From Streptomyces sp. NRRL F-2580 (lineage in GTDB: Bacteria; Actinomycetota; Actinomycetes; Streptomycetales; Streptomycetaceae): DNA of 64,000 nt. The position numbers were made by a program, and so were the translations under genes. The DNA is taken from positions 62,001 to 126,000 of the forward strand of contig NZ_JOIR01000010.1 in the NCBI RefSeq assembly GCF_000720115.1, written 5' to 3'. Positions 1 through 64,000 of the stretch are shown here, one piece after another (position 1 is the first letter of the stretch; each line of letters starts with the position of its first letter). Under the pieces are notes generated by a model. That model was not told where the DNA came from, did no database searches, and worked only from the letters and a program-made list of their open reading frames with translations.

Positions 1-2105
1 ACTCCGTCGCACTCGGCTGCGGCACGGCCGTTTCGCTCAGCGGCGGCTCGTCCGGCTCCGCCGTGTTCAACAACCTGATCAACGCCAAGGACCTGTCCGG
101 TCCGTGCGACCCGGCTCTGGGACGCGGCGCCATCGCGGTGTCGCAGAGCGCCGCGGACGGGACCCGCTCCGACTCCAACCTGATCGCGGGCGATTTCAAG
201 GCCGGACAGGTCTACAAGTGGGGCGGCGCCGCCCACCAGGACCAGGCGGCGTTCCACGCGGCGACCGGCCAGGGCGGCCGGGACCTCGTGGTCCCGTCGG
301 CCGGGGAAGTCGGCACGAAGGCCGTCGACTCCGCCGACGCGACGGCACCCGGCGTGCTGCTCACCGACTCCAAGGGATATCCGGTCGTAGACGACGCCCG
401 CGTGCCCAACACCGGCAAGGACGGCGGGTACCTCGACCGCGGTGCGCGCGAGGGCCAGAACTGGCTGGAGAGCACCCGGCTGGAGTTCGACCAGCCCTGG
501 GCGCCGGCCGGGGCCGCCGTGAAGGCGACGGCCACCACGGTCAGCGCGTGGCCCGGTGGGCTCACCCACCACTTCGACTTCGGTGACGGCTCCGCCCCCG
601 TCGTCACCAAGGAGACCACCGCCACGCACGTCTACAGCTCGCCGTGCGAGTGCACGGCGATGGTCACCGTGTACAACGACGCCCAGCTGAAGGTCGTCGC
701 CGGGTACAAGGCCAAGGTGACGGCGCCCGGCCCGCTGACGGCCGGCTTCACCTCCAAGCCGTTCCTGCCGACCGCCGAGGACCCGCGGGCGTACGTCGCC
801 CCGCTGACGGTCGAGGTCGACCCGCGGACCTCCACCGCGCCGTGGCCGGTCCAGCAGGTGGACGTGGACTTCGGTGACGGGGCCAAGGAGCGGGTGTCCG
901 CGCTGGAGCCCGTCCGCCACGCCTACGCGCAGCCCGGCGACTACAAGGTGACCGTCACCCTCAAGGACGTCAACGGCGCCACCTCCGCGGTCAGCCGGAC
1001 CGTGCAGGTCGCGTACGCCGCGTCCGGTTACGTGCCCCTGCACCCGTTCCGCGTCCTGGACACCCGTACCGCGGGCACCCCGGTGCAGGCCGGCGCCGCC
1101 ACCCCGGTGGCCCTGCCGGTCGTCTTCTACAGCTCGGGCCCCCACCACACGGGCGGGGCCACCGCGGCCGTCCTGAACGTGACCGTGACCGGTGCCAGCC
1201 AGGACACCCACCTGAACGTCTGGCCCTCGGGCCAGCCGCGCCCGGCGACCTCGAACGTGAACGTCCGCGCGGGCGGCACCTCGTCCAACACCGTCACCGT
1301 GCCCATCGGCGCCGACGGCAAGGTCCTCGCCCAGCTCAACTCCGGCCAGGGGCACGTCGTCGTCGACTTCGTCGGCTACTACCAGCCCAACACCGGGCAC
1401 CGGTTCACCCCGGTCACCCCGACCCGGCTCGCCGACACCCGTACCGCGGGCGGCGCGCTGGGCGGCGGCCAGACCCGGACCGTCAAGGTCGCGGGCGTGC
1501 GGAGCATTCCGCCGGACGCCACCGCCGTCGCGCTGAACCTGACCAGCACCGGTGCCACGGCCGGCACGCACGTGATCGCCTATGCCGACCCGACGAAGCG
1601 GCCCGCCACCTCGAACCTGAACCCGGAGCCGGGCAAGGACAAGTCCAACCAGGTCATCGTCCCGGTCGGCCCGGACGGCACCATCACCCTCTACAACAAC
1701 GCCGGTTCCACCGACCTGGTCGTCGACGCGGTCGGCTACTACCTCGACGGCGGCGGCGGGGCCTTCTTCACCCCCGTCGTTCCCAAGCGCCTGGCCGACA
1801 CCCGCACCACCGGCAAGCTCGCCCCCGGCGCGACCACCACGGTCCCCGGTCTGCCGGCCGACGCCGTCGGCGCGGCCCTGAACGTCACCGCGACCGACAC
1901 CAGCGACGCCGGCTTCCTCACCGTCCACGGGTACGGGACCGCCCGCACGGACGCGAGCAGCCTCAACACCCGGCCCGGCGACACCGTTCCGAACCACGTC
2001 ATCACCCCCGTCGGGGACGGCAAGGTCAGCATCTGGAACAGCTGGGGCGGCAGCAACCACGTGATCACCGACCTGCTCGGCTACTTCACCTACAGCCGGC
2101 CGTAG
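1..2105 (+). CDS. Surface/secreted PKD-domain protein with three LxDTR repeats (5' end outside window)
   Basis: The reading frame is open from base 3 through an apparent internal GTG at 63, so the gene starts before the window and its signal peptide is not visible. The visible part has an N-terminal region of unclear fold, then two PKD-like beta domains (about 490-735 and 808-1012, each with a DFGDG motif), then three homologous repeats of about 110 residues (about 1048-1387, 1408-1746, 1777-2094), each opening with L-x-DTRT and closing with D-x-x-GYY or GYF. PKD domains and these DTR repeats occur in exported actinobacterial proteins and suggest cell-surface adhesion or carbohydrate binding. 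No catalytic motif is visible. A perfect hairpin follows the stop. Family assignment is good; the function is unknown. Confidence 0.8.
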   Translation, partial: SVALGCGTAVSLSGGSSGSAVFNNLINAKDLSGPCDPALGRGAIAVSQSAADGTRSDSNLIAGDFKAGQVYKWGGAAHQDQAAFHAATGQGGRDLVVPSAGEVGTKAVDSADATAPGVLLTDSKGYPVVDDARVPNTGKDGGYLDRGAREGQNWLESTRLEFDQPWAPAGAAVKATATTVSAWPGGLTHHFDFGDGSAPVVTKETTATHVYSSPCECTAMVTVYNDAQLKVVAGYKAKVTAPGPLTAGFTSKPFLPTAEDPRAYVAPLTVEVDPRTSTAPWPVQQVDVDFGDGAKERVSALEPVRHAYAQPGDYKVTVTLKDVNGATSAVSRTVQVAYAASGYVPLHPFRVLDTRTAGTPVQAGAATPVALPVVFYSSGPHHTGGATAAVLNVTVTGASQDTHLNVWPSGQPRPATSNVNVRAGGTSSNTVTVPIGADGKVLAQLNSGQGHVVVDFVGYYQPNTGHRFTPVTPTRLADTRTAGGALGGGQTRTVKVAGVRSIPPDATAVALNLTSTGATAGTHVIAYADPTKRPATSNLNPEPGKDKSNQVIVPVGPDGTITLYNNAGSTDLVVDAVGYYLDGGGGAFFTPVVPKRLADTRTTGKLAPGATTTVPGLPADAVGAALNVTATDTSDAGFLTVHGYGTARTDASSLNTRPGDTVPNHVITPVGDGKVSIWNSWGGSNHVITDLLGYFTYSRP

Positions 2106-2120
2106 CGGTGCACACCGGTG

Positions 2121-2149
2121 CCCCGATCGGAAATCACTTCCGATCGGGG
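2121..2149 (+). terminator. Hairpin terminator after the PKD-repeat gene
   Basis: A perfect 12-bp inverted repeat (2121-2132 with 2138-2149, CCCCGATCGGAA and its complement) with a 5-nt loop begins 16 nt after the stop codon at 2105. There is no strong T-tract, as is common in high-GC genomes. Confidence 0.75.
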
Positions 2150-2333
2150 CAATCCGGTCAGGGAGTTGGGATCTCCGACCGTTCGGCCGCGAGACCCCGG
2201 TGAAGCCGAGACGAATGGTGCGTCACATCTGTCGGCGGGACGGCGAGTCGGGTTCGAATACCTGATAGACAGTGGATATTCACGGCTAGACCTGCCGTAC
2301 ACCCTTGACGGCTCCTGGGGGGATCGCCGCACT

Positions 2334-3983
2334 GTGAAGCCGCTTCACCGTCACCTCGTCAACACCTCGCGCAAGGTCCTGTGCACGGCCGCCCTCGCGG
2401 CCAGCCTGACCACCGCCGCGGTCGTGACCAATCCGTCGACCGCCGACGCGGGCGAGTCCGAGCCGACTCCGGACAGCCCGCAGGCCACCGACCGCGGTGA
2501 CGCCCGGCTGGACCTGCCCGACACCGTCGCAGACCCGCCGCCCACCGGCGCGGGCGCGCAGGAGGGGGCCAGCGGGATACCCGCGACCGCCCTCGACGCC
2601 TATCACCGCGCCGAACTCTCGGTGGCGGCCGCGCTCCCCGGCTGCAAGCTGCCCTGGCAGCTGCTCGCCGGCATCGGACGGGTCGAGTCCGTCCACGCGT
2701 CCGGCTACGGGCTCAAGGCCGACGGCTACACCGAGAAGCCGATCCGCGGCCCCCGCCTCGACGGCAACGGCTTCGCCGAGATCCGGGACACCGACAAGGG
2801 CGAGTTCGACGGGGACGCCGTCTACGACCGCGCCGTCGGCCCGCTCCAGTTCATCCCCTCCACCTGGGCCACCTGGGGCGCCGACGGCAACGGCGACGCC
2901 AAGCGCGACCCGAACAACATCTACGACGCCGCGCTGGGCGCCGGGCTCTACCTGTGCGCGGGCGACCGGGACCTGTCGAACCAGGCCAAGCTCGACGCGG
3001 CGATCCTCAGCTACAACAACTCCCGCGAGTACGTGAACACCGTGCTCGGCTACATGCGGCAGTACCAGGACGGCGGCGCCGCCGAGGTCGCGAACCCGCC
3101 GGCCGGCAACTACCCGCCCGTGCAGCCGGGCACCCTGCCGACCCCGTCGCGGACCCCGATCACGCCGACGCCGACGCCGACGCCCAAGCCGACCCCGACG
3201 CCGACCCCCACCCCGACGCCCACGCCGACGCCGACCCCGGAGAAGCCGGCCCCGCACCTGCAGGACCTGACGGTGCTCGACGGGCCCGGGCTGACGGCCG
3301 AGGCCGGCGCGGCCTTCACCGTGATCCCGAAGGTCAAGCTGCTCCTGAGCGACGGCAAGCCCGCCACCGACCGCGAGGTGATCTTCGCGGTCGAGGAGGA
3401 CACCACCGGCGGCACGCTCTTCGGGGCGGAGAAGTCCCTGGTGGTCAAGACGGGCTCCGACGGCATCGCCGCCGCGCCCGGCCTGAAGGCGGGCACCAAG
3501 GCGGGCACCTTCAAGCTGCGCGTCTCCGCCTACGACACCACCACCAGGCTCACGGAGAACTTCGAGGGCCGCGTCACGGTGACGGTCGCCGACAAGCTGT
3601 CGCGCCCGGAGGGCTCGAAGCCGCTGGAGGCGGTCGCCGGTACGAGCCTCAAGGGCGTGGAGGTCCTCGCCACGGCCGCGGGCAAGGCCGTCGCCGGTAC
3701 GGAGACGGTCGCCGACCTGGTCGTGAAGGACGCGGACGGCAAGTGGGTCCCGGTGGACCCGGCGACCGCGAAGGCCCCGTACTTCAAGGACGCGGACGGC
3801 AAGAAGGTCTTCGGCCGCGTGCTCCCCAAGACGGGCGCCGACGGCAAGATCGTCCTGCCGGAGCTCTTCACCACGGACGCGGCCCCGGGCACGTACTCCC
3901 TGCGCCTGACCACCAAGGAGAACGTGACCCTGATCCTGGACATCAAGATCACCGCCCCCGGCACCACCCAGCCCCCGGCCTGA
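2334..3983 (+). CDS. Secreted lytic transglycosylase with Pro/Thr linker and Ig-like tail
   Basis: 549 residues from GTG 2334. This start is preferred over in-frame upstream ones because it is followed at once by a typical signal peptide (basic N-terminus, Ala-rich core, cleavage near residue 38). Residues about 84-212 form an SLT/MltB-type transglycosylase domain: a probable catalytic Glu118 in G-R-V-E-S, then A-V-G-P-L-Q-F-I-P-S-T-W and a G-A-G-L-Y-L-C segment. Such enzymes cleave the MurNAc-GlcNAc bond of peptidoglycan outside the membrane. A Thr/Pro repeat linker (about residues 271-303) leads to a C-terminal region of about 240 residues that looks like Ig-like beta sandwiches, perhaps for wall anchoring. 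The gene is monocistronic, with a strong terminator at both ends. Confidence 0.85.
   Translation: MKPLHRHLVNTSRKVLCTAALAASLTTAAVVTNPSTADAGESEPTPDSPQATDRGDARLDLPDTVADPPPTGAGAQEGASGIPATALDAYHRAELSVAAALPGCKLPWQLLAGIGRVESVHASGYGLKADGYTEKPIRGPRLDGNGFAEIRDTDKGEFDGDAVYDRAVGPLQFIPSTWATWGADGNGDAKRDPNNIYDAALGAGLYLCAGDRDLSNQAKLDAAILSYNNSREYVNTVLGYMRQYQDGGAAEVANPPAGNYPPVQPGTLPTPSRTPITPTPTPTPKPTPTPTPTPTPTPTPTPEKPAPHLQDLTVLDGPGLTAEAGAAFTVIPKVKLLLSDGKPATDREVIFAVEEDTTGGTLFGAEKSLVVKTGSDGIAAAPGLKAGTKAGTFKLRVSAYDTTTRLTENFEGRVTVTVADKLSRPEGSKPLEAVAGTSLKGVEVLATAAGKAVAGTETVADLVVKDADGKWVPVDPATAKAPYFKDADGKKVFGRVLPKTGADGKIVLPELFTTDAAPGTYSLRLTTKENVTLILDIKITAPGTTQPPA
3145..3240 (+). repeat. Low-complexity CCG/ACG tract coding a Pro-Thr linker
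   Basis: Within the transglycosylase gene, alternating CCG-ACG/ACC codons encode a (P-T)n linker between the catalytic and C-terminal domains. This is coding low complexity, a likely site of length variation. Confidence 0.7.
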
Positions 3984-4032
3984 AGCCGACGGGCCCCCGG
4001 CCAAACCGGCCCGGGCCCCGGCCCGTACGGCA

Positions 4033-4069
4033 AGTGGCCCCCGGCACCGTCAAGGTGCCGGGGGCCACT
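4033..4069 (+). terminator. Hairpin terminator downstream of the lytic transglycosylase
   Basis: A perfect 16-bp inverted repeat (4033-4048 with 4054-4069; AGTGGCCCCCGGCACC and its complement, loop GTCAA) lies 50 nt after the transglycosylase stop. Confidence 0.7.
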
Positions 4070-4105
4070 GCCGTACCCCGCCCCCACCCCGGGAGGGAAA
4101 AGGCA

Positions 4106-4147
4106 GGAGCCCTGTCACCTCTGCTCGCGCAGAGGTGACAGGGCTCC
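4106..4147. terminator. Bidirectional hairpin terminator between transglycosylase and cold-shock gene
   Basis: A perfect 18-bp stem (4106-4123 with 4130-4147) around a 6-nt loop lies between convergent genes. Read on the minus strand it is followed by TGCCTTTTCC, a usable T-tract, so it should serve mainly the cold-shock gene. Confidence 0.8.
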
Positions 4148-4190
4148 TTGGGTACTGCTTTTCCAACCCGCGACAGGTTGGCCCAGGCGA

Positions 4191-4394
4191 CTAGGCCGGG
4201 GTGACGTTCTCCGCCTGCGGGCCCTTCGGACCCTGCGTGACGTCGAAGTTCACCATCTGGTTCTCCTCGAGGGAGCGGAAGCCAGAGGCGTTGATCGCGG
4301 AGTAGTGGACGAAGACATCCGGGCCGCCGCCGTCCTGGGCGATGAAGCCGAAGCCCTTTTCAGCGTTGAACCACTTCACGGTTCCGGTAGCCAT
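4191..4394 (-). CDS. Cold-shock domain protein (CspA family)
   Basis: 67 residues from ATG at 4394 (the frame stays open upstream but only this start gives the standard family length). It is a single cold-shock domain with RNP1 K-G-F-G-F-I (13-18) and RNP2 V-F-V-H-Y (27-31), the aromatic/basic surface that binds single-stranded RNA or DNA. Members act as RNA chaperones or antiterminators, and in streptomycetes several are constitutive. The intergenic stretch up to the divergent mqnA start at 4632 (237 bp) leaves room for the long 5' leader typical of this family; no specific cold-box could be assigned. Confidence 0.95.
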
Positions 4395-4619
4395 GAGCCC
4401 TCCTATGGGCCAAAGGGTCGCCCTGCTCCAGAACCTGCTAAGAAGTCTGAAAACTACAAAAGCCTGCGGGTCACATTCTCCGCAGGCCTCGTACTGCAAG
4501 GGAAACCAAACTGCAACTTGCGTCGAGCCTAGCACGCACCCCGCGGCGGAGACCAGAGGGAAAGATCACGTCACCCGGACGTTTGAGACCCGCCCGAAGG
4601 CTGACGCGGATGCGGGGGC

Positions 4620-5495
<876 letters not shown>

Positions 5496-5561
5496 CCGGG
5501 TTTACCGAGCGGTAGCCGATTGTGTCGGGCGGGCGAATGCGAAGTTTCCCGGGAATTGACG

Positions 5562-5602
5562 CCTTTTTGCATTTCTGATCGCGGACGGGAAATGCAAAAG
5601 GG
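5562..5602 (+). terminator. A/T-rich inverted repeat between mqnA and the kinase gene
   Basis: CCTTTTTGCATTTC (5562-5575) pairs with GAAATGCAAAAGG (5589-5601) with one bulged T and a 13-nt GC-rich loop. It lies 66 nt after the mqnA stop. It may be a terminator or an operator for the kinase; its A/T richness is unusual for this genome. Confidence 0.45.
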
Positions 5603-5694
5603 TGACGGGGCCTTCCCCCGCGCCCGCACGGCCTAGGCTGCTGCTCGGCCGGGTGGCACAAGGCGCCCGCGATCACGGGGGATTGGGGGACGCG

Positions 5695-7503
5695 ATGCAG
5701 CCGCTCGAAGCCGGTGAGCCGCGGACCATCGGCACGTACCGGCTGCTCGGCCGGCTCGGTGCGGGTGGCATGGGCCGGGTCTACCTGGGGCGCAGTGCGG
5801 GCGGCCGGACCGTCGCCGTCAAGATCGTGCACCCGCACTTCGCCGCCGACGAGGAGTTCCGGGCCCGGTTCCGCCGCGAGGTGGAGGCGGCCCGGCGGGT
5901 GGGCGGCGAGTGGACCGCGCCGGTGCTCGACGCGGACCCGGAGGCACCGGTGCCGTGGGTGGCCACCGGATACGTGGCCGGGCCCTCCCTGGACCGGGCG
6001 CTGGCCGCGCACGGGCCGCTCCCCGAGTCCTCGGTACGGGCCGTCGGCGCGGGTCTGGCCCGCGCCCTGGTGGCCGTGCACGGGCTGGGCCTCGTCCACC
6101 GGGACGTGAAGCCGTCGAACGTGATGCTCACCCTCGACGGCCCGCGGCTGATCGACTTCGGGATCGCGCGGGCCACGGACGGCACCGCCTCGCTCACCTC
6201 CACCGGCGTCTCCGTCGGCTCGCCCGGCTACATGTCGCCCGAGCAGATCCTCGGCAAGGGCGTCACCGGGGCGGCCGACGTGTTCTCGCTCGGCGCGGTC
6301 CTGGCCTTCGCGGCGACCGGGCGGCCGCCCTTCACCGGGGACAACTCGGCCACCCTCCTCTACAAGGTGGTGCACGAGCCGCCCGAGCTCGGGGCGCTGC
6401 CGGCCGGGGAGCTGCGCGAGCTGATCGCGGCCTGCCTGGCCAAGGCGGCGGCCGAGCGGCCGTCCCCGGAGGCGGTCGCGGCGGCCCTCGGCGGTGCGCT
6501 GGGCGCCCCCGGCTGGCTTCCCGCGCCCCTGGTCGAGGAGGCCAGCCGGGCCGCCGTGGCACTGCTGGACCTCGACGCCGATTCCACCGGCGGCGGGTCC
6601 GGGCCGGGGGCCGGCTTCGGGGCGCCCGACCCGTCGTACGGGGGCGGCGGCGCCACGGCGGACGCCCCGTCGGGGCCGGTGCCGTTCACGGCCGCCTCGT
6701 ACGGGGGCCCGGCGGGCGCCGGCTTCGCCGCGCCCGGCCCGTACCGGTCCTACGGGAGCCAGGGCTCGGCGCCCGGGGTGTTCGGGGCCCCGACCGGGAC
6801 CGCGGGCTCGGGCGCCGGCGGCGCCGGCCCGTACGGCCCCTCCGGTCCCACCGCCGGTGGTCCGCTGCCCGGCCAGCGGACCGCCGCGGAGGGGACGGGG
6901 GGCCGGCAGATCAGCGTCAGGGCGGCCGGCCGCCGCTTCAGCTGCACCCTCGTCCTCGCCGCGGCCGCCGTGCTCGCGGGGCTGTCCGGCGGGCTGTACG
7001 GGATGGGCCTGCTGCCCGGCCAGGGGGACAAGGGGCGGGACGTCGCCTCGGACGGCCCGCGCACCTCCAGCCCGGCGGCCCCGGACGCCACCCGGCCCTC
7101 GGGGGCGCCGAGCGCGAGTTCAGCGGCCCCCTCCGGGACCCGCACCGATGTCCCCAAGGAGCTCATCGGCACCTGGAAGGGCACCGTCACCACCGCCCGG
7201 CTCGGGGCCTCCACCGAGTTCGAGATCACCATCAAGGGCGGAAAGAGCGGCGAGGTCGTCGCCCGGGACAAGTCGGTCCTGGCGGTCCTCGGCACCGACT
7301 GCAGCGGTGACTGGAAGCTGTCCTCCGCCACCGACCGCTCGCTCGTCCTGGACAGTTCGGGCAACCGCAACCCGGCTCCCGGGATCTGCTCCAACGGCTC
7401 CGCCGACGAGCGCTTCACCCTCAACGCCAACGGGACGCTGCACTACAAGTCCGGCGACAGCCCCGCGGGGAACCCCGAGGGCGACCTGACCCGAAGCCCG
7501 TGA
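5695..7503 (+). CDS. Membrane Ser/Thr protein kinase (PknB-type) with extracellular sensor domain
   Basis: 602 residues from ATG 5695, chosen because the kinase core begins about 13 residues later. Kinase motifs are in order: glycine loop G-A-G-G-M-G-R-V-Y, VAVK lysine, catalytic H-R-D-V-K-P-S-N, D-F-G, and S-P-G-Y-M-S-P-E. A long Gly/Pro/Ser-rich juxtamembrane segment (about 290-410) precedes one transmembrane helix (about 417-438). The outer domain of about 160 residues has no PASTA repeats; it carries two cysteines (D-C-S-G-D, I-C-S-N-G) that may form a disulfide, and its ligand is unknown. A TAGGCT -10-like box lies at 5634. It is adjacent to mqnA but separated by a hairpin, so probably separately transcribed. 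Confidence 0.9.
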   Translation: MQPLEAGEPRTIGTYRLLGRLGAGGMGRVYLGRSAGGRTVAVKIVHPHFAADEEFRARFRREVEAARRVGGEWTAPVLDADPEAPVPWVATGYVAGPSLDRALAAHGPLPESSVRAVGAGLARALVAVHGLGLVHRDVKPSNVMLTLDGPRLIDFGIARATDGTASLTSTGVSVGSPGYMSPEQILGKGVTGAADVFSLGAVLAFAATGRPPFTGDNSATLLYKVVHEPPELGALPAGELRELIAACLAKAAAERPSPEAVAAALGGALGAPGWLPAPLVEEASRAAVALLDLDADSTGGGSGPGAGFGAPDPSYGGGGATADAPSGPVPFTAASYGGPAGAGFAAPGPYRSYGSQGSAPGVFGAPTGTAGSGAGGAGPYGPSGPTAGGPLPGQRTAAEGTGGRQISVRAAGRRFSCTLVLAAAAVLAGLSGGLYGMGLLPGQGDKGRDVASDGPRTSSPAAPDATRPSGAPSASSAAPSGTRTDVPKELIGTWKGTVTTARLGASTEFEITIKGGKSGEVVARDKSVLAVLGTDCSGDWKLSSATDRSLVLDSSGNRNPAPGICSNGSADERFTLNANGTLHYKSGDSPAGNPEGDLTRSP

Positions 7504-7525
7504 CGGGGCGCGGGAACCCCTGGCG

Positions 7526-7531
7526 TAGGCT
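7526..7531 (+). promoter_or_regulatory. Possible -10 box of mqnC
   Basis: TAGGCT at 7526-7531, 50 nt before the mqnC GTG, in the only non-coding stretch upstream of the gene. No clear -35 box was seen. Confidence 0.3.
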
Positions 7532-7581
7532 GGATCGGTCCGGACCTTGACACAGACACACCGCCGAAAGGTGACTCACCG

Positions 7582-8781
7582 GTGACCGACCAGGCCGTTC
7601 TCCAGTCTGTCCTCGACCGCGCCGCCGCGGGGGGCCGGATCACCAAGGAAGAGGCGCTCGACCTCTACCGCCACGCGCCGCTGCACGCGCTCGGCCAGGC
7701 GGCCGACGCGGTGCGCCGCCGCCGCTACGCCGGTACCGAGCACATCGCGACGTACATCATCGAGCGGAACATCAATTACACGAACGTGTGTGTCACGGCG
7801 TGCAAGTTCTGTGCCTTCTACGCGGCCCCCAAGGACACCAAGAAGGGCTGGTCCCGCGACCTCGACGACATCCTGCGCCGCTGCGCGGAGACCGTGGAGC
7901 TCGGCGGCACGCAGATCATGTTCCAGGGCGGGCACCACCCGGACTACGGCGTCGAGTACTACGAGCACCACTTCTCCGCCATCAAGAAGGACTTCCCGCA
8001 GCTGGTCATCCACTCCCTCGGCGCGTCCGAGGTCGAGCACATGGCCCGGATCTCGGGCGTCTCGGCGGAGGAGGCCATCAAGCGCATCCACGCGGCCGGC
8101 CTCGACTCCTTCGCGGGTGCCGGCGCCGAACTGCTGCCGGAGCGGCCGCGCAAGGCGATCGCCCCGCTCAAGGAGTCCGGCGAGCGCTGGCTGGAGATCA
8201 TGGAGATCGCCCACAAGCTGGGCGTGGAGTCCACCTCCACCATGCTGATGGGCACCGGCGAGACCAACGCCGAGCGCATCGAGCACATCGCGATGATCCG
8301 GGACACGCAGGACCGTACGGGCGGCTTCCGCGCCTTCATCCCGTACACCTACCAGCCCGAGAACAACCACCTCAAGGGCCGCACCCAGGCGACGATCTTC
8401 GAGTACCTGCGCATGATCGCCATCGCGCGGCTCTTCCTCGACAACATCGCCCACATCCAGGGCTCCTGGCTGACCGTCGGCAAGGAGGCGGGCCAGCTCT
8501 CGCTGCACTACGGCGCCGACGACCTCGGCTCGATCATGCTGGAGGAGAACGTCGTCTCCTCGGCCGGTGCCAAGCACCGCTCCAACCGCCAGGAGATCAT
8601 CGACCTGATCCGCAAGGCGGGCCGCACCCCGGCGCAGCGCGCGACGACCTACGAGCACCTCCTGGTGCACGACGACCCGGCGAACGACCCGGTCGACGAC
8701 CGCGTCGTCTCGCACATCTCCTCCACCGCCATCGAAGGCGGCACGGCGCACCCCGAACTGAAGCTCATCTCCACGAACTGA
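7582..8781 (+). CDS. mqnC: Cyclic dehypoxanthine futalosine synthase MqnC (radical SAM)
   Basis: 399 residues from GTG 7582, with a GAAAGG ribosome binding site 10 nt upstream. It is a radical-SAM enzyme: Cys70-x3-Cys74-x2-Cys77 (C-V-T-A-C-K-F-C) holds the [4Fe-4S] cluster that cleaves S-adenosylmethionine; G-G-T-Q-I-M-F-Q-G-G-H-H is a family signature. It cyclises dehypoxanthine futalosine to the spiro intermediate of menaquinone biosynthesis. Length and motifs separate it from the related MqnE and from F420 synthases. The next gene begins 13 nt after the stop and is probably co-transcribed. Confidence 0.93.
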   Translation: MTDQAVLQSVLDRAAAGGRITKEEALDLYRHAPLHALGQAADAVRRRRYAGTEHIATYIIERNINYTNVCVTACKFCAFYAAPKDTKKGWSRDLDDILRRCAETVELGGTQIMFQGGHHPDYGVEYYEHHFSAIKKDFPQLVIHSLGASEVEHMARISGVSAEEAIKRIHAAGLDSFAGAGAELLPERPRKAIAPLKESGERWLEIMEIAHKLGVESTSTMLMGTGETNAERIEHIAMIRDTQDRTGGFRAFIPYTYQPENNHLKGRTQATIFEYLRMIAIARLFLDNIAHIQGSWLTVGKEAGQLSLHYGADDLGSIMLEENVVSSAGAKHRSNRQEIIDLIRKAGRTPAQRATTYEHLLVHDDPANDPVDDRVVSHISSTAIEGGTAHPELKLISTN

Positions 8782-8794
8782 CGCGTCCGACACG

Positions 8795-9439
8795 ATGCTG
8801 ACGCTCCACACCGCCGAACTCCTCGTATCCGGGCCGGGCTGCGCAGCGCTGCCCGGCGGTGCGGTCCTCGTCGAGGGCGACCGGATCGCCCGCGTGGGAC
8901 CGTACGAGGACCTCGCCGCGGCCTTTCCGCACGCCCGCACCCGCCGCTGGCCCGGGGTGCTCACCCCGGGGCTGCGGGTGCGCGGGGCGGACGAGCTGCT
9001 GGAGCGCACGTACTACCCGGACGACCCGTACGAGGTCCCCGAGCTCGGCGCCGACCCGATCAGCGGTGAGGCCGCGCTGGAGGCGCTGAAGATGACCGAG
9101 GCGCGCTGGGGCAACAGTGCCCGGCGCGGCACGCAGAAGCTCCTCGCGCGCGGGGTGGTCGCCGTGTGCGGCCGCTTCACGGTCGCGTCGGTGCGCACGG
9201 CGGTGAGCCGCTCGGGGCTGGTGATTCTGCCGCCGGCCGCCTACGAGGGGCCGCCCGCCCTGGATCCCCTCGCCGGCCGGGACACGGCCGGGGAGGCCTT
9301 CCACGGGCTCCTGGAGCCGGGCGTCGTGGCCCGCTTCGCGGTCTTCGCGGTGGCGGACGAGGCGGAGTTGCTCGCCCGGGGCGCGACCACCTGCGTGGCC
9401 ACGGTCATCGGCGGGCGACTGCTCCACCGTCGCCGCTGA
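8795..9439 (+). CDS. Amidohydrolase-like protein lacking the metal-binding motif
   Basis: 214 residues, ATG 8795, 13 nt after mqnC with no obvious ribosome binding site (coupling likely). The N-terminus is a typical amidohydrolase/imidazolonepropionase beta-sandwich start (L-T-L-H-T-A-E-L-L-V ... G-G-A-V-L-V-E-G-D-R-I-A-R-V-G) followed by L-T-P-G-L. At the point where family members have H-x-H, this protein reads R-V-R-G-A-D-E-L-L-E-R-T-Y-Y, and no alternative HxH is present; the barrel is also about half the usual size. Its place beside mqnC suggests a link to futalosine metabolism, but catalysis by the usual metal mechanism looks impossible. Its last 35 bases overlap the convergent LuxR gene. 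Confidence 0.7.
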   Translation: MLTLHTAELLVSGPGCAALPGGAVLVEGDRIARVGPYEDLAAAFPHARTRRWPGVLTPGLRVRGADELLERTYYPDDPYEVPELGADPISGEAALEALKMTEARWGNSARRGTQKLLARGVVAVCGRFTVASVRTAVSRSGLVILPPAAYEGPPALDPLAGRDTAGEAFHGLLEPGVVARFAVFAVADEAELLARGATTCVATVIGGRLLHRRR

Positions 9440-9770
9440 GGCGTTCGACCTCGGCGCGCCGGGTGTCCTCGCGGGCGAGGGCCGCGAGCAGGCAGGCCTG
9501 CAGGCGGCTGATCCCGCCGAGCTTGGCCCTTATGTTGACCACGTGGAACTTGACCGTGCTGACGGACAGTTGCAGCTCGACGGCGAGTTCCCGGTTGGAG
9601 GCGCCGGTGGCCAGGCACAGGAAGACGGCCGACTCCTGCTCGGTCAGCTGTGCTTCGGCGCAGTGCGGGTCGGCGGGCAGGGTCCCGCCCGTCGTCTGCG
9701 GCCCGGCCGGTTCGCCGTACGACTCGTACGAGGGGAACCACGAGGGGACGCTGAAGCTGACGACGCGCAC
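9405..9770 (-). CDS. Small LuxR-type HTH regulator
   Basis: About 121 residues if started at GTG 9770, which has a GGGGGGAG sequence 8 nt upstream; GTG 9779 and ATG 9851 are alternatives, the last overlapping the upstream gene. A C-terminal LuxR/NarL helix-turn-helix is clear: L-T-E-Q-E-S-A-V-F-L-C-L-A-T-G-A-S-N-R-E-L-A then S-V-S-T-V-K-F-H-V. There is no receiver or ligand-binding domain, so it is a free-standing DNA-binding protein of unknown signal. It runs into the convergent amidohydrolase-like gene by 35 bp and lies 46 bp downstream of the DUF3152 gene on the same strand. Confidence 0.75.
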   Translation of the reverse strand: MRVVSFSVPSWFPSYESYGEPAGPQTTGGTLPADPHCAEAQLTEQESAVFLCLATGASNRELAVELQLSVSTVKFHVVNIRAKLGGISRLQACLLAALAREDTRRAEVERLSGDGGAVARR

Positions 9771-9816
9771 GAATTCCACTCCCCCCGAACCGCCCTCCTG
9801 CGGGCGACTCTCCCCC

Positions 9817-10713
9817 TTATGGGACGCGTGGACCGGACAGGTAGGTTCCATTCGGGTCGAACGGCCACGCGTTGGCCTTGCAGCCGAGCAGGCCCTTGAT
9901 CTGCTGCATCATCGCAGGTGCGGGCTTGCCGGGGGCCGGGCAGGTCTCGTGTTCGCGGCCGATCTCGTGCCCGACCTCGTGGTTGACGATCAGCGCCCGG
10001 TACTCCTCCACCGGGCCGTTGAACTGCGGTGAACCCTCCTGCCAGCGCTTGAGGTTCACCACGACGGTGTGTCCGGCCCGGCAGTTGGTCTCGCCGATGA
10101 GCTCGGGCGTGACCACGTCGCACAGCAGGTCGGTGGTGGTGGGCGTCGCGATCTTTACGGTGAAGTCCACCGGCTGGCCCGCTCCGACGAGCTGGAAGCC
10201 GTACGCCGGGTCCCGGGTCCAGCCGCGCGGATCCGAGAGGATCGCCTCGACCGAGCGGGCGGCCGACTCCGGGTCGACCCCGCTGCCCTCCTCGACCTCG
10301 ATCCGCCAGCGCAGCGCGGGACCCTTGCCCTTCGCCGCGCCGGCGGTGCTGGAGGCGGTGAAGGCGCCCGGCCGGGCGGGCGTGGCGGCGCCCGACGGCG
10401 TGGCCGACGGCTTCTGGGAGGGTGCGGCGGAGGACGGGGACGGTGCGGGGGACGGCTTGCCGCCGTTGGGGACCGCGTTCCCGGCTTCGTCGGCGGACTC
10501 CCCGTCCGTCGGCTCCGGCTGGACCGCGGTCCGGCCCCCGGCGGCCGTGGTGGCCTCGTCCTGGGGGATCAGCGCGTACGCGGTCGCCGAGACCGCGACG
10601 AGCGCGGCCGAGCCGAGGAGTATGGTGCGCCGCAGCCGCTTGCGCCGCTCGGCCCGGCGCCTGGCGCGCGGGCCGTTGCGGCGGGAACGACCAGTGGAAT
10701 GGCCTGCCGGCAT
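9817..10713 (-). CDS. DUF3152-type membrane-anchored putative zinc metalloprotease
   Basis: 298 residues from ATG 10713, which has GAGGG upstream and is followed by a basic segment and one transmembrane helix (about 26-47). A Pro/Ser/Ala-rich linker leads to a C-terminal domain of about 170 residues. This carries His245-Glu-x2-His249-x2-Gly-x2-His255 ([11 protein letters not shown]), the extended zinc site of metzincins. Four cysteines (L-L-C-D, T-N-C-R, E-T-C-P, L-G-C-K) could form two disulfides outside the membrane. Family DUF3152 is recognised from overall sequence; the proteolytic role is inferred from the motif only. It is divergent from menG. Confidence 0.75.
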
Positions 10714-10978
10714 CGTGGAGCCCTCTGTTCGCGGCGGCCACTGCCGGACCGGCCGCGACTGGGCTCTGATCCGGTGGGTGACCCTCACCGGGCCGCACCC
10801 TGGGCAGTCAACGCGTCCGCGGGGGCGCGGCGCAACTGTCCTTCGGACCAGTTCTGCGGTGGGGAACGGGCCCGCCACTGCGGGGCACGGGCGGAGCCCC
10901 GGCCGTCGGGAGCGGCGCGGCCTGAGAGGATGGGGCCGTACCCGCCGATCCGCATCGCACACCGAGGGGCGAACGCCA

Positions 10979-11671
10979 GTGACAAGGGCCTCCCTGGACA
11001 AGCAGCCGCACGAAGTCGCCTCCATGTTCGACAGGGTCGCGGCGAACTATGACCTGACCAACGACGTCCTCTCCCTCGGCCAGGACCGGGTGTGGCGCAA
11101 GGAGGTCGCCAAGGCGGTCGACGCGCGCCCCGGGCAGAAGGTCCTCGACCTGGCCGCCGGGACGGCGACCTCCTCGCTGCCGTTCGCCGCGACCGGCGCG
11201 TACGTCGTCCCCTGCGACTTCTCCCTGGGCATGCTCCAGGAGGGCAAGAAGAAGCACCCCTGGCTGCCGCTGACCGCCGGCGACGCGACGAAGCTGCCGT
11301 TCAAGGACGACGTCTTCGACACCGTGACGATCTCCTTCGGCCTGCGCAACGTCCAGGACACCGACGCCGCCCTGCGCGAGCTGTACCGGGTGACCAAGCC
11401 CGGCGGCCAGGTCGTCATCTGCGAGTTCTCGGAGCCCACCTGGGCGCCCTTCCGGACGCTCTACATGGAGTACCTGATGCGCGCGCTGCCGCCGGTGGCC
11501 CGCGCCGTGTCGTCCAACCCCGACGCGTACGTGTACCTCGCCGAGTCCATCCGCGAATGGCCCGACCAGCCGACGCTCGCCGGGCTGCTGCAGAAGGCCG
11601 GCTGGTCCAAGGTCGCCTGGCGCAACCTGACGGGCGGCATCGTGGCCCTGCACCGGGGCACCAAGGCCTGA
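10979..11671 (+). CDS. menG: Demethylmenaquinone methyltransferase
   Basis: 230 residues from GTG 10979 with GAGGGG 9-14 nt upstream. It is a UbiE/MenG family SAM-dependent methyltransferase: [15 protein letters not shown] near the N-terminus, [10 protein letters not shown] as SAM motif I, and S-F-G-L-R-N-V in the acceptor region. It performs the last step of menaquinone synthesis, C-methylation of demethylmenaquinone. The glutaminase gene starts 2 nt after its stop. Confidence 0.93.
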
Positions 11672-11673
11672 GG

Positions 11674-12599
11674 GTGGACACCGCGCCTTTCGATTACGGC
11701 GGGCTGCTGGAGCGGATCGTGGCGGACATCGCCCCGCTGCTGGGCAGCGGCACCCCGGCCGAGTACATCCCGGCGCTCGCCTCCGTGGACCCGCGGCAGT
11801 TCGGGATGGCGGTCGCCGACCTCGACGGCAACGTCTTCGGGGTGGGCGACTGGCAGGTGCCCTTCTCCGCGCAGTCCATCACCAAGGTCTTCGCGCTCGC
11901 CCTCGCCCTGGCCGAGGGCGGCGACAGCCTGTGGGAGCGGGTCGGCCGGGAGCCCTCGGGCAACCCGTTCAACTCGCTCGTACAGCTGGAGTACGAAAAC
12001 GGCATTCCGCGCAATCCGTTCATCAATGCGGGCGCCCTCGTGGTCACCGACGTGCTCCAGACCCTGACGGGTGACGCGAGCAGCGAACTGCTGGAGTTCC
12101 TCCGGCAGGAGAGCCAGAACCCCGACATAGGCTTCGACGCCGAGGTCGCCGCCTCCGAGCAGTCGCACGGCGACCGCAACGCCGCCGTCGCCCACTTCAT
12201 GGCCTCGTACGGCAACATCGTCAACCCGGTGCCGGCGCTGCTGGAGCACTACTTCTGGCAGTGCTCCATCGAGATGAGCTGCGCCGACCTGGCCCGTGCC
12301 GGACGCTTCCTGGCCCGGCACGGGCTGCGGGCGGACGGCTCGCGGCTGCTGACGCGCAGCGAGGCGAAGCAGGTCAACGCGGTGATGCTGACCTGTGGGA
12401 CGTACGACGCGGCGGGCGAGTTCGCGTACCGCGTCGGCCTGCCGGGGAAGAGCGGGGTCGGCGGCGGGATCGTGGCGGTGGTCCCGGCCGGTGCGTCCTG
12501 GCCGTCTGGAGCCCCGGCCTCGACGCCCGCGGCAACTCGGTCGCGGGTGTGGCCGCCCTCGACCGCTTCACCACCCTGACGGGCCTCTCGGTCTTCTGA
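11674..12599 (+). pseudogene. glsA: Glutaminase with a frameshift near the C-terminus
   Basis: From GTG 11674 (2 nt after menG) the frame encodes a serine-dependent beta-lactamase-fold glutaminase: Ser68-x2-Lys71 (S-I-T-K), N-P-F-I-N-A-G-A, E-Y-E-N-G-I-P-R-N-P, and G-L-P-G-K-S-G-V-G-G-G. After V-A-V-V-P (about 12484) the frame drifts into Pro/Ser-rich residues and stops at 12579. The expected family tail, G-R-C-V-L-A-V-W-S-P-G-L-D then A-A-L-D-R-F-T, is intact in another frame and ends at 12599. One missing G in a C-C-C-G-G run would explain it. It could be a true frameshift or an assembly error; the affected tail is a conserved core strand of the fold. Confidence 0.8.
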
Positions 12600-12601
12600 A
12601 C

Positions 12602-12714
12602 GGGGCTCCGCCCCGAACCCCGCTCCTCAAACGCAGGAGGGGCTGGATTTGGCTGAGGCCGCACCATCCAGCCCCTCCGGCGTTTGAGGAGCGGGGTCTG
12701 GGGCGGAGCCCCAG
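12602..12714. repeat. Inverted pair of GGCGTTTGAGG-family intergenic repeats (copy 1)
   Basis: A minus-oriented copy (12602-12650) faces a plus-oriented copy (12666-12714) of a roughly 49-bp element. The consensus reads CCAGCCCCTCCGGCGTTTGA, then GGAGCGGGG, then GGGGCGGAGCCCC. Together they can fold into a very long hairpin between the convergent glutaminase and acetyltransferase genes. The same element recurs at 49160-49290, 62061-62200 and 63775-63824. Confidence 0.85.
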
Positions 12715-12755
12715 GGCCGGGCGGAGCCCGGTCACTCGCGGCGCAGCGGCCCCGG

Positions 12756-13283
12756 TCAGCCCCGGCCGAGCGCCAGCTCGTAGCGCCGGGCCGGGTTGCC
12801 CGCCGGAGTGGTGAACTCCTCGGTCAGCTCCATCCCGAGCCGTTCCGCCACGGCCACGGACCGCGCGTTACGGGCGTCGATCATCGCCACCACGTGCGGA
12901 ACACCGGCCGCCCGGACCCGTTCCAGCGTGGCCAGCGCAGCGGCATACGCGTAGCCCCGCCCCCACGCGGAGCGCCCCAGCCGCCAGCCGATCTCGATCT
13001 CGCCGACCGGCCCCCACGACTTCTCCGCGGGCCACGGCTGCGCGCCGGTGAAGCCGATCACCGCGCCCTCCCCGTCCAGCAGGGTCCACAGGCAGTAGCC
13101 CAGCTGGGCGTCGTGCATGCGCTGGCGCGCGGACAGCTCCTCGTACGCGGACAGTTCCGCGGGACCACCGAGGAACTCCATGACGTCGCGGTCGGCGAAG
13201 ACCGCGTGCCAGGCGTGCGCGTCCTCGTCCGTGGGCACGCGGAGCTGTACGGCGGGAAGCGGCCGGGTCGGGGAGGTGGTCAT
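12756..13283 (-). CDS. GNAT family N-acetyltransferase (RimJ/RimL-like)
   Basis: 175 residues from ATG 13283, the best start because the GNAT fold begins with L-R-V-P-T-D-E-D 15 residues later. Features are the I-G-F-T-G-A-Q-P strand, E-I-E-I-G-W-R-L and the acetyl-CoA loop S-A-W-G-R-G-Y-A, and the C-terminal N-A-R-S-V-A-V-A-E-R-L-G-M. It resembles enzymes that acetylate ribosomal protein N-termini or small amines; the substrate cannot be told. It is divergent from the geranylgeranyl reductase gene, with 97 bp between them. Confidence 0.85.
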   Translation of the reverse strand: MTTSPTRPLPAVQLRVPTDEDAHAWHAVFADRDVMEFLGGPAELSAYEELSARQRMHDAQLGYCLWTLLDGEGAVIGFTGAQPWPAEKSWGPVGEIEIGWRLGRSAWGRGYAYAAALATLERVRAAGVPHVVAMIDARNARSVAVAERLGMELTEEFTTPAGNPARRYELALGRG

Positions 13284-13380
13284 CGGAGGCACCCTTCGGA
13301 TCGCGATCTCTCTCGCTGCATAGACTGCACATGTCCGGTGCCGTTGGGCACCCTTTATCGAGCCTTCGGGAGACCCCGCA

Positions 13381-14664
13381 GTGACCGAGCTCCTCTCCGA
13401 ACACTCCGCGGACGTGATCGTCGTCGGGGCCGGGCCCGCCGGCTCGACCACCGCCTACTACCTCGCCAAGGCCGGATTGGACGTCCTGCTGCTGGAGAAG
13501 ACGGCGTTCCCGCGCGAGAAGGTCTGTGGTGACGGCCTCACCCCGCGCGCCACCAAGCAGCTGGTGGCGATGGGCATCGACATCTCCGAAGAGGCCGGCT
13601 GGCTGCGGAACAAGGGTCTGCGCATCATCGGCGGCGGCCAGCGGCTGCAGCTGGACTGGCCGGAACTCGCCTCCTATCCGGACTACGGACTCGTCCGCAA
13701 GCGCGACGACTTCGACGAGACCCTGGCCCGCCAGGCGCAGAAGGCCGGCGCCCGGCTGTACGAGCGCTGCAACGTCGGCGAGCCCGTACGCGACCCGCGC
13801 ACCGGCCACATCACCGGCGTGCAGGCGAAGCTGGGCGACGAGAAGACCCCGGTCACCTTCCGCGCCCCGCTCGTCGTCGCGGCCGACGGCAACTCCTCCC
13901 GGCTGTCCCTCGCGATGGGCCTGCACCGGCGCGAGGACCGCCCGATGGGCGTCGCCGTCCGCACGTACTTCACCTCGCCCCGGCACGACGACGACTACCT
14001 GGAGTCCTGGCTGGAGCTGTGGGACCGGCGCGGCGCGCAGGACCGGCTGCTGCCCGGCTACGGCTGGATCTTCGGCATGGGCGACGGCACCTCCAACGTC
14101 GGCCTCGGCATCCTCAACTCCTCCTCCGCCTTCAAGGAGCTGGACTGGCGCGAGGTCCTCAAGGCCTGGTGCGCGTCCATGCCCGAGGACTGGGGCTACA
14201 CCCCCGAGAACATGACGCAGCCGATCCGCGGGGCTGCCCTGCCGATGGCCTTCAACCGGCAGCCGCACTACACCAAGGGCCTGCTGCTGGTCGGGGACGC
14301 GGGCGGGCTCGTCAACCCGTTCAACGGCGAGGGCATCGCGTACGCCATGGAGTCCGGCCAGATCGCGGCGGACGTCATCGTGCAGGCGCACGCCCGGGCC
14401 ACGCCGGCCCAGCGCGAGCTGGCGCTGCACAACTACCCGAAGGTGCTCAAGGAGACCTACGGCGGCTACTACACGCTGGGCCGCGCCTTCGTGAAGCTGA
14501 TCGGCAACCCGAAGGTGATGAAGATCGCCGCGCAGCGCGGCCTGACCCACCCGGTCCTGATGCGCTTCACGCTGAAGATGCTGGCCAACCTGACCGATCC
14601 CACGGGCGGCGACGCGATGGACCGCATCATCAACGGCCTCTCGAAGGTGGCCCCGAAGGCCTGA
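13381..14664 (+). CDS. Geranylgeranyl-reductase family FAD oxidoreductase, probable menaquinone tail reductase
   Basis: 427 residues from GTG 13381. FAD-binding motifs are G-A-G-P-A-G (16-21) with D-V-L-L-L-E-K, K-V-C-G-D-G-L near residue 50, and G-D-A-G-G-L-V-N-P-F-N-G-E-G-I near residue 305; the third is typical of the geranylgeranyl reductase/ChlP branch. Such enzymes reduce isoprenoid double bonds. Streptomycetes have partly saturated menaquinones, and this gene sits between menG and the nuo operon, so tail saturation (as by mycobacterial MenJ) is the likely role. That is inference from family and context; other isoprenoid lipids are possible. Confidence 0.85.
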   Translation: MTELLSEHSADVIVVGAGPAGSTTAYYLAKAGLDVLLLEKTAFPREKVCGDGLTPRATKQLVAMGIDISEEAGWLRNKGLRIIGGGQRLQLDWPELASYPDYGLVRKRDDFDETLARQAQKAGARLYERCNVGEPVRDPRTGHITGVQAKLGDEKTPVTFRAPLVVAADGNSSRLSLAMGLHRREDRPMGVAVRTYFTSPRHDDDYLESWLELWDRRGAQDRLLPGYGWIFGMGDGTSNVGLGILNSSSAFKELDWREVLKAWCASMPEDWGYTPENMTQPIRGAALPMAFNRQPHYTKGLLLVGDAGGLVNPFNGEGIAYAMESGQIAADVIVQAHARATPAQRELALHNYPKVLKETYGGYYTLGRAFVKLIGNPKVMKIAAQRGLTHPVLMRFTLKMLANLTDPTGGDAMDRIINGLSKVAPKA

Positions 14665-14679
14665 ACCGGGCGGTGGACG

Positions 14680-14701
14680 GCGGCGCCCGTGCGGGCGCCG
14701 C
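14680..14701. terminator. Hairpin between convergent genes
   Basis: GCGGCGCCCG (14680-14689) pairs with CGGGCGCCGC (14692-14701) just after the reductase stop (14664) and just before the stop of the convergent small membrane protein (14706). Confidence 0.6.
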
Positions 14702-14705
14702 TCGT

Positions 14706-14999
14706 TCAGTCCTCCGTGGTCGTGGCTTCGGCGACGGCCGCGTCGGGGTCGGTGTCCGGGCGGCCGTGCACCGTACGGACGCACCTCGCCAGCAGCACCA
14801 GCCCGCACACCAGCAGCGCGGCCGAGGCGGTCCAGCCGAGCCCCAGCGTGAGCGGGTGCCCCGGCTTCTGCCAGGGGCGGGCGGTCGTCAGCAGCCAGCC
14901 CCCCACGGCGAGCAGGCCGAGCCCGAGCGCGGCCGGGACGGCGGTGGGGTCTGCGGTGGGGTCGCCGGTGCCGTGGGACTCGTACGGCTTCGGGTTCAC
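14706..14999 (-). CDS. Small two-helix membrane protein
   Basis: 97 residues from ATG 14999. Two hydrophobic segments (about 23-42 and 53-73) are separated by a short loop with W-Q-K-P-G-H-P, and an acidic Asp/Ala/Thr-rich tail ends the protein. No family was recognised. It lies 50 bp downstream of the ABC permease on the same strand, so may be read with the export operon, or may be independent. Confidence 0.6.
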   Translation of the reverse strand: MNPKPYESHGTGDPTADPTAVPAALGLGLLAVGGWLLTTARPWQKPGHPLTLGLGWTASAALLVCGLVLLARCVRTVHGRPDTDPDAAVAEATTTED

Positions 15000-15049
15000 G
15001 GGACCACCACCTCCGGGGGCGGGCCGCTCTGACGGTCAGGGCGCCGCCG

Positions 15050-16270
15050 CTATCTTCGCAGGGCCTCGGCCGGTTCGACACGGGCCGCCCGCCAGGCGGG
15101 ATAGAGGCCGGCCAGCAGCCCGGTGACCAGGCCGACGAGCGGGGCCGCGGCGACGGTGACCGGATGGATCACCGGGGTCCAGTCCCGGGCGAGCGAGACG
15201 GCGACGACGGTCAGTTCGCCCAGCGAGGTGCCGACCAGCCCGCCAAGGGCCCCGAGGGCCGCGGACTCGGTGAGGAACTGCGCCGAGACGTGCCGGCCGC
15301 GGGCGCCCAGCGCCCGCCGCAGCCCGATCTCGCCGGTCCGCTCCAGCACGGCGACGAGCGTGGTGTTGGCGATCCCGACGGCCCCGATGACCAGGCAGAT
15401 CCCGGCGAGCAGCAGGAAGAGCGCGCTCAGGTCGGAGGTGACGCCCGAGCACAGGGTGCGCGGATCCGGCGGCGGGACGGCCTTGAGGTACTCGGGGTGG
15501 TCGGGCCGCAGCGCGAGCGGGGCCAGGTCGGCGACCTGCCGGGCGGCCCCGAGCTCGGTGGAGATCAGCATGCTCGCGGAACCGGGCGACGGCGGGCCCC
15601 ACAGCTGCTCCGCGGTACTGCGCGGGACGAGGACCGACATCAGGTGCTCGGGCCGGCGTTCCAGGTCGGCGACGATGCCGCCGACGGTGAAGGGCTCGTG
15701 GCCGATGTAGAGGGCGGGCCGGGTGGCCAGGGTGGTGATCCCGAGACGGGCGGCGAGACCGCTGCCGATGACGACGACGCGCTCGTGGCCGCGCTCCGCG
15801 AAGTCGTCGTAGAGCCGCCCCTGCTGGAGGGTCGGGACGAGGGCGGCGACGGCCCCGGGGGACGCCGCGACGACGGCCGCGCCGGTGGTGGCCTCGCCGG
15901 CGCCGGACGGCAGCGGGCCGACGGAGGTCCGCGAGTCCAGCCGTACCGTCCACATCTCCCCCGCGTGCTCGACGCCGGCGACCGCGCGCAGCCGCCGTTC
16001 GGCATCGGCGGGGAGGCCGGGCCCGGCGAACTCGTCCTGCTGCCCGGCGACGTCCTCGATGCTCACCTCGGTGGCGGTCAGGACGTTGAACCGGCCGTCG
16101 ATCTGCGAGGAGATGGTGGCGGTGAGGCCGAGTACAGCCACGAAGCTGCCGACGCCGAGGACCGTGCCGAGGGCGGTGAGCGCGGCCCGGCCGGGGCGGC
16201 GCAGCATGCCGGCGACCGCCTCGGACAGGGCGTCGCGCAGGGACAGCCGGGTCGGTGCGACGGTGCTCAC
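15050..16270 (-). CDS. MacB/FtsX-like ABC transporter permease
   Basis: 406 residues from GTG 16270, which overlaps the ATPase stop (16267-16269) by 4 nt. Topology is MacB-like: one N-terminal helix (L-G-T-V-L-G-V-G-S-F-V-A-V-L-G-L), a periplasmic domain of about 220 residues, then three C-terminal helices with an FtsX-like E-R-T-G-E-I-G-L-R-R-A-L-G-A coupling helix and a closing P-A-E-A-L-R-R. Such permeases form mechanotransmission-type ABC systems for lipoproteins, peptides or antimicrobials. It belongs with the ATPase, adaptor and lipoprotein upstream. Confidence 0.88.
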   Translation of the reverse strand: MSTVAPTRLSLRDALSEAVAGMLRRPGRAALTALGTVLGVGSFVAVLGLTATISSQIDGRFNVLTATEVSIEDVAGQQDEFAGPGLPADAERRLRAVAGVEHAGEMWTVRLDSRTSVGPLPSGAGEATTGAAVVAASPGAVAALVPTLQQGRLYDDFAERGHERVVVIGSGLAARLGITTLATRPALYIGHEPFTVGGIVADLERRPEHLMSVLVPRSTAEQLWGPPSPGSASMLISTELGAARQVADLAPLALRPDHPEYLKAVPPPDPRTLCSGVTSDLSALFLLLAGICLVIGAVGIANTTLVAVLERTGEIGLRRALGARGRHVSAQFLTESAALGALGGLVGTSLGELTVVAVSLARDWTPVIHPVTVAAAPLVGLVTGLLAGLYPAWRAARVEPAEALRR

Positions 16271-17178
16271 AGGTGCAGCCGCCCGTCGCGGATGGTGACG
16301 GTCCGGCGGCCGCGCCGGGCCACTTCGAGGTCGTGCGTGATGACGAGGACGGTCATCCCGGAGCGGTGGAGGTCGTCCAGCAGCCCGAGGACGGAGGCGG
16401 CGTTGGCCGAGTCGAGGTTGCCGGTCGGCTCGTCGCACAGCAGCAGCGAGGGCCGTCCGACGAGGGCGCGGGCGATGGCCACGCGCTGGCGTTCGCCGCC
16501 CGACAGCCGCCCGGGCACGGCGCCGGCCCGGTGCCCGAGACCGACTTGGTCCAGGGCCTCGCGGGCCCGTACGAGGCGCTGGGCGCGCGGAATTCCGGTG
16601 TAGAGCATGGCGAGGGTGACGTTCTCCAGGGCGGACCGGTGGGGCAGCAGGTGGAAGGACTGGAAGACGAAGCCGATGCGGCGGCCGCGCAGGGCGGTGC
16701 GCTCCCGGTCGGGAAGGGCCGCGGTGTCGATCCCGTCGAGGAGGTACCGGCCGCTGGTGGGGGAGTCGAGCAGTCCGGCGACGTTGAGGAAGGTGGACTT
16801 CCCGGAGCCGGAGGGGCCCACGACGGTGATGAACTCGCCGCGCCGCACGACCAGGTCGCAGGGGTGGAGGGCCTCGACGGGCGGCGGCCCGGGGTAGGTG
16901 AGGCCGACCCCGCGGAACTCGATCACGGGGGCGGCCCCGCGCGCCCCGGCTTCCGACGCTTCGGCCGCGCCCGCCTCGGTTTCGGACGCTTCGGCTTCGC
17001 CCGCCTCGGTTTCGGACGCTTCGGCTTCGCGCGCCCCGGCTTCCGACGCCTCGGCTTCGCGCGCCCCGGCTTCCGACGCCTCGGCTTCGCGCGCCCCGGC
17101 TTCGGACGCCTCGGTGTCGGCCTCGGGCGGCCCGGCATCGGGGGAGCCGGCCCGGGAGCGCCGCGGCAGGAGCCTCAC
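16267..17178 (-). CDS. MacB/LolD-like ABC ATPase with N-terminal acidic tandem repeat
   Basis: 303 residues from GTG 17178, which overlaps the adaptor stop by 4 nt. Residues from about 86 on are a standard ATPase: Walker A G-P-S-G-S-G-K-S (about 120), Q-loop F-Q-S-F-H-L-L-P, signature L-S-G-G-E-R-Q-R, Walker B L-L-L-C-D-E-P-T-G, switch histidine V-I-T-H-D. Before it lie about 75 extra residues made of near-perfect decapeptide repeats (A-E-A-S-E-A-G-A-R-E). Other LolD/MacB ATPases lack such a segment. A later start (none with a good ribosome site was seen) would remove it, but the 4-nt overlap favours the long form. Confidence 0.85.
   Translation of the reverse strand: MRLLPRRSRAGSPDAGPPEADTEASEAGAREAEASEAGAREAEASEAGAREAEASETEAGEAEASETEAGAAEASEAGARGAAPVIEFRGVGLTYPGPPPVEALHPCDLVVRRGEFITVVGPSGSGKSTFLNVAGLLDSPTSGRYLLDGIDTAALPDRERTALRGRRIGFVFQSFHLLPHRSALENVTLAMLYTGIPRAQRLVRAREALDQVGLGHRAGAVPGRLSGGERQRVAIARALVGRPSLLLCDEPTGNLDSANAASVLGLLDDLHRSGMTVLVITHDLEVARRGRRTVTIRDGRLHL
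16940..17120 (-). repeat. 30-bp tandem repeat in the ABC ATPase 5' region
   Basis: About six copies of a 30-bp unit (containing GACGCCTCGGCTTCGCGCGC on the plus strand) with a few substitutions. The period is a multiple of three, so the frame is kept and a charged Ala/Glu/Ser decapeptide is repeated. Confidence 0.85.
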
Positions 17179-18797
17179 TCGGCCGTCCCGCGGTTCTCGC
17201 GGGTCCCGCGGGGCGCGACCCCGATCACCACGCGGGTGCCGGCCACGAGGGAGCCCGCCTGGGCCGGGGTGACGGCCACGAAGCCGTCGCCGCTGGTGCC
17301 GGTGCGTACCTCGATGCGCCGCTGGCTGCCCTCGGCGGACACGGCGGTGACGACCGTACGCCCGTCCGCGCCGGCCGACACGGCGGTGACCGGGACCACG
17401 AGCGCCTCGCCGTCGGTGGCGGCGGACTCGATGGTCAGCCGGACGTCCTGACCGGCGAAGCCGGCGGGCAGCGGCTGGTCCGCGCGGACCACCATCCGGT
17501 AGCCGAGATCGGCTCCGCCGCCGCTGCCCCCGCCGGCGGAATCCCCGCCGCCCTTGGCGCTCTGGCCCTGGTCCTGCTGCTGCGGCCGGCCGGCGGGCTG
17601 CGCGGCGGACCGCTCGGCGGCGACCAGCGCCACCTTCCCGCGGACGTCGGTGCCGGAGACCTCCGAGGAGACCACCACCGCCATCCCGGCGCGCAGCAGC
17701 TGCTTCTTGTCGTCCCTGAGGTAGGCCTCGACGACGAGTTCCCCGGCGGAGAGCGTGAGCACCGGGCCCGAGACGGGGGAGCCGACGCGGGCGCCGACGG
17801 AGCTGACGCGGGCCGGGAAGGAGCCCAGGAACACGGTCTCGGCGGCGGGCAGCATCGGCCCGTCGGCGCCCTCGGCGGCCGCGAGCGCCGCCTGCGCCTC
17901 CGTGAGGGCCTGCCGGGCCCGCACCAGCTCCCGCCCGGAGCCGGAGCCCGCGCCGCCGCCCGCTCCCGCGCCCGCCGTCGTGCCGCCCTTGCCGGAGCCG
18001 GAGCCGGAGCCGGAGCCGGATCCGGCTCCGGCTCCGGCGGGCGCGGGGGTGCCCGAGGGGCCCGGCCCGGCGGTGGGTCCGCTGCCCTGACCCGCGGAAC
18101 CGGCGGAGCCACTCGCGTCCTCGACGGCCCACGTCGCCGCCCGGACGGCCTCCCGCGCCGACTTGAGCGCCGCGCCGCCGTCGGCGACCGCGGGCAGCGG
18201 CTCGTACCCGATGGCCCGGTAGCGGGCGGCGAGCGCGGCCTTCGTACCGGCCCCGAAGACGCCCTTCGGGTCGGCGCCGGTGCCGTGCCCGAGCTCGCGC
18301 AGCGCCTGCTGGACCTGCGCGACGTCGTCCCCGGTGGCCCCCGGCTTGAGGTCCCGGTACATCGGCTGCGTGCCGTGCAGGGTGAACACCGGCCGCCCGG
18401 AGACCTCGGCGATCAGCTGGCCCGCCGTGACCGGGTCCCCGGCCTTCGGCGGCAGCTTGGTCACCATGGCCGCCCCCGACCCCGCGCCGTCGCCGGAGCG
18501 GATCCCCTGCGGGGACACCTCGACGCTCTGGTCGGCGACGACGGAGCCGCGCATCACCAGGGTCTGCGCGAGGACCCGCCGTTCGACCTCCGCCGTCAGG
18601 GCTCCCTGCGCGGGCGGGCCGGTCTCCGCGGCCACCTGCGCGGGGGACTTCACGAGCGTGGTGGCCAGCAGCCCCCCGATGGCCATCAGCGTGGCCCCGC
18701 CGACGACCCCGAGCACCACGCGCCGCCCCCGCGCGAGCCCGCTGCGGTCGTCCTCCGGGACCTCGGTGTGCTCCACGACGTGATCGAGCTCGCTCAT
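17175..18797 (-). CDS. Membrane-anchored efflux adaptor (HlyD/MacA-like) with peptidoglycan-binding domain
   Basis: 540 residues from ATG 18797, overlapping the lipoprotein stop by 4 nt. One transmembrane helix (about 27-47) is followed by beta-barrel/lipoyl-like halves, a PG_binding_1-type segment (about 146-195: L-K-P-G-A-T-G-D-D-V-A-Q-V-Q-Q-A-L), and a central Ala/Gly/Ser low-complexity stretch that includes a (S-G)n run at about 17980-18030. The C-terminal half (A-R-V-S-S-V-G-A-R-V-G-S-P-V, then a barrel ending in A-P-R-G-T-R) fits periplasmic adaptor proteins. It would link the MacB-like permease to the cell wall outside the membrane. Confidence 0.85.
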   Translation of the reverse strand: MSELDHVVEHTEVPEDDRSGLARGRRVVLGVVGGATLMAIGGLLATTLVKSPAQVAAETGPPAQGALTAEVERRVLAQTLVMRGSVVADQSVEVSPQGIRSGDGAGSGAAMVTKLPPKAGDPVTAGQLIAEVSGRPVFTLHGTQPMYRDLKPGATGDDVAQVQQALRELGHGTGADPKGVFGAGTKAALAARYRAIGYEPLPAVADGGAALKSAREAVRAATWAVEDASGSAGSAGQGSGPTAGPGPSGTPAPAGAGAGSGSGSGSGSGKGGTTAGAGAGGGAGSGSGRELVRARQALTEAQAALAAAEGADGPMLPAAETVFLGSFPARVSSVGARVGSPVSGPVLTLSAGELVVEAYLRDDKKQLLRAGMAVVVSSEVSGTDVRGKVALVAAERSAAQPAGRPQQQDQGQSAKGGGDSAGGGSGGGADLGYRMVVRADQPLPAGFAGQDVRLTIESAATDGEALVVPVTAVSAGADGRTVVTAVSAEGSQRRIEVRTGTSGDGFVAVTPAQAGSLVAGTRVVIGVAPRGTRENRGTAE

Positions 18798-19246
18798 CTC
18801 TGCGGCCGGCACTTCTTCAACGCCTCCACGTGGTCGCGCTTGAGCGCGGACCACTGCTCGGGAGTGCCCTTGGTCTGGTCGGTCTCACCGGTGACCGGGT
18901 CGGGGTCCGGGTACCAGGACACGCCCTCGGCCCGCAGGCACGCGGCCTCCTTCTGCGCGGCGGCGAGCTGCTCCGGCTCGGCCGGCCGGGGCTTCGCCGG
19001 GGCCGGCAGCAGCGACTCGCAGGCCTTGTGCGCCTCCTCGTTCCAGGGCTTCGACTTGTCCTCGCGGGGCGCGCCGTAATCGGTGTGGACGATGGCCACG
19101 CCGTGGTTCTTCAGGCAGTCGTAGTAGGCGATTTCCGCGGCGGTGGGCGGCGGACTGTCGCTCGCCCCGGGTTCGTCGTCCCCGCCGCCGCATCCCGTCA
19201 GCGAAATGCATATGAGGAGCAGTGGAGCGAAATAGCGTGCGTGCAC
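18794..19246 (-). CDS. Lipoprotein, first gene of the ABC export operon
   Basis: 150 residues from GTG 19246 with GGGA upstream. A lipoprotein signal ends in L-T-G-C (Cys19), so the mature protein is lipid-anchored on the outer face. The rest is hydrophilic, with regularly spaced Cys (Y-D-C-L, A-C-E-S, A-A-C-L, K-K-C-R) that could form two disulfides. No family with known function was recognised. The 4-nt overlap with the adaptor gene implies a shared role with the export system. Confidence 0.75.
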   Translation of the reverse strand: MHARYFAPLLLICISLTGCGGGDDEPGASDSPPPTAAEIAYYDCLKNHGVAIVHTDYGAPREDKSKPWNEEAHKACESLLPAPAKPRPAEPEQLAAAQKEAACLRAEGVSWYPDPDPVTGETDQTKGTPEQWSALKRDHVEALKKCRPQR

Positions 19247-19497
19247 GACGGGAGTTCCCTTGCGGCGGTAGAAGTGGGATCGGCGCGCCCGTGCGAGAAG
19301 TGCGAGGAGTGCGCGCCGGGGGATAGTAGAGAGCAGAAAGTGCGCGCACAAGTTCCTGGTCAGTAACCAGACATGACTGTCCATCAGGTGAGAAGGACTT
19401 GGTTTTCGGGCGCCGTGACCTGTTGAATCCCGGCCGACGGAGAGTCGTGATCATGTTCCGGCTCGACGTCGCCATTTCACCTGCAGAGGAGCAGATC

Positions 19498-19908
19498 ATG
19501 AACAAGGCATTCCGCGTGCTGACCACGGGCGGCGTCGCCGCCGTATCGGTGTGCGCGATTCTCCTGGGCACGGCCGGACCGGCCGCGGCCATGGGCAAGG
19601 ACGGAAATCTGGAAGTCGACGAGTTCGGTCTTTTCTACTACCAGAATCAGTCCGGTTGTGTCTTTGACCTGTACGGCGAGGACCTGAACTTCAACGACAA
19701 CTACTTCAAGAGCGGGTGCACGGGTGCCGGGGCGCTCGTGAACGACAACACCGAGTCGTACAAGAACCGCGACGTCTACGCCTGGAAGGTCGCCACCGAC
19801 GCGAACATCGACGGCAATGTCGGTGAGATCCCGTCGAACTATTCCGGCAACGCCTCGGCCACCTTCAAGAACAAGATCAGCTCGGCCACCTACACCCTCC
19901 ACCCCTGA
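19498..19908 (+). CDS. Small secreted protein, possibly beta/gamma-crystallin or I36 inhibitor-like
   Basis: 136 residues from ATG 19498 with GAGGAG 9 nt upstream. A clear signal peptide (cleavage near A-A-A-M, residue 31) precedes a mature domain of about 105 residues rich in Asn, Asp and Tyr, with one Cys pair (S-G-C-V, S-G-C-T) and the pattern N-D-N-T-E-S-Y-K-N-R-D. This loosely recalls beta/gamma-crystallin-fold secreted proteins such as peptidase inhibitor family I36; the assignment is tentative. It is divergent from the ABC export operon (251 bp between them) and is followed 23 bp later by a lipoprotein gene. Confidence 0.65.
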   Translation: MNKAFRVLTTGGVAAVSVCAILLGTAGPAAAMGKDGNLEVDEFGLFYYQNQSGCVFDLYGEDLNFNDNYFKSGCTGAGALVNDNTESYKNRDVYAWKVATDANIDGNVGEIPSNYSGNASATFKNKISSATYTLHP

Positions 19909-19931
19909 TCCGGACGAAGGAGTTCCCTGCT

Positions 19932-20891
19932 ATGCGCACCGCCCGGCGCCTGCGTCTCGTCGCCCCGGCCGTCCTGCTGGCCACGGCGCTGGCCGGATGC
20001 TCCGGCGCCGGCGGTGCGCAGGGCGGCGAACCGGAGCTCGGCCCCGTCGAGTCCAATCCGGCGACGGCCGCGCTGTCCTTCCCGATGGACGCGTACACGG
20101 ACACCGAAGCCGAGCGGATCCGCATGGGCCAGGTCCAGCAGATGCTGGTCTCCCGGTGCATGGCCCGGTACGGGTTCACGTACGAGGGGGTGAAGGCGGC
20201 CGCCCCGTCCGGCGGCGGGGCGCCCGAGGACCGGCACCGGTATCTCTTCGGCCTGGCCGATCCGGCGTACGCGGCGGCCCACGGGTACGACAAGTCCGCG
20301 GGGGAGGGGGTGCCGGCCAAGCCCCCGGCGCCGCAGCTGAGCGACAGCGCCTACGTCGTGATGAACGGCGAGCAGCCGGGAGCCCAGGGCGGCAGGATCC
20401 CCGACGCGAACACCGAGGAGGAGGCCGCACAGCTGGACAGCGGCCTGATGGCGGGCGGGCAGAAGGTACCGGCCGGCGGATGCGCGCGGGAGGGCTACCG
20501 GAAGCTGTACGCGCCGACGAGGGACAGCGTGGACCTGCTCTTCACCTTCGGGCTGGCCTCGGAGGCGCACGAGCGGTCCCGGCAGGACTCCCGGGTCGTC
20601 GGCATGCTGAAGAACTGGGCGGCATGCATGGACAAATCGGGATACGGCGGGGTCGCCACCCCGTATGAGGTCATCGAGAAGCTGGGCCTGCAGGACGACA
20701 AGGGCGGCAGGAAGGCCGTCACGGCCGCCAAGGCCGACGTCGCGTGCAAGCGCGAGGTGAACCTCGTCGGGATCTGGGCCGCGGTCGAGAAGGCCTACCA
20801 GGAGCGGCTCGTCGAGGAGCACGCCGAGACGCTGGCGCTCTACAAGAAGCAGCGCGACGCACGCTTCAAGCTGGCGGCGAGCCTCGTCTGA
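19932..20891 (+). CDS. Putative lipoprotein of unknown function
   Basis: 319 residues from ATG 19932 with GAAGGAG upstream. A lipobox L-A-G-C (Cys23) ends the signal. The mature protein is soluble, with paired cysteines (S-R-C-M-A, A-A-C-M-D, V-A-C-K, G-G-C-A) and W-A-A-C-M near the middle; the last 40 residues look helical and charged. No known domain was recognised. Being lipid-anchored, 23 bp downstream of the secreted protein and close to the export operon with its own small lipoprotein, it may serve the same envelope process. Confidence 0.75.
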   Translation: MRTARRLRLVAPAVLLATALAGCSGAGGAQGGEPELGPVESNPATAALSFPMDAYTDTEAERIRMGQVQQMLVSRCMARYGFTYEGVKAAAPSGGGAPEDRHRYLFGLADPAYAAAHGYDKSAGEGVPAKPPAPQLSDSAYVVMNGEQPGAQGGRIPDANTEEEAAQLDSGLMAGGQKVPAGGCAREGYRKLYAPTRDSVDLLFTFGLASEAHERSRQDSRVVGMLKNWAACMDKSGYGGVATPYEVIEKLGLQDDKGGRKAVTAAKADVACKREVNLVGIWAAVEKAYQERLVEEHAETLALYKKQRDARFKLAASLV

Positions 20892-20900
20892 GGCGGGCCG

Positions 20901-20944
20901 AAGGGCCGGTACTCCACCCCCGAGCGGGGGAGTACCGGCCCTTT
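20901..20944. terminator. Bidirectional hairpin terminator
   Basis: AAGGGCCGGTACTCC (20901-20915) pairs with GGAGTACCGGCCCTT (20929-20943), with further C/G pairing in the loop. It lies 10 nt after the lipoprotein stop and 26 nt from the stop of the convergent NlpC/P60 gene. Confidence 0.8.
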
Positions 20945-20969
20945 CGTGCCTTGGTGACGATCCGGAGGA

Positions 20970-21809
20970 TCAGAGGACGCGGACGGCGCCCGTCGGCTTG
21001 TCGTAGCTCAGGTTGCGCTCGACGATGCCCGTGCTGGGGTTCTGCGCGCCGACGAACTTGCCGCCGCCGACGTAGATGGCGACGTGGTACGCGCTGCCCT
21101 TGGAGCCCCAGTACAGGATGTCGCCCGGCTGAAGGGCGTTCAGGGACACCGAGGTGCCGGCCGAGGACTGCGCCTGGGACATGCGCGGCAGGGAGATGCC
21201 GGCCTGGCGGTAGGCGGCCTGGACGAGCCCGGAGCAGTCGAACGAGGACGGACCGGTGCCGCCCATGACGTACGCCTTGCCGACCTGCGCACGGGCGAAG
21301 TTGACGATCGCGGCGGCGGAGCCGGTGGCCGGGGCGGTGACGGTACCGGTGCCCTGGGAGCTGCCGGAGCCGGAGGCCGAGGTGCTGTTGAGGGAAGCGC
21401 GGGCGGAGGAGCGGGTGGCGCGCTCGGCCGCGGCCTTGCGGTCCGCCTCCTCCTTCTCCTTCTTCTCCTCGTCGGCCTTCTGCTGGGCCTCTTCCTTGGC
21501 CTGCTTCGCCTCGGCGGCGGCGCCGGTGCGGGCGCTCTCCTCCTGGGCGGTCAGTTCGCCCTCGAGGGCGGCGAGACGGGTGTTCTCGGCTGCCGTGGTG
21601 ACGGCGGAGGAGACCTCGGCGGCCAGGTCCAGGTTGAGGACCGGCATTTCGAGCGTCGTCTCGGCCACGGGCTCGGACGGGGACGCGCTCGCGGTGCCGG
21701 CCATGGCCAGGGTGCTGAGGACGCCACCGGCAACTCCGGCGCGGACCGCGAGCTTCGAGGCGCTACGACGGGGCTTCCGGTGGCTGGGTATGTGAGCGGT
21801 GTGGGACAT
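20970..21809 (-). CDS. Secreted NlpC/P60 cell-wall endopeptidase
   Basis: 279 residues from ATG 21809. A signal peptide with a basic start ends near T-A-S-A-S (about 40). Residues about 55-125 form a Lys/Glu/Ala-rich coiled coil, and the C-terminal 115 residues are an NlpC/P60 domain: catalytic Cys192 (F-D-C-S-G-L), His242 (Y-H-V-A-I-Y-V-G) and a polar third residue soon after. Such enzymes cut the D-Glu to diaminopimelate bond of peptide stems. The coiled coil usually autoregulates or localises the enzyme. The gene has a long untranslated upstream region shared with nuoA. Confidence 0.9.
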   Translation of the reverse strand: MSHTAHIPSHRKPRRSASKLAVRAGVAGGVLSTLAMAGTASASPSEPVAETTLEMPVLNLDLAAEVSSAVTTAAENTRLAALEGELTAQEESARTGAAAEAKQAKEEAQQKADEEKKEKEEADRKAAAERATRSSARASLNSTSASGSGSSQGTGTVTAPATGSAAAIVNFARAQVGKAYVMGGTGPSSFDCSGLVQAAYRQAGISLPRMSQAQSSAGTSVSLNALQPGDILYWGSKGSAYHVAIYVGGGKFVGAQNPSTGIVERNLSYDKPTGAVRVL

Positions 21810-22048
21810 GAGGACAACCGCTATCAGGGCGCCCGGGGTCCCTTCAAGAAACGTGGGTTGCGCCACAGTTGCCCGCGAACGGCGCTAACCGGGCGCGTCC
21901 GGCTCCTTATTGACGCCGTAACGGGCGAAACGGACAGGCCTTCACAAGGCTGTGATCATGGGGTTTCTGAAATAAGTCCGAAATGATCCACGACCTACCA
22001 TCCCTCCGCACAGATGGCCAAGCCCTCTTTCGGAAGCACGGATTCATA

Positions 22049-22062
22049 GTGGCGCAGGTCAC
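22049..22062 (-). promoter_or_regulatory. Candidate Crp-type site upstream of the NlpC/P60 gene
   Basis: GTGGCGCAGGTCAC fits GTG-N6-GNCAC, the motif described for Streptomyces Crp. A seven-base match is expected by chance every few kb, so this is weak evidence. Confidence 0.2.
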
Positions 22063-22476
22063 AGGAGTGTCACGCGATGCGGACGCTGTGCCCCGGCCGT
22101 GACCTTCCTGTGAAGAGCCCGGGAGGTTCGTGAACGGATGCACGCGCTCGGGCGCCCTCCGCTCCCCTCCTCTGCCCCGCGTCCACCTCCGTACGCGCCC
22201 GCCCCCCGACCGGGCGACGTCGATCCCCTTATCACCGCCGCGTGCGTGGTGCCAATTTGCCTGCACCGGCCATCGTTTGATAGTGCTGCGCGCCCTCTAC
22301 CTGCGGTAACGGGGTCGGATGTCACCTTTGGTGATCGTGTGGATGCTTCACGTATGAAGATCACCACTCGGTGGGCTTCATGATCGTTCGTCGGGTGGTG
22401 GAGATCACAAACTCGGTGTTGTAACCCGTGTCGCAGATCACAGACGAGCGGGCATAAGATGCGCACGAGTCCGGCT

Positions 22477-22492
22477 TGTGAACTGCCTCACA
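22477..22492 (+). promoter_or_regulatory. Candidate Rex operator of the nuo operon
   Basis: TGTGAACTGCCTCACA keeps both outer half-sites (TGTGA and TCACA) of the Streptomyces Rex operator TGTGAACGCGTTCACA, with 13 of 16 positions matching. It lies 17 nt after a TAAGAT -10-like box and 95 nt before nuoA, a position where a bound repressor would block transcription. Rex senses the NADH/NAD+ ratio, which makes sense for an NADH dehydrogenase operon. Confidence 0.55.
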
Positions 22493-22587
22493 TGCAAGCG
22501 CTCGATTGAAGCGTGATCTTCGCGAGGCGGCGCACGCGGTGCCGGCGGCGGTCCAACGGTCAAGGACGACTGGAAGGAGCGAGGAGC

Positions 22588-22947
22588 GTGAATGCGTACG
22601 CACCCATCCTCGTGCTCGGCGCCCTCGGCGCAGGGTTTGCGATCTTCTCCGTGGTCATGGCCACGCTGATCGGCCCAAAACGGTACAACCGGGCGAAGCT
22701 CGAAGCTTACGAGTGCGGCATCGAGCCGACACCGATGCCGGCCGGCGGCGGCCGCTTCCCCATCAAGTACTACCTGACGGCGATGCTCTTCATCGTCTTC
22801 GACATCGAGGTTGTCTTCCTCTACCCCTGGGCCGTCACCTTCGACTCCCTGGGGATCTTCGGGCTCGTCGAGATGCTGCTCTTCGTGCTCACCGTCTTCG
22901 TCGCCTACGCCTACGTGTGGCGCCGCGGCGGCCTGGAATGGGACTGA
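22588..22947 (+). CDS. nuoA: NADH-quinone oxidoreductase subunit A
   Basis: 119 residues from GTG 22588 with GGAGCGAGGAG upstream. Three transmembrane helices, with the conserved loop Y-E-C-G-I-E-P and F-D-I-E-V-V-F-L-Y-P-W in helix 2, identify NuoA. It sits at the hinge between the membrane arm and the peripheral arm near the quinone site of complex I. It is the first gene of a complete 14-gene nuo operon and probably carries the operon promoter (see the Rex-like site upstream). Confidence 0.96.
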   Translation: MNAYAPILVLGALGAGFAIFSVVMATLIGPKRYNRAKLEAYECGIEPTPMPAGGGRFPIKYYLTAMLFIVFDIEVVFLYPWAVTFDSLGIFGLVEMLLFVLTVFVAYAYVWRRGGLEWD

Positions 22948-22962
22948 GGGGCTGAATTTTCC

Positions 22963-23517
22963 ATGGGACTGGAAGAGAAGCTGCCGAGCGGCTTCCTGCT
23001 GACCACCGTCGAACAGGCCGCGGGCTGGGTGCGCAAGTCGTCCGTCTTCCCGGCGACCTTCGGCCTGGCCTGCTGCGCCATCGAGATGATGACCACCGGA
23101 GCGGGCCGGTACGACCTGGCCCGCTTCGGCATGGAGGTCTTCCGCGGCTCCCCGCGCCAGGCCGACCTGATGATCGTGGCCGGCCGGGTCAGCCAGAAGA
23201 TGGCGCCGGTGCTGCGGCAGGTGTACGACCAGATGCCCGCTCCGAAATGGGTCATCTCCATGGGGGTCTGCGCCTCTTCGGGCGGCATGTTCAACAACTA
23301 CGCGATCGTCCAGGGCGTCGACCACATCGTCCCGGTGGACATCTACCTGCCCGGCTGCCCGCCGCGCCCCGAGATGCTGATGGACGCGATCCTCAAGCTC
23401 CACCAGAAGATCCAGGGCGGAAAGCTCGGCGTGAACCGGGAAGAGGCGGCACGTGAGGCGGAGGAGGCGGCCCTCAAGGCCCTCCCCACCATCGAGATGA
23501 AGGGGCTGCTCCGGTGA
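22963..23517 (+). CDS. nuoB: NADH-quinone oxidoreductase subunit B
   Basis: 184 residues from ATG 22963. NuoB carries cluster N2, the last iron-sulfur cluster before menaquinone. Ligands are visible as the adjacent Cys pair in L-A-C-C-A-I-E-M, the Cys in G-V-C-A-S-S-G-G and the Cys in P-G-C-P-P-R-P-E. The C-terminal tail beyond the family core is short and Glu/Ala-rich. The stop overlaps the nuoC start by 4 nt. Confidence 0.96.
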
Positions 23518-24272
23518 GCGAGACCCAAGAGCCGGAGAACGGCACCACGGGCGACAACGGCGACAACAACGGCGGCAACGGCAGCAACGTCCCCGCGCCG
23601 CGCGACCAGGGACCCGAGGTCATCGGCGTCCGCAAGGGCATGTTCGGCGCCAGGAACGGCGGCGACACCAGCGGCTACGGCGGCCTGGTGCGCACCGTGG
23701 CCCTGCCCGGCGCGACCAGCCGCCCGTACGGCTCCTACTTCGACGAGGTGGCCGACGAGCTCGAAGGCGCCCTGGAGGAGCAGGACCTGCTCCCCGAGAA
23801 CGCCATCGAGAAGACGGTGGTCGACCGGGGCGAGCTCACCTTCCACATCGCCCGCGAGCACCTCGTCCGGGTCGCGCGCACCCTGCGCGACGACCCGGCC
23901 CTGCGCTTCGAGCTCTGCACCGGCGTCTCAGGGGTGCACTTCCCCGAGGACAAGGGCCGCGAGCTGCACGCCGTCTACCACCTGCGCTCGCTCACCCACG
24001 GCCGGATCGTGCGGCTGGAGGTGTCCGTCCCGGACAGCGACCCGCACGTCCCGTCGCTCGTCCCGGTCTACCCGACCAACGACTGGCACGAGCGCGAGAC
24101 GTACGACTTCTTCGGCCTGGTCTTCGACGGACACCCGGCCCTCACCCGGATCATGATGCCGGACGACTGGCAGGGCTTCCCGCAGCGCAAGGACTACCCG
24201 CTCGGCGGCATCCCCATCGAGTACAAGGGCGCCCAGATCCCGGCTCCCGACCAGCGGAGGTCGTACAGCTGA
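23514..24272 (+). CDS. nuoC: NADH-quinone oxidoreductase subunit C
   Basis: 252 residues from GTG 23514, overlapping nuoB. The 30-kDa subunit signature is [19 protein letters not shown], with R-K-D-Y-P-L-G-G near the end. The first 60 residues are an Asn/Gly-rich extension absent from shorter homologues and common in actinobacteria. It is a scaffold of the peripheral arm; separate from nuoD, unlike the fused NuoCD of enterobacteria. Confidence 0.95.
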
Positions 24273-25612
24273 TGTCCACTTCGAATCACGCCTCCGCCGA
24301 CCACGCATCCGCGCGCGAGACGACCGAGGGCACCGTCTACACCGTCACCGGCGGCGACTGGGACGAGATCGTCCAGTCCGCGGCCAGGGCCGACGACGAG
24401 CGGATCGTCGTCAACATGGGCCCCCAGCACCCGTCCACCCACGGGGTGCTCCGCCTGATCCTGGAGATCGACGGCGAGACGGTCACCGAGGCCCGCTGCG
24501 GCATCGGCTACCTGCACACCGGCATCGAGAAGAACCTCGAATACCGGAACTGGACGCAGGGCACCACCTTCGTGACGCGCATGGACTACCTGACGCCGTT
24601 CTTCAACGAGACGGCGTACTGCCTCGGCGTCGAGAAGCTGCTCGGCATCACCGACCAGATCCCGGACCGCGCCACCGTCATCCGCGTCCTGCTGATGGAG
24701 CTCAACCGGCTCTCCTCCCACCTGGTGTGCATCGCCACCGGCGGCATGGAGCTGGGCGCGACCACGATCATGATCTACGGCTTCCGCGACCGCGAGCTGA
24801 TCCTCGACATCTTCGAGCTGATCACCGGACTGCGCATGAACCACGCGTTCATCCGCCCCGGCGGCCTCGCGCAGGACCTGCCCCCGGGCGCCGTCGACCA
24901 GCTGCGCGAGTTCGTCAAGACGATGAAGAAGAACCTGCCGGAGTACGACAAGCTCGCCACCGGCAACCCCATCTTCAAGGCCCGCATGCAGGACGTCGGC
25001 TACCTCGACCTCACCGGCTGCATGGCGCTCGGCGCCACCGGCCCGATCCTGCGCTCCGCCGGCCTGCCGCACGACCTGCGCAAGTCCGAGCCGTACTGCG
25101 GGTACGAGAACTACGAGTTCGACGTGCCGACCACCGAGAGCTGCGACTCCTACGGACGCTTCCTGATCCGCCTGGAGGAGATGCGCCAGTCGCTGCGGAT
25201 CGTCGAGCAGTGCCTGGAGCGCCTGGAGCCGGGCCCGGTGATGGTCGCCGACAAGAAGATCGCCTGGCCGGCGCAGCTGGCGATGGGCCCGGACGGCCTC
25301 GGCAACTCGCTCGACCACATCAGGAACATCATGGGCACCTCCATGGAGGCCCTCATTCACCACTTCAAGCTGGTGACCGAGGGCTTCCGGGTACCGGCCG
25401 GACAGGCGTACACGGCCGTCGAATCACCCAAGGGCGAGCTCGGCGTGCACGTCGTCTCCGACGGCGGCACCCGCCCCTACCGGGTCCACTTCCGCGACCC
25501 GTCCTTCACCAACCTGCAGGCCATGGCCGCGATGTGCGAGGGCGGCCAGGTCGCCGACGTCATCGTCGCCGTCGCCTCCATCGACCCCGTGATGGGAGGC
25601 GTCGACCGATGA
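24272..25612 (+). CDS. nuoD: NADH-quinone oxidoreductase subunit D
   Basis: 446 residues from ATG 24272, sharing one base with the nuoC stop. The 49-kDa subunit is recognised by [23 protein letters not shown] and the C-terminal [11 protein letters not shown]. It forms the menaquinone-binding pocket with NuoB; the loop S-T-H-G supplies the His that contacts the quinone head. The stop overlaps the nuoE start. Confidence 0.96.
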
Positions 25613-26387
25613 CCGTCAGTCCTCAGAACCAGGGGGTCTCGCTGGGCATGCCCCAGCTGCCGGCCCCCGACTTTCCGGCGGAGGTACGCGAGCGCCTCGA
25701 AGCGGACGCGAAGGAGATCATCGCCCGCTACCCCGACAGCCGCTCGGCCCTGCTGCCGCTGCTGCACCTGTGCCAGGCGCAGGAGGGCCACGTCTCGCGC
25801 ACCGGAGTCCGCTTCTGCGCCGAGGTGCTGGGCCTGACCACCGCCGAGGTCACGGCCGTCGCGACCTTCTACACGATGTACCGGCGCAAGCCTTCCGGCG
25901 ACTACCAGGTCGGCGTGTGCACGAACACGCTGTGTGCGGTGATGGGCGGCGACGCCATCTTCGAGGAACTCAAGGAGCACCTCGGGGTCGGCAACAACGA
26001 GACCACCCCCGACGGCAAGGTCACCCTCGAACACATCGAGTGCAACGCGGCCTGCGACTTCGCCCCCGTGGTGATGGTCAACTGGGAGTTCTTCGACAAC
26101 CAGACCCCCGAGTCCGCCAGGGCGCTGGTGGACGACCTGCTGGCTGGCCGCGAGGTCTCGCCGACCCGGGGCGCGCCGCTGTGCACGTACAAGGAGACCG
26201 CCCGGATCCTGGCCGGGTTCCCCGACGAGCGCGAGGGCGCGGTCGAGGCGACCGGCGGCGCCGGTCCCGCCTCCCTGATCGGGCTGCGCATCGCCCGCGG
26301 CGAGTCCCCCCACGCCTCGATCGTGCACCCGAGGTCCGGGGCGCACGGCGAGACCCGTGGCGACACCACCACCGAGGGAGGGGAGGG

Positions 26388-26391
<4 letters not shown>
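25609..26391 (+). CDS. nuoE: NADH-quinone oxidoreductase subunit E
   Basis: 260 residues from ATG 25609 (4-nt overlap with nuoD). The thioredoxin-like domain binds the [2Fe-2S] cluster N1a through C-T-N-T-L-C and C-N-A-A-C. Family members are often about 170 residues; this one has a C-terminal extension of about 80 residues rich in Gly, Glu and Arg with no recognisable motif. It works with NuoF and NuoG in the NADH dehydrogenase module. Confidence 0.95.
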
Positions 26392-27781
<1,390 letters not shown>

Positions 27782-27785
<4 letters not shown>

Positions 27786-30286
27786 CCGTCACCACTACGG
27801 CCGCCTCCGGAGGAGACGCGGCCGTTCCGCCCGCGGACCTGGTGTCGCTGACCATCGACGGTGCCGAGCTGTCCGTGCCCAAGGGCACCCTCGTCATCCG
27901 GGCCGCCGAACAGCTCGGCATCGAGATCCCCCGGTTCTGCGACCACCCCCTCCTCTCCCCCGCCGGCGCCTGCCGCCAGTGCATCGTCGAGGTCGAGGGC
28001 CAGCGCAAGCCGATGGCCTCCTGCACCATCACCTGCACCGACGGCATGGTCGTCAAGACCCAGCTGACCTCCGAGGTCGCCGACAAGGCCCAGCGCGGGG
28101 TGATGGAGCTGCTGCTCATCAACCACCCGCTGGACTGCCCGGTCTGCGACAAGGGCGGCGAGTGCCCGCTGCAGAACCAGGCGATGTCGCACGGCAACGC
28201 CGAATCGCGGTTCGAGGGCAGGAAGCGCACCTACGAGAAGCCGGTCCCGATCTCCACGCAGGTGCTGCTGGACCGCGAGCGCTGCGTGCTGTGCGCCCGC
28301 TGCACCCGCTTCTCCAACGAGATCGCCGGCGACCCGATGATCGAGCTGCTGGAACGCGGCGCGCTCCAGCAGGTCGGCACCGGCGAAGGCGACCCCTTCG
28401 AGTCGTACTTCTCCGGCAACACCATCCAGATCTGCCCGGTCGGCGCCCTCACCTCGACCGCGTACCGGTTCCGCTCCCGCCCGTTCGACCTCGTCTCCTC
28501 CCCGAGCGTGTGCGAGCACTGCGCGGGCGGCTGCGCGACCCGTACCGACCACCGCCGCGGCAAGGTGCTGCGCCGCCTCGCCGCGGAGGACCCCGAGGTC
28601 AACGAGGAGTGGGTCTGCGACAAGGGGCGGTTCGCCTTCCGATACGCCCAGCAGCGCGACCGCTTGGAAACCCCGCTGGTGCGCAACTCCGCCGGGGTGC
28701 TGGAGCCGGCGAGCTGGCCCGAGGCCCTGGAGGCCGCGGCCAACGGGCTCGCCGCCGCGCGCGGCCGGGCCGGGGTGCTCACCGGCGGCCGGCTGACCGT
28801 CGAGGACGCCTACGCGTACGCCAAGTTCGCCCGGGTCGTGCTCGACACCAACGACATCGACTTCCGGGCCCGCGTGCACAGTGCGGAGGAGGCCGAGTTC
28901 CTGGCCGCCACCGTCGCCGGCACCGGCAAGGACCTCGACGGCAGGGGCGTCACCAACGCCTCGCTGGAGGCGGCCCCGGCCGTCCTCCTCGTCGGCATCG
29001 AGGCGGAGGAGGAGGCCCCCGGCGTCTTCCTGCGGCTGCGCAAGGCCCACCGCAAGCACAAGCAGCGGACCTTCGCCCTCGCCCCGTTCGCCACCCGCGG
29101 CCTGGAGAAGACGGGCGGCACGCTGCTGGCCGCCGCCCCCGGCACCGAGCCGGAGTGGCTGGACGCACTGGCCTCCCGGACCGGCCTGGAGGCCGGCGGG
29201 CCCGCGGCCGCCGACGCGCTGCGCGCGCCCGGCGCCGTCATCGTGGTCGGGGAGCGGCTCGCCGGGGTTCCCGGCGCGCTGTCCGCCGCCGTACGGGCGG
29301 CCGCCGCGACCGGCGCGAAGCTGGTGTGGATCCCGCGCCGGGCCGGTGAGCGGGCCGCCGTCGAGGCGGGCGCGCTGCCGTCCCTGCTGCCGGGCGGCCG
29401 CCCGGCCACCGACCCGCGGGCCCGCGACGAGGTCGCCACCGCCTGGGGCCTGGACGAGCTCCCGCACCGCTACGGCCGCGACACCGGCCAGATCGTCGAG
29501 GCCGCGGCCTCCCGCGAGCTCTCGGCCCTGCTGGTCGCGGGCGTCGAGGTGAGCGACCTGCCGGATCCGGTCCGCGCGCGGATCGCCCTCCAGGAGGCCT
29601 TCGTGGTCTCCCTGGAGCTGCGGCCCGGCGAGGTCACCGCCCACGCGGACGTGGTCCTCCCGGTCGCCGCAGTGGCCGAGAAGGCCGGCGCGTTCATCAA
29701 CTGGGAGGGCAGGGTCCGCCCCTTCGAGGCGGCGCTCAAGCCTGACCAGATGACCCGCCGGCTCGCCCCGGCCGACGCCCGCGTGCTCCACATGCTGGCC
29801 GACGCCGCCGACCGGCCGATCGCGCTGCCCGACGTGCACGCCGTACGCCGGGAGCTCGACGCGCTCGGCCCGTGGGCCGGCGAGCGCGCCGCCGAACAGT
29901 CCGCCGACACCGCGCCGCTGCCCCGCCCGGGCATCGGCGAGGCGGTCCTCGCGGGCCATCGGCTCCTCCTCGACCTGGGCCGGCTCCAGGAGGGCGACGA
30001 GGCCCTGGCCGGCACCCGGCACGAGGCGAGCGCCCGGCTGTCGGCCGCCACGGCCGCCGAGACGGGCGTCAAGGACGGCGACGTCCTCGCGGTGACCGGG
30101 CCGGCCGGCTCCGTGGAACTCCCGCTGCGGATCACCGAGATGCCCGACCGCGTGGTCTGGCTCCCGCTGAACTCCACCGGCTCCGGCGTCCTCGCCGACG
30201 CCGGCGCCCGCCCGGGCAGCCTCGTACGCATCGGCCCGGCGACCCCGGCCGGCGCCGGCGACACCACTGCGGAGGTGGACGCGTGA
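27782..30286 (+). CDS. nuoG: NADH-quinone oxidoreductase subunit G
   Basis: 834 residues from ATG 27782. The N-terminal ferredoxin domain has Cys ligands in R-F-C-D-H-P and A-G-A-C-R-Q-C; further clusters are marked by [24 protein letters not shown] and [14 protein letters not shown] with a later W-V-C-D-K-G provides the extra cluster N7 found in some bacteria. The rest is a molybdopterin-oxidoreductase-like domain without cofactor, of relaxed sequence. It is the largest soluble subunit. Confidence 0.96.
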
Positions 30287-31650
30287 ACGCGGTACACGGT
30301 GACTTCGTACAACTGGCCGCGGAGGACCTGTCCCTGTTCGGCCGGGACGTCTGGTGGCTCGTCGTCCTCAAGGCGGTGTTCTGCTTCGCCTTCCTGATGG
30401 TGACCGTGCTCTTCTCCATCGTGTGGGAGCGCAAGGTCGTCGCCTGGATGCAGCTGCGCATCGGCCCCAACCGGCACGGCCCCTGGGGCATGCTCCAGTC
30501 GCTCGCCGACGGCGTGAAGCTGATGCTCAAGGAAGACCTCATCGTCAAGCGGGCCGACAAGGTGGTCTACGTCCTGGCCCCGATCATCGCGGCGATCCCG
30601 GCCTTCATGGCCATCGCGGTGATCCCCTTCGGGCCCGCGGACGACCAGGTCTCCATCTTCGGCCAGCGCACCAGCATGCAGCTGACCGACCTGCCCATCG
30701 CGATGCTCTACATCCTCGCGGTGGCCTCGGTCGGCATCTACGGCATCGTGCTGGCGGGCTGGTCCTCCGGCTCCACGTACCCGCTCCTCGGCGGACTGCG
30801 CTCCTGCGCGCAGATGATCTCCTACGAGATCGCCATGGGCGCGGCCTTCGCCTCGGTCTTCCTCTACTCCGGATCGATGTCGACCTCCGCGATCGTCGAG
30901 GCGCAGGAGGACCGCTGGTTCATCGTCCTGCTGCCGGTGTCCTTCATCATCTACGTCGTCACGATGGTCGGCGAGACGAACCGCGCCCCCTTCGACATGC
31001 CGGAGTCCGAGGGCGACCTCGTCGGCGGCTTCAACACCGAGTACTCGTCGATCAAGTTCGCGCTGTTCATGCTGGCCGAGTACGTCAACATGGTCACCGT
31101 CTCGGCGGTCTCGGTCACCCTCTTCCTGGGCGGCTGGCGGGCCCCGTACCCGATCAGCACCTTCTGGGAGGGCGCGAACCACGGCTGGTGGCCGATGCTC
31201 TGGTTCGTCCTCAAGGTGCAGCTGCTGCTGTTCTTCTTCATCTGGCTGCGCGGCACGCTGCCGCGCGTGCGCTACGACCAGCTGATGAAGCTCGGCTGGA
31301 AGGTGCTGATCCCGGTCTCCGTGGTCTGGCTGATGCTGGTCGCGACCGTCCGCGCGCTGCGCAACGAGGCGTACGACTTCAGCGAGATCGTCCTCTACGT
31401 CGGCGGCGGAGTCGTGGCGATCCTGCTGCTCTCCTTCGTCGCGGACCTCTTCCGTGACAAGCGCGAGAAGGCGCAGGCCGCCAAGGCCGTCGACGACGCC
31501 GCGCCCTTCGACCCGCTGGCGGGCGGATTCCCCGTACCGCCCAAGCCCGGCCAGCACCTGGCACCCGTACCCCGCAGGCGGCCTCGCAGCGAGCGGGAGC
31601 TGATTGTCAGTGGCGGGACGAATACTGAGAGTGACCGAGAGGAGGCTTGA
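30283..31650 (+). CDS. nuoH: NADH-quinone oxidoreductase subunit H
   Basis: 455 residues from GTG 30283 (4-nt overlap with nuoG). About eight transmembrane helices; signatures are [31 protein letters not shown] and [13 protein letters not shown]. NuoH joins the arms and forms part of the quinone tunnel. The C-terminus carries about 70 hydrophilic, Lys/Pro-rich residues beyond the last helix. Confidence 0.96.
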
Positions 31651-31653
31651 GAG

Positions 31654-32265
31654 ATGTCCGACGACGACAAGTGGCAGAACCCGGTGGCGGGCTTCGGCGT
31701 GACCTTCAAGGCCATGTTCAAGAAGCGCCTCACCGAGCAGTACCCGGAGCAGCAGAAGACGACCGCCCCGCGCTTCCACGGACGGCATCAGCTCAACCGG
31801 CACCCCGACGGTCTGGAGAAGTGCATCGGGTGTGAGCTGTGCGCCTGGGCCTGTCCCGCCGACGCGATCTACGTGGAGGGCGCGGACAACACCGAGGAGG
31901 AGCGCTACTCCCCGGGCGAGCGGTACGGCGCCGTCTACCAGATCAACTACGCCCGCTGCATCCTGTGCGGGCTGTGCGTCGAGGCGTGCCCGACCCGGGC
32001 CCTGACCATGACGAACGAGTTCGAACTGGCCGACGTCAGCCGTGAGTCGCTCATCTACACCAAGGAGCAGCTGCTCGCCGGCCTCACCGAGGGCATGGTC
32101 GAGGCTCCGCACGCGATGTACCCCGGCACGGAGGACACCGACTACTACCGCGGGCAGGTGACGGGGGCCGCCCCCGGCACGGTCCGCCAGGTCGCGGTCA
32201 CCAAGGGCGAGAAGCCCGTGGACGAGCCGGTCCAGGCGTCCAAGGCCGAGGAGGCGCAGGCGTGA
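31654..32265 (+). CDS. nuoI: NADH-quinone oxidoreductase subunit I
   Basis: 203 residues from ATG 31654 with GAGGAGG 8 nt upstream. Two ferredoxin motifs, [12 protein letters not shown] and [12 protein letters not shown], bind clusters N6a and N6b that pass electrons to N2 in NuoB. The C-terminal part (Y-Y-R-G-Q-V and an acidic tail) is longer than in many homologues. It overlaps nuoJ by 4 nt. Confidence 0.96.
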
Positions 32266-33068
32266 GCACCACCGCGGCAAGCCTCACCTCCACCGGCGAG
32301 GCCGTGCAGTTCTGGGTCCTCGGCACGGTCGCCGTCATCGGCGCCCTGGCCACGATCCTGATGAAGAAGGCCGTGCACAGCGCCCTCAGCCTGGCCGGGA
32401 CGATGATCATCCTGGCGGTCTTCTACCTCGCCAACGGGGCGTACTTCCTGGGCGTCGTCCAGGTCATCGTCTACACCGGCGCGATCATGATGCTCTTCCT
32501 CTTCGTGGTCATGCTCGTCGGCGTCACCGCCGCCGACTCCCTGAAGGAGACCATCAAGGGGCAGCGCTGGCTGGCCGCCCTGTGCGGGCTGGGCTTCGGC
32601 ATCCTGCTGATCGCCGGCATCGGCAACGCCAAGCTCACCCACTTCAACGGACTCGGCCGGATCAACTCCGCCGGACACGTCGAGGGCCTGGCACAGCTGA
32701 TCTTCACCAAGTACGTCTTCGCCTTCGAGATCACCGGCGCGCTGCTGATCACCGCGGCCGTCGGCGCGATGGTGCTCACCCACCGCGAGCGCACCGAACG
32801 GGCCGCCACCCAGCGCGAGCTGGCCGAGAAGCGCGTCCGCGAGGGCGTGCAGCTCCCGCCGCTGCCCGCGCCCGGCGTCTACGCCCGGCACAACGCGGTG
32901 GACGTGGCCGGTCTGCTGCCGGACGGCACCCCGTCCGAGCTGACGGTCAGCAAGACGCTGCGCGCCCGCGGCCAGATCCGTGACGTGTCGAGCGAGGCGC
33001 TGAACGACCTGAAGGCGCTGGAGCAGGCGTCGGCGGAGCGCCTCGGCCGCGAGGAGGCATCCAAGTGA
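32262..33068 (+). CDS. nuoJ: NADH-quinone oxidoreductase subunit J
   Basis: 268 residues from GTG 32262. Five transmembrane helices with [17 protein letters not shown] in helix 3, which holds the pi-bulge that rearranges during turnover. A hydrophilic C-terminal segment of about 90 residues extends beyond the helices, as in other actinobacterial NuoJ. Overlaps nuoK by 4 nt. Confidence 0.95.
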
Positions 33069-33364
33069 ATCCGGTCAACTACCTGTACCTGGCGGCCCTG
33101 CTGTTCACCATCGGCGCGACCGGCGTGCTGATCCGCAGGAACGCGATCGTGCTGTTCATGTGCGTCGAGCTGATGCTCAACGCCTGCAACCTCGCCTTCG
33201 TCGCCTTCTCGCGGATGCACGGCAACCTCGACGGCCAGATCATCGCGTTCTTCACGATGGTCGTCGCCGCCGCGGAGGTCGTGGTCGGCCTGGCGATCAT
33301 CGTGTCGCTGTTCCGTACCCGCCACTCGGCCTCGGTCGACGACGCCAGCCTGATGAAGCTGTAA
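33065..33364 (+). CDS. nuoK: NADH-quinone oxidoreductase subunit K
   Basis: 99 residues from GTG 33065. Three helices containing the conserved membrane glutamates in C-V-E-L-M-L-N-A and A-A-A-E-V-V-V-G, which take part in proton transfer. Standard length for the MrpC-like subunit. Confidence 0.96.
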
Positions 33365-33373
33365 GGGGTCGCT

Positions 33374-35314
<1,941 letters not shown>

Positions 35315-35315
35315 A

Positions 35316-36908
35316 ATGAGTTTCCCGCTTCTGACGGTGACGGCCGCGGTCCCCGCGGCCGGCGCGATCCTGACGGCGGCCGTCCCGGCCGCCCGCAGGA
35401 CTGCCGCCAAGTGGCTCGCGCTGTTCTTCTCGCTGGCGACACTGGCCCTGGCCGTGCTCGTCGCGGTCCGCTTCGACCCCGGTGGCGACCGCTACCAGCT
35501 CACCGAATCCCGCCCCTGGATCGCCGACTTCGGCGTCCGCTACGAACTGGGCGTCGACGGGATCGGGGTGGTCCTCATCGGGCTCACCGCGCTCCTGATC
35601 CCCTTCGTGATCGCGGCCGGCTGGCACGACGCCGACCCCCTGGAGACCAAGAGCTCCCGGTGGCGGCCGACCCAGGGCTTCTTCGCCCTGATCCTGCTGG
35701 TCGAGGCGATGGTGATCATCTCCTTCGAGGCCACCGACGTCTTCCTCTTCTACATCTTCTTCGAAGCCATGCTCATCCCGATGTACTTCCTCATCGGCGG
35801 CTTCGGGGACCGGGCGCATTCCGGTACCGACGAGAACGCGGCCGCGCAGCGCTCGTACGCGGCGGTCAAGTTCCTCCTCTACAACCTGGTCGGCGGCCTG
35901 ATCATGCTGGCCGCCGTCATCGGGCTGTACGTGGTCGCCGGGAACTTCTCGCTCCAGGAGATCACCGCCGCCCGCGCCGCGGGCACGCTCGACATGGCGA
36001 CCAACACCGAGCGGCTGCTCTTCCTCGGCTTCTTCTTCGCCTTCGCGGTGAAGGCCCCGCTGTGGCCGCTGCACACCTGGCTGCCGAACGCGATGGGCGA
36101 GTCCACCGCCCCGGTGGCCGTCCTGATCACCGCGGTCGTCGACAAGGTCGGCACCTTCGCGATGCTCCGCTTCTGTCTCGGGCTCTTCCCGGACGCCAGC
36201 AAGTGGGCCACGCCGGTGATCCTGGTCCTGGCCCTGATCAGCATCGTCTACGGGGCGCTGGTCGCGGTCGGTCAGCGGGACATCAAGCGGCTGGTCGCCT
36301 ACGCCTCGATCTCGCACTTCGGCTTCATCATCCTGGGCATCTTCGCGATGACCTCCCAAGGCCAGTCCGGCGCCACCCTCTACATGGTCAACCACGGCCT
36401 GTCGACGGCGGCGCTGATGCTGGTGGCCGGCTTCCTGATCTCGCGGCGCGGCTCGCGGCTCATCGCCGACTACGGAGGCGTCCAGAAGGTGGCCCCGGTC
36501 CTCGCCGGCACCTTCCTGATCGGCGGCCTCGCCACCCTCTCGCTGCCGGGCCTCGCGCCCTTCGTCAGCGAGTTCCTGGTCCTGGTCGGCACGTTCGCCC
36601 GGTACCCGGTCGTCGGCATCATCGCCACCGTCGGCATCGTGCTCGCCGCGCTCTACACGCTGGTGCTCTACCAGCGCACGATGACCGGCCCCGTGAAGGA
36701 GGAGGTCCGCACGATGCCGGACCTGCGCCTGCGGGAGCTGCTGGTGGTCGCCCCGCTGATCGCGCTGCTGATCGGGCTGGGCGTCTACCCGAAGGTGCTC
36801 ACCGACATCGTCAACCCGGCGGTGGAGCACACCATGTCGGACGTGAAGCAGACGGACCCGAAGCCCGAGGTGGCTGTCGAGGCCAAGAACGGGGAGGCGG
36901 CGAAGTGA
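35316..36908 (+). CDS. nuoM: NADH-quinone oxidoreductase subunit M
   Basis: 530 residues from ATG 35316, 1 nt after nuoL. An antiporter-like subunit with about 14 helices; signatures are F-Y-I-F-F-E-A-M-L-I-P-M-Y, W-P-L-H-T-W-L-P-N-A-M-G-E-S-T-A-P-V and D-I-K-R-L-V-A-Y-A-S-I-S-H. The conserved Glu in F-F-E-A and Lys in V-K-A-P-L-W belong to the proton channel. It overlaps nuoN by 4 nt. Confidence 0.96.
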   Translation: MSFPLLTVTAAVPAAGAILTAAVPAARRTAAKWLALFFSLATLALAVLVAVRFDPGGDRYQLTESRPWIADFGVRYELGVDGIGVVLIGLTALLIPFVIAAGWHDADPLETKSSRWRPTQGFFALILLVEAMVIISFEATDVFLFYIFFEAMLIPMYFLIGGFGDRAHSGTDENAAAQRSYAAVKFLLYNLVGGLIMLAAVIGLYVVAGNFSLQEITAARAAGTLDMATNTERLLFLGFFFAFAVKAPLWPLHTWLPNAMGESTAPVAVLITAVVDKVGTFAMLRFCLGLFPDASKWATPVILVLALISIVYGALVAVGQRDIKRLVAYASISHFGFIILGIFAMTSQGQSGATLYMVNHGLSTAALMLVAGFLISRRGSRLIADYGGVQKVAPVLAGTFLIGGLATLSLPGLAPFVSEFLVLVGTFARYPVVGIIATVGIVLAALYTLVLYQRTMTGPVKEEVRTMPDLRLRELLVVAPLIALLIGLGVYPKVLTDIVNPAVEHTMSDVKQTDPKPEVAVEAKNGEAAK

Positions 36909-38560
36909 GCACAGTGACTTCCGCCCACAGCCTGTGGACACTGGCGGCCGAGGCACCGGTCGACCGGATCCCGGCACCGACCATCGAGTACGCACAGCTC
37001 GCACCCACGCTGATCGTGGTGGGCGCGGCGGTCCTCGGGATCCTCGTGGAGGCCTTCGTGCCCCGCAAGTCCCGTTACTACGTGCAGGTGTTCCTCGCCG
37101 TGGCGGCGCTGGCCTCGGCCTTCGCAGCGGTCGTCGGCCTCGCGGCCGGCGGGTACGGGTCGACGAAGGCCCACATCGCCGCGATGGGCGCCGTCGCCGT
37201 CGACGGTCCGGCGCTGTTCCTGCAGGGCACCATCCTGCTGGCCTCGGTCGTCGCGATCTTCACCTTCGCCGAGCGGCGCCTCGACCCGGCCGCGCACGGC
37301 AACCGGGTGGACTCCTTCGCCGCCCAGGCGGCGTCCGTACCGGGCAGCGACAGCGAGAAGGCCGCCGTCAAGGCGGGCTTCACCACCACCGAGGTCTTCC
37401 CGCTGGCCCTGTTCGCGATCGCCGGGATGCTGATCTTCCCGGCGGCCACCGACCTGCTGACGCTGTTCGTCGCGCTGGAGGTCTTCTCCCTCCCGCTGTA
37501 CCTGCTCTGTGCCGTCGCCCGCCGCCAGCGGCTGATGTCGCAGGAGGCCGCGGTGAAGTACTTCCTGCTGGGCGCCTTCTCCTCCGCCTTCCTCCTCTTC
37601 GGCATCGCGCTGCTCTACGGGTACGCGGGCTCGGTCTCGTACGCGGTGATCGCCGACGTGGTCGACGGCACGGTCACGAAGATCGACCCGGCGCTGGCCT
37701 CCACCATGGGCAATGACGCGCTGCTGCTGATCGGCGGCGCGCTGATCCTCATGGGCCTGCTCTTCAAGGTCGGCGCGGTCCCGTTCCACATGTGGACCCC
37801 GGACGTCTACCAGGGCGCCCCGACCCCGGTCACCGGCTTCATGGCCGCCGCCACGAAGGTCGCCGCGTTCGGCGCCCTGCTGCGGCTGCTGTACGTGGTG
37901 CTGCCGGGCCTGCGGTGGGACTGGCGGCCGGTGATGTGGGCGATCGCCATCGTCACGATGCTGGCGGGCGCGGTCATCGCCGTGACCCAGACCGACGTCA
38001 AGCGGCTCCTCGCCTACTCCTCGATCGCGCACGCGGGCTTCATCCTGGCCGGTGTGATCGCTACCTCGGCGCAGGGCGTCCAGTCCGTCCTCTTCTACCT
38101 GGGCGCGTACTCCTTCGTGACGATCGGCGCCTTCGCGGTGGTCACACTGGTGCGCGACGCGGGCGGCGAGGCGACGCACCTGTCCAAGTGGGCGGGGCTG
38201 GGCCGGCGTTCGCCGCTGACGGCGGCCGTCTTCGCGGTGTTCCTGCTGGCCTTCGCCGGCATCCCGCTGACGTCGGGCTTCACGGGCAAGTTCGCCGTGT
38301 TCCGGGCGGCGGCGGAGGGCGGCGCGGGCGCGCTGGTCGTGGTCGGTGTCCTCTCGTCCGCGATCGCCGCGTTCTTCTACATCCGGGTGATCGTCCTGAT
38401 GTTCTTCAGCGAGCCGAAGGCCGACGGCCCGACGGTGGCGGTCCCCTCGCCACTGACGATGACCACCATCGCGGTGGGCGTCGCGGTCACCGTGGTCCTG
38501 GGCGTGGCTCCGCAGTACTTCCTGGACCTGGCCGGGCAGGCGAGCACGTTCGTCCGCTGA
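36905..38560 (+). CDS. nuoN: NADH-quinone oxidoreductase subunit N
   Basis: 551 residues from GTG 36905. The third antiporter-like subunit: L-E-V-F-S-L-P-L-Y, F-K-V-G-A-V-P-F-H-M-W-T-P-D-V-Y-Q-G-A-P-T-P-V-T and D-V-K-R-L-L-A-Y-S-S-I-A-H-A-G. An insert of about 50 residues between early helices (residues about 125-165, hydrophilic, Ala/Asp-rich) is longer than in enterobacterial NuoN. It is the last gene of the operon, followed by a strong hairpin. Confidence 0.96.
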   Translation: MSTVTSAHSLWTLAAEAPVDRIPAPTIEYAQLAPTLIVVGAAVLGILVEAFVPRKSRYYVQVFLAVAALASAFAAVVGLAAGGYGSTKAHIAAMGAVAVDGPALFLQGTILLASVVAIFTFAERRLDPAAHGNRVDSFAAQAASVPGSDSEKAAVKAGFTTTEVFPLALFAIAGMLIFPAATDLLTLFVALEVFSLPLYLLCAVARRQRLMSQEAAVKYFLLGAFSSAFLLFGIALLYGYAGSVSYAVIADVVDGTVTKIDPALASTMGNDALLLIGGALILMGLLFKVGAVPFHMWTPDVYQGAPTPVTGFMAAATKVAAFGALLRLLYVVLPGLRWDWRPVMWAIAIVTMLAGAVIAVTQTDVKRLLAYSSIAHAGFILAGVIATSAQGVQSVLFYLGAYSFVTIGAFAVVTLVRDAGGEATHLSKWAGLGRRSPLTAAVFAVFLLAFAGIPLTSGFTGKFAVFRAAAEGGAGALVVVGVLSSAIAAFFYIRVIVLMFFSEPKADGPTVAVPSPLTMTTIAVGVAVTVVLGVAPQYFLDLAGQASTFVR

Positions 38561-38578
38561 CCGGTTCGCCGTACGGAC

Positions 38579-38610
38579 AGGGCCCGGCCCCCTTCGGGGA
38601 GCCGGGCCCT
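38579..38610 (+). terminator. Terminator of the nuo operon
   Basis: AGGGCCCGGC (38579-38588) plus CCCC pairs with GGGG and GCCGGGCCCT (38601-38610) around a TTCG tetraloop, with one bulged A. It begins 18 nt after the nuoN stop and ends close to the stop of the convergent Uma2-like gene, which it may also serve. Confidence 0.85.
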
Positions 38611-38625
38611 TCGCCGTTGCACGGG

Positions 38626-39246
38626 CTACTTCTCCGGACGGTGCCGGGGTGTGATCGCCGTGAGGTCGACATCGATGGTGAACGGTACAGAGACCTTCAG
38701 CCGGTCGTGGAAGATCCCCGTCGCGACGTAGGCGCCCGTGGCGGGATCCAACTCGTAGACGTAGACCACAGCACGTCCGTCCTTGTTCTCGACCCGCCAG
38801 AAGTGGACGATCCCGGCCCTGGCGTACTTCAACGGCTTGGTTTCGCGGTCACGTCCGACCGAGTCGGGGGAGACCACCTCGATGGCCAGCACCACTGCCT
38901 CGGCAGGGAACCGGGTCTGTTCCAGATCGTCTACGACGTCGGTGCGTACGACCACCACGTCCGGCTCGGGCCGATTCCGTTTGTCGATGTCGATCGTGAA
39001 CTCGCGAAAGATCTCGAAGTCGGCCGGGGCCGCCGACCGCAACTGCCACTTGAACAAGTCGATCGCTCGCTCGTGGAAGATGCTCTGCGGACTCACGAAG
39101 ACCAGGCTCCCGTCGATCAGCTCCGTGTGCGGAGGCAGATTCGGTAGCGTGTCCAGGTCGTCCGCTGTCCAGCCACCCGCAGGCGGGATGGGCCAGCGGG
39201 GTCCCGGCTCCGGCTCAGGCGGCGGCGCTGCGGGTTCGACGCTCAT
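38626..39246 (-). CDS. Uma2/DUF820 family putative restriction-like endonuclease
   Basis: 206 residues from ATG 39246, preferred to ATG 39258 because GGGAG sits 6 nt before it. The Uma2 family has a PD-(D/E)xK nuclease fold: Glu in H-T-E-L-I-D-G, Asp in R-P-E-P-D-V-V-V-V, and L-A-I-E-V-V-S-P-D-S with a following Lys in E-T-K-P-L-K-Y-A, then W-R-V-E. All expected catalytic positions are present. The family is multiplied in streptomycetes and cyanobacteria and its role is not settled. The Pro-rich N-terminal 30 residues are probably disordered. Confidence 0.85.
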   Translation of the reverse strand: MSVEPAAPPPEPEPGPRWPIPPAGGWTADDLDTLPNLPPHTELIDGSLVFVSPQSIFHERAIDLFKWQLRSAAPADFEIFREFTIDIDKRNRPEPDVVVVRTDVVDDLEQTRFPAEAVVLAIEVVSPDSVGRDRETKPLKYARAGIVHFWRVENKDGRAVVYVYELDPATGAYVATGIFHDRLKVSVPFTIDVDLTAITPRHRPEK

Positions 39247-39316
39247 CAGTGCTCCCATGGGGCAGAGTCTCGCGAGTGCGTTCAGCGTATCGCCGGAGTT
39301 CTCGCGAAAAGCCGCC

Positions 39317-39895
39317 CTACGGGTGAGTCATATGCGCGGGGCACTTGAGGGCCGGGTTCCAGTTGTGGAAGCGGCCGGCCGGGTTCTTCTTGTACGCCCA
39401 CATGTGCAGGTCGTAGTGCTTGGGCATGCCCGCCCAGTGGCCCGGCATCGGGCCGTCGAAGGGCAGCCCGAACATGCTCGGACGGTCGTCGGCGGTCTTC
39501 AGGTCCTGGTCCCGGTCGGTGTACATCCACTCCACGGTCTGCAGCTTGCGGCGGCCGTTGTGGTCCTTCTCGGTGCTGTAGAGGAGCGCGGTCGGCCTGG
39601 CCGGGTCCATCGAGCCCCAGTTGGCCTGCTTGACGTAGTGGTAGCCCATCGAGCCCACCCCGAACGGGTTGGTCATGCAGGACTCGCCCTTCGGGACGTA
39701 CCCGTCCTTGAGGGCCTCCCGCTCGTCCACGTACTTGGCCGTCACTGCGATGGCCACCGCCATGTCCTTCATGGCCTTGGCATCGCGCGGGTCGGGGGCG
39801 GGCCCCTCGACCCCGTGCGCCGGAGCCACGGCGGCCAGGCCGAGCGACAGGGCGGCCGCACAGGTGAGGGCGGTCTTCAGACTGCGTACGGACAT
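39317..39895 (-). CDS. Secreted protein of unknown function with conserved His/Trp motifs
   Basis: 192 residues from ATG 39895. A signal peptide cleaves near A-P-A-H-G (residue 28). The mature domain has G-Y-H-Y-V, D-G-P-M-P-G-H-W-A-G-M-P, K-H-Y-D-L-H-M-W and W-N-P-A-L-K-C-P-A-H, plus one Cys pair. The histidines suggest a metal site. No named family was recognised. It follows the HEAT-flavoprotein gene on the same strand after 121 bp, so may or may not be read with that cluster. Confidence 0.7.
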   Translation of the reverse strand: MSVRSLKTALTCAAALSLGLAAVAPAHGVEGPAPDPRDAKAMKDMAVAIAVTAKYVDEREALKDGYVPKGESCMTNPFGVGSMGYHYVKQANWGSMDPARPTALLYSTEKDHNGRRKLQTVEWMYTDRDQDLKTADDRPSMFGLPFDGPMPGHWAGMPKHYDLHMWAYKKNPAGRFHNWNPALKCPAHMTHP

Positions 39896-40016
39896 GGCGG
39901 CGGCTCCTGGCGGTGGGGGTACGGGGTACGGGTTCCCGCTTCGGTTCGTCCGTCCACCATCCCGGCCCGTCCGGTCCGCCGCACGCGGCGCGCCTCCGAA
40001 CGGGGCCACCGTGCCC

Positions 40017-42791
40017 TCAGGCGCGGCCGGCGTACGCGCGGACGTCCGCGTCCGGGTCCGTGACCGCCGTGGCGAGCGCCGCCCGGGCCGCCGCGGTGTC
40101 CCGGTGGGCCAGCAGGGCGAGGACCGCGGCCTTGCGCACATCGGCGTTGTCGTCGGCCAGCGCCCCCGCCAGGGCCGGTACGGCCGCCCCGGGCGCGGCG
40201 GCCGACAGCGCGGCGGCCGCCCCGGCCCGGACCTGCCAGGCGGCGTCCGCCAGGGCCGCCACCGCCCTCCCGGCGTACCCTGCGGGGCAGCCGGCCGAGG
40301 CCAGCGCCGCCAGGGCGGCGCCCCGCACCAGCGGATCCGGGTCGCCCAGCAGCGGGTCCAGCGGGGCCGGGGCCGGGGCGTGCACCGAGGCCAGCCCCTT
40401 GGCCACCGCCACCCGGACCTCGCGGGCCGGATCCGCCGCGGCCGCGGCCAGCGCCGGGACCGCGTCCACCGAGACCAGGGCCCGCACCGCGTGGATGCGG
40501 ACCTCCGGGTCGGCATCGGCCAGCGAGGCCGCGTACAGCCCGGCGTCGCCCAACCGCAGGGCCCGCAGGGCTTCGAGCGCGGCCGAGCGCACCGCCGCGT
40601 CGGGCACGGCCAGCGCGGTGCGCAGCCCGGCCGCCAGCTCCGGCCCGCCCGGCAGCACCTCCACCAGCTCGCGCAGCGCGGCCGCCGCGGCCGCCCGGAC
40701 GGCGGGGGCCGTGTCCGCGAGCCGTGCGGCCAGGGCGGGCCCGGCCCCCGCGGGGACGGTCTCGCCGAGCGCGGCGACGGCCGCCGCCCGGACCGCGGGA
40801 TCGGGGTCGTCGAGATAGGGGCCCAGGAGGTCCAGGCCGGGTGACTCCTCCGCCAGGGCGAGCAGTTCCAGGATCCGGGGCGAGGCGCTCCCGGCCGGCT
40901 CGGCGGGCGGGTCCTCCGGTCCGGCGGCCCCCTCCGTAGTCAGGGCCCCCACGAGCCCGGCCTCCCCGCCCGCGGGCCCGGCGTCCGACGGCCGCCCGGC
41001 CCCGGGCGCCGGTGGTGCTTCCGCCCGCCCCGCCGTGGCCACCGGCACCAGGGCGACCTCGCCCAGGTGCCGCGAGGGGCCGCCGGCCGGGGCGAACCCG
41101 TCCACCGGCACCAGGTACGGCTCCACCGGCCGGGCCGTGAACTCCATCGCGCCCGAGGCCGACTTGCGCAGGTCGAGGTGGTGCAGCCAGCCGGTGTCGT
41201 CGCGCTCCGGGTGGTCGAGCCGCTCGTGGTAGAGGCCCCAGCGGGACTCCGTACGGGCCAGCGAGGAGCGGGCCGCCATCTCCGCGCAGTCGCGGATGAA
41301 GGACACCTCCGCGCACCGCATCAGCTCGTGCGCCGTGGTCGCGCCCATCTCCGCGATCTCGCCGGTCATCCGGTCGAAGGCCGCCACGGCGAGGGAGAGC
41401 TTCGCGCCCGTCTTCGGCGGGGCGACGTAGTCGTTCACGAACCGCCGCAGCTTGTACTCCACCTGCGGCTGCGGCGGCCCGTCCGGATGGCGCAGCGGCC
41501 GGTAGATCAGCTCGTGGGCCGCCGCCACCTGGCCGGCCGGCAACTCGCCCTCGTACGCCGCGTACCGGGCCGCGTCCGCGCCCGCCAGATCGCCGAAGAC
41601 GAACGCCCCGATCATGTAGTTGTGCGGTACCGACGCCAGGTCCCCGGCCGCGTACAGCCGCGGAACCGTGGTGCGGGCGTGGTCGTCGACGCGGACGCCC
41701 GAGGCCGAGTGGCCCCCGCACAGCCCGATCTCCGAGATGTGCATCTCGATGTCGTGCGTGCGGTAGTCGTGGCCGCGGCCCGCGTGGAAGGTGCCGCGCG
41801 TCGGGCGCTCGGTGGTGTGCAGGATCGACTCCAGCGAGGCCACCGACTCCTCGGGAAGGTGGCTGAGCTTCAGGTACACCGGGCCGCGGTCCGAGGCGAG
41901 TTCGGCCGCGAACTCCGCCATCATCTGCCCCGACCAGTAGTCGGAGTCCACGAAGCGCTCGCCGTGCCGGTTGACCTGGTAGCCGCCGAAGGGGTTCGCC
42001 ACGTAGGCGCACGCCGGCCCGTTGTAGTCCTTGATCAGCGGGTTGATCTGGAAGCACTCGATCCCGGTGAGGGCCGCGCCCGCGTGGTACGCCATCGCGT
42101 ACCCGTCCCCGGCGTTGGTCGGGTTCTCGTACGTCCCGTACAGGTACCCGGAGGCGGGCAGTCCGAGGCGCCCGCACGGGCCGGTCGCCAGGATCACCGC
42201 CCCCGCGCGCACCGTCACGAAGGCGCCCGTGCGGGTGTTGAAGGCGGCCGCGCCGACCGTCCGGCCGTCCTCGGGCGAGGTGAGGACGCGCACCGGCATC
42301 ACCCGGTTCTCGATCCGGATCCGCTCCCGCATCTCGCGGCGCCGCAGCTGCCGGTAGAGGACCTTCTTGACGTCCTTGCCCTCGGGCATGGGCAGCACGT
42401 ACGAGCCCGAGCGGTGGACCTGGCGCACCGCGTACTCGCCGTGCTCGTCCTTCTCGAACTTCACCCCGTACGACTCCAGCCGCTGCACCATCGCGAACCC
42501 GCGGGTGGCGGTCTGGCGGACCGTGGACTGGTCGACGACGCCGTCGTTGGCGCGGGTGATCTCGGCGACGTAGTCGTCGGGCTCGGCGCGGCCCGGGACG
42601 ACGGCGTTGTTGACGCCGTCCATGCCCATGGCGAGCGCGCCGGAGTGGCGTACGTGGGCCTTCTCCAGCAGCAGGACGCGGGCCCCGTGCTCGGCGGCGG
42701 TCAGCGCCGCCATCGTGCCGGCGGTGCCGCCGCCGATGACGAGGACGTCGCAGGAGAGTTCCTCGGCGTCGCCGATCGCGGGGATGTCCAC
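40017..42791 (-). CDS. AprA/FrdA-like flavoprotein fused to nine HEAT repeats
   Basis: 924 residues from GTG 42791, with GAAAGG 7 nt upstream. Residues 1 to about 565 are a fumarate reductase/succinate dehydrogenase-type flavoprotein: FAD motif G-G-G-T-A-G (20-25), L-L-L-E-K, S-G-A-L-A-M-G, N-P-F-G-G-Y, and A-A-G-D-L-A near residue 385. The stretch G-M-D-G-V-N-N with D-D-Y-V recalls dissimilatory APS reductase AprA. After a Pro/Ala/Gly linker (about 565-635), residues 638-924 carry nine HEAT-like units, each around D-P-x-x-x-V-R-x-x-A. It is the last gene of a six-gene set with a dicluster ferredoxin and an ABC importer. The substrate is unknown. Confidence 0.85.
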   Translation of the reverse strand: MDIPAIGDAEELSCDVLVIGGGTAGTMAALTAAEHGARVLLLEKAHVRHSGALAMGMDGVNNAVVPGRAEPDDYVAEITRANDGVVDQSTVRQTATRGFAMVQRLESYGVKFEKDEHGEYAVRQVHRSGSYVLPMPEGKDVKKVLYRQLRRREMRERIRIENRVMPVRVLTSPEDGRTVGAAAFNTRTGAFVTVRAGAVILATGPCGRLGLPASGYLYGTYENPTNAGDGYAMAYHAGAALTGIECFQINPLIKDYNGPACAYVANPFGGYQVNRHGERFVDSDYWSGQMMAEFAAELASDRGPVYLKLSHLPEESVASLESILHTTERPTRGTFHAGRGHDYRTHDIEMHISEIGLCGGHSASGVRVDDHARTTVPRLYAAGDLASVPHNYMIGAFVFGDLAGADAARYAAYEGELPAGQVAAAHELIYRPLRHPDGPPQPQVEYKLRRFVNDYVAPPKTGAKLSLAVAAFDRMTGEIAEMGATTAHELMRCAEVSFIRDCAEMAARSSLARTESRWGLYHERLDHPERDDTGWLHHLDLRKSASGAMEFTARPVEPYLVPVDGFAPAGGPSRHLGEVALVPVATAGRAEAPPAPGAGRPSDAGPAGGEAGLVGALTTEGAAGPEDPPAEPAGSASPRILELLALAEESPGLDLLGPYLDDPDPAVRAAAVAALGETVPAGAGPALAARLADTAPAVRAAAAAALRELVEVLPGGPELAAGLRTALAVPDAAVRSAALEALRALRLGDAGLYAASLADADPEVRIHAVRALVSVDAVPALAAAAADPAREVRVAVAKGLASVHAPAPAPLDPLLGDPDPLVRGAALAALASAGCPAGYAGRAVAALADAAWQVRAGAAAALSAAAPGAAVPALAGALADDNADVRKAAVLALLAHRDTAAARAALATAVTDPDADVRAYAGRA

Positions 42792-42802
42792 GGTGCTGCC
42801 TT

Positions 42803-43564
42803 TCAGAGAGAGTCGATGATCTGCTGCCGCAGGGCGGCACGGGCCGGCGCGCGCTCGCGGTCGCGGGGATGCGGTACGGAGACCACCTCGCCGGTGCCGA
42901 GCAGGGCGACGCGGTCCCCGACGAACAGGGCCTCGTCCACGTCGTGGGTGACGAAGACGACGCTCGCGCCGGTGCCGGCGAGGACGTCCACGAGGAGGTC
43001 CTGCATCTCGGCCCGGGTCTGGGCGTCGAGCGCCCCGAAGGGCTCGTCCATCAGGACGGCGCGCGGGCGCGCGGCGAGGGCGCGGGCCAGCTGCACGCGC
43101 TGGCGCTGCCCGCCGGAGAGCTGGTGCGGGAGCCGGTGGGCGTGGCCGCCGAGCCCGACGCGCTCCAGCCACTCCTCGGCGACCCGCCGCCGCTCGGCGC
43201 GCGGCAGCCGGCGGGAGCGCCGGATGGCGAGGGGGAGTTCGACGTTGGCGCGGACCGTGCGCCAGGGGAGCAGGGCGTCGTCCTGGAAGACCAGGGCGCG
43301 GTCGGCGGCCGGGCCGGTCAGCGGCCGCCCGTCCTGCTCGACCGTGCCGCCCAGCGGCGGCAGCAGGCCGGCCAGGGTGCGCAGCAGCGTCGACTTCCCG
43401 CATCCGGACGGGCCCACGACGGCCAGCACTTCCCCGGCCTCGACCGTCAGGTCGACCCCGTCGAGCACCACGTGCCCGCGGTGGCCGAGCCGTACCCCGC
43501 GCAGGGCGAGGGTGGCGCCGGGCCTTTGGGCGGCGTCGGGTTTCCGGGTGGTCAGGGTGGTCAC
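42803..43564 (-). CDS. ABC importer ATPase, nitrate/sulfonate/taurine type
   Basis: 253 residues from GTG 43564, overlapping the permease stop by 4 nt. Walker A is G-P-S-G-C-G-K-S-T-L-L-R, Q-loop V-F-Q-D-D-A-L-L-P-W-R-T, signature L-S-G-G-Q-R-Q-R, Walker B A-V-L-M-D-E-P-F-G-A-L-D, and the switch V-T-H-D-V-D-E-A. V-F-Q-D-x-x-L-L-P-W is typical of the SsuB/TauB/NrtD group. The flavoprotein gene starts 12 nt after the stop. Confidence 0.93.
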   Translation of the reverse strand: MTTLTTRKPDAAQRPGATLALRGVRLGHRGHVVLDGVDLTVEAGEVLAVVGPSGCGKSTLLRTLAGLLPPLGGTVEQDGRPLTGPAADRALVFQDDALLPWRTVRANVELPLAIRRSRRLPRAERRRVAEEWLERVGLGGHAHRLPHQLSGGQRQRVQLARALAARPRAVLMDEPFGALDAQTRAEMQDLLVDVLAGTGASVVFVTHDVDEALFVGDRVALLGTGEVVSVPHPRDRERAPARAALRQQIIDSL

Positions 43565-44436
43565 TTCTGCGTCCCTCCGGTGGTCGTGCCCTGCGGGGCC
43601 GGTGCGCTCGAACGCCGCGCGGGCTGAACAGAGGGGCGGGGCCGAGGCGGGGTGGCGGGGGACGAGGACACGGCGGCGCGGGGGAGCCAGGACGTCAGGC
43701 GGCGGCCCGCGCGTTCCACGGCCGTGGAGGTCAGCCAGCCCAGCGCGCCGATGGTGACCATGCCGACGAAGACGCCCGGGTAATCGACCACCGTGTAGTC
43801 CTGCCAGGTGCGGTAGCCGACCCCGTACTCGCCGGAGATCATCTCGGCCGAGATCACGCAGATCCACGAGACGCCGATGCCGACCGACAGGCCCCCGAAG
43901 ATGCCCGGCAGGGCCCCCGGCAGGACCACGGAGAACAGCACCCGCGCCCGCCCGCCGCCCATCGTCAGGACGGCCTCCTCCCACACCGGGGCCAGCGCCC
44001 GCACCGCGTGCCGCGTCGAGACCAGCACCGGGAAGAAGGCGGCCGCGCAGGTGATGAAGACGATCCCCTGCTCGTTGGAGGGGAACATCAGGATCGCCAC
44101 CGGGACCAGCGCGATGGCCGGGATCGGACGCAGCACCTCCAGCAGCGGGCCCAGTACGTCGGCCGCGATCCGGGACCGGGCGACGGCCGTGCCCACCACC
44201 ACGCCCAGGACGGCGGCGAGCACGAAGCCCGTCACGATCCGGCGCAGGCTGGAAGCCAGGTCCTGCCAGTAGCCCGGGGTCCGGGCCCGCTCCGCGAACG
44301 TCGAGGCGATCTCCCCCACCGTCGGGAACTGCTCGAAGCGCAGCCACAGGTTCACGTCGAGCGAGGTCAGCCCCTGCCACAGGAGGAGCGCCGCCGCGAG
44401 CGAAGCCGCCCGCAGCAGCCAGCGGCCGCCCGTCAT
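43561..44436 (-). CDS. ABC importer permease, nitrate/sulfonate/taurine type
   Basis: 291 residues from ATG 44436 (4-nt overlap with the binding protein). About six transmembrane helices with a BPD_transp_1 coupling loop E-E-A-V-L-T-M-G-G-G-R-A-R-V-L-F-S-V-V-L-P-G-A-L-P. It is most like SsuC/TauC. The C-terminus has an extra 35 hydrophilic Pro/Ser/Arg-rich residues. It would import the ligand of the lipoprotein encoded just upstream. Confidence 0.92.
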   Translation of the reverse strand: MTGGRWLLRAASLAAALLLWQGLTSLDVNLWLRFEQFPTVGEIASTFAERARTPGYWQDLASSLRRIVTGFVLAAVLGVVVGTAVARSRIAADVLGPLLEVLRPIPAIALVPVAILMFPSNEQGIVFITCAAAFFPVLVSTRHAVRALAPVWEEAVLTMGGGRARVLFSVVLPGALPGIFGGLSVGIGVSWICVISAEMISGEYGVGYRTWQDYTVVDYPGVFVGMVTIGALGWLTSTAVERAGRRLTSWLPRAAVSSSPATPPRPRPSVQPARRSSAPAPQGTTTGGTQK

Positions 44437-45779
44437 GACGCCAGGGCCCCGGCCTCGGCGAAGCTCAGGATCCGCGCCCCGGATTCCCGGTGCTGGTCGA
44501 CGTACGCCGTGGCGCCCGCCTGCGTGACGAAGGCGCGCAGCTCCGGCCCCTCGGCCACCCACACCGCCTTGTCCGCGAACCACAGCGTGCCGGTCACGGC
44601 GTCCGGCACGTACGCCGCCCGGACGTCCGCGCCGCGCGCCGCCTTCAGCAGCTCGCGCGGGGAGTCGAAGGACTGCGTGCGGCTCTGGCCCTTCAGCCAC
44701 AGCTCGGACTGGGGGGCCGCCGCCTTCGGGTACTCCGGCGCGCCGGCCGCCGCCCGCCTCAGGGGCTCGGGGTCCACGAAGGAGTCCACGTCCACGTCGC
44801 CGACCAGCTTGCCCGCCTGTAGCACCGGCACGTCCTGCTTCAGGGCGTCGATCAGCTCGGGGCGCAGGGCGGGGTCGAAGGTGGCGATGCCGTTCGCGCC
44901 GTTGTAGAGGTACACGACCTCCGCCGGCAGGCCCGTCTCCTTCGCCACCGACTCGGCGGCCGCCACCGGCTCCGCGCGCAGGTGGTCGGTGGCCTTGCGC
45001 TGCGCCTTCAGGAAGTCGTCCAGTACGCCCGGCCGCTCCTTCGCGAACTTCTCGCGCACGGTGACCCCGTGGAAGGTCGGCAGGTTCAGCTCGGCGCCGT
45101 CGTACAAGGCCTTCGCCCTGCCCTCGTACGCCAGCTGCCCCGGCCACGCCACGAACTGCGACAGCGCGTCCGCGCTGCCCGCCTGGAGGGCCGAAGCTCC
45201 CACGCTGGGCTGCTGGTTGAGCTTCTGGATCCCGCTCTCCGGGTCGATCCCGGCGCGCTGCAGGGCCCGTACGAGGGTCCCGTCGGCGGCGGAGCCCACG
45301 CTGGTCGACACCTTCTTGCCGCGCAGGTCGGCGAGGGATCCGAGCTTCGAATCCGGCGCGGTGACGACGGTGTTGAGGCCGCCGCGCAGGTTGTAGCCGG
45401 TCACGGAGACGAGGTGGGTGGGCTGCTTGAGTTCCTTGCCGCGCGCCGCGTTGATGAGGAGCGGGAAATCACCCATCGAGCCGATGTCGATCTTCCCGGC
45501 GGTCATCTGGGCGGTGATCGGGGCGCCGGTGGCGTAGTCCTGCCAGTCCACCTTGTACGTGACGCCGTCCTGCTTGCCGCGCGCGGCGAGTTCCTGCTCG
45601 AAGTAGCCGAGGGAGCGCAGCAGGGTGCCGGCGGTGACGGTGTTGATGGTCTTGGACTGGTAGCCGACGGTCACGGTGACCGTCCTGGAGCCGGACGCCC
45701 CGGAGGCGTCGCCGCCGCAGGCCGTGGCGAGGGGGGCGAGCAGCAGGACGAGCGCGGGCGCGAGGGCCTTCGTACGCAT
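44433..45779 (-). CDS. ABC substrate-binding lipoprotein, sulfonate/nitrate type
   Basis: 448 residues from ATG 45779. A lipobox A-T-A-C (Cys21) anchors it. The two-lobed binding-protein fold of the SsuA/NMT1 group is seen from V-G-Y-Q-S-K-T-I-N-T through G-K-I-D-I-G-S-M-G-D-F-P and L-R-G-K-K-V-S-T-S-V-G-S. It is longer than SsuA (about 320), with an extra C-terminal region of about 110 residues (from L-R-R-A-A-A-G-A). The ligand cannot be read from the sequence; aliphatic sulfonates, taurine-like compounds or pyrimidine precursors are options. Confidence 0.9.
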   Translation of the reverse strand: MRTKALAPALVLLLAPLATACGGDASGASGSRTVTVTVGYQSKTINTVTAGTLLRSLGYFEQELAARGKQDGVTYKVDWQDYATGAPITAQMTAGKIDIGSMGDFPLLINAARGKELKQPTHLVSVTGYNLRGGLNTVVTAPDSKLGSLADLRGKKVSTSVGSAADGTLVRALQRAGIDPESGIQKLNQQPSVGASALQAGSADALSQFVAWPGQLAYEGRAKALYDGAELNLPTFHGVTVREKFAKERPGVLDDFLKAQRKATDHLRAEPVAAAESVAKETGLPAEVVYLYNGANGIATFDPALRPELIDALKQDVPVLQAGKLVGDVDVDSFVDPEPLRRAAAGAPEYPKAAAPQSELWLKGQSRTQSFDSPRELLKAARGADVRAAYVPDAVTGTLWFADKAVWVAEGPELRAFVTQAGATAYVDQHRESGARILSFAEAGALAS

Positions 45780-45793
45780 GGGGTTGGGGCCTT

Positions 45794-46021
45794 TCACCGG
45801 AGCAGATAGGGCATGTTGACGGTGACCGCGCCGGTGGGACAGCGGGCGGCGCACGGGCCGCAGTACCAGCACTCGTCCACGTGCATGTAGGCCTTGCCGT
45901 TGTCCTCGCGGATCGCGAGCGAGTCGAGCGGACACATGTCGACGCAGAGGGTGCAGCCGTCGATGCACAGGGACTCGTCGATGGTCACGGGCACGTCGCC
46001 GCGCTGGGGGACCAGAGGCAT
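45794..46021 (-). CDS. Dicluster 2[4Fe-4S] ferredoxin of the flavoprotein/ABC cluster
   Basis: 75 residues from ATG 46021. Eight cysteines in two motifs: Cys19, 23, 26, 30 (C-I-D-G-C-T-L-C-V-D-M-C-P) and Cys51, 54, 57, 61 (C-W-Y-C-G-P-C-A-A-R-C-P). The first has three residues between its first two Cys instead of two. The arrangement resembles the beta subunit of APS reductase, AprB, and its likely partner is the AprA-like flavoprotein encoded at the end of the operon. It lies 14 nt before the binding-protein gene and 33 nt after the GntR gene. Confidence 0.92.
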   Translation of the reverse strand: MPLVPQRGDVPVTIDESLCIDGCTLCVDMCPLDSLAIREDNGKAYMHVDECWYCGPCAARCPTGAVTVNMPYLLR

Positions 46022-46054
46022 GGCTGTCTCCAGGGAAGGGGGTGTGGCAGGGGT

Positions 46055-46825
46055 TCAGAGGGAGCGGCGCAGCAGGCCGCTCATGGTGATGCGGTCGCCG
46101 CGGAAGCGGATGAACTCCAGGTCCACGGGCCGGCCGTCGCGCAGGTGGGTGAGTCGTTCCAGCATCAGGACGGCGGCCCCGCGCGGGGCATGCAGGACGG
46201 CGGCGGAGTGCGCGTCGGCGTTGACGGCCTCAAGGGTGATCTCGGCGTGGCCGAGCGGCTGCCGGGTCAGCTGTTCCAGGAGCCGGAAGACGTCCGTGTT
46301 CTCCAGGTCGCAGCCCAGCAGTTCGGCGCCGATGTCCATCGGTACGTAGGTGAGGTCGAGGGAGAGCGGCAGTCCGTTCAGGCGCCGCAGCCGTTCGATG
46401 TAGAGCACGTCGGCGTGTTCGGGCAGGCCGAGGCGTCCGGCGACGGGGGCGGGGGCGCGCACGGGCCCGACGTTGCGGACCTCGTTGGTGACCCGGCCGT
46501 GCTCGTGCAGGGTCTCGGCCAGACCCTGCAGGCGGTCCAGGCCGTGCGGGTACTTCTCGCAGACGACGACGGTGCCGACGCCCGGCCGGCGCTCCACCAG
46601 CTGCTCGCCGCGCAGCAGGTCGAGGGCCTGGCGGACGGTGTTGCGGCCGGCGCCGTAGTCGGCGGCGAGGGTGCTCTCCAGGGGGAGGACCCCACCGGGG
46701 TAGCCGCCCGCCAGGATCTGGTGGCGGAGCAGGTCGGCGAGCTGTCGCGCCTGGTCCGCGCGCAGCCGCCGGCGGCGCGCGGCGGCGACCGGGACGGTGT
46801 GCGTGGCGGTGCGTTCGGCTGGCAT
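46055..46825 (-). CDS. GntR/HutC family regulator
   Basis: 256 residues from ATG 46825 (no good ribosome site; a downstream start is possible). An N-terminal winged helix (Q-L-A-D-L-L-R-H-Q-I-L, then L-A-A-D-Y-G-A-G-R-N-T-V-R-Q-A-L-D-L-L) is followed by a UTRA effector domain (about 95-250) ending in I-R-F-R-G-D-R-I. UTRA regulators bind small metabolites and usually repress adjacent catabolic operons, here the ferredoxin/ABC/flavoprotein genes. It is the first gene of the unit, so is likely self-regulating. Confidence 0.92.
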   Translation of the reverse strand: MPAERTATHTVPVAAARRRRLRADQARQLADLLRHQILAGGYPGGVLPLESTLAADYGAGRNTVRQALDLLRGEQLVERRPGVGTVVVCEKYPHGLDRLQGLAETLHEHGRVTNEVRNVGPVRAPAPVAGRLGLPEHADVLYIERLRRLNGLPLSLDLTYVPMDIGAELLGCDLENTDVFRLLEQLTRQPLGHAEITLEAVNADAHSAAVLHAPRGAAVLMLERLTHLRDGRPVDLEFIRFRGDRITMSGLLRRSL

Positions 46826-46858
46826 GGCAGGGAACGTACCGGGGGCCCGGGGACGGTG

Positions 46859-46876
46859 GTGTTGCCGCAGTGTTGC
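46859..46876 (-). promoter_or_regulatory. Direct repeat upstream of the GntR gene, candidate operator
   Basis: GTGTTGC occurs at 46859-46865 and again at 46870-46876 (11-bp period, one helical turn) 33 bp upstream of the regulator start. This face-repeated spacing is a common design for repressor binding, but GntR/HutC operators are usually palindromic, so the link is uncertain. Confidence 0.3.
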
Positions 46877-46940
46877 GCCACCTGAGGGCGCATTCGCAAG
46901 GCTCTGAGCTGCGGTTTCGGCGGGGCGTCGGAAAGATCCG

Positions 46941-46963
46941 CCACCCCGCCGACCGAGGGGTGG
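46941..46963 (-). terminator. Hairpin after the fumarylacetoacetase gene
   Basis: CCACCCC (46941-46947) pairs with GGGGTGG (46957-46963). It lies directly after the stop of the gene read on the minus strand. Confidence 0.55.
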
Positions 46964-46964
46964 A

Positions 46965-48188
46965 CTAGCGCTGTCCCACGATGCGGCCGGTGACCTCGCC
47001 GAGGCCGACGCGCGTACCGTCCGGGCCGGGGGCCCAGGCGGTGAGGGTGACGGTGTCCCCGTCCTCCAGGAAGGTGCGCTTGCCGTCGGCGAGCTCGATC
47101 GCGTCCCGGCCGTTCCAGGTCAGCTCCAGCAGCGAGCCGCGCTGGCCGGTCTCGGGGCCGCTGACGGTGCCGGAGCCGTACACGTCGCCGGTGCGCAGGG
47201 AGGCGCCGTTGACGGTCATGTGCGCGAGCTGCTGGGCGGCGGTCCAGTACATCGACGCGAACGGCGGCCGCGCCACCTCCTGCCCGTTGATGGAGACGGT
47301 GATGCGCAGGTCGAAGCCGCCGGGGCGGTCGAGCTCGGCGTCGTCCAGGTAGGGCAGGAGCGGGAAGTCCCGGGCGGGCGGGGCGACGCGGGCCGCGTCC
47401 AGGGCCTCCAGCGGGGTGACCCACGCGGAGACGGAGGTGGCGAAGGACTTGCCGAGGAAGGGGCCCAGCGGCACGTACTCCCAGGCCTGGATGTCGCGCG
47501 CGGACCAGTCGTTGAGCAGGAACAGCCCGAAGACGTGGTCCTCGAAGTCGGCCAGCGGCACCGGGCGGCCCAGCTCGGAGGGGGCGCCGACGACGAAGCC
47601 GACCTCCGCCTCGATGTCGAGCTTGACGGACGGGCCGAAGACGGGCGCCGGGTCGGTGGGTGCCTTGCGCTGCCCGGAGGGGCGTACGACGTCGGTTCCG
47701 GAGACCACGATCGTGCCGGAGCGGCCGTGGTAACCGATCGGCAGGTGCTTCCAGTTGGGCGTGAGCGCGTCGCCGTCGGGGCGGAAGATCCGGCCGACGT
47801 TGGTGGCGTGGTGCTCGCTCGCGTAGAAGTCGACGTAGTCGGCGACCTCGTACGGCAGGTGCAGCGTGACCTCGTCGAGCGGCAGCAGGTGCGCCTCGAC
47901 CGTGACCCGGTGGCCGGGGTCGGTCACCCAGGCGGTGAGCGCGCGGCGCACGTCGCGCCAGGTGGTGCGCCCGGCGGCCAGCAGCGGGTTGAGGGAGGAC
48001 CGCCCGAGCAGCCCGGCGTACGGGGAACCGAGCGCGGCGGCGGCCGCCCCCGCGTCGAGCACGTGCCCGCCGATCCGCACACCGATGCGGCGGCGGTCCT
48101 CGGCGGAGGTCGAGAAGACGCCGTACGGGAGGTTGTGCGGCCCGAACGGGTCGCCCTCGGGGAGATCGAGGGGGCTCTGCTGGGGCAT
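46965..48188 (-). CDS. fahA: Fumarylacetoacetase
   Basis: 407 residues from ATG 48188. The final enzyme of tyrosine/homogentisate catabolism, splitting 4-fumarylacetoacetate into fumarate and acetoacetate. Family motifs are D-Y-V-D-F-Y-A-S-E-H-H-A-T-N-V-G, W-K-H-L-P-I-G-Y-H-G-R, D-I-E-A-E-V-G-F-V-V and N-D-W-S-A-R-D-I-Q-A-W-E-Y, which contain the metal and substrate ligands. Length matches the two-domain eukaryote-like form. The gene stands alone here; other homogentisate genes are not in the window. Confidence 0.94.
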   Translation of the reverse strand: MPQQSPLDLPEGDPFGPHNLPYGVFSTSAEDRRRIGVRIGGHVLDAGAAAAALGSPYAGLLGRSSLNPLLAAGRTTWRDVRRALTAWVTDPGHRVTVEAHLLPLDEVTLHLPYEVADYVDFYASEHHATNVGRIFRPDGDALTPNWKHLPIGYHGRSGTIVVSGTDVVRPSGQRKAPTDPAPVFGPSVKLDIEAEVGFVVGAPSELGRPVPLADFEDHVFGLFLLNDWSARDIQAWEYVPLGPFLGKSFATSVSAWVTPLEALDAARVAPPARDFPLLPYLDDAELDRPGGFDLRITVSINGQEVARPPFASMYWTAAQQLAHMTVNGASLRTGDVYGSGTVSGPETGQRGSLLELTWNGRDAIELADGKRTFLEDGDTVTLTAWAPGPDGTRVGLGEVTGRIVGQR

Positions 48189-48329
48189 GGGGTGCTGCCT
48201 CGCTTTCGACGCGGTCCGGGGGTGTCCCGGGAGCTGGTTGACACGTTACGTGGCTGGCGGGGCGTGTGGGAGGCCGGATTCGCGCTCTATTTGTAGGACT
48301 TGTCCAAAGGGGTCCGTATCCTTGGCGCC

Positions 48330-49148
48330 GTGACTTCCGCCCCGCCTCCGGCCCTCCCCTATGCCTTGATCGCCACTGACCTGGACGGGACTCTGCTGCG
48401 CGCCGGGGACACCGTTTCGGCCCGTTCGTACACGGCCCTCGCGGCGGCCCGCGCGGCCGGCGCCCGGCACATCATCGTCACCGGCCGCCCGGTCCCCCAG
48501 GTCCGACACGTCCTGGACGGCCTCGGCTACACAGGGCTCGCGGTGTGCGGGCAGGGCGCGCAGGTGTACGACGCGGCGCGCGGGCGCCTGCTGCACTCCG
48601 TGGCCATGGACCGGGAACTGGCCGAGGTGGCCCTCGGCAAGATCGAGGCGGAGATCGGCGAGGTCTACGCGGCGGTGAACCAGGAGGGACTGGACGCGGA
48701 GATGCTGATAGGGCCCGGCTACCGGATGTGGCACCCGCACCTGCCGACGGTGCCGGTGCCGCGGCGGTCGGACCTGTGGGCCGCCCCGATCAACAAGGTG
48801 CTGCTCCAGCACCCGGAGCTGGACGACGACGAGCTGACGCGGGTGGCGCGGGCGGTGGTCGGGGACCTGGTGAACGTCACGATGGCGGGGGAGCACACGG
48901 TGGAACTCCAGCCGCCGGGCATCGACAAGGCCAGTGGGCTCGCGCGGGCGGCCGAAGTCCTGGGGGCGTCCCCTGCCGGGACGATCGCCTTCGGGGACAT
49001 GCCGAACGACGTCCCGATGTTCGCGTGGGCCGCCCATGGGGTGGCCATGGCCAACTCCCACCCCGAGCTGGTCGCGGTGGCGGACGAGCTGACACTGTCG
49101 AACGAGGCGGACGGCGTCGCGGTGGTCCTGGAGCGCCTGTACGGCTGA
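48330..49148 (+). CDS. HAD-family phosphatase (Cof type)
   Basis: 272 residues. GTG 48330 is chosen because the HAD motif begins about 14 residues later; TTG 48300 is possible but less likely. Motif I D-L-D-G-T-L-L, motif II V-T-G-R-P, Lys in I-N-K-V-L, and motif IV G-D-M-P-N-D-V-P-M place it in the Cof/class IIB HAD hydrolases, which dephosphorylate sugar phosphates or nucleotides such as pyridoxal phosphate or FMN. The substrate cannot be inferred. It is divergent from fumarylacetoacetase (141 bp). Confidence 0.9.
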   Translation: MTSAPPPALPYALIATDLDGTLLRAGDTVSARSYTALAAARAAGARHIIVTGRPVPQVRHVLDGLGYTGLAVCGQGAQVYDAARGRLLHSVAMDRELAEVALGKIEAEIGEVYAAVNQEGLDAEMLIGPGYRMWHPHLPTVPVPRRSDLWAAPINKVLLQHPELDDDELTRVARAVVGDLVNVTMAGEHTVELQPPGIDKASGLARAAEVLGASPAGTIAFGDMPNDVPMFAWAAHGVAMANSHPELVAVADELTLSNEADGVAVVLERLYG

Positions 49149-49159
49149 CCGCCGTCTCC

Positions 49160-49290
49160 GGGGCGCCCCCGCACCCCCGCGCCTCAATCGCCGGCGGGGC
49201 TGGATTTTGCCGGCGTCAGCCCTCCAGCGCGGGCCGCGCGATTCCAGCCCCTCCGGCGTTTGAGGAGCGGGGTCTGGGGCGGAGCCCCAG
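49160..49290. repeat. Inverted pair of GGCGTTTGAGG-family intergenic repeats (copy 2)
   Basis: A degenerate minus-oriented copy (49160-49207, ending CGGGGCTGGATTT) faces a good plus-oriented copy (49242-49290, with CTCCGGCGTTTGAGGAGCGG). They lie between the convergent HAD and CocE-type genes and can pair as a long hairpin. Confidence 0.8.
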
Positions 49291-49337
49291 CAGCGGCGCC
49301 GCGCCGGGCAGGCGGCGGAACCCACCCCTGGACCCGC

Positions 49338-51344
49338 TCAGCCCGCCGCCCGAGGCAACCGCCGTTCCCACGTGCGGTGGAAGACCACCTCGCCCCCCTC
49401 CCGGCACACCACCTCGTTCGACGTCAGGAAGCCGCCCTCGTCGCACGAGATCTCCGCCCGGGTCTCCACCCGTACGTCCCAGCCCAGTTCGGGCCGGTGG
49501 AGCCGGATCCGCCACTGGGACCGGGCCCGCGCGGACAGCGCGTCGGCGTCCTGGATCTCGTACACCTCCTCCGCGTCCTCGCTGAACTCCAGGCCGTCCG
49601 GGTACACCCGCGTGCCCCCGTACCGCGGGTCCACCTCCAGCCGCCACGTTCCGCGCGCGACGTCCCGTACGACCACTCGCTCCGGGCGCGGTTCGTCCAG
49701 CGTGGCCGGGAAGGCGACCCCCAGCGGCGGCGCCTGCTCCGGCGGCTCGAACACGATCCCCCCGTCCACGGCCGGCGAGGCCGCCCGCACCGGCAGGGTC
49801 AGCGCGCTGCCCGCCGGGTCCAGGGTCCAGCCGGCCTCCGACCCGGCGCGCGGCCAGATCCACGGCCAGTACGCGGAGGACACGGCGAGCCGGATCCGGT
49901 GCCCGGGCGGGAAGGCGTGGCCGATGCCGTTCAGCTCGAAGGTGACGTCCTCGTACGAGCCCACCGGCCAGGGCACGGCCCGGTCCCGGCCCTGGCGGGC
50001 CGACAGGTTCAGCGCGCCCCGCGTGACCAGCGTCGAGGTCCCGTCCGGGGCGACGTCGCACAGCCGGGCCACGACCTGCCCGTACGGCACGTCGAGCCGC
50101 AGCCGCAGGGTCACCGAGGGCCGGCCCAGGATCTCCACCGGCTCCCCGGCCGCCACGGGGAACTCGAAGCAGGCCGACTTCGCGTCCTCCTCCCGCTGGT
50201 CCGGCGGCAGGTCGGCGTCGTTGCCGAAGGGGAAGAAGCGGCCGGCGTCCATCCCGGTGTGCTGCGGCGAGGCGACGTCCACCGGCGCGCCCTGGAACAC
50301 GTACGGCACGGGGATCACGGACGCCGAGGGCCAGGCCTTCTCGCCGACCCAGCGGCCCGGGAGCTCCTCGTACACCGTCGCCGGCGGGTGCGAGTCGCTG
50401 ATCCAGGCGCGCAGCAGCGGCTCGTCCATCACCCCGTTGTCGATGTCCCGCAGCCAGTGGTCCCACCAGCGCAGGGTCTCCTGGAGGAAGCCGATCGCCG
50501 GTCCCGGGGGCAGTCCGCGGTCCGGGTACTGGTGCGACCAAGGCCCGATGAGACCCCGTACCCGCCCGGACGGCAGGTGTTCGACCAGCCGCAGCACGGT
50601 GTCCCGGTACGGGTCGTGCCAGCCGCCGACCGCGAGCACCGCCGCGCCGATCGCCCCGTAGTCCTCGCAGACGCTGCCGTGGCGCCAGTAGGCGTCGCGG
50701 GTCTGGTGCGAGAGCCAGGTGTGGACCAGCGGTTCGACGGCCTCCAGCCGGTCCAGCCACTGCTGCCGCCAGCCGTCGCCGACGAACAGCGGGTCCGGCG
50801 GCCGGGAGGCGAAGGCCAGCATCGTCGCCGCCCAGGCGTGCATGTCCACGGCCAGCACCGAGCCGCCCATGTAGTGCACGTCGTTGTCGTAGCGGTCGTC
50901 CGTCGAGCAGACGGTGACGACCGCCTTCAGCGCCTCCGGGGCGAGGGCGGCGATCTGGAGGGAGTTGCAGCCGCCCCAGGAGATCCCGAACATCCCCACC
51001 GAGCCCGTGCACCACGGCTGCGCCGCCAGCCACTCCACCACCGCGACGCCGTCGGCCAGCTCCCGGGCGTCGTACTCGTCGCCGGGACGGCCTCCGCTGC
51101 AGCCGTGGCCGCGCACGTCCACCCGTACCGACGCGTAGCCGTGGCCCGCGTACCAGGGATGGCGCTGCCAGTCCCGCGGCGCGGTCCAGTCGGTGAGCCG
51201 GTACGGGAGGTACTCCAGCAGTGCCGGAACCGGCTGGTCCGTCACCGGCCGCCAGACGCGCGCGTACAGCTCCACGCCGTCGGCCATCGGGATCCGGACA
51301 TCCTCGTGGGTGGTCTCGTACGGGAACGCGGTACGGATGATCAT
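49338..51344 (-). CDS. CocE/NonD family serine hydrolase (X-Pro dipeptidyl-peptidase S15 fold)
   Basis: 668 residues from ATG 51344. An alpha/beta-hydrolase domain with nucleophile Ser122 (G-I-S-W-G-G), oxyanion-like R-G-H-G-C-S-G-G and L-I-G-P-W-S-H is followed by a C-terminal jelly-roll domain (from about residue 400; F-E-L-N-G-I-G-H-A-F and H-R-I-R-L-A-V-S). There is no signal peptide, so it is likely cytosolic. Members act on esters, amides or proline peptides; the real substrate is unknown. The next remnant upstream is a broken peptide transporter, which might once have supplied peptides to it. Confidence 0.9.
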   Translation of the reverse strand: MIIRTAFPYETTHEDVRIPMADGVELYARVWRPVTDQPVPALLEYLPYRLTDWTAPRDWQRHPWYAGHGYASVRVDVRGHGCSGGRPGDEYDARELADGVAVVEWLAAQPWCTGSVGMFGISWGGCNSLQIAALAPEALKAVVTVCSTDDRYDNDVHYMGGSVLAVDMHAWAATMLAFASRPPDPLFVGDGWRQQWLDRLEAVEPLVHTWLSHQTRDAYWRHGSVCEDYGAIGAAVLAVGGWHDPYRDTVLRLVEHLPSGRVRGLIGPWSHQYPDRGLPPGPAIGFLQETLRWWDHWLRDIDNGVMDEPLLRAWISDSHPPATVYEELPGRWVGEKAWPSASVIPVPYVFQGAPVDVASPQHTGMDAGRFFPFGNDADLPPDQREEDAKSACFEFPVAAGEPVEILGRPSVTLRLRLDVPYGQVVARLCDVAPDGTSTLVTRGALNLSARQGRDRAVPWPVGSYEDVTFELNGIGHAFPPGHRIRLAVSSAYWPWIWPRAGSEAGWTLDPAGSALTLPVRAASPAVDGGIVFEPPEQAPPLGVAFPATLDEPRPERVVVRDVARGTWRLEVDPRYGGTRVYPDGLEFSEDAEEVYEIQDADALSARARSQWRIRLHRPELGWDVRVETRAEISCDEGGFLTSNEVVCREGGEVVFHRTWERRLPRAAG

Positions 51345-51366
51345 GCGGGAACCACCTCCATGGACC

Positions 51367-51850
51367 TCAGCGGACGGGGTGCATCGTGCGCCGCAGCCAC
51401 GGGGCCAGCGCGATCACGGCGAGGCCCACCGCCACCGCGACGGCGCCGTTGAGGCCGAAGTACACGGGGTTCGACACCTGCCCGTACACCGTGACCACCG
51501 GGGCCTGGATGCCGTTGGCGAGCGCGAGGGAGAGGAACCACAGCGCCATCGTCTGGCTGCGACTTCGCGGACGCGGTGGCGAACGGCGGCCTGGGCATGG
51601 CCCCGGGCACCGCGGCCTCCGTCTCGGCGGCGTACGGGACCATGGTCTACCTCGTCTCCGTCGCCGGCGGATGGCTCGCCGACCGCATCTACGAGGATCG
51701 CCTGCATGCCGAGGAAGGAGAAGCGCTCCCAGACCTCCAGGCCGGATAGCGTGGCGAGGCCGCGCGGGTGGCCGAGGAAGGCGTGGTCGTCGCGGGGTGG
51801 CGGCCGCTCGTCCGCCGGATCCGCGGGCTCGTCCCTGTCGGTCGCAGTTC
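51367..51850 (-). pseudogene. Remnant of a POT/MFS peptide transporter with an inverted middle piece
   Basis: Three parts of one gene are seen. The N-terminal part is on the minus strand at about 51698-51850 (G-H-P-R-G-L-A-T-L, then L-E-V-W-E-R-F-S-F-L-G-M-Q-A-I-L). The next part is on the plus strand at about 51563-51697 (F-A-D-A-V-A-N-G-G-L-G-M-A-P-G-T-A-A, then G-G-W-L-A-D-R-I). The C-terminal part is again on the minus strand at 51367-51567 (R-S-R-S-Q-T-M-A-L-W-F-L-S-L-A, last helices). The middle of the protein, roughly 350 residues, is absent. In order, they are the pieces of a proton-dependent oligopeptide transporter, so the gene cannot be functional. Confidence 0.8.
51563..51697 (+). 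other. Inverted segment inside the POT remnant
   Basis: About 135 bp whose plus strand encodes the helix 2-3 region of the transporter (V-S-A-V-Y-G-T-M-V-Y-L-V-S-V-A-G-G-W-L-A-D-R-I), while both flanks encode the neighbouring parts on the minus strand. The left break is near 51563 and the right break near 51690-51697. Confidence 0.75.
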
Positions 51851-52006
51851 TGGACAAAACATATGCTCCGGTTGTTTCGGCTCTTTCAGAACATACCGGT
51901 GCGCATCGGACAGTGCTCGGGTGGTGGCCGGGAAGGCGCTCTCGGTGATCGAAAAGAGACCCGATACGCTGGCTTGAGTGATGGCAGCGACACATCGACA
52001 ATCCAT

Positions 52007-52030
52007 GTGATCGTCAGCGTGATCGTCAGC
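52007..52030 (+). repeat. 12-bp tandem duplication before the polyprenyl synthase
   Basis: GTGATCGTCAGC is present twice in tandem, at 52007-52018 and 52019-52030, ending 17 nt before the start codon and directly ahead of the ribosome binding site ACAGGAG. Confidence 0.7.
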
Positions 52031-52047
52031 AGACAGGAGTACCCCTC

Positions 52048-53058
52048 GTGACCGTCGTCGGGCCGTTCGGACTGAGCGTGCGGGACCAGGCTCTTGAGAC
52101 CGATGTCCAGGCCGGACTGGCCGCCGTCGAGGCGGGTCTGCTGGAGGCCACCAAGAGCGAAGTCCCCTTCATCACCGAGGCCGCACAGCACCTGGTCCGG
52201 GCCGGGGGCAAGCGGTTCCGGCCGCTGCTGGTGATGCTCGCGTCCCGCTTCGGGGATCCCCACGCGCCCGGAATCGTTCCTTCCGCCGTGGTGGTCGAGC
52301 TCACCCACCTGGCGACCCTCTACCACGACGACGTCATGGACGAGGCCGACGTGCGCCGCGGCGTGGAGAGCGCCAACGCCCGCTGGGGCAACTCGGTCGC
52401 CGTACTGACCGGCGACTTCCTCTTCGCCCGCGCCTCGCACATCCTGGCCGACCTCGGCCCCGAGGCCGTACGCATCCAGGCCGAGGCCTTCGAGCGGCTG
52501 GTGACGGGTCAGATCCTGGAGACGGCCGGTCCGCGCGACGGCCGCGACCCCGTCGCCCACTACCTCGACGTCATCGCCGGCAAGACCGGCTCGCTGATCG
52601 CCGTCTCCGGCCGCTTCGGCGCGCTCATGGCCGGCGCCGACGAGTCGGTCGTCGACATCCTCACCCAGTACGGCGAGCGGCTCGGCACCGCCTTCCAGCT
52701 CGCCGACGACGTCCTCGACATCGCCTCCGACGCGCACGAGTCCGGCAAGACCCCGGGCACCGACCTGCGCGAGGGCATTCCCACGCTGCCCGTGCTGCGG
52801 CTGCGCGAGATGGCCGAGCGGGACGGGCGCCCCGAGGACCTGGAACTCGTACGCCTCCTTGACGGCGACCTGACGGACGACGCCCGCCACGCCGAGGTGC
52901 TGACCCGGCTGCGCGCGCACCCCGCCCTGGAGCAGGCCCGCCGCGACACCGTCCGGTACGCGGAGGAGGCGCGGGCCACGCTCGCGCCGCTGCCCGAGTG
53001 CTTCGCCAAGTCGGCGCTCGAAGAGCTCTGCGACGCCGTGGTGCACCGCGCCGGCTAG
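52048..53058 (+). CDS. Long-chain polyprenyl diphosphate synthase
   Basis: 336 residues from GTG 52048 with ACAGGAG 9 nt upstream. A trans-isoprenyl diphosphate synthase with both Asp-rich Mg sites: D-D-V-M-D (94-98) and D-D-V-L-D (about 220-224), and G-G-K-R-F-R-P near residue 54. The residues before the first Asp motif (Thr-Leu-Tyr-His) are small, as expected for a long-chain enzyme such as hepta- to nonaprenyl synthases. Given the menaquinone genes in this window it probably makes the quinone side chain; exact chain length cannot be told. Confidence 0.9.
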   Translation: MTVVGPFGLSVRDQALETDVQAGLAAVEAGLLEATKSEVPFITEAAQHLVRAGGKRFRPLLVMLASRFGDPHAPGIVPSAVVVELTHLATLYHDDVMDEADVRRGVESANARWGNSVAVLTGDFLFARASHILADLGPEAVRIQAEAFERLVTGQILETAGPRDGRDPVAHYLDVIAGKTGSLIAVSGRFGALMAGADESVVDILTQYGERLGTAFQLADDVLDIASDAHESGKTPGTDLREGIPTLPVLRLREMAERDGRPEDLELVRLLDGDLTDDARHAEVLTRLRAHPALEQARRDTVRYAEEARATLAPLPECFAKSALEELCDAVVHRAG

Positions 53059-53299
53059 GCCAGCGAGGGGTGTCCCGCACCCGCAGGATCGGAACGGGCC
53101 CTTCCGCCCCGGTGACCCCTACGGGTCCGGGCAGGAGGGCCCTTCCCGTGTCATCCCACGGTCGTACGCGCAGTTGCGTCCGGGGACTGACGCCCCGGCG
53201 CCGGTGATTTGGTCAGATGGAGTCATCAACCCCACCAGATCGGGTGAGCGCGGCGACACGGCGGTCGCCGCCGTCGACACAAGAGGGCAGGGCACTGAC

Positions 53300-54523
53300 A
53301 TGGCAGCGAACACGAAGACTTCTCGCAAGGTCGCCCGGTACGCCGTACCGGTGGCGGTGGCGGGTGTGGCCGCGGCGACCGTGGCGATGGTCCCGGCCTT
53401 CGCCAACGCCGGCGGGCCCGACCTGCCGAAGGTGACGGCGCAGCAGCTCATCGAGAAGGTCGCCGCCTCCGACGTACAGCAGCTGTCGGGCACGGCCAAG
53501 ATCAGCACCGACCTGGGTCTTCCCAAGATCGCGACCGGACTGCTCGGCGGCGGTGGGGTCGCCGGCGGCTCCGCCAACCCGGAGGACAAGGTCGCGCAGC
53601 TGGCCAACGGCACGCACACCTTCCGCGTCGCGGCCGACGGCCCCGACCGCCAGAAGCTGACGTTCCTGGACGGCAAGGACGAGTACAGCCTCATCCACAA
53701 CGGCGACGACGTCTGGGGCTACGACTCCAAGTCGAACGAGGTCTTCCACGAGAAGGACCCGCAGTCCGGCAAGGACGCCGGCAAGGACAAGGGCAAGGAC
53801 CACAAGACGGCCGACCGGCTGGCCGCCTCCCCCCAGAAGATGGCCGAGGAGCTCCTGAAGGCCGCCGGCCCGACCACCGACGTCAGCGTGGGCGACACCG
53901 CGCAGGTGGCCGGCCGGGACGCCTACCAGCTGGTGCTCAAGCCCAAGCAGAGCGGCTCCACCGTCGGCTCGGTCCAGATCGCGGTGGACGCCAAGAACGG
54001 CGTGCCGCTGCGCGTGCAGCTGCTCTCCTCCCAGGGCGGCAAGCCGATCGTGGACGCCGGCTTCACCAAGGTGGACTTCGCCAAGCCGGCCGCCGACACC
54101 TTCGCCTTCACCCCGCCCAAGGGCGCCAAGCTGACCGAGGGCGTCGACGAGGCGGGCAAGGGCGACAAGGGCGAGGGGTTCAAGGCGCTGGAGTCCTTCC
54201 CGGGCCTGGACGGCCTGCTGGGAGGCCCGAACGGCCGGGGCGACGTGAAGGTGCTCGGCGAGGGCTGGGCGACCGTCGCGCGGATCGACTCGGGCGCCGG
54301 CAAGGGCTTGAAGGACTTCGAGAACTCGGCGAACGACAAGAACGCCCCGAAGGGGGCCAAGCAGTTCCTCGACTCCCTCGGGGACAAGGTCACCGGGAAG
54401 TTCGGCGAGGGCCGGGTCCTGTCGACCCGCCTGGTCAACGCCCTGGTAACGGACGACGGCAAGGTCTACGTCGGCGCGGTCACCAAGGACGCGCTGGTGA
54501 AGGCGGCCGACGCCAACAAGTAG
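53300..54523 (+). CDS. Secreted LolA/RseB-like lipid-binding fold protein
   Basis: 407 residues from ATG 53300. A Sec signal peptide cleaves near A-F-A-N-A (about 37). The mature protein has the LolA/RseB-like opening V-T-A-Q-Q-L-I-E-K-V-A-A-S-D-V-Q-Q-L-S-G-T, strands with L-T-F-L-D-G-K-D-E-Y and a Lys/Asp-rich loop (G-K-D-A-G-K-D-K-G-K-D), then D-A-Y-Q-L-V-L-K-P. This half-barrel fold carries lipids or senses envelope stress. The first 241 bp after the polyprenyl synthase contain no gene, and a 20-bp hairpin closes the transcript. Confidence 0.75.
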   Translation: MAANTKTSRKVARYAVPVAVAGVAAATVAMVPAFANAGGPDLPKVTAQQLIEKVAASDVQQLSGTAKISTDLGLPKIATGLLGGGGVAGGSANPEDKVAQLANGTHTFRVAADGPDRQKLTFLDGKDEYSLIHNGDDVWGYDSKSNEVFHEKDPQSGKDAGKDKGKDHKTADRLAASPQKMAEELLKAAGPTTDVSVGDTAQVAGRDAYQLVLKPKQSGSTVGSVQIAVDAKNGVPLRVQLLSSQGGKPIVDAGFTKVDFAKPAADTFAFTPPKGAKLTEGVDEAGKGDKGEGFKALESFPGLDGLLGGPNGRGDVKVLGEGWATVARIDSGAGKGLKDFENSANDKNAPKGAKQFLDSLGDKVTGKFGEGRVLSTRLVNALVTDDGKVYVGAVTKDALVKAADANK

Positions 54524-54551
54524 TCACTCGGGCGGTCACCGCGCACGAGAG

Positions 54552-54596
54552 CGCCGCGAGGGTGGGCCGGGACTGTGTCCCGGCCCACCCTCGCGG
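54552..54596 (+). terminator. Hairpin terminator after the LolA-like gene
   Basis: A perfect 20-bp stem (54552-54571 with 54577-54596) around CTGTG, beginning 29 nt after the stop. It is one of the longest in the window. Confidence 0.85.
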
Positions 54597-54640
54597 CATT
54601 CCGGCTGCCCGTACAGCACGGCCGCTGTACGGTGTTGGAC

Positions 54641-54844
54641 ATGTCGAGACACGTCACCATCCGCCTGGACGAAGAGTTCCACGAACGCCTGAAGGCGCGC
54701 GCGGCGGCGCTGGGGACGACGGTCACCGCGCTGATCACCGAGGTCACGGAACGCGAACTCGACGAGGACCGGAAGAAGTTCCTGTCCGGCATAGAGGAGT
54801 TCGCCGACCACTGGAGCTACTTCCAGGAGCGGTTCGGGCATTGA
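54641..54844 (+). CDS. Ribbon-helix-helix antitoxin
   Basis: 67 residues from ATG 54641. The start R-H-V-T-I-R-L-D-E-E-F-H-E-R-L-K-A-R-A-A is a ribbon-helix-helix (CopG/Arc type) DNA-binding fold, followed by an acidic, aromatic tail (E-F-A-D-H-W-S-Y-F-Q-E-R-F) suited to toxin binding. No ribosome site is evident, and a TGTACGGT -10-like box just upstream suggests a short or absent leader. The stop overlaps the start of the next gene, the usual antitoxin-toxin arrangement. Confidence 0.85.
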   Translation: MSRHVTIRLDEEFHERLKARAAALGTTVTALITEVTERELDEDRKKFLSGIEEFADHWSYFQERFGH

Positions 54845-55257
54845 AGATCACCATGGAGTGGGCCTGGACCGCTCTGGCCCACCATCTCCCGTCCGACCCC
54901 GCGGTCTGGGACCCCTCCGGGGTGGCCGCCGCGGTCGCCCGGCACCAGAACGACCTCGTCCTCGTGCCCGAACAGCCCGCCCCGGACACCGCGTGGCGGG
55001 CCGCCGCGTTTCTGCACACCCTCGCGGTGTGCCCGGCGCTGGAATCCCCGATGAACGAGTTCTACGCGGCCGCCGCGACCCGCTCGTACCTCCGCGTGGC
55101 CGGAGCCCGGCAGCTGCCCTCGCCGGAGGAGCTCGGCGACCTCGTGGAGGCGGCGAAGCTGGGGCGCGCGGACATCGCGGCCGTCGCCGAGGAGCTGCGC
55201 GCCCGGATCCAGGAACCGCTGCCGGCCTCGCTGCAGGGCCGCGCCGAGGAGGCGTAG
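54841..55257 (+). CDS. Fic/Doc-like toxin with degenerate active-site motif
   Basis: 138 residues from TTG 54841 (overlapping the antitoxin stop) or 134 from ATG 54853. The helical pattern A-V-A-R-H-Q and T-A-W-R-A-A-A-F-L-H-T-L, then a helix ending A-T-R-S-Y-L-R-V-A-G, follows Doc toxins. Where Doc has the H-x-F-x-D-A-N-K-R motif, this protein has C-P-A-L-E-S-P-M-N-E-F, so the catalytic His and Lys/Arg are gone. Doc phosphorylates EF-Tu; this protein is unlikely to do so by that route. Its real activity is open. Confidence 0.75.
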   Translation: MKITMEWAWTALAHHLPSDPAVWDPSGVAAAVARHQNDLVLVPEQPAPDTAWRAAAFLHTLAVCPALESPMNEFYAAAATRSYLRVAGARQLPSPEELGDLVEAAKLGRADIAAVAEELRARIQEPLPASLQGRAEEA

Positions 55258-55270
55258 CCGAGACGGCGGT

Positions 55271-55308
55271 GAGCCCCGGCACGATCGGGTCGGATCGTGC
55301 CGGAGCTC
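55271..55308. terminator. Bidirectional hairpin between toxin and aminopeptidase genes
   Basis: CCGGCACGATC (55276-55286) pairs with GATCGTGCCGG (55293-55303), extended by GAGC/GCTC outside a mismatch. It lies between convergent genes, 14 nt after the toxin stop. Confidence 0.7.
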
Positions 55309-55356
55309 TCGGTGCTCTCGGTGCTCAGGCCGTGTGCCGCGTGGCCGGCGGTGCGC

Positions 55357-56733
<1,377 letters not shown>

Positions 56734-56819
56734 TTAGTGCGTCAGTGCGAGCCTGATGTTCAGCGAGAGTATGACTGTCCGTCAAGACCACAATTCGGTC
56801 AGGGCAGTTCGGAAAACGG

Positions 56820-56856
56820 ACGATCCCCGGTACGGGTGGTCCGTACCGGGGATCGT
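56820..56856 (-). terminator. Terminator after the RarD-like gene
   Basis: A perfect 16-bp stem, ACGATCCCCGGTACGG (56820-56835) with its complement (56841-56856). Read on the minus strand it is followed by CCGTTTTCC, a short T-tract. Confidence 0.8.
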
Positions 56857-56896
56857 GAGGGCGGAGCGTTTGCCGGTGCGTACCCGGCGGCGGCTG

Positions 56897-57841
56897 TTAC
56901 GCGGGCTCGCGGGCCGGCGCCGCCACGACGGCGGGGGCCGCCGCGAGGGCCGCCCGGGAGCGCCGAGCCGTGCGCAGCGCGTCCCAGGTCAGGAGCGCGA
57001 GCGCGGCCCACACCAGGGAGAAGCCGGCCCAGCGCTCGGGCGGCATGGCCTCGTGGAAGTACAGGACGCCCAGCCCGAACTGGAAGACGGGGGCCATGTA
57101 CTGGAGCAGCCCGAGGGTGGACAGCGGGACGCGGATGGCGGCCGCCCCGAAGAGCACCAGCGGGATCGCGGTGACCAGTCCGGTCGCGGCCAGCAGGAGC
57201 GCGTGCCCGACGCCCTGCGAGGCGAAGGTGGACCGGCCCTGCGCGGTCAGCCACAGCAGGTAGCCCAGGGCCGGCAGGAACAGCAGGGCCGTCTCGGCGG
57301 CCAGCGACTCCAGCCCGCCCATGTTGAGCTTCTTCTTGATCAACCCGTACGTCGCGAACGAGCAGGCCAGGACCAGCGAGATCCACGGCGGCCGGCCGTA
57401 GCCGATGGCGAGCACGAGGACGGCGACGAAGCTGAGGCCGACCGCCACCCACTGCACGCGGCGCAGCCGCTCGCCCAGCACGAGCACGCCCATCGCGATG
57501 CTGACCAGCGGGTTGATGAAGTAGCCGAGGCTCGATTCGACGACGTGGCCGTTGTTGACCGACCAGATGTACAGGCCCCAGTTCACGCTGATCACCGATG
57601 CGGCCAGCGCGGTCAGGCCGAGCTTGCGCGGCTGGCGCAGCAGCTCCCGTATCCAGCCCCAGCGGCGCACCGCGAGCAGCGCCAGGCCGACCACGGCCAG
57701 GGACCACGTCATGCGGTGGGCGAGGATCTCCACGGCTCCCGCGGGCATCAGGAGCGGCCAGAAGAGGGGGACCAGGCCCCACATCCCGTATGCGCCGAAT
57801 CCGTAGAGCAAACCCGTGCGCTGCTCGTTCTCCGCCTTCAC
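56897..57841 (-). CDS. rarD: RarD/EamA-family transporter
   Basis: 314 residues from GTG 57841, with AGGAGG 5 nt upstream, preferred over ATG 57868. Ten transmembrane helices in two EamA halves. RarD signatures are G-M-W-G-L-V-P-L-F-W-P, the H-R-M-T-W-S pair, N-W-G-L-Y-I-W-S-V-N-N-G-H-V-V-E-S-S-L-G-Y-F and N-P-L-V-S. The family is a drug/metabolite exporter group and gave rise to the name RarD (chloramphenicol sensitivity); its substrate is unknown. The N-terminal half is more conserved than the second. Confidence 0.9.
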   Translation of the reverse strand: MKAENEQRTGLLYGFGAYGMWGLVPLFWPLLMPAGAVEILAHRMTWSLAVVGLALLAVRRWGWIRELLRQPRKLGLTALAASVISVNWGLYIWSVNNGHVVESSLGYFINPLVSIAMGVLVLGERLRRVQWVAVGLSFVAVLVLAIGYGRPPWISLVLACSFATYGLIKKKLNMGGLESLAAETALLFLPALGYLLWLTAQGRSTFASQGVGHALLLAATGLVTAIPLVLFGAAAIRVPLSTLGLLQYMAPVFQFGLGVLYFHEAMPPERWAGFSLVWAALALLTWDALRTARRSRAALAAAPAVVAAPAREPA

Positions 57842-57988
57842 GGGGCCTCCTGTACGACTTCCAGCCAACTTCCACGACCGTAGCGCCGCGCGGCCCGGAT
57901 GTCATGCCCGTTCTTGCGAGATACTCATGACATCGCCAGGGGCTTGCGTGGCCGGGCCCGCCCCCGCCCACCTGAGAGCCGCACATGA

Positions 57989-58022
57989 CGAAGCCCGGAT
58001 CCCCCGCGAGATCCGGGCTTCG
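57989..58022 (-). terminator. Terminator after korB
   Basis: CGAAGCCCGGATC (57989-58001) pairs with GATCCGGGCTTCG (58010-58022), 13 bp, 45 nt beyond the korB stop on the minus strand. Confidence 0.75.
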
Positions 58023-58067
58023 TACGGCTTCGTGCTGCTTCGTACGGCCGTGTGCGTGTCGTGCGGG

Positions 58068-59144
58068 TCAGCCGACGACGGTCCAGGTGTCGTTGCCGGT
58101 CAGCAGCGCACCGAGGTCGCCCTTGCCGCTGCGGTCGATGGCCGTGTCGAGCTGGTCCGCCATGAGGGTGTCGTAGACGGGCCGTTCGACGCTGCGGAAG
58201 ACCCCGATGGGGGTGTGGTGCAGGGTGTCGGGGTCGGCCAGGCGGGAGAGCGCGAACGCCGTCGTGGGGCTGGCGGTCTTCGCGTCGTGGACCAGGATCC
58301 GCGACTCGTTGTCCGGGGTGACCTCCACGACCTCCAGGTCCCCGGTGGCCGGGTTGCGCACGACGCCCTTCGCGCCGTCCGCGCCGAAGCGGATCGGCCG
58401 GCCGTCCTCCAGCCGGATCACGGCCTCCAGCGCCTGGTCCCGGTCCTTGAGGACCTCGAAGGCGCCGTCGTTGAAGATGTTGCAGTTCTGGTAGATCTCC
58501 ACGAGCGCCGTGCCCTGGTGGTCGGCCGCCGCGCGCAGCACCTCGGTGAGGTGCTTGCGGTCGGAGTCGACCGTACGGGCGACGAAGGAGGCCTCGGCGC
58601 CGATCGCCAGCGACACCGGGTTGAACGGCGAGTCCAGCGAGCCCATCGGCGTGGACTTGGTGATCTTGCCGACCTCGGACGTGGGGGAGTACTGCCCCTT
58701 GGTCAGCCCGTAGATCCGGTTGTTGAACAGCAGGATCTTGAGGTTGACGTTGCGGCGCAGGGCGTGGATCAGGTGGTTGCCGCCGATGGAGAGCGCGTCC
58801 CCGTCGCCCGTGACCACCCATACGGACAGGTCGCGCCGGGAGGTGGCGAGGCCGGTGGCGATGGCGGGCGCACGGCCGTGGATGGAGTGCATCCCGTACG
58901 TGTTCATGTAGTACGGGAAGCGCGAGGAGCAGCCGATGCCGGAGACGAAGACGATGTTCTCCTTCGCCAGCCCCAGTTCGGGCATGAAGCCCTGGACGGC
59001 GGCGAGCACGGCGTAGTCGCCGCAGCCGGGGCACCAGCGGACCTCCTGGTCCGACTTGAAGTCCTTCATCGACTGCTTGGACTCGGCCTTGGGCACCAGC
59101 GAAAGCAGTGTGCGGGACCCGTCGGTCACGGTCACCTCAGTCAT
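58068..59144 (-). CDS. korB: 2-oxoacid:ferredoxin oxidoreductase beta subunit
   Basis: 358 residues from ATG 59144, with GAGGAGG 6 nt upstream inside the end of korA. It carries the thiamine diphosphate site (G-D-G-D-A-L-S-I-G-G-N-H and N-N-R-I-Y-G-L-T-K-G-Q-Y) and Cys ligands in R-W-C-P-G-C-G-D-Y and I-G-C-S-S-R. With KorA it oxidises 2-oxoglutarate (or another 2-oxoacid) to the CoA ester and reduces ferredoxin, an oxygen-tolerant alternative to the dehydrogenase complex in actinobacteria. The exact 2-oxoacid is inferred. Confidence 0.93.
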   Translation of the reverse strand: MTEVTVTDGSRTLLSLVPKAESKQSMKDFKSDQEVRWCPGCGDYAVLAAVQGFMPELGLAKENIVFVSGIGCSSRFPYYMNTYGMHSIHGRAPAIATGLATSRRDLSVWVVTGDGDALSIGGNHLIHALRRNVNLKILLFNNRIYGLTKGQYSPTSEVGKITKSTPMGSLDSPFNPVSLAIGAEASFVARTVDSDRKHLTEVLRAAADHQGTALVEIYQNCNIFNDGAFEVLKDRDQALEAVIRLEDGRPIRFGADGAKGVVRNPATGDLEVVEVTPDNESRILVHDAKTASPTTAFALSRLADPDTLHHTPIGVFRSVERPVYDTLMADQLDTAIDRSGKGDLGALLTGNDTWTVVG

Positions 59145-61080
59145 TGATGGCCTCCTCGAGGACCTTTGCGAGCTGCTCCGCCTTGAACGGCATTCCGTTG
59201 ACCTGGGTGTACGACTGCGCGTCGACCAGGTATTTCGCCCGGATCAGGATGGCGAGCTGCCCGAGGTTCATCTCCGGCACCACTACCTTCTCGTAACGCT
59301 CCAGGACCTCGCCGAGATTCCCGGGGAAGGGGTTCAGGTGGCGCAGGTGGGCCTGCGCGACGGGGAGTCCGGCGCCCCGCAGCCGGCGCACGGCGGCGGT
59401 GATGGGGCCGTAGGTGGAACCCCAGCCCAGGACCAGGGTGGTTGCTCCGTCCGGGTCGTCGACGTCCAGGTCCGGTACCCGGATGCCGTCGACCTTCGCC
59501 TGCCGGGTGCGGACCATGAGGTCGTGGTTGGCCGGGTCGTAGGAGATGTTCCCGGTGCCGTCCTGCTTCTCGATGCCGCCGATGCGGTGTTCGAGGCCGG
59601 GCGTGCCGGGAACGGCCCACGGCCGGGCGAGGGTCTCCGGGTCCCGCTTGTACGGCCAGAACACCTCGGTGCCGTCGGCGAGGGCGTGGTTCGCGCCGGT
59701 GGCGAACTTGACCTTCAGGTCGGGCAGGTCCGTGACCTCCGGGATCCGCCAGGGCTCGGACCCGTTGGCGAGGTAGCCGTCGGAGAGCAGGAAGACCGGG
59801 GTCCGGTAGGTGAGCGCGATCCGGGCCGCGTCGAGGGCGGCGTCGAAGCAGTCCGCGGGTGTCCGCGGGGCCACGATCGGGACGGGCGCCTCGCCGTTGC
59901 GCCCGAACATGGCCTGGAGGAGGTCCGCCTGCTCCGTCTTCGTCGGCAGACCGGTGGAGGGCCCGCCACGCTGGATGTCCACGATGAGCAGCGGAAGCTC
60001 CAGCGACACCGCGAGACCGATGGTCTCCGACTTGAGCGCCACACCGGGCCCGGAGGTGGTGGTCACCCCGAGCGCCCCGCCGAAGGCCGCGCCGAGCGCC
60101 GCGCCGATGCCGGCGATCTCGTCCTCGGCCTGGAAGGTCCGCACGCCGAAGTTCTTGTGCTTCGACAGCTCGTGCAGGATGTCCGAGGCCGGGGTGATCG
60201 GGTAGGAGCCCAGGTAGAGGGGCAGGTCCGCCCGCTGGCTCGCGGCGATGAGGCCGTAGGAGAGGGCCAGGTTCCCCGAGATGTTGCGGTAGGTGCCGGT
60301 GGGGAAGGCGCGGGTGGCGGGGGCGACCTCGTAGGAGACCGCGAAGTCCTCCGTCGTCTCCCCGAAGTTCCAGCCGGCCCGGAAGGCGACGATGTTCGCC
60401 TCGGCGATCTCCGGCTTCTTCGCGAACTTCTGCCGCAGGAACGTCTCGGTGCCCTCGGTGGGCCGGTGGTACATCCACGACAGCAGGCCCAGAGCGAACA
60501 TGTTCTTGCTGCGCTCGGCCTCCTTGCGGGAGAGCCCGAAGTCCTTCAGCGCCTCGACCGTCAGGGTGGTCAGCGGTACCGGGTGGAGGTTGTACGCGTC
60601 CAGGGAGCCGTCTTCCAGCGGCGAGGTCTCGTAGCCGACCTTGGCCATGGGACGTTTGGTGAACTCGTCCGTGTTGATGATGATCTCCGCGCCGCGCGGC
60701 ACGTCCGCGATGTTCGCCTTCAGCGCCGCGGGATTCATCGCCACCAGCACGTTCGGGGCGTCGCCGGGCGTGAGGATGTCGTGGTCGGCGAAGTGGAGCT
60801 GGAAGGAGGAGACGCCCGGGAGGGTTCCGGCGGGGGCGCGGATCTCGGCGGGGAAGTTCGGCAGCGTCGACAGGTCGTTTCCGAACGACGCGGTCTCCGA
60901 GGTGAAGCGGTCACCGGTGAGCTGCATACCGTCACCGGAGTCACCCGCGAACCGGATGATCACACGATCGAGACGGCGTACTTCCTTGCTGCCCGGGCTC
61001 GCCGGAGTGCGTTGTCCACCGACAACCGCACCCCCAGCCCCGTCGGCCTGCTCGGCTGGGCTGCTGACCTGGCTGGTCAC
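59137..61080 (-). CDS. korA: 2-oxoacid:ferredoxin oxidoreductase alpha subunit
   Basis: 647 residues from GTG 61080 with AAGGAGG 9 nt upstream. It is the fused alpha/gamma form: an N-terminal gamma-type domain (I-I-R-F-A-G-D-S-G-D-G-M-Q-L-T-G), then the alpha domain (Y-P-I-T-P-A-S-D-I-L-H-E-L) with Q-A-E-D-E-I-A and T-T-T-S-G-P-G-V-A-L-K-S-E. The first 35 residues are an Ala/Gly/Ser-rich extension without motif. The stop lies inside the korB start region (8-bp overlap), so they are translationally coupled. Confidence 0.93.
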   Translation of the reverse strand: MTSQVSSPAEQADGAGGAVVGGQRTPASPGSKEVRRLDRVIIRFAGDSGDGMQLTGDRFTSETASFGNDLSTLPNFPAEIRAPAGTLPGVSSFQLHFADHDILTPGDAPNVLVAMNPAALKANIADVPRGAEIIINTDEFTKRPMAKVGYETSPLEDGSLDAYNLHPVPLTTLTVEALKDFGLSRKEAERSKNMFALGLLSWMYHRPTEGTETFLRQKFAKKPEIAEANIVAFRAGWNFGETTEDFAVSYEVAPATRAFPTGTYRNISGNLALSYGLIAASQRADLPLYLGSYPITPASDILHELSKHKNFGVRTFQAEDEIAGIGAALGAAFGGALGVTTTSGPGVALKSETIGLAVSLELPLLIVDIQRGGPSTGLPTKTEQADLLQAMFGRNGEAPVPIVAPRTPADCFDAALDAARIALTYRTPVFLLSDGYLANGSEPWRIPEVTDLPDLKVKFATGANHALADGTEVFWPYKRDPETLARPWAVPGTPGLEHRIGGIEKQDGTGNISYDPANHDLMVRTRQAKVDGIRVPDLDVDDPDGATTLVLGWGSTYGPITAAVRRLRGAGLPVAQAHLRHLNPFPGNLGEVLERYEKVVVPEMNLGQLAILIRAKYLVDAQSYTQVNGMPFKAEQLAKVLEEAIND

Positions 61081-61122
61081 TGAACTGGACCTCCTTCGAG
61101 GCGTGAGCACCCCCAGAACCCA

Positions 61123-61138
61123 CCCTACGTCCGTAGGG
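61123..61138 (-). promoter_or_regulatory. Perfect palindrome upstream of korA
   Basis: CCCTACGTCCGTAGGG consists of two 7-bp half sites around a 2-bp centre, 43 bp upstream of the korA start in the promoter region. No known regulator motif was matched. A second palindrome, CTGACAGAGTGTCAG, lies at 61214-61228. Confidence 0.45.
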
Positions 61139-61213
61139 ATCAGGCTCCCCGGAGGCGACCACATTCTGGACCGTAGGACCGCCCCTTGAGACGACCCGAC
61201 CGGTATGCCGTAT

Positions 61214-61228
61214 CTGACAGAGTGTCAG
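61214..61228. terminator. Short hairpin between the response regulator and korA
   Basis: CTGACA (61214-61219) pairs with TGTCAG (61223-61228). It lies 4 nt beyond the response-regulator stop on the minus strand and could be a weak terminator or an operator for korA. Confidence 0.4.
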
Positions 61229-61232
61229 TGGA

Positions 61233-61904
61233 TCAAGATTTCAGATAAGTGAGAACGGCCAGCACACGTCGGTGATCCCCGTCACTCGGCGAGAGGCCCA
61301 GCTTCATGAAGATGTTGCTGACGTGCTTTTCCACGGCTCCGTCGCTCACGACCAGTTGTTTCGCCACGGCGGAATTGGTGCGTCCCTCGGCCATCAGCCC
61401 GAGCACCTCGCGCTCGCGCGGGGTCAGACCCGCCAGGACGTCCTGCTTGCGACTGCGGCCGAGCAGCTGGGCGACGACCTCGGGGTCGAGGGCCGTACCG
61501 CCCCGGGCCACCCGGACCACCGCGTCCAGGAACTCCCGTACCTCGGCCACCCGGTCCTTGAGCAGGTACCCCACCCCGGTACTCGAACCGGCCAGGAGTT
61601 CAGTGGCGTACTGCTCCTCCACGTACTGCGACAACACGAGCACGCCTATCCCGGGATAGTCCCGGCGCAGCCGTACGGCCGCCCGTACGCCCTCGTCGGT
61701 GTGCGTCGGCGGCATCCGTACGTCCGCCACCACCACATCCGGCAGCGCGTCCTCGGCCGCCAGCTCCGCGATCGTCTTGAGCAGGGCCTCAGCGTCCCCG
61801 ACGCCCGCCACGACGTCATGCCCCCGGTCGGTCAGCAGCCGGGTCAGGCCCTCACGCAGCAGCACTGAATCCTCGGCGATGACCACCCGCACCCTGTCTT
61901 CCAC
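61233..61904 (-). CDS. NarL/LuxR-family response regulator
   Basis: 223 residues from GTG 61904 with GGGAG 10 nt upstream; the frame continues upstream but without a receiver start. The receiver domain has D12, the phospho-acceptor Asp61 (V-V-V-A-D-V-R-M-P-P), Ser/Thr in V-L-V-L-S-Q-Y and K in L-L-K-D-R. A LuxR DNA-binding domain follows (L-T-P-R-E-R-E-V-L-G-L-M-A-E-G-R-T-N-S-A-V-A). Its cognate kinase is most likely the one encoded at 62312-63622 on the same strand, with two intergenic repeats in between. Confidence 0.93.
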   Translation of the reverse strand: MEDRVRVVIAEDSVLLREGLTRLLTDRGHDVVAGVGDAEALLKTIAELAAEDALPDVVVADVRMPPTHTDEGVRAAVRLRRDYPGIGVLVLSQYVEEQYATELLAGSSTGVGYLLKDRVAEVREFLDAVVRVARGGTALDPEVVAQLLGRSRKQDVLAGLTPREREVLGLMAEGRTNSAVAKQLVVSDGAVEKHVSNIFMKLGLSPSDGDHRRVLAVLTYLKS

Positions 61905-62044
61905 GACTTTGCAGCTCCCGCGTCCACTCGTTCCCGCACTACACGACTCAGCCAAGCATCCCAGCCTTAAGTCCTGGTGAAGGCAGAGCCGGGACAACAC
62001 GTGGGCGTCCGGGGCCACTTTTCCCGAACCGGAAGGTCACACAT

Positions 62045-62200
62045 CGAGACGGGGCCGCGCCAAATCCAGCCCCGCCGACGTTTGAGGCGCGGGGTGCGGG
62101 GCGGAGCCCCGGTCTTTCAGCCTTGCCGGGCCTTCGAGACGTGGCCGCGCCAAATCCAGCCCCGCCGGCGTTTGAGGCGCGGGGTCTGGGGCGGCGCCCC
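62045..62200 (+). repeat. Two direct 66-bp copies of the intergenic repeat (copies 3a, 3b)
   Basis: 62045-62110 and 62135-62200 (90-bp period) share CGAGACG-GGCCGCGCCAAATCCAGCCCC, a CCGGCGTTTGAGGCGCGGGG-type core and GGGGCGG-GCCCC end. Here the copies are in the same orientation, unlike the inverted pairs at 12602 and 49160. Confidence 0.85.
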
Positions 62201-62247
62201 AGGAAACGCACCCGCACCCGCAGCCCGCACCCGCACCCGGCACACAC

Positions 62248-62286
62248 GAGCGGGACCCCCGCCCACCCCGGACGGGAGTCCCGCTC
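62248..62286 (-). terminator. Hairpin terminator of the sensor kinase gene
   Basis: GAGCGGGAC (62248-62256) with GTCCCGCTC (62278-62286), extended by GGG/CCC in the loop region. It starts 26 nt after the kinase stop. The same hairpin recurs at 63877-63915 after the next kinase. Confidence 0.7.
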
Positions 62287-62311
62287 ACCAGCAACGAAGG
62301 GGCCCGGGGGG

Positions 62312-63622
62312 CTACCCCCGGTCACGCCACGGCAGCTCCGCCGTGACCGTAGTCCCGACATCGGCGGGCGAATCCACCACCAGCACCCCATCCACCGCGT
62401 CCAACCGCCCCGTCAACCCCGCCAACCCGCTCCCCCCACCAGAGGCATCCGCTCCGCCCCGCCCGTCGTCCGCGACCTGGATCAGCAGCCGCCCCCCGGA
62501 CTTCCACACGTCCACGGAGGCGGACCGGGCCATCGCGTGCTTGCTGATGTTCTGGAGCAGCTCCGAGACCGTGAAGTACGCGATCCCCTCGATCGCCGCC
62601 ACCGGCCGGGCCGGCAGGTCCACGGCCACCCGCACCGGCACCGCACACCGCGCGGCCACCGACGACAGCGCCGCGTCCAGCCCCCGGTCCGTCAGCACGG
62701 CCGGATGAATCCCGCGGGCGAGGTCCCGCAGCTCCTGCAGCGCGATCTTCACCTCGCCGTGCGCCTCGTCCACCATGCGCGCGGCAGCCTGGGGATCCTC
62801 GGTGAGCTTCTCCTTCGCCAGCCCCAGGTCCATCGCGAGCGCCACCAGCCGGGCCTGCGCCCCGTCGTGCAGATCGCGCTCGATGCGCCGCAGGTCGGCC
62901 GCCGCGGTGTCCACCACCACGCCCCGGTCCGACTCCAGCTCGGTGACGCGGCTCGCCAGACGGGAGCGCCCGAGCAGGCCGCCGACCATGACGCGGTCGA
63001 CGGTGGTCAGGGCCCGGATCACCCAGGGGGTGGCCAGGGTGAGCGCCAGCCCGGCGAGGCAGGCGAGGGCGATCTCCACGGGCGAATCGACGAAGAAGGA
63101 GTAGTCGTCGTTCTGGAAGAGCATCATCCCGGGCTGGTCGGTGTAGGTCGGGATGACCCAGAACCAGAGCGGGTACAGCAGGAGCGTCCAGCCCGACGCC
63201 CAGAACGTCAGTGCCAGGCAGAACCCGAACACCGCCCACGGGAAGTGGATCACGGAGTACAGCACGTGCCGCCAGGCGCTCCCGCTCTTGAGCAGCGCAC
63301 CCATGGCGGCGAGGGGCCCGGCCTTCTTGGCCCGGATCGGCGCGGGCCCGGCGATGTCCGCCCCGAGCAGCACGCGCACCCGGGCCCGCTCCACCGCGCC
63401 GAACCCGCGGCACATGGCGAGCACGCCGGCGAGGACCGGCACGCCGAGGAAGGTGACGAGCAGCCCGGCGCCGAGGCTCACACCGGTGATGGCGAGCGAG
63501 AAGTACAGCGTGCTCAGCGGCAGCCCGATCAGCAGGTACCCGAACTCCCGCCAGGTCCGCCCCTCGACCGGAGCCCGCAGCACCGCGCCGACACCACCGC
63601 CCGTGCCCTTGTCGTTGTCCAT
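62312..63622 (-). CDS. Sensor histidine kinase (NarX/DesK type)
   Basis: 436 residues from ATG 63622. The N-terminal half is a four-helix DUF-type sensor (helices near 30-75, 115-165, 190-215). Then HisKA_3 has the phospho-acceptor His252 (I-E-R-D-L-H-D-G-A-Q-A-R-L), and a HATPase domain has N in S-E-L-L-Q-N-I-S-K-H, D-D-G-R-G-G and G-S-G-L-A-G-L. It is typical of actinobacterial kinases that pair with NarL-type regulators. The signal is unknown. Its 3' end and terminator are nearly identical to those of a second kinase at the window edge. Confidence 0.93.
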   Translation of the reverse strand: MDNDKGTGGGVGAVLRAPVEGRTWREFGYLLIGLPLSTLYFSLAITGVSLGAGLLVTFLGVPVLAGVLAMCRGFGAVERARVRVLLGADIAGPAPIRAKKAGPLAAMGALLKSGSAWRHVLYSVIHFPWAVFGFCLALTFWASGWTLLLYPLWFWVIPTYTDQPGMMLFQNDDYSFFVDSPVEIALACLAGLALTLATPWVIRALTTVDRVMVGGLLGRSRLASRVTELESDRGVVVDTAAADLRRIERDLHDGAQARLVALAMDLGLAKEKLTEDPQAAARMVDEAHGEVKIALQELRDLARGIHPAVLTDRGLDAALSSVAARCAVPVRVAVDLPARPVAAIEGIAYFTVSELLQNISKHAMARSASVDVWKSGGRLLIQVADDGRGGADASGGGSGLAGLTGRLDAVDGVLVVDSPADVGTTVTAELPWRDRG

Positions 63623-63774
63623 GATCCCGACCCGCCCTTCCGCTCCTCGGCTACACCCCCACCCTGCCGCCCCACCCCACCCCCGAACCATGCAGCGAGT
63701 CGGCCTCTCGCCCGGGGGGTTAACCCCACTTCCGCCCAACCCACCCCCGGGCCGTTCGAAGCCCTGGCCGCTCC

Positions 63775-63824
63775 AAATCCAGCCCCGCCGGCGTTTGAGG
63801 CGCGGGGTCTGGGGCGGCGCCCCA
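63775..63824 (+). repeat. GGCGTTTGAGG-family intergenic repeat (copy 4)
   Basis: A single copy, starting CAAATCCAGCCCCGCC, with the same core and GGGGCGGCGCCCC end as 62151-62200. Confidence 0.85.
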
Positions 63825-63876
63825 GGAAGCGCACCCGCACTCGCACCCGCACCGGGCACACGCACCAGCCACACGC

Positions 63877-63915
63877 GAGCGGGACCCCCGCCCACCCCGG
63901 ACGGGAGTCCCGCTC
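63877..63915 (-). terminator. Hairpin terminator of the second kinase gene
   Basis: GAGCGGGAC (63877-63885) with GTCCCGCTC (63907-63915), the same as at 62248-62286, 26 nt after the stop of the partial kinase. Confidence 0.65.
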
Positions 63916-63941
63916 ACCAGCAACGAAGGGGGCCCGGGGGG

Positions 63942-64000
63942 CTACCCCCGGTCACGCCACGGCAGCTCCGCCGTGACCGTAGTCCCGACACCGGCGGGGG
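63942..64000 (-). CDS. C-terminus of a second sensor histidine kinase (partial)
   Basis: The last 18 codons and the TAG stop (63942-63944) of a minus-strand gene that continues beyond the window. They read P-A-G-V-G-T-T-V-T-A-E-L-P-W-R-D-R-G, differing from the end of the kinase at 62312-63622 (A-D-V-G-T-T-V...) by one residue in the shared part. A paralogous HATPase-ending kinase gene is therefore expected next door, in tandem. Nothing more can be said from this fragment. Confidence 0.75.
   Translation of the reverse strand, partial: PAGVGTTVTAELPWRDRG

Follow-up and report, generated by a model that had tools for sequence, protein, structure and literature searches.

A conserved Streptomyces operon joining a sulfonate-type importer to a flavoprotein related to APS reductase, with a possible role in sulfur scavenging

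Computational analysis of a 64,000-nucleotide stretch of the Streptomyces sp. NRRL F-2580 genome (referred to here as the window) reveals a tight six-gene operon, located on the minus strand at positions 40017–46825, that encodes a regulator, a ferredoxin, the three components of an ABC importer and a large flavoprotein related to the alpha subunits of APS and PAPS reductases. The combination of an importer with an APS-reductase-like enzyme that lacks the nucleotide-contacting arginine leads us to favour, with confidence and doubt close to balanced, a role for the operon in sulfur scavenging, in which an organosulfur compound would be imported and sulfite then released from it reductively via a flavin adduct. 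The first-pass annotation of the window had suggested that one particular small molecule, perhaps an organosulfur or organonitrogen compound, is taken up and processed by redox chemistry; the present results support this in part, with an organosulfur compound as the probable substrate.

Organisation of the operon

Domain searches agree with the gene order, strand and protein families that had been assigned to the six-gene unit from sequence alone (Table 1). From gntR to the flavoprotein gene the intergenic distances are 33, 14, −4, −4 and 11 nt, so that 4-nt overlaps join the binding protein gene to that of the permease and the permease gene to that of the ATPase. The six-gene order is identical in 20 of 20 actinobacterial loci that were cut out, and is found in Tsukamurella (L037) and Nonomuraea (L131) also, from which we conclude that the arrangement is not due to chance.

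Table 1 Features of the operon and its upstream region (window positions)
Feature	Position	Strand	Support
GntR/HutC-type regulator with UTRA ligand domain	46055..46825	−	PF00392 1.3e-15, PF07702 1e-33
2[4Fe-4S] ferredoxin, 75 aa, AprB-like putative electron donor with CWxC tryptophan	45794..46021	−	PF12838 1.4e-9
Substrate-binding lipoprotein, SsuA/TauA fold at residues about 31–351 plus extra C-terminal domain	44433..45779	−	
Extra C-terminal domain of binding protein; NosL-like (weak) in some relatives	44433..44717	−	
ABC permease, nitrate/sulfonate/taurine type	43561..44436	−	PF00528 1.5e-16
ABC ATPase, nitrate/sulfonate/taurine type, GTG start	42803..43564	−	PF00005 2e-33
Flavoprotein, whole, 924 aa, GTG start	40017..42791	−	NF010374 1587 bits, cut-off 1196
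Flavoprotein catalytic part (residues 1–600), FAD_binding_2 and Succ_DH_flav_C, APS/PAPS reductase alpha relative	40992..42791	−	
Flavoprotein HEAT-repeat domain (about residues 640–924)	40017..40874	−	PF13646, PF02985
Operator-like direct repeat GCAACAYTNNNGCAACAC, upstream of gntR	46859..46876	−	

The gntR gene opens the operon in all 20 actinobacterial loci and its GntR/UTRA product is probably a dedicated autoregulator. The operator-like repeat GCAACAYTNNNGCAACAC is the sole match with one mismatch or fewer in the 8.45 Mb genome. Within two mismatches it is present in 16 of 17 same-genus loci (the same loci from which the pattern was derived) and in none of three other actinobacterial loci, and the pattern has no match in 20 control stretches.

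The flavoprotein and its database name

Over its whole length the flavoprotein matches the NF010374 (PRK13800.1) model in a profile search, scoring 1586.9 bits against the curated cut-off of 1196. Its last third is filled by HEAT repeats (PF13646, 1.3e-27), a feature absent from the earlier annotation, and in a predicted structural model pLDDT is mostly above 90 in this part and poor in the catalytic part. In the relatives seen outside Actinomycetota the HEAT protein has a gene of its own; of 80 proteobacterial loci, 77 show this gene downstream and the remaining three end at a contig edge.

NCBIfam already covers the flavoprotein with two equivalog models, NF010374 and NF006131, both of which are named fumarate reductase, and most of the named entries among the matches listed are likewise called fumarate reductase/succinate dehydrogenase flavoprotein. 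This identity was rejected, and the name is in our view misleading, because the residue test fails: the motifs RGEGG and HGANRLG, which we take to be the catalytic arginine motifs of SdhA, are not found in the flavoprotein, where the same places read ANPFGGY and VPHNYMIGAF, and the arginine motif of NadB, presumably also catalytic, is likewise missing. Neither an SdhB-type subunit nor a membrane anchor is seen among the families of the operon's six genes.

Kinship with APS and PAPS reductases

The flavoprotein family forms a single clade (support 100/99) that is sister to the AprA row (97/83) in a tree that included one such row (the APS reductase alpha subunit) and for which the program warned of long branches. 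The best PDB match is chain 8a8o_A, the alpha subunit of the Methanothermococcus thermolithotrophicus PAPS reductase (2e-50, or 9.3e-84 when the family profile is used), and the PRK06854 model scores 257.6 bits against a cut-off of 557, making the flavoprotein kin to AprA but, by that cut-off, not a member. In AprA the sulfate of APS is contacted by four residues, Asn74, Trp234, Arg265 and His398, with Arg265 contacting phosphate/ribose as well as sulfate (PMC2211403). When AprA numbering is transferred by hand from alignments, this set proves incomplete, with two of the four residues replaced: the equivalents of Asn74 and His398 (N61 and H361) are kept in 118/118 flavoprotein sequences, whereas Arg265 has become leucine (L252) and Trp234 tyrosine (Y221), again in 118/118. 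The positions of Glu141 and Gln145 also differ, in an alignment read by hand.

The ferredoxin tells a similar story. It matches the AprB chains 8a8o_C, 3gyx_B and 1jnr_B, although polyferredoxins score higher, and a CWxC tryptophan equivalent to the electron-relay residue Trp-B48 of AprB is present in all 118 family ferredoxins; the corresponding Trp42 of 8a8o_C sits in CWDC. The first-pass annotation had described the two proteins as mimicking the AprB/AprA pairing. Since the flavoprotein clade is sister to AprA and the relay tryptophan is kept, the likeness goes beyond mimicry.

The placement beside AprA and the best PDB match raise the question of whether the pair in fact reduces APS or PAPS in sulfate assimilation, an idea that we find scarcely credible. 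The leucine at the Arg265 position and the differences at Glu141 and Gln145 speak against it, the unit contains no ATP sulfurylase, an importer would serve no purpose if APS were the substrate, and a CysH-like gene, scoring 228.1 bits against a cut-off of 235.3, lies beside a sulfite reductase elsewhere in the genome. With AprAB and the M. thermolithotrophicus enzyme the pair shares the plan of an FAD subunit and a small 2[4Fe-4S] subunit; further differences from them are the short ferredoxin, which lacks the longer C-terminal part of AprB, the HEAT partner and importer found on the Streptomyces side, and the occurrence of the family in Streptomyces, pseudomonads and cyanobacteria. These are mostly aerobic groups.

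Comparison with AsfA/AsfB

In Pseudomonas putida S-313 and in C. metallidurans (Rmet_4334/5), the asfRABC locus encodes AsfA and AsfB, a reductase and ferredoxin described as necessary for use of aromatic sulfonates (PMC2864759 and the review PMC4267179). As here, a FAD_binding_2 flavoprotein and a dicluster ferredoxin are encoded side by side next to an importer of the sulfonate type, in a setting tied to sulfur scavenging, and identity with asfRABC was the first idea considered. It was rejected, the AsfA/AsfB pair of C. metallidurans CH34 being a remote relative only. That pair, at 927.9–929.9 kb, matches the flavoprotein and ferredoxin at 26–28% and 32–33%; it was taken as Rmet_4334/5 by hand interpolation between tauD genes, six tauD matches being ordered round the circle as are the six tauD numbers of PMC2864759, which gives about 924 kb. 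The best match to the flavoprotein on the CH34 megaplasmid (7.9e-14 in one search, 1.3e-22 in another) is another flavoprotein, at about 895 kb. AsfA is 26% identical to the flavoprotein over residues 11–556 and, in the tree, stands far from it at the end of a long branch; AsfB reads CQTC and so lacks the CWxC tryptophan, and the described regulator, AsfR, is of the LysR type rather than GntR/UTRA. A tblastn search of the 12 kb surrounding the CH34 pair gave no HEAT match at E up to 1e-3, and the name AsfA does not occur among the best 120 of 936 matches to C-terminal fragments meant to catch AsfA clones. Judged by residue pattern, motifs and tree, the flavoprotein is thus not the fumarate reductase of its annotation; it is also distinct from canonical APS reductases and is not orthologous to AsfA.

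The importer

The best matches of the binding protein are SsuA and TauA by both programs, placing it in the SsuA/TauA type, and the permease and ATPase belong to the same families as those of SsuABC and TauABC. All three importer proteins, however, score below NCBIfam cut-offs, including the NtrB, TauC and SsuC models for the permease and the taurine ATPase model (2e-66) for the ATPase. The binding protein also differs in its extra C-terminal domain. In five such C-termini scanned for NosL, that of Acinetobacter, at 25.5 bits, passes the Pfam threshold of 24, and those of Variovorax (19.3) and Cupriavidus (14.2) fall under it; no match was found in those of Tsukamurella or the window protein.

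Distribution

The unit is common, and many bacteria of soil and water share it. Within the genus the flavoprotein was found in 43 of 121 genomes, and a single scan of GTDB genomes confirmed at least 592 stretches carrying the family. Flavoprotein and ferredoxin are paired in 80/80 proteobacterial loci, in 52 of which the importer sits between the ferredoxin and HEAT genes, and the pair is also found on cyanobacterial plasmids. A lack of co-occurrence with the transporter in other genomes had been named beforehand as refuting the first-pass reading, which survives this test, since ferredoxin, flavoprotein and transporter do occur together elsewhere.

Its description of the unit as an undescribed system, on the other hand, does not hold as stated, given the two NCBIfam models and a 2025 paper on plasmids that include Fervidacidithiobacillus caldus pTcM1. 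A figure legend in that paper lists two modules, one called ‘ferredoxin/APS reductase/GntR’ and the other a sulfonate transporter, and the text predicts two operons for organosulfonate uptake and assimilation (PMC12375680); we read these as the same modules. The pTcM1 locus (L043) shares the flavoprotein family, ferredoxin and GntR with the Streptomyces operon but has HEAT as a separate gene, with the ABC genes apart and an FdxA gene following. No experimental study of the flavoprotein family was found in the open-licence literature, and the available part of PMC8557817 does not name the locus.

Sulfur genes and alternative functions

At some loci, genes of sulfur metabolism lie beside the operon: SsuE, NtaA/DmoA and SsuD-like genes at L179, NtaA/DmoA at L040, and SsuD-like genes at L131 and L133, the last also having 3-mercaptopropionate dioxygenase and rhodanese genes nearby. 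The genes at L179 and the SsuD-like genes fit a model in which flavoprotein and ferredoxin would act as an electron chain only, supplying an FMN-dependent monooxygenase for oxygenolytic desulfonation, as proposed for AsfA/AsfB, with the importer bringing in aryl- or alkanesulfonates. The similarly composed CH34 pair near an importer of this type lends the model further weight, yet we regard it as unlikely: the conserved unit contains no oxygenase, and the sulfate-contacting asparagine and histidine of APS reductase are kept in the family. Dependence of the operon on SsuD was also rejected. SsuD-like matches at 1e-110, none of whose 75 positives reaches the model cut-off, occur in 31/43 genomes with the operon and 44/78 without it, a weak and non-significant association (Fisher p 0.12) from a survey confined to SsuD-like genes among the FMN monooxygenases; 12 of the 43, the window's genome included, have no such match.

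At most loci the operon has no neighbouring sulfur gene, and those from actinobacteria are barely distinguishable from controls (control count 2/20; the controls were taken from the contigs that carry the test loci, and three of them, L187, L194 and L199, lying within about 5 kb of their test stretch, are not independent). This would suit a non-sulfur ligand, for example an organonitrogen compound or carboxylate, with kinship to APS reductase in fold only, as would the NCBIfam name and the fact that nitrate, bicarbonate and thiamin precursors are further ligands of SsuA-like folds. With SsuA and TauA heading the binding-protein matches, the SdhA and NadB arginine motifs missing and APS reductase as the sister row in the tree, such a ligand seems improbable.

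Sulfite or sulfate exporter genes adjoin the module at L039, L045 and L127. They could be taken to indicate an oxidative enzyme for sulfite handling or detoxification, in which sulfite from imported sulfonates would add to oxidised FAD and electrons or the sulfo group be passed on; APS reductase chemistry is indeed bidirectional, operating in sulfate reducers and sulfur oxidisers (PMC2211403). We consider this highly improbable. Exporters were seen at these three loci only, the M. thermolithotrophicus enzyme, which is the nearest relative with a solved structure, showed no measurable reverse reaction (PMC10322725), and AMP is an unlikely acceptor because the AMP-contacting Arg265 is lost.

Proposed mechanism and significance

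Returning to reductive sulfite release, we infer the class of ligand, the direction of the reaction and the adduct chemistry as follows. The GntR/UTRA protein would sense the ligand and control this operon alone, whilst the lipoprotein, permease and ATPase would import a small organic compound bearing a sulfo (–SO3−) group; candidate substrate classes are sulfonates, sulfamates, S-sulfonates and sulfate esters. Once the compound is in the cytosol, the ferredoxin, docked on the flavoprotein in the manner of AprB on AprA, would pass electrons to FAD through its CWxC tryptophan. N5 of the reduced FAD could then attack the sulfur, with departure of the rest of the molecule, and the flavin–sulfite adduct would decay to sulfite for use by the cell's ordinary sulfite reductase. 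What the computation establishes is the operon and its conservation, the relationship to APS/PAPS reductase, the fold of the binding protein and which active-site residues are kept or lost. The scheme is also favoured by the co-occurrence of flavoprotein, ferredoxin and importer, by the sulfite reductase and CysH-like genes of the window's genome, by the 12 operon-bearing genomes without an SsuD-like match, and by the sulfur genes and exporters near some loci (L179, L040, L133, L039, L045 and L127), although such neighbours are too few to decide the matter.

A bolder reading, possible but rather doubtful, is that the flavoprotein/ferredoxin pair constitutes a stand-alone, oxygen-independent reductive desulfonase, an offshoot of APS reductase that frees sulfite from imported nucleotide-free sulfo compounds via a flavin N5–sulfite adduct. 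Such a desulfonase would span Streptomyces, pseudomonads, burkholderias, rhizobia and cyanobacteria, and its fumarate reductase label would have concealed it. As two sulfo contacts are kept and the phosphate-contacting arginine is lost in every sequence examined, a direct and cheap test is possible.

More than 95% of the sulfur in soil is in organic form, and the route from sulfonates described in the review cited above is a monooxygenase system (PMC4267179). If the proposal is true, this widespread branch of APS-reductase-like enzymes, with its importer of the sulfonate type, would represent a chemically different route.

Organisation of the operon

The first-pass annotation had described a six-gene unit encoding a GntR/UTRA regulator, a ferredoxin, a binding lipoprotein, a permease, an ATPase and a flavoprotein, and each of these genes was confirmed. 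Successive genes are separated by 33, 14, −4, −4 and 11 nt and we therefore read the six as a single operon.

Positions of the operon and of other features discussed in the text
Feature	Record	Coordinates	Strand
Six-gene unit	window	40017-46825	-
Flavoprotein, GTG start	window	42791	-
Binding protein, C-terminal domain	window	44433-44717	-
Direct repeat GCAACAYTNNNGCAACAC, upstream of gntR	window	46859-46876	
Fumarylacetoacetase gene, directly upstream of the operon	window	46965-48188	-
Complex I (nuo) genes	window	25770-36908	+
2-oxoacid:ferredoxin oxidoreductase pair (POR_N/POR and TPP_enzyme_C)	window	58068-61164	-
Nostoc locus with intervening genes	L038	9001-16410	one strand
Cyanobacterial LysR regulator, 671 aa (homologue in L045)	L039	6658-8673	-

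The 924-residue flavoprotein consists of FAD_binding_2 and Succ_DH_flav_C domains (residues 1–600) and HEAT repeats that run from about residue 640 to the C-terminus. Its nearest named relatives are Streptomyces proteins with 98% identity, on which the assignment to that genus is based. Of the NCBIfam models, NF010374/PRK13800.1 recognises the protein with 1587 bits (cut-off 1196) and NF006131/PRK08275.1 its N-terminal part with 853 bits (cut-off 587); both carry the name fumarate reductase/succinate dehydrogenase flavoprotein subunit. In some relatives the C-terminal domain of the binding protein resembles NosL, of the copper chaperone family, and may serve the importer in a metal-related or redox capacity. 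Elsewhere in the window lie the nuo genes and a 2-oxoacid:ferredoxin oxidoreductase pair that could be a source of reduced ferredoxin; coincidence is also possible.

Allowing one mismatch at most, the direct repeat upstream of gntR occurs nowhere else in the 8.45 Mb genome, and its chance expectation in the window with up to two mismatches is 0.06. Within two mismatches it is found in 16 of 17 same-genus loci, in none of three other actinobacterial loci and in none of 20 control stretches from the same contigs, counts that describe conservation rather than provide a test, since the pattern was derived from the same loci. As a putative operator, the repeat is suggestive of a dedicated regulator for the six genes. 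Further upstream, a homologue of the fumarylacetoacetase gene, which lies on the same strand as the operon, is seen near the operon in 13 of the 17 same-genus loci (within the stretch fetched); it probably adjoins the operon through chromosome position rather than function.

Kinship and active site of the flavoprotein

The best solved relative of the flavoprotein is the PAPS reductase alpha subunit of Methanothermococcus thermolithotrophicus (8a8o_A; 2e-50 from the single sequence, 9.3e-84 from the family profile), followed by A. fulgidus AprA. In a maximum-likelihood tree of 33 proteins, one of them an AprA, the actinobacterial, cyanobacterial and proteobacterial members of the family form a single clade (100/99) that is sister to the AprA protein (97/83), away from SdhA and NadB, a position to be treated with some caution, given the length of the AprA branch and a program warning about long branches meeting. 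The AprA reference (L015) is a sound choice: the adenylyl-sulfate reductase model gives it 755 bits (cut-off 557), it matches 8a8o_A at 1e-184 and it is adjoined by an AprB-like gene. Two further flavoproteins, L025 (a long branch on the AprA side, below the cut-offs of the models shown) and L026 (a long branch near the base), may represent other unnamed lineages. In E. coli SdhA, the motifs RGEGG and HGANRLG hold catalytic arginines; neither was found in the window flavoprotein by alignment.

When APS is bound to the APS reductase of A. fulgidus, its sulfate touches Asn-A74 and His-A398 and, via water, Arg-A265 and Trp-A234; Arg-A265 also grips the phosphate and ribose, whilst electrons pass from the iron-sulfur subunit to FAD by way of Trp-B48 (PMC2211403). 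These positions, numbered by hand on printed pairwise alignments and transferred through the alignment, were read in 118 sequences (the window and 117 loci). Asn and His are retained at positions 74 and 398 in all 118; position 265 is Leu and position 234 Tyr, again in all 118. The Glu141 and Gln145 positions also differ in the window flavoprotein (read by hand). All 118 ferredoxins carry CWxC as their second cluster motif, its Trp occupying the place of Trp42 in the PAPS reductase beta subunit. The pair thus retains part of what is required to grip a sulfo group and to supply the flavin with electrons, with the nucleotide-reading arginine lost, and our main argument for a putative nucleotide-free sulfo substrate is this combination of retained Asn, His and CWxC Trp with loss of Arg265.

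Distribution and gene order

Matches above the NF010374 cut-off occur in 8 of 246 genomes sampled from the phylum and in 43 of 121 from the genus, the window's genome being counted in both. The six-gene order is kept in all 20 actinobacterial loci compared (18–20 kb each; 17 from the same genus, three from another family), and flavoprotein and ferredoxin are both present in all 117 loci checked for both. A GTDB genome scan found at least 592 relatives, of which the 80 best loci, those nearest to a Cupriavidus protein, are all proteobacterial. In these 80, a GntR gene lies upstream of the flavoprotein in 78, the ferredoxin gene downstream in 80 and a separate HEAT gene in 77 (the remaining three end at a contig edge); 52 loci have the three importer genes between ferredoxin and HEAT, and in 66 HEAT is followed by a DUF971 (GBBH-like_N) gene. 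In cyanobacteria (L038, L039, L045) an Mrp/NBP35 iron-sulfur carrier gene is added. DUF971 and Mrp/NBP35 are possible iron-sulfur maturation partners.

In the Nostoc locus, two HAD hydrolases, a methyltransferase, a GNAT and a VOC protein split the flavoprotein from the ferredoxin, which may point to a longer pathway and give a clue to the substrate. The C-terminal half of the cyanobacterial LysR protein (residues about 373–670) aligns with the importer binding protein of other loci, suggesting a regulator with a built-in binding-protein-like sensor.

Of 72,556 plasmid records, 51 match at 1e-60, including plasmids of rhizobia, Paraburkholderia, Methylocystis, Acidithiobacillus caldus, Acinetobacter and cyanobacteria. 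According to a figure legend in PMC12375680, plasmids including pTcM1 bear a sulfonate transporter module and a module labelled 'ferredoxin/APS reductase/GntR-family'; the text of that paper mentions two operons by which organosulfonates are predicted to be taken up and assimilated. The window's flavoprotein family is present in the pTcM1 locus. No experimental study of this family was found in the open-licence literature searched.

Relationship to known sulfonate systems

According to a review, asfRABC provides an importer and a reductase/ferredoxin required for aromatic sulfonates (PMC4267179), and AsfA/AsfB of C. metallidurans are Rmet_4334/5 (PMC2864759). The only flavoprotein/ferredoxin pair found on the megaplasmid (NC_007974.2) lies at 927.9–929.9 kb, close to the position of about 924 kb at which Rmet_4334 was placed by hand interpolation between six tauD genes. 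This pair also comprises an FAD_binding_2 protein and a dicluster ferredoxin beside an importer of the same type. However, its flavoprotein is 26% identical to that of the window over residues 11–556 and lies far off in the tree, its ferredoxin lacks the CWxC Trp and no HEAT match was found nearby. On these grounds we rejected identity with AsfAB, which the window system resembles in outline. Alternatively, the operon might merely supply electrons to SsuD, a reading mildly disfavoured because no SsuD-like match at 1e-110 was found in 12 of the 43 operon-bearing genomes, the window's among them (none of the 121 genomes attains the cut-off of the SsuD model itself).

Some loci lie within sulfur islands. 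L179 has SsuE and NtaA/DmoA-family genes together with another SsuA-family binding protein, all above model cut-offs, and SsuD-like and DszC/SfnB-like genes below them; the Nonomuraea locus has an SsuD-like gene (below cut-off) and, by eye, MetY- and MetX-like genes. NtaA/DmoA-family and acyl-CoA-dehydrogenase-family genes lie nearby in Cupriavidus (L040), and 3-mercaptopropionate dioxygenase and rhodanese in Paraburkholderia (L133). Sulfite exporters are found next to the module in three loci (L039, L045 and L127), the first two of which also have a YeiH-type or sulfate exporter. Loci with such neighbours are a minority: sulfonate-type monooxygenase matches outside the operon were seen in 3 of 20 actinobacterial loci versus 2 of 20 control stretches (one of the two adjoining a positive locus), and in 5 of the 80 proteobacterial loci (best 80 of at least 592). 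No sulfur genes were found among those scanned in the flanks of the window's own operon. On a different contig of this genome, a CysH-like gene (just below the model cut-off) adjoins sulfite reductase, so that sulfite derived from the operon would have an outlet.

The operon is real and conserved, and its enzyme family is misleadingly named. Judged by its sequence, the enzyme belongs with the flavin/iron-sulfur enzymes of the APS-reductase type and is accompanied by an importer of the sulfonate type. The operon would most likely serve to take up an organosulfur compound and to release sulfite with electrons from ferredoxin.
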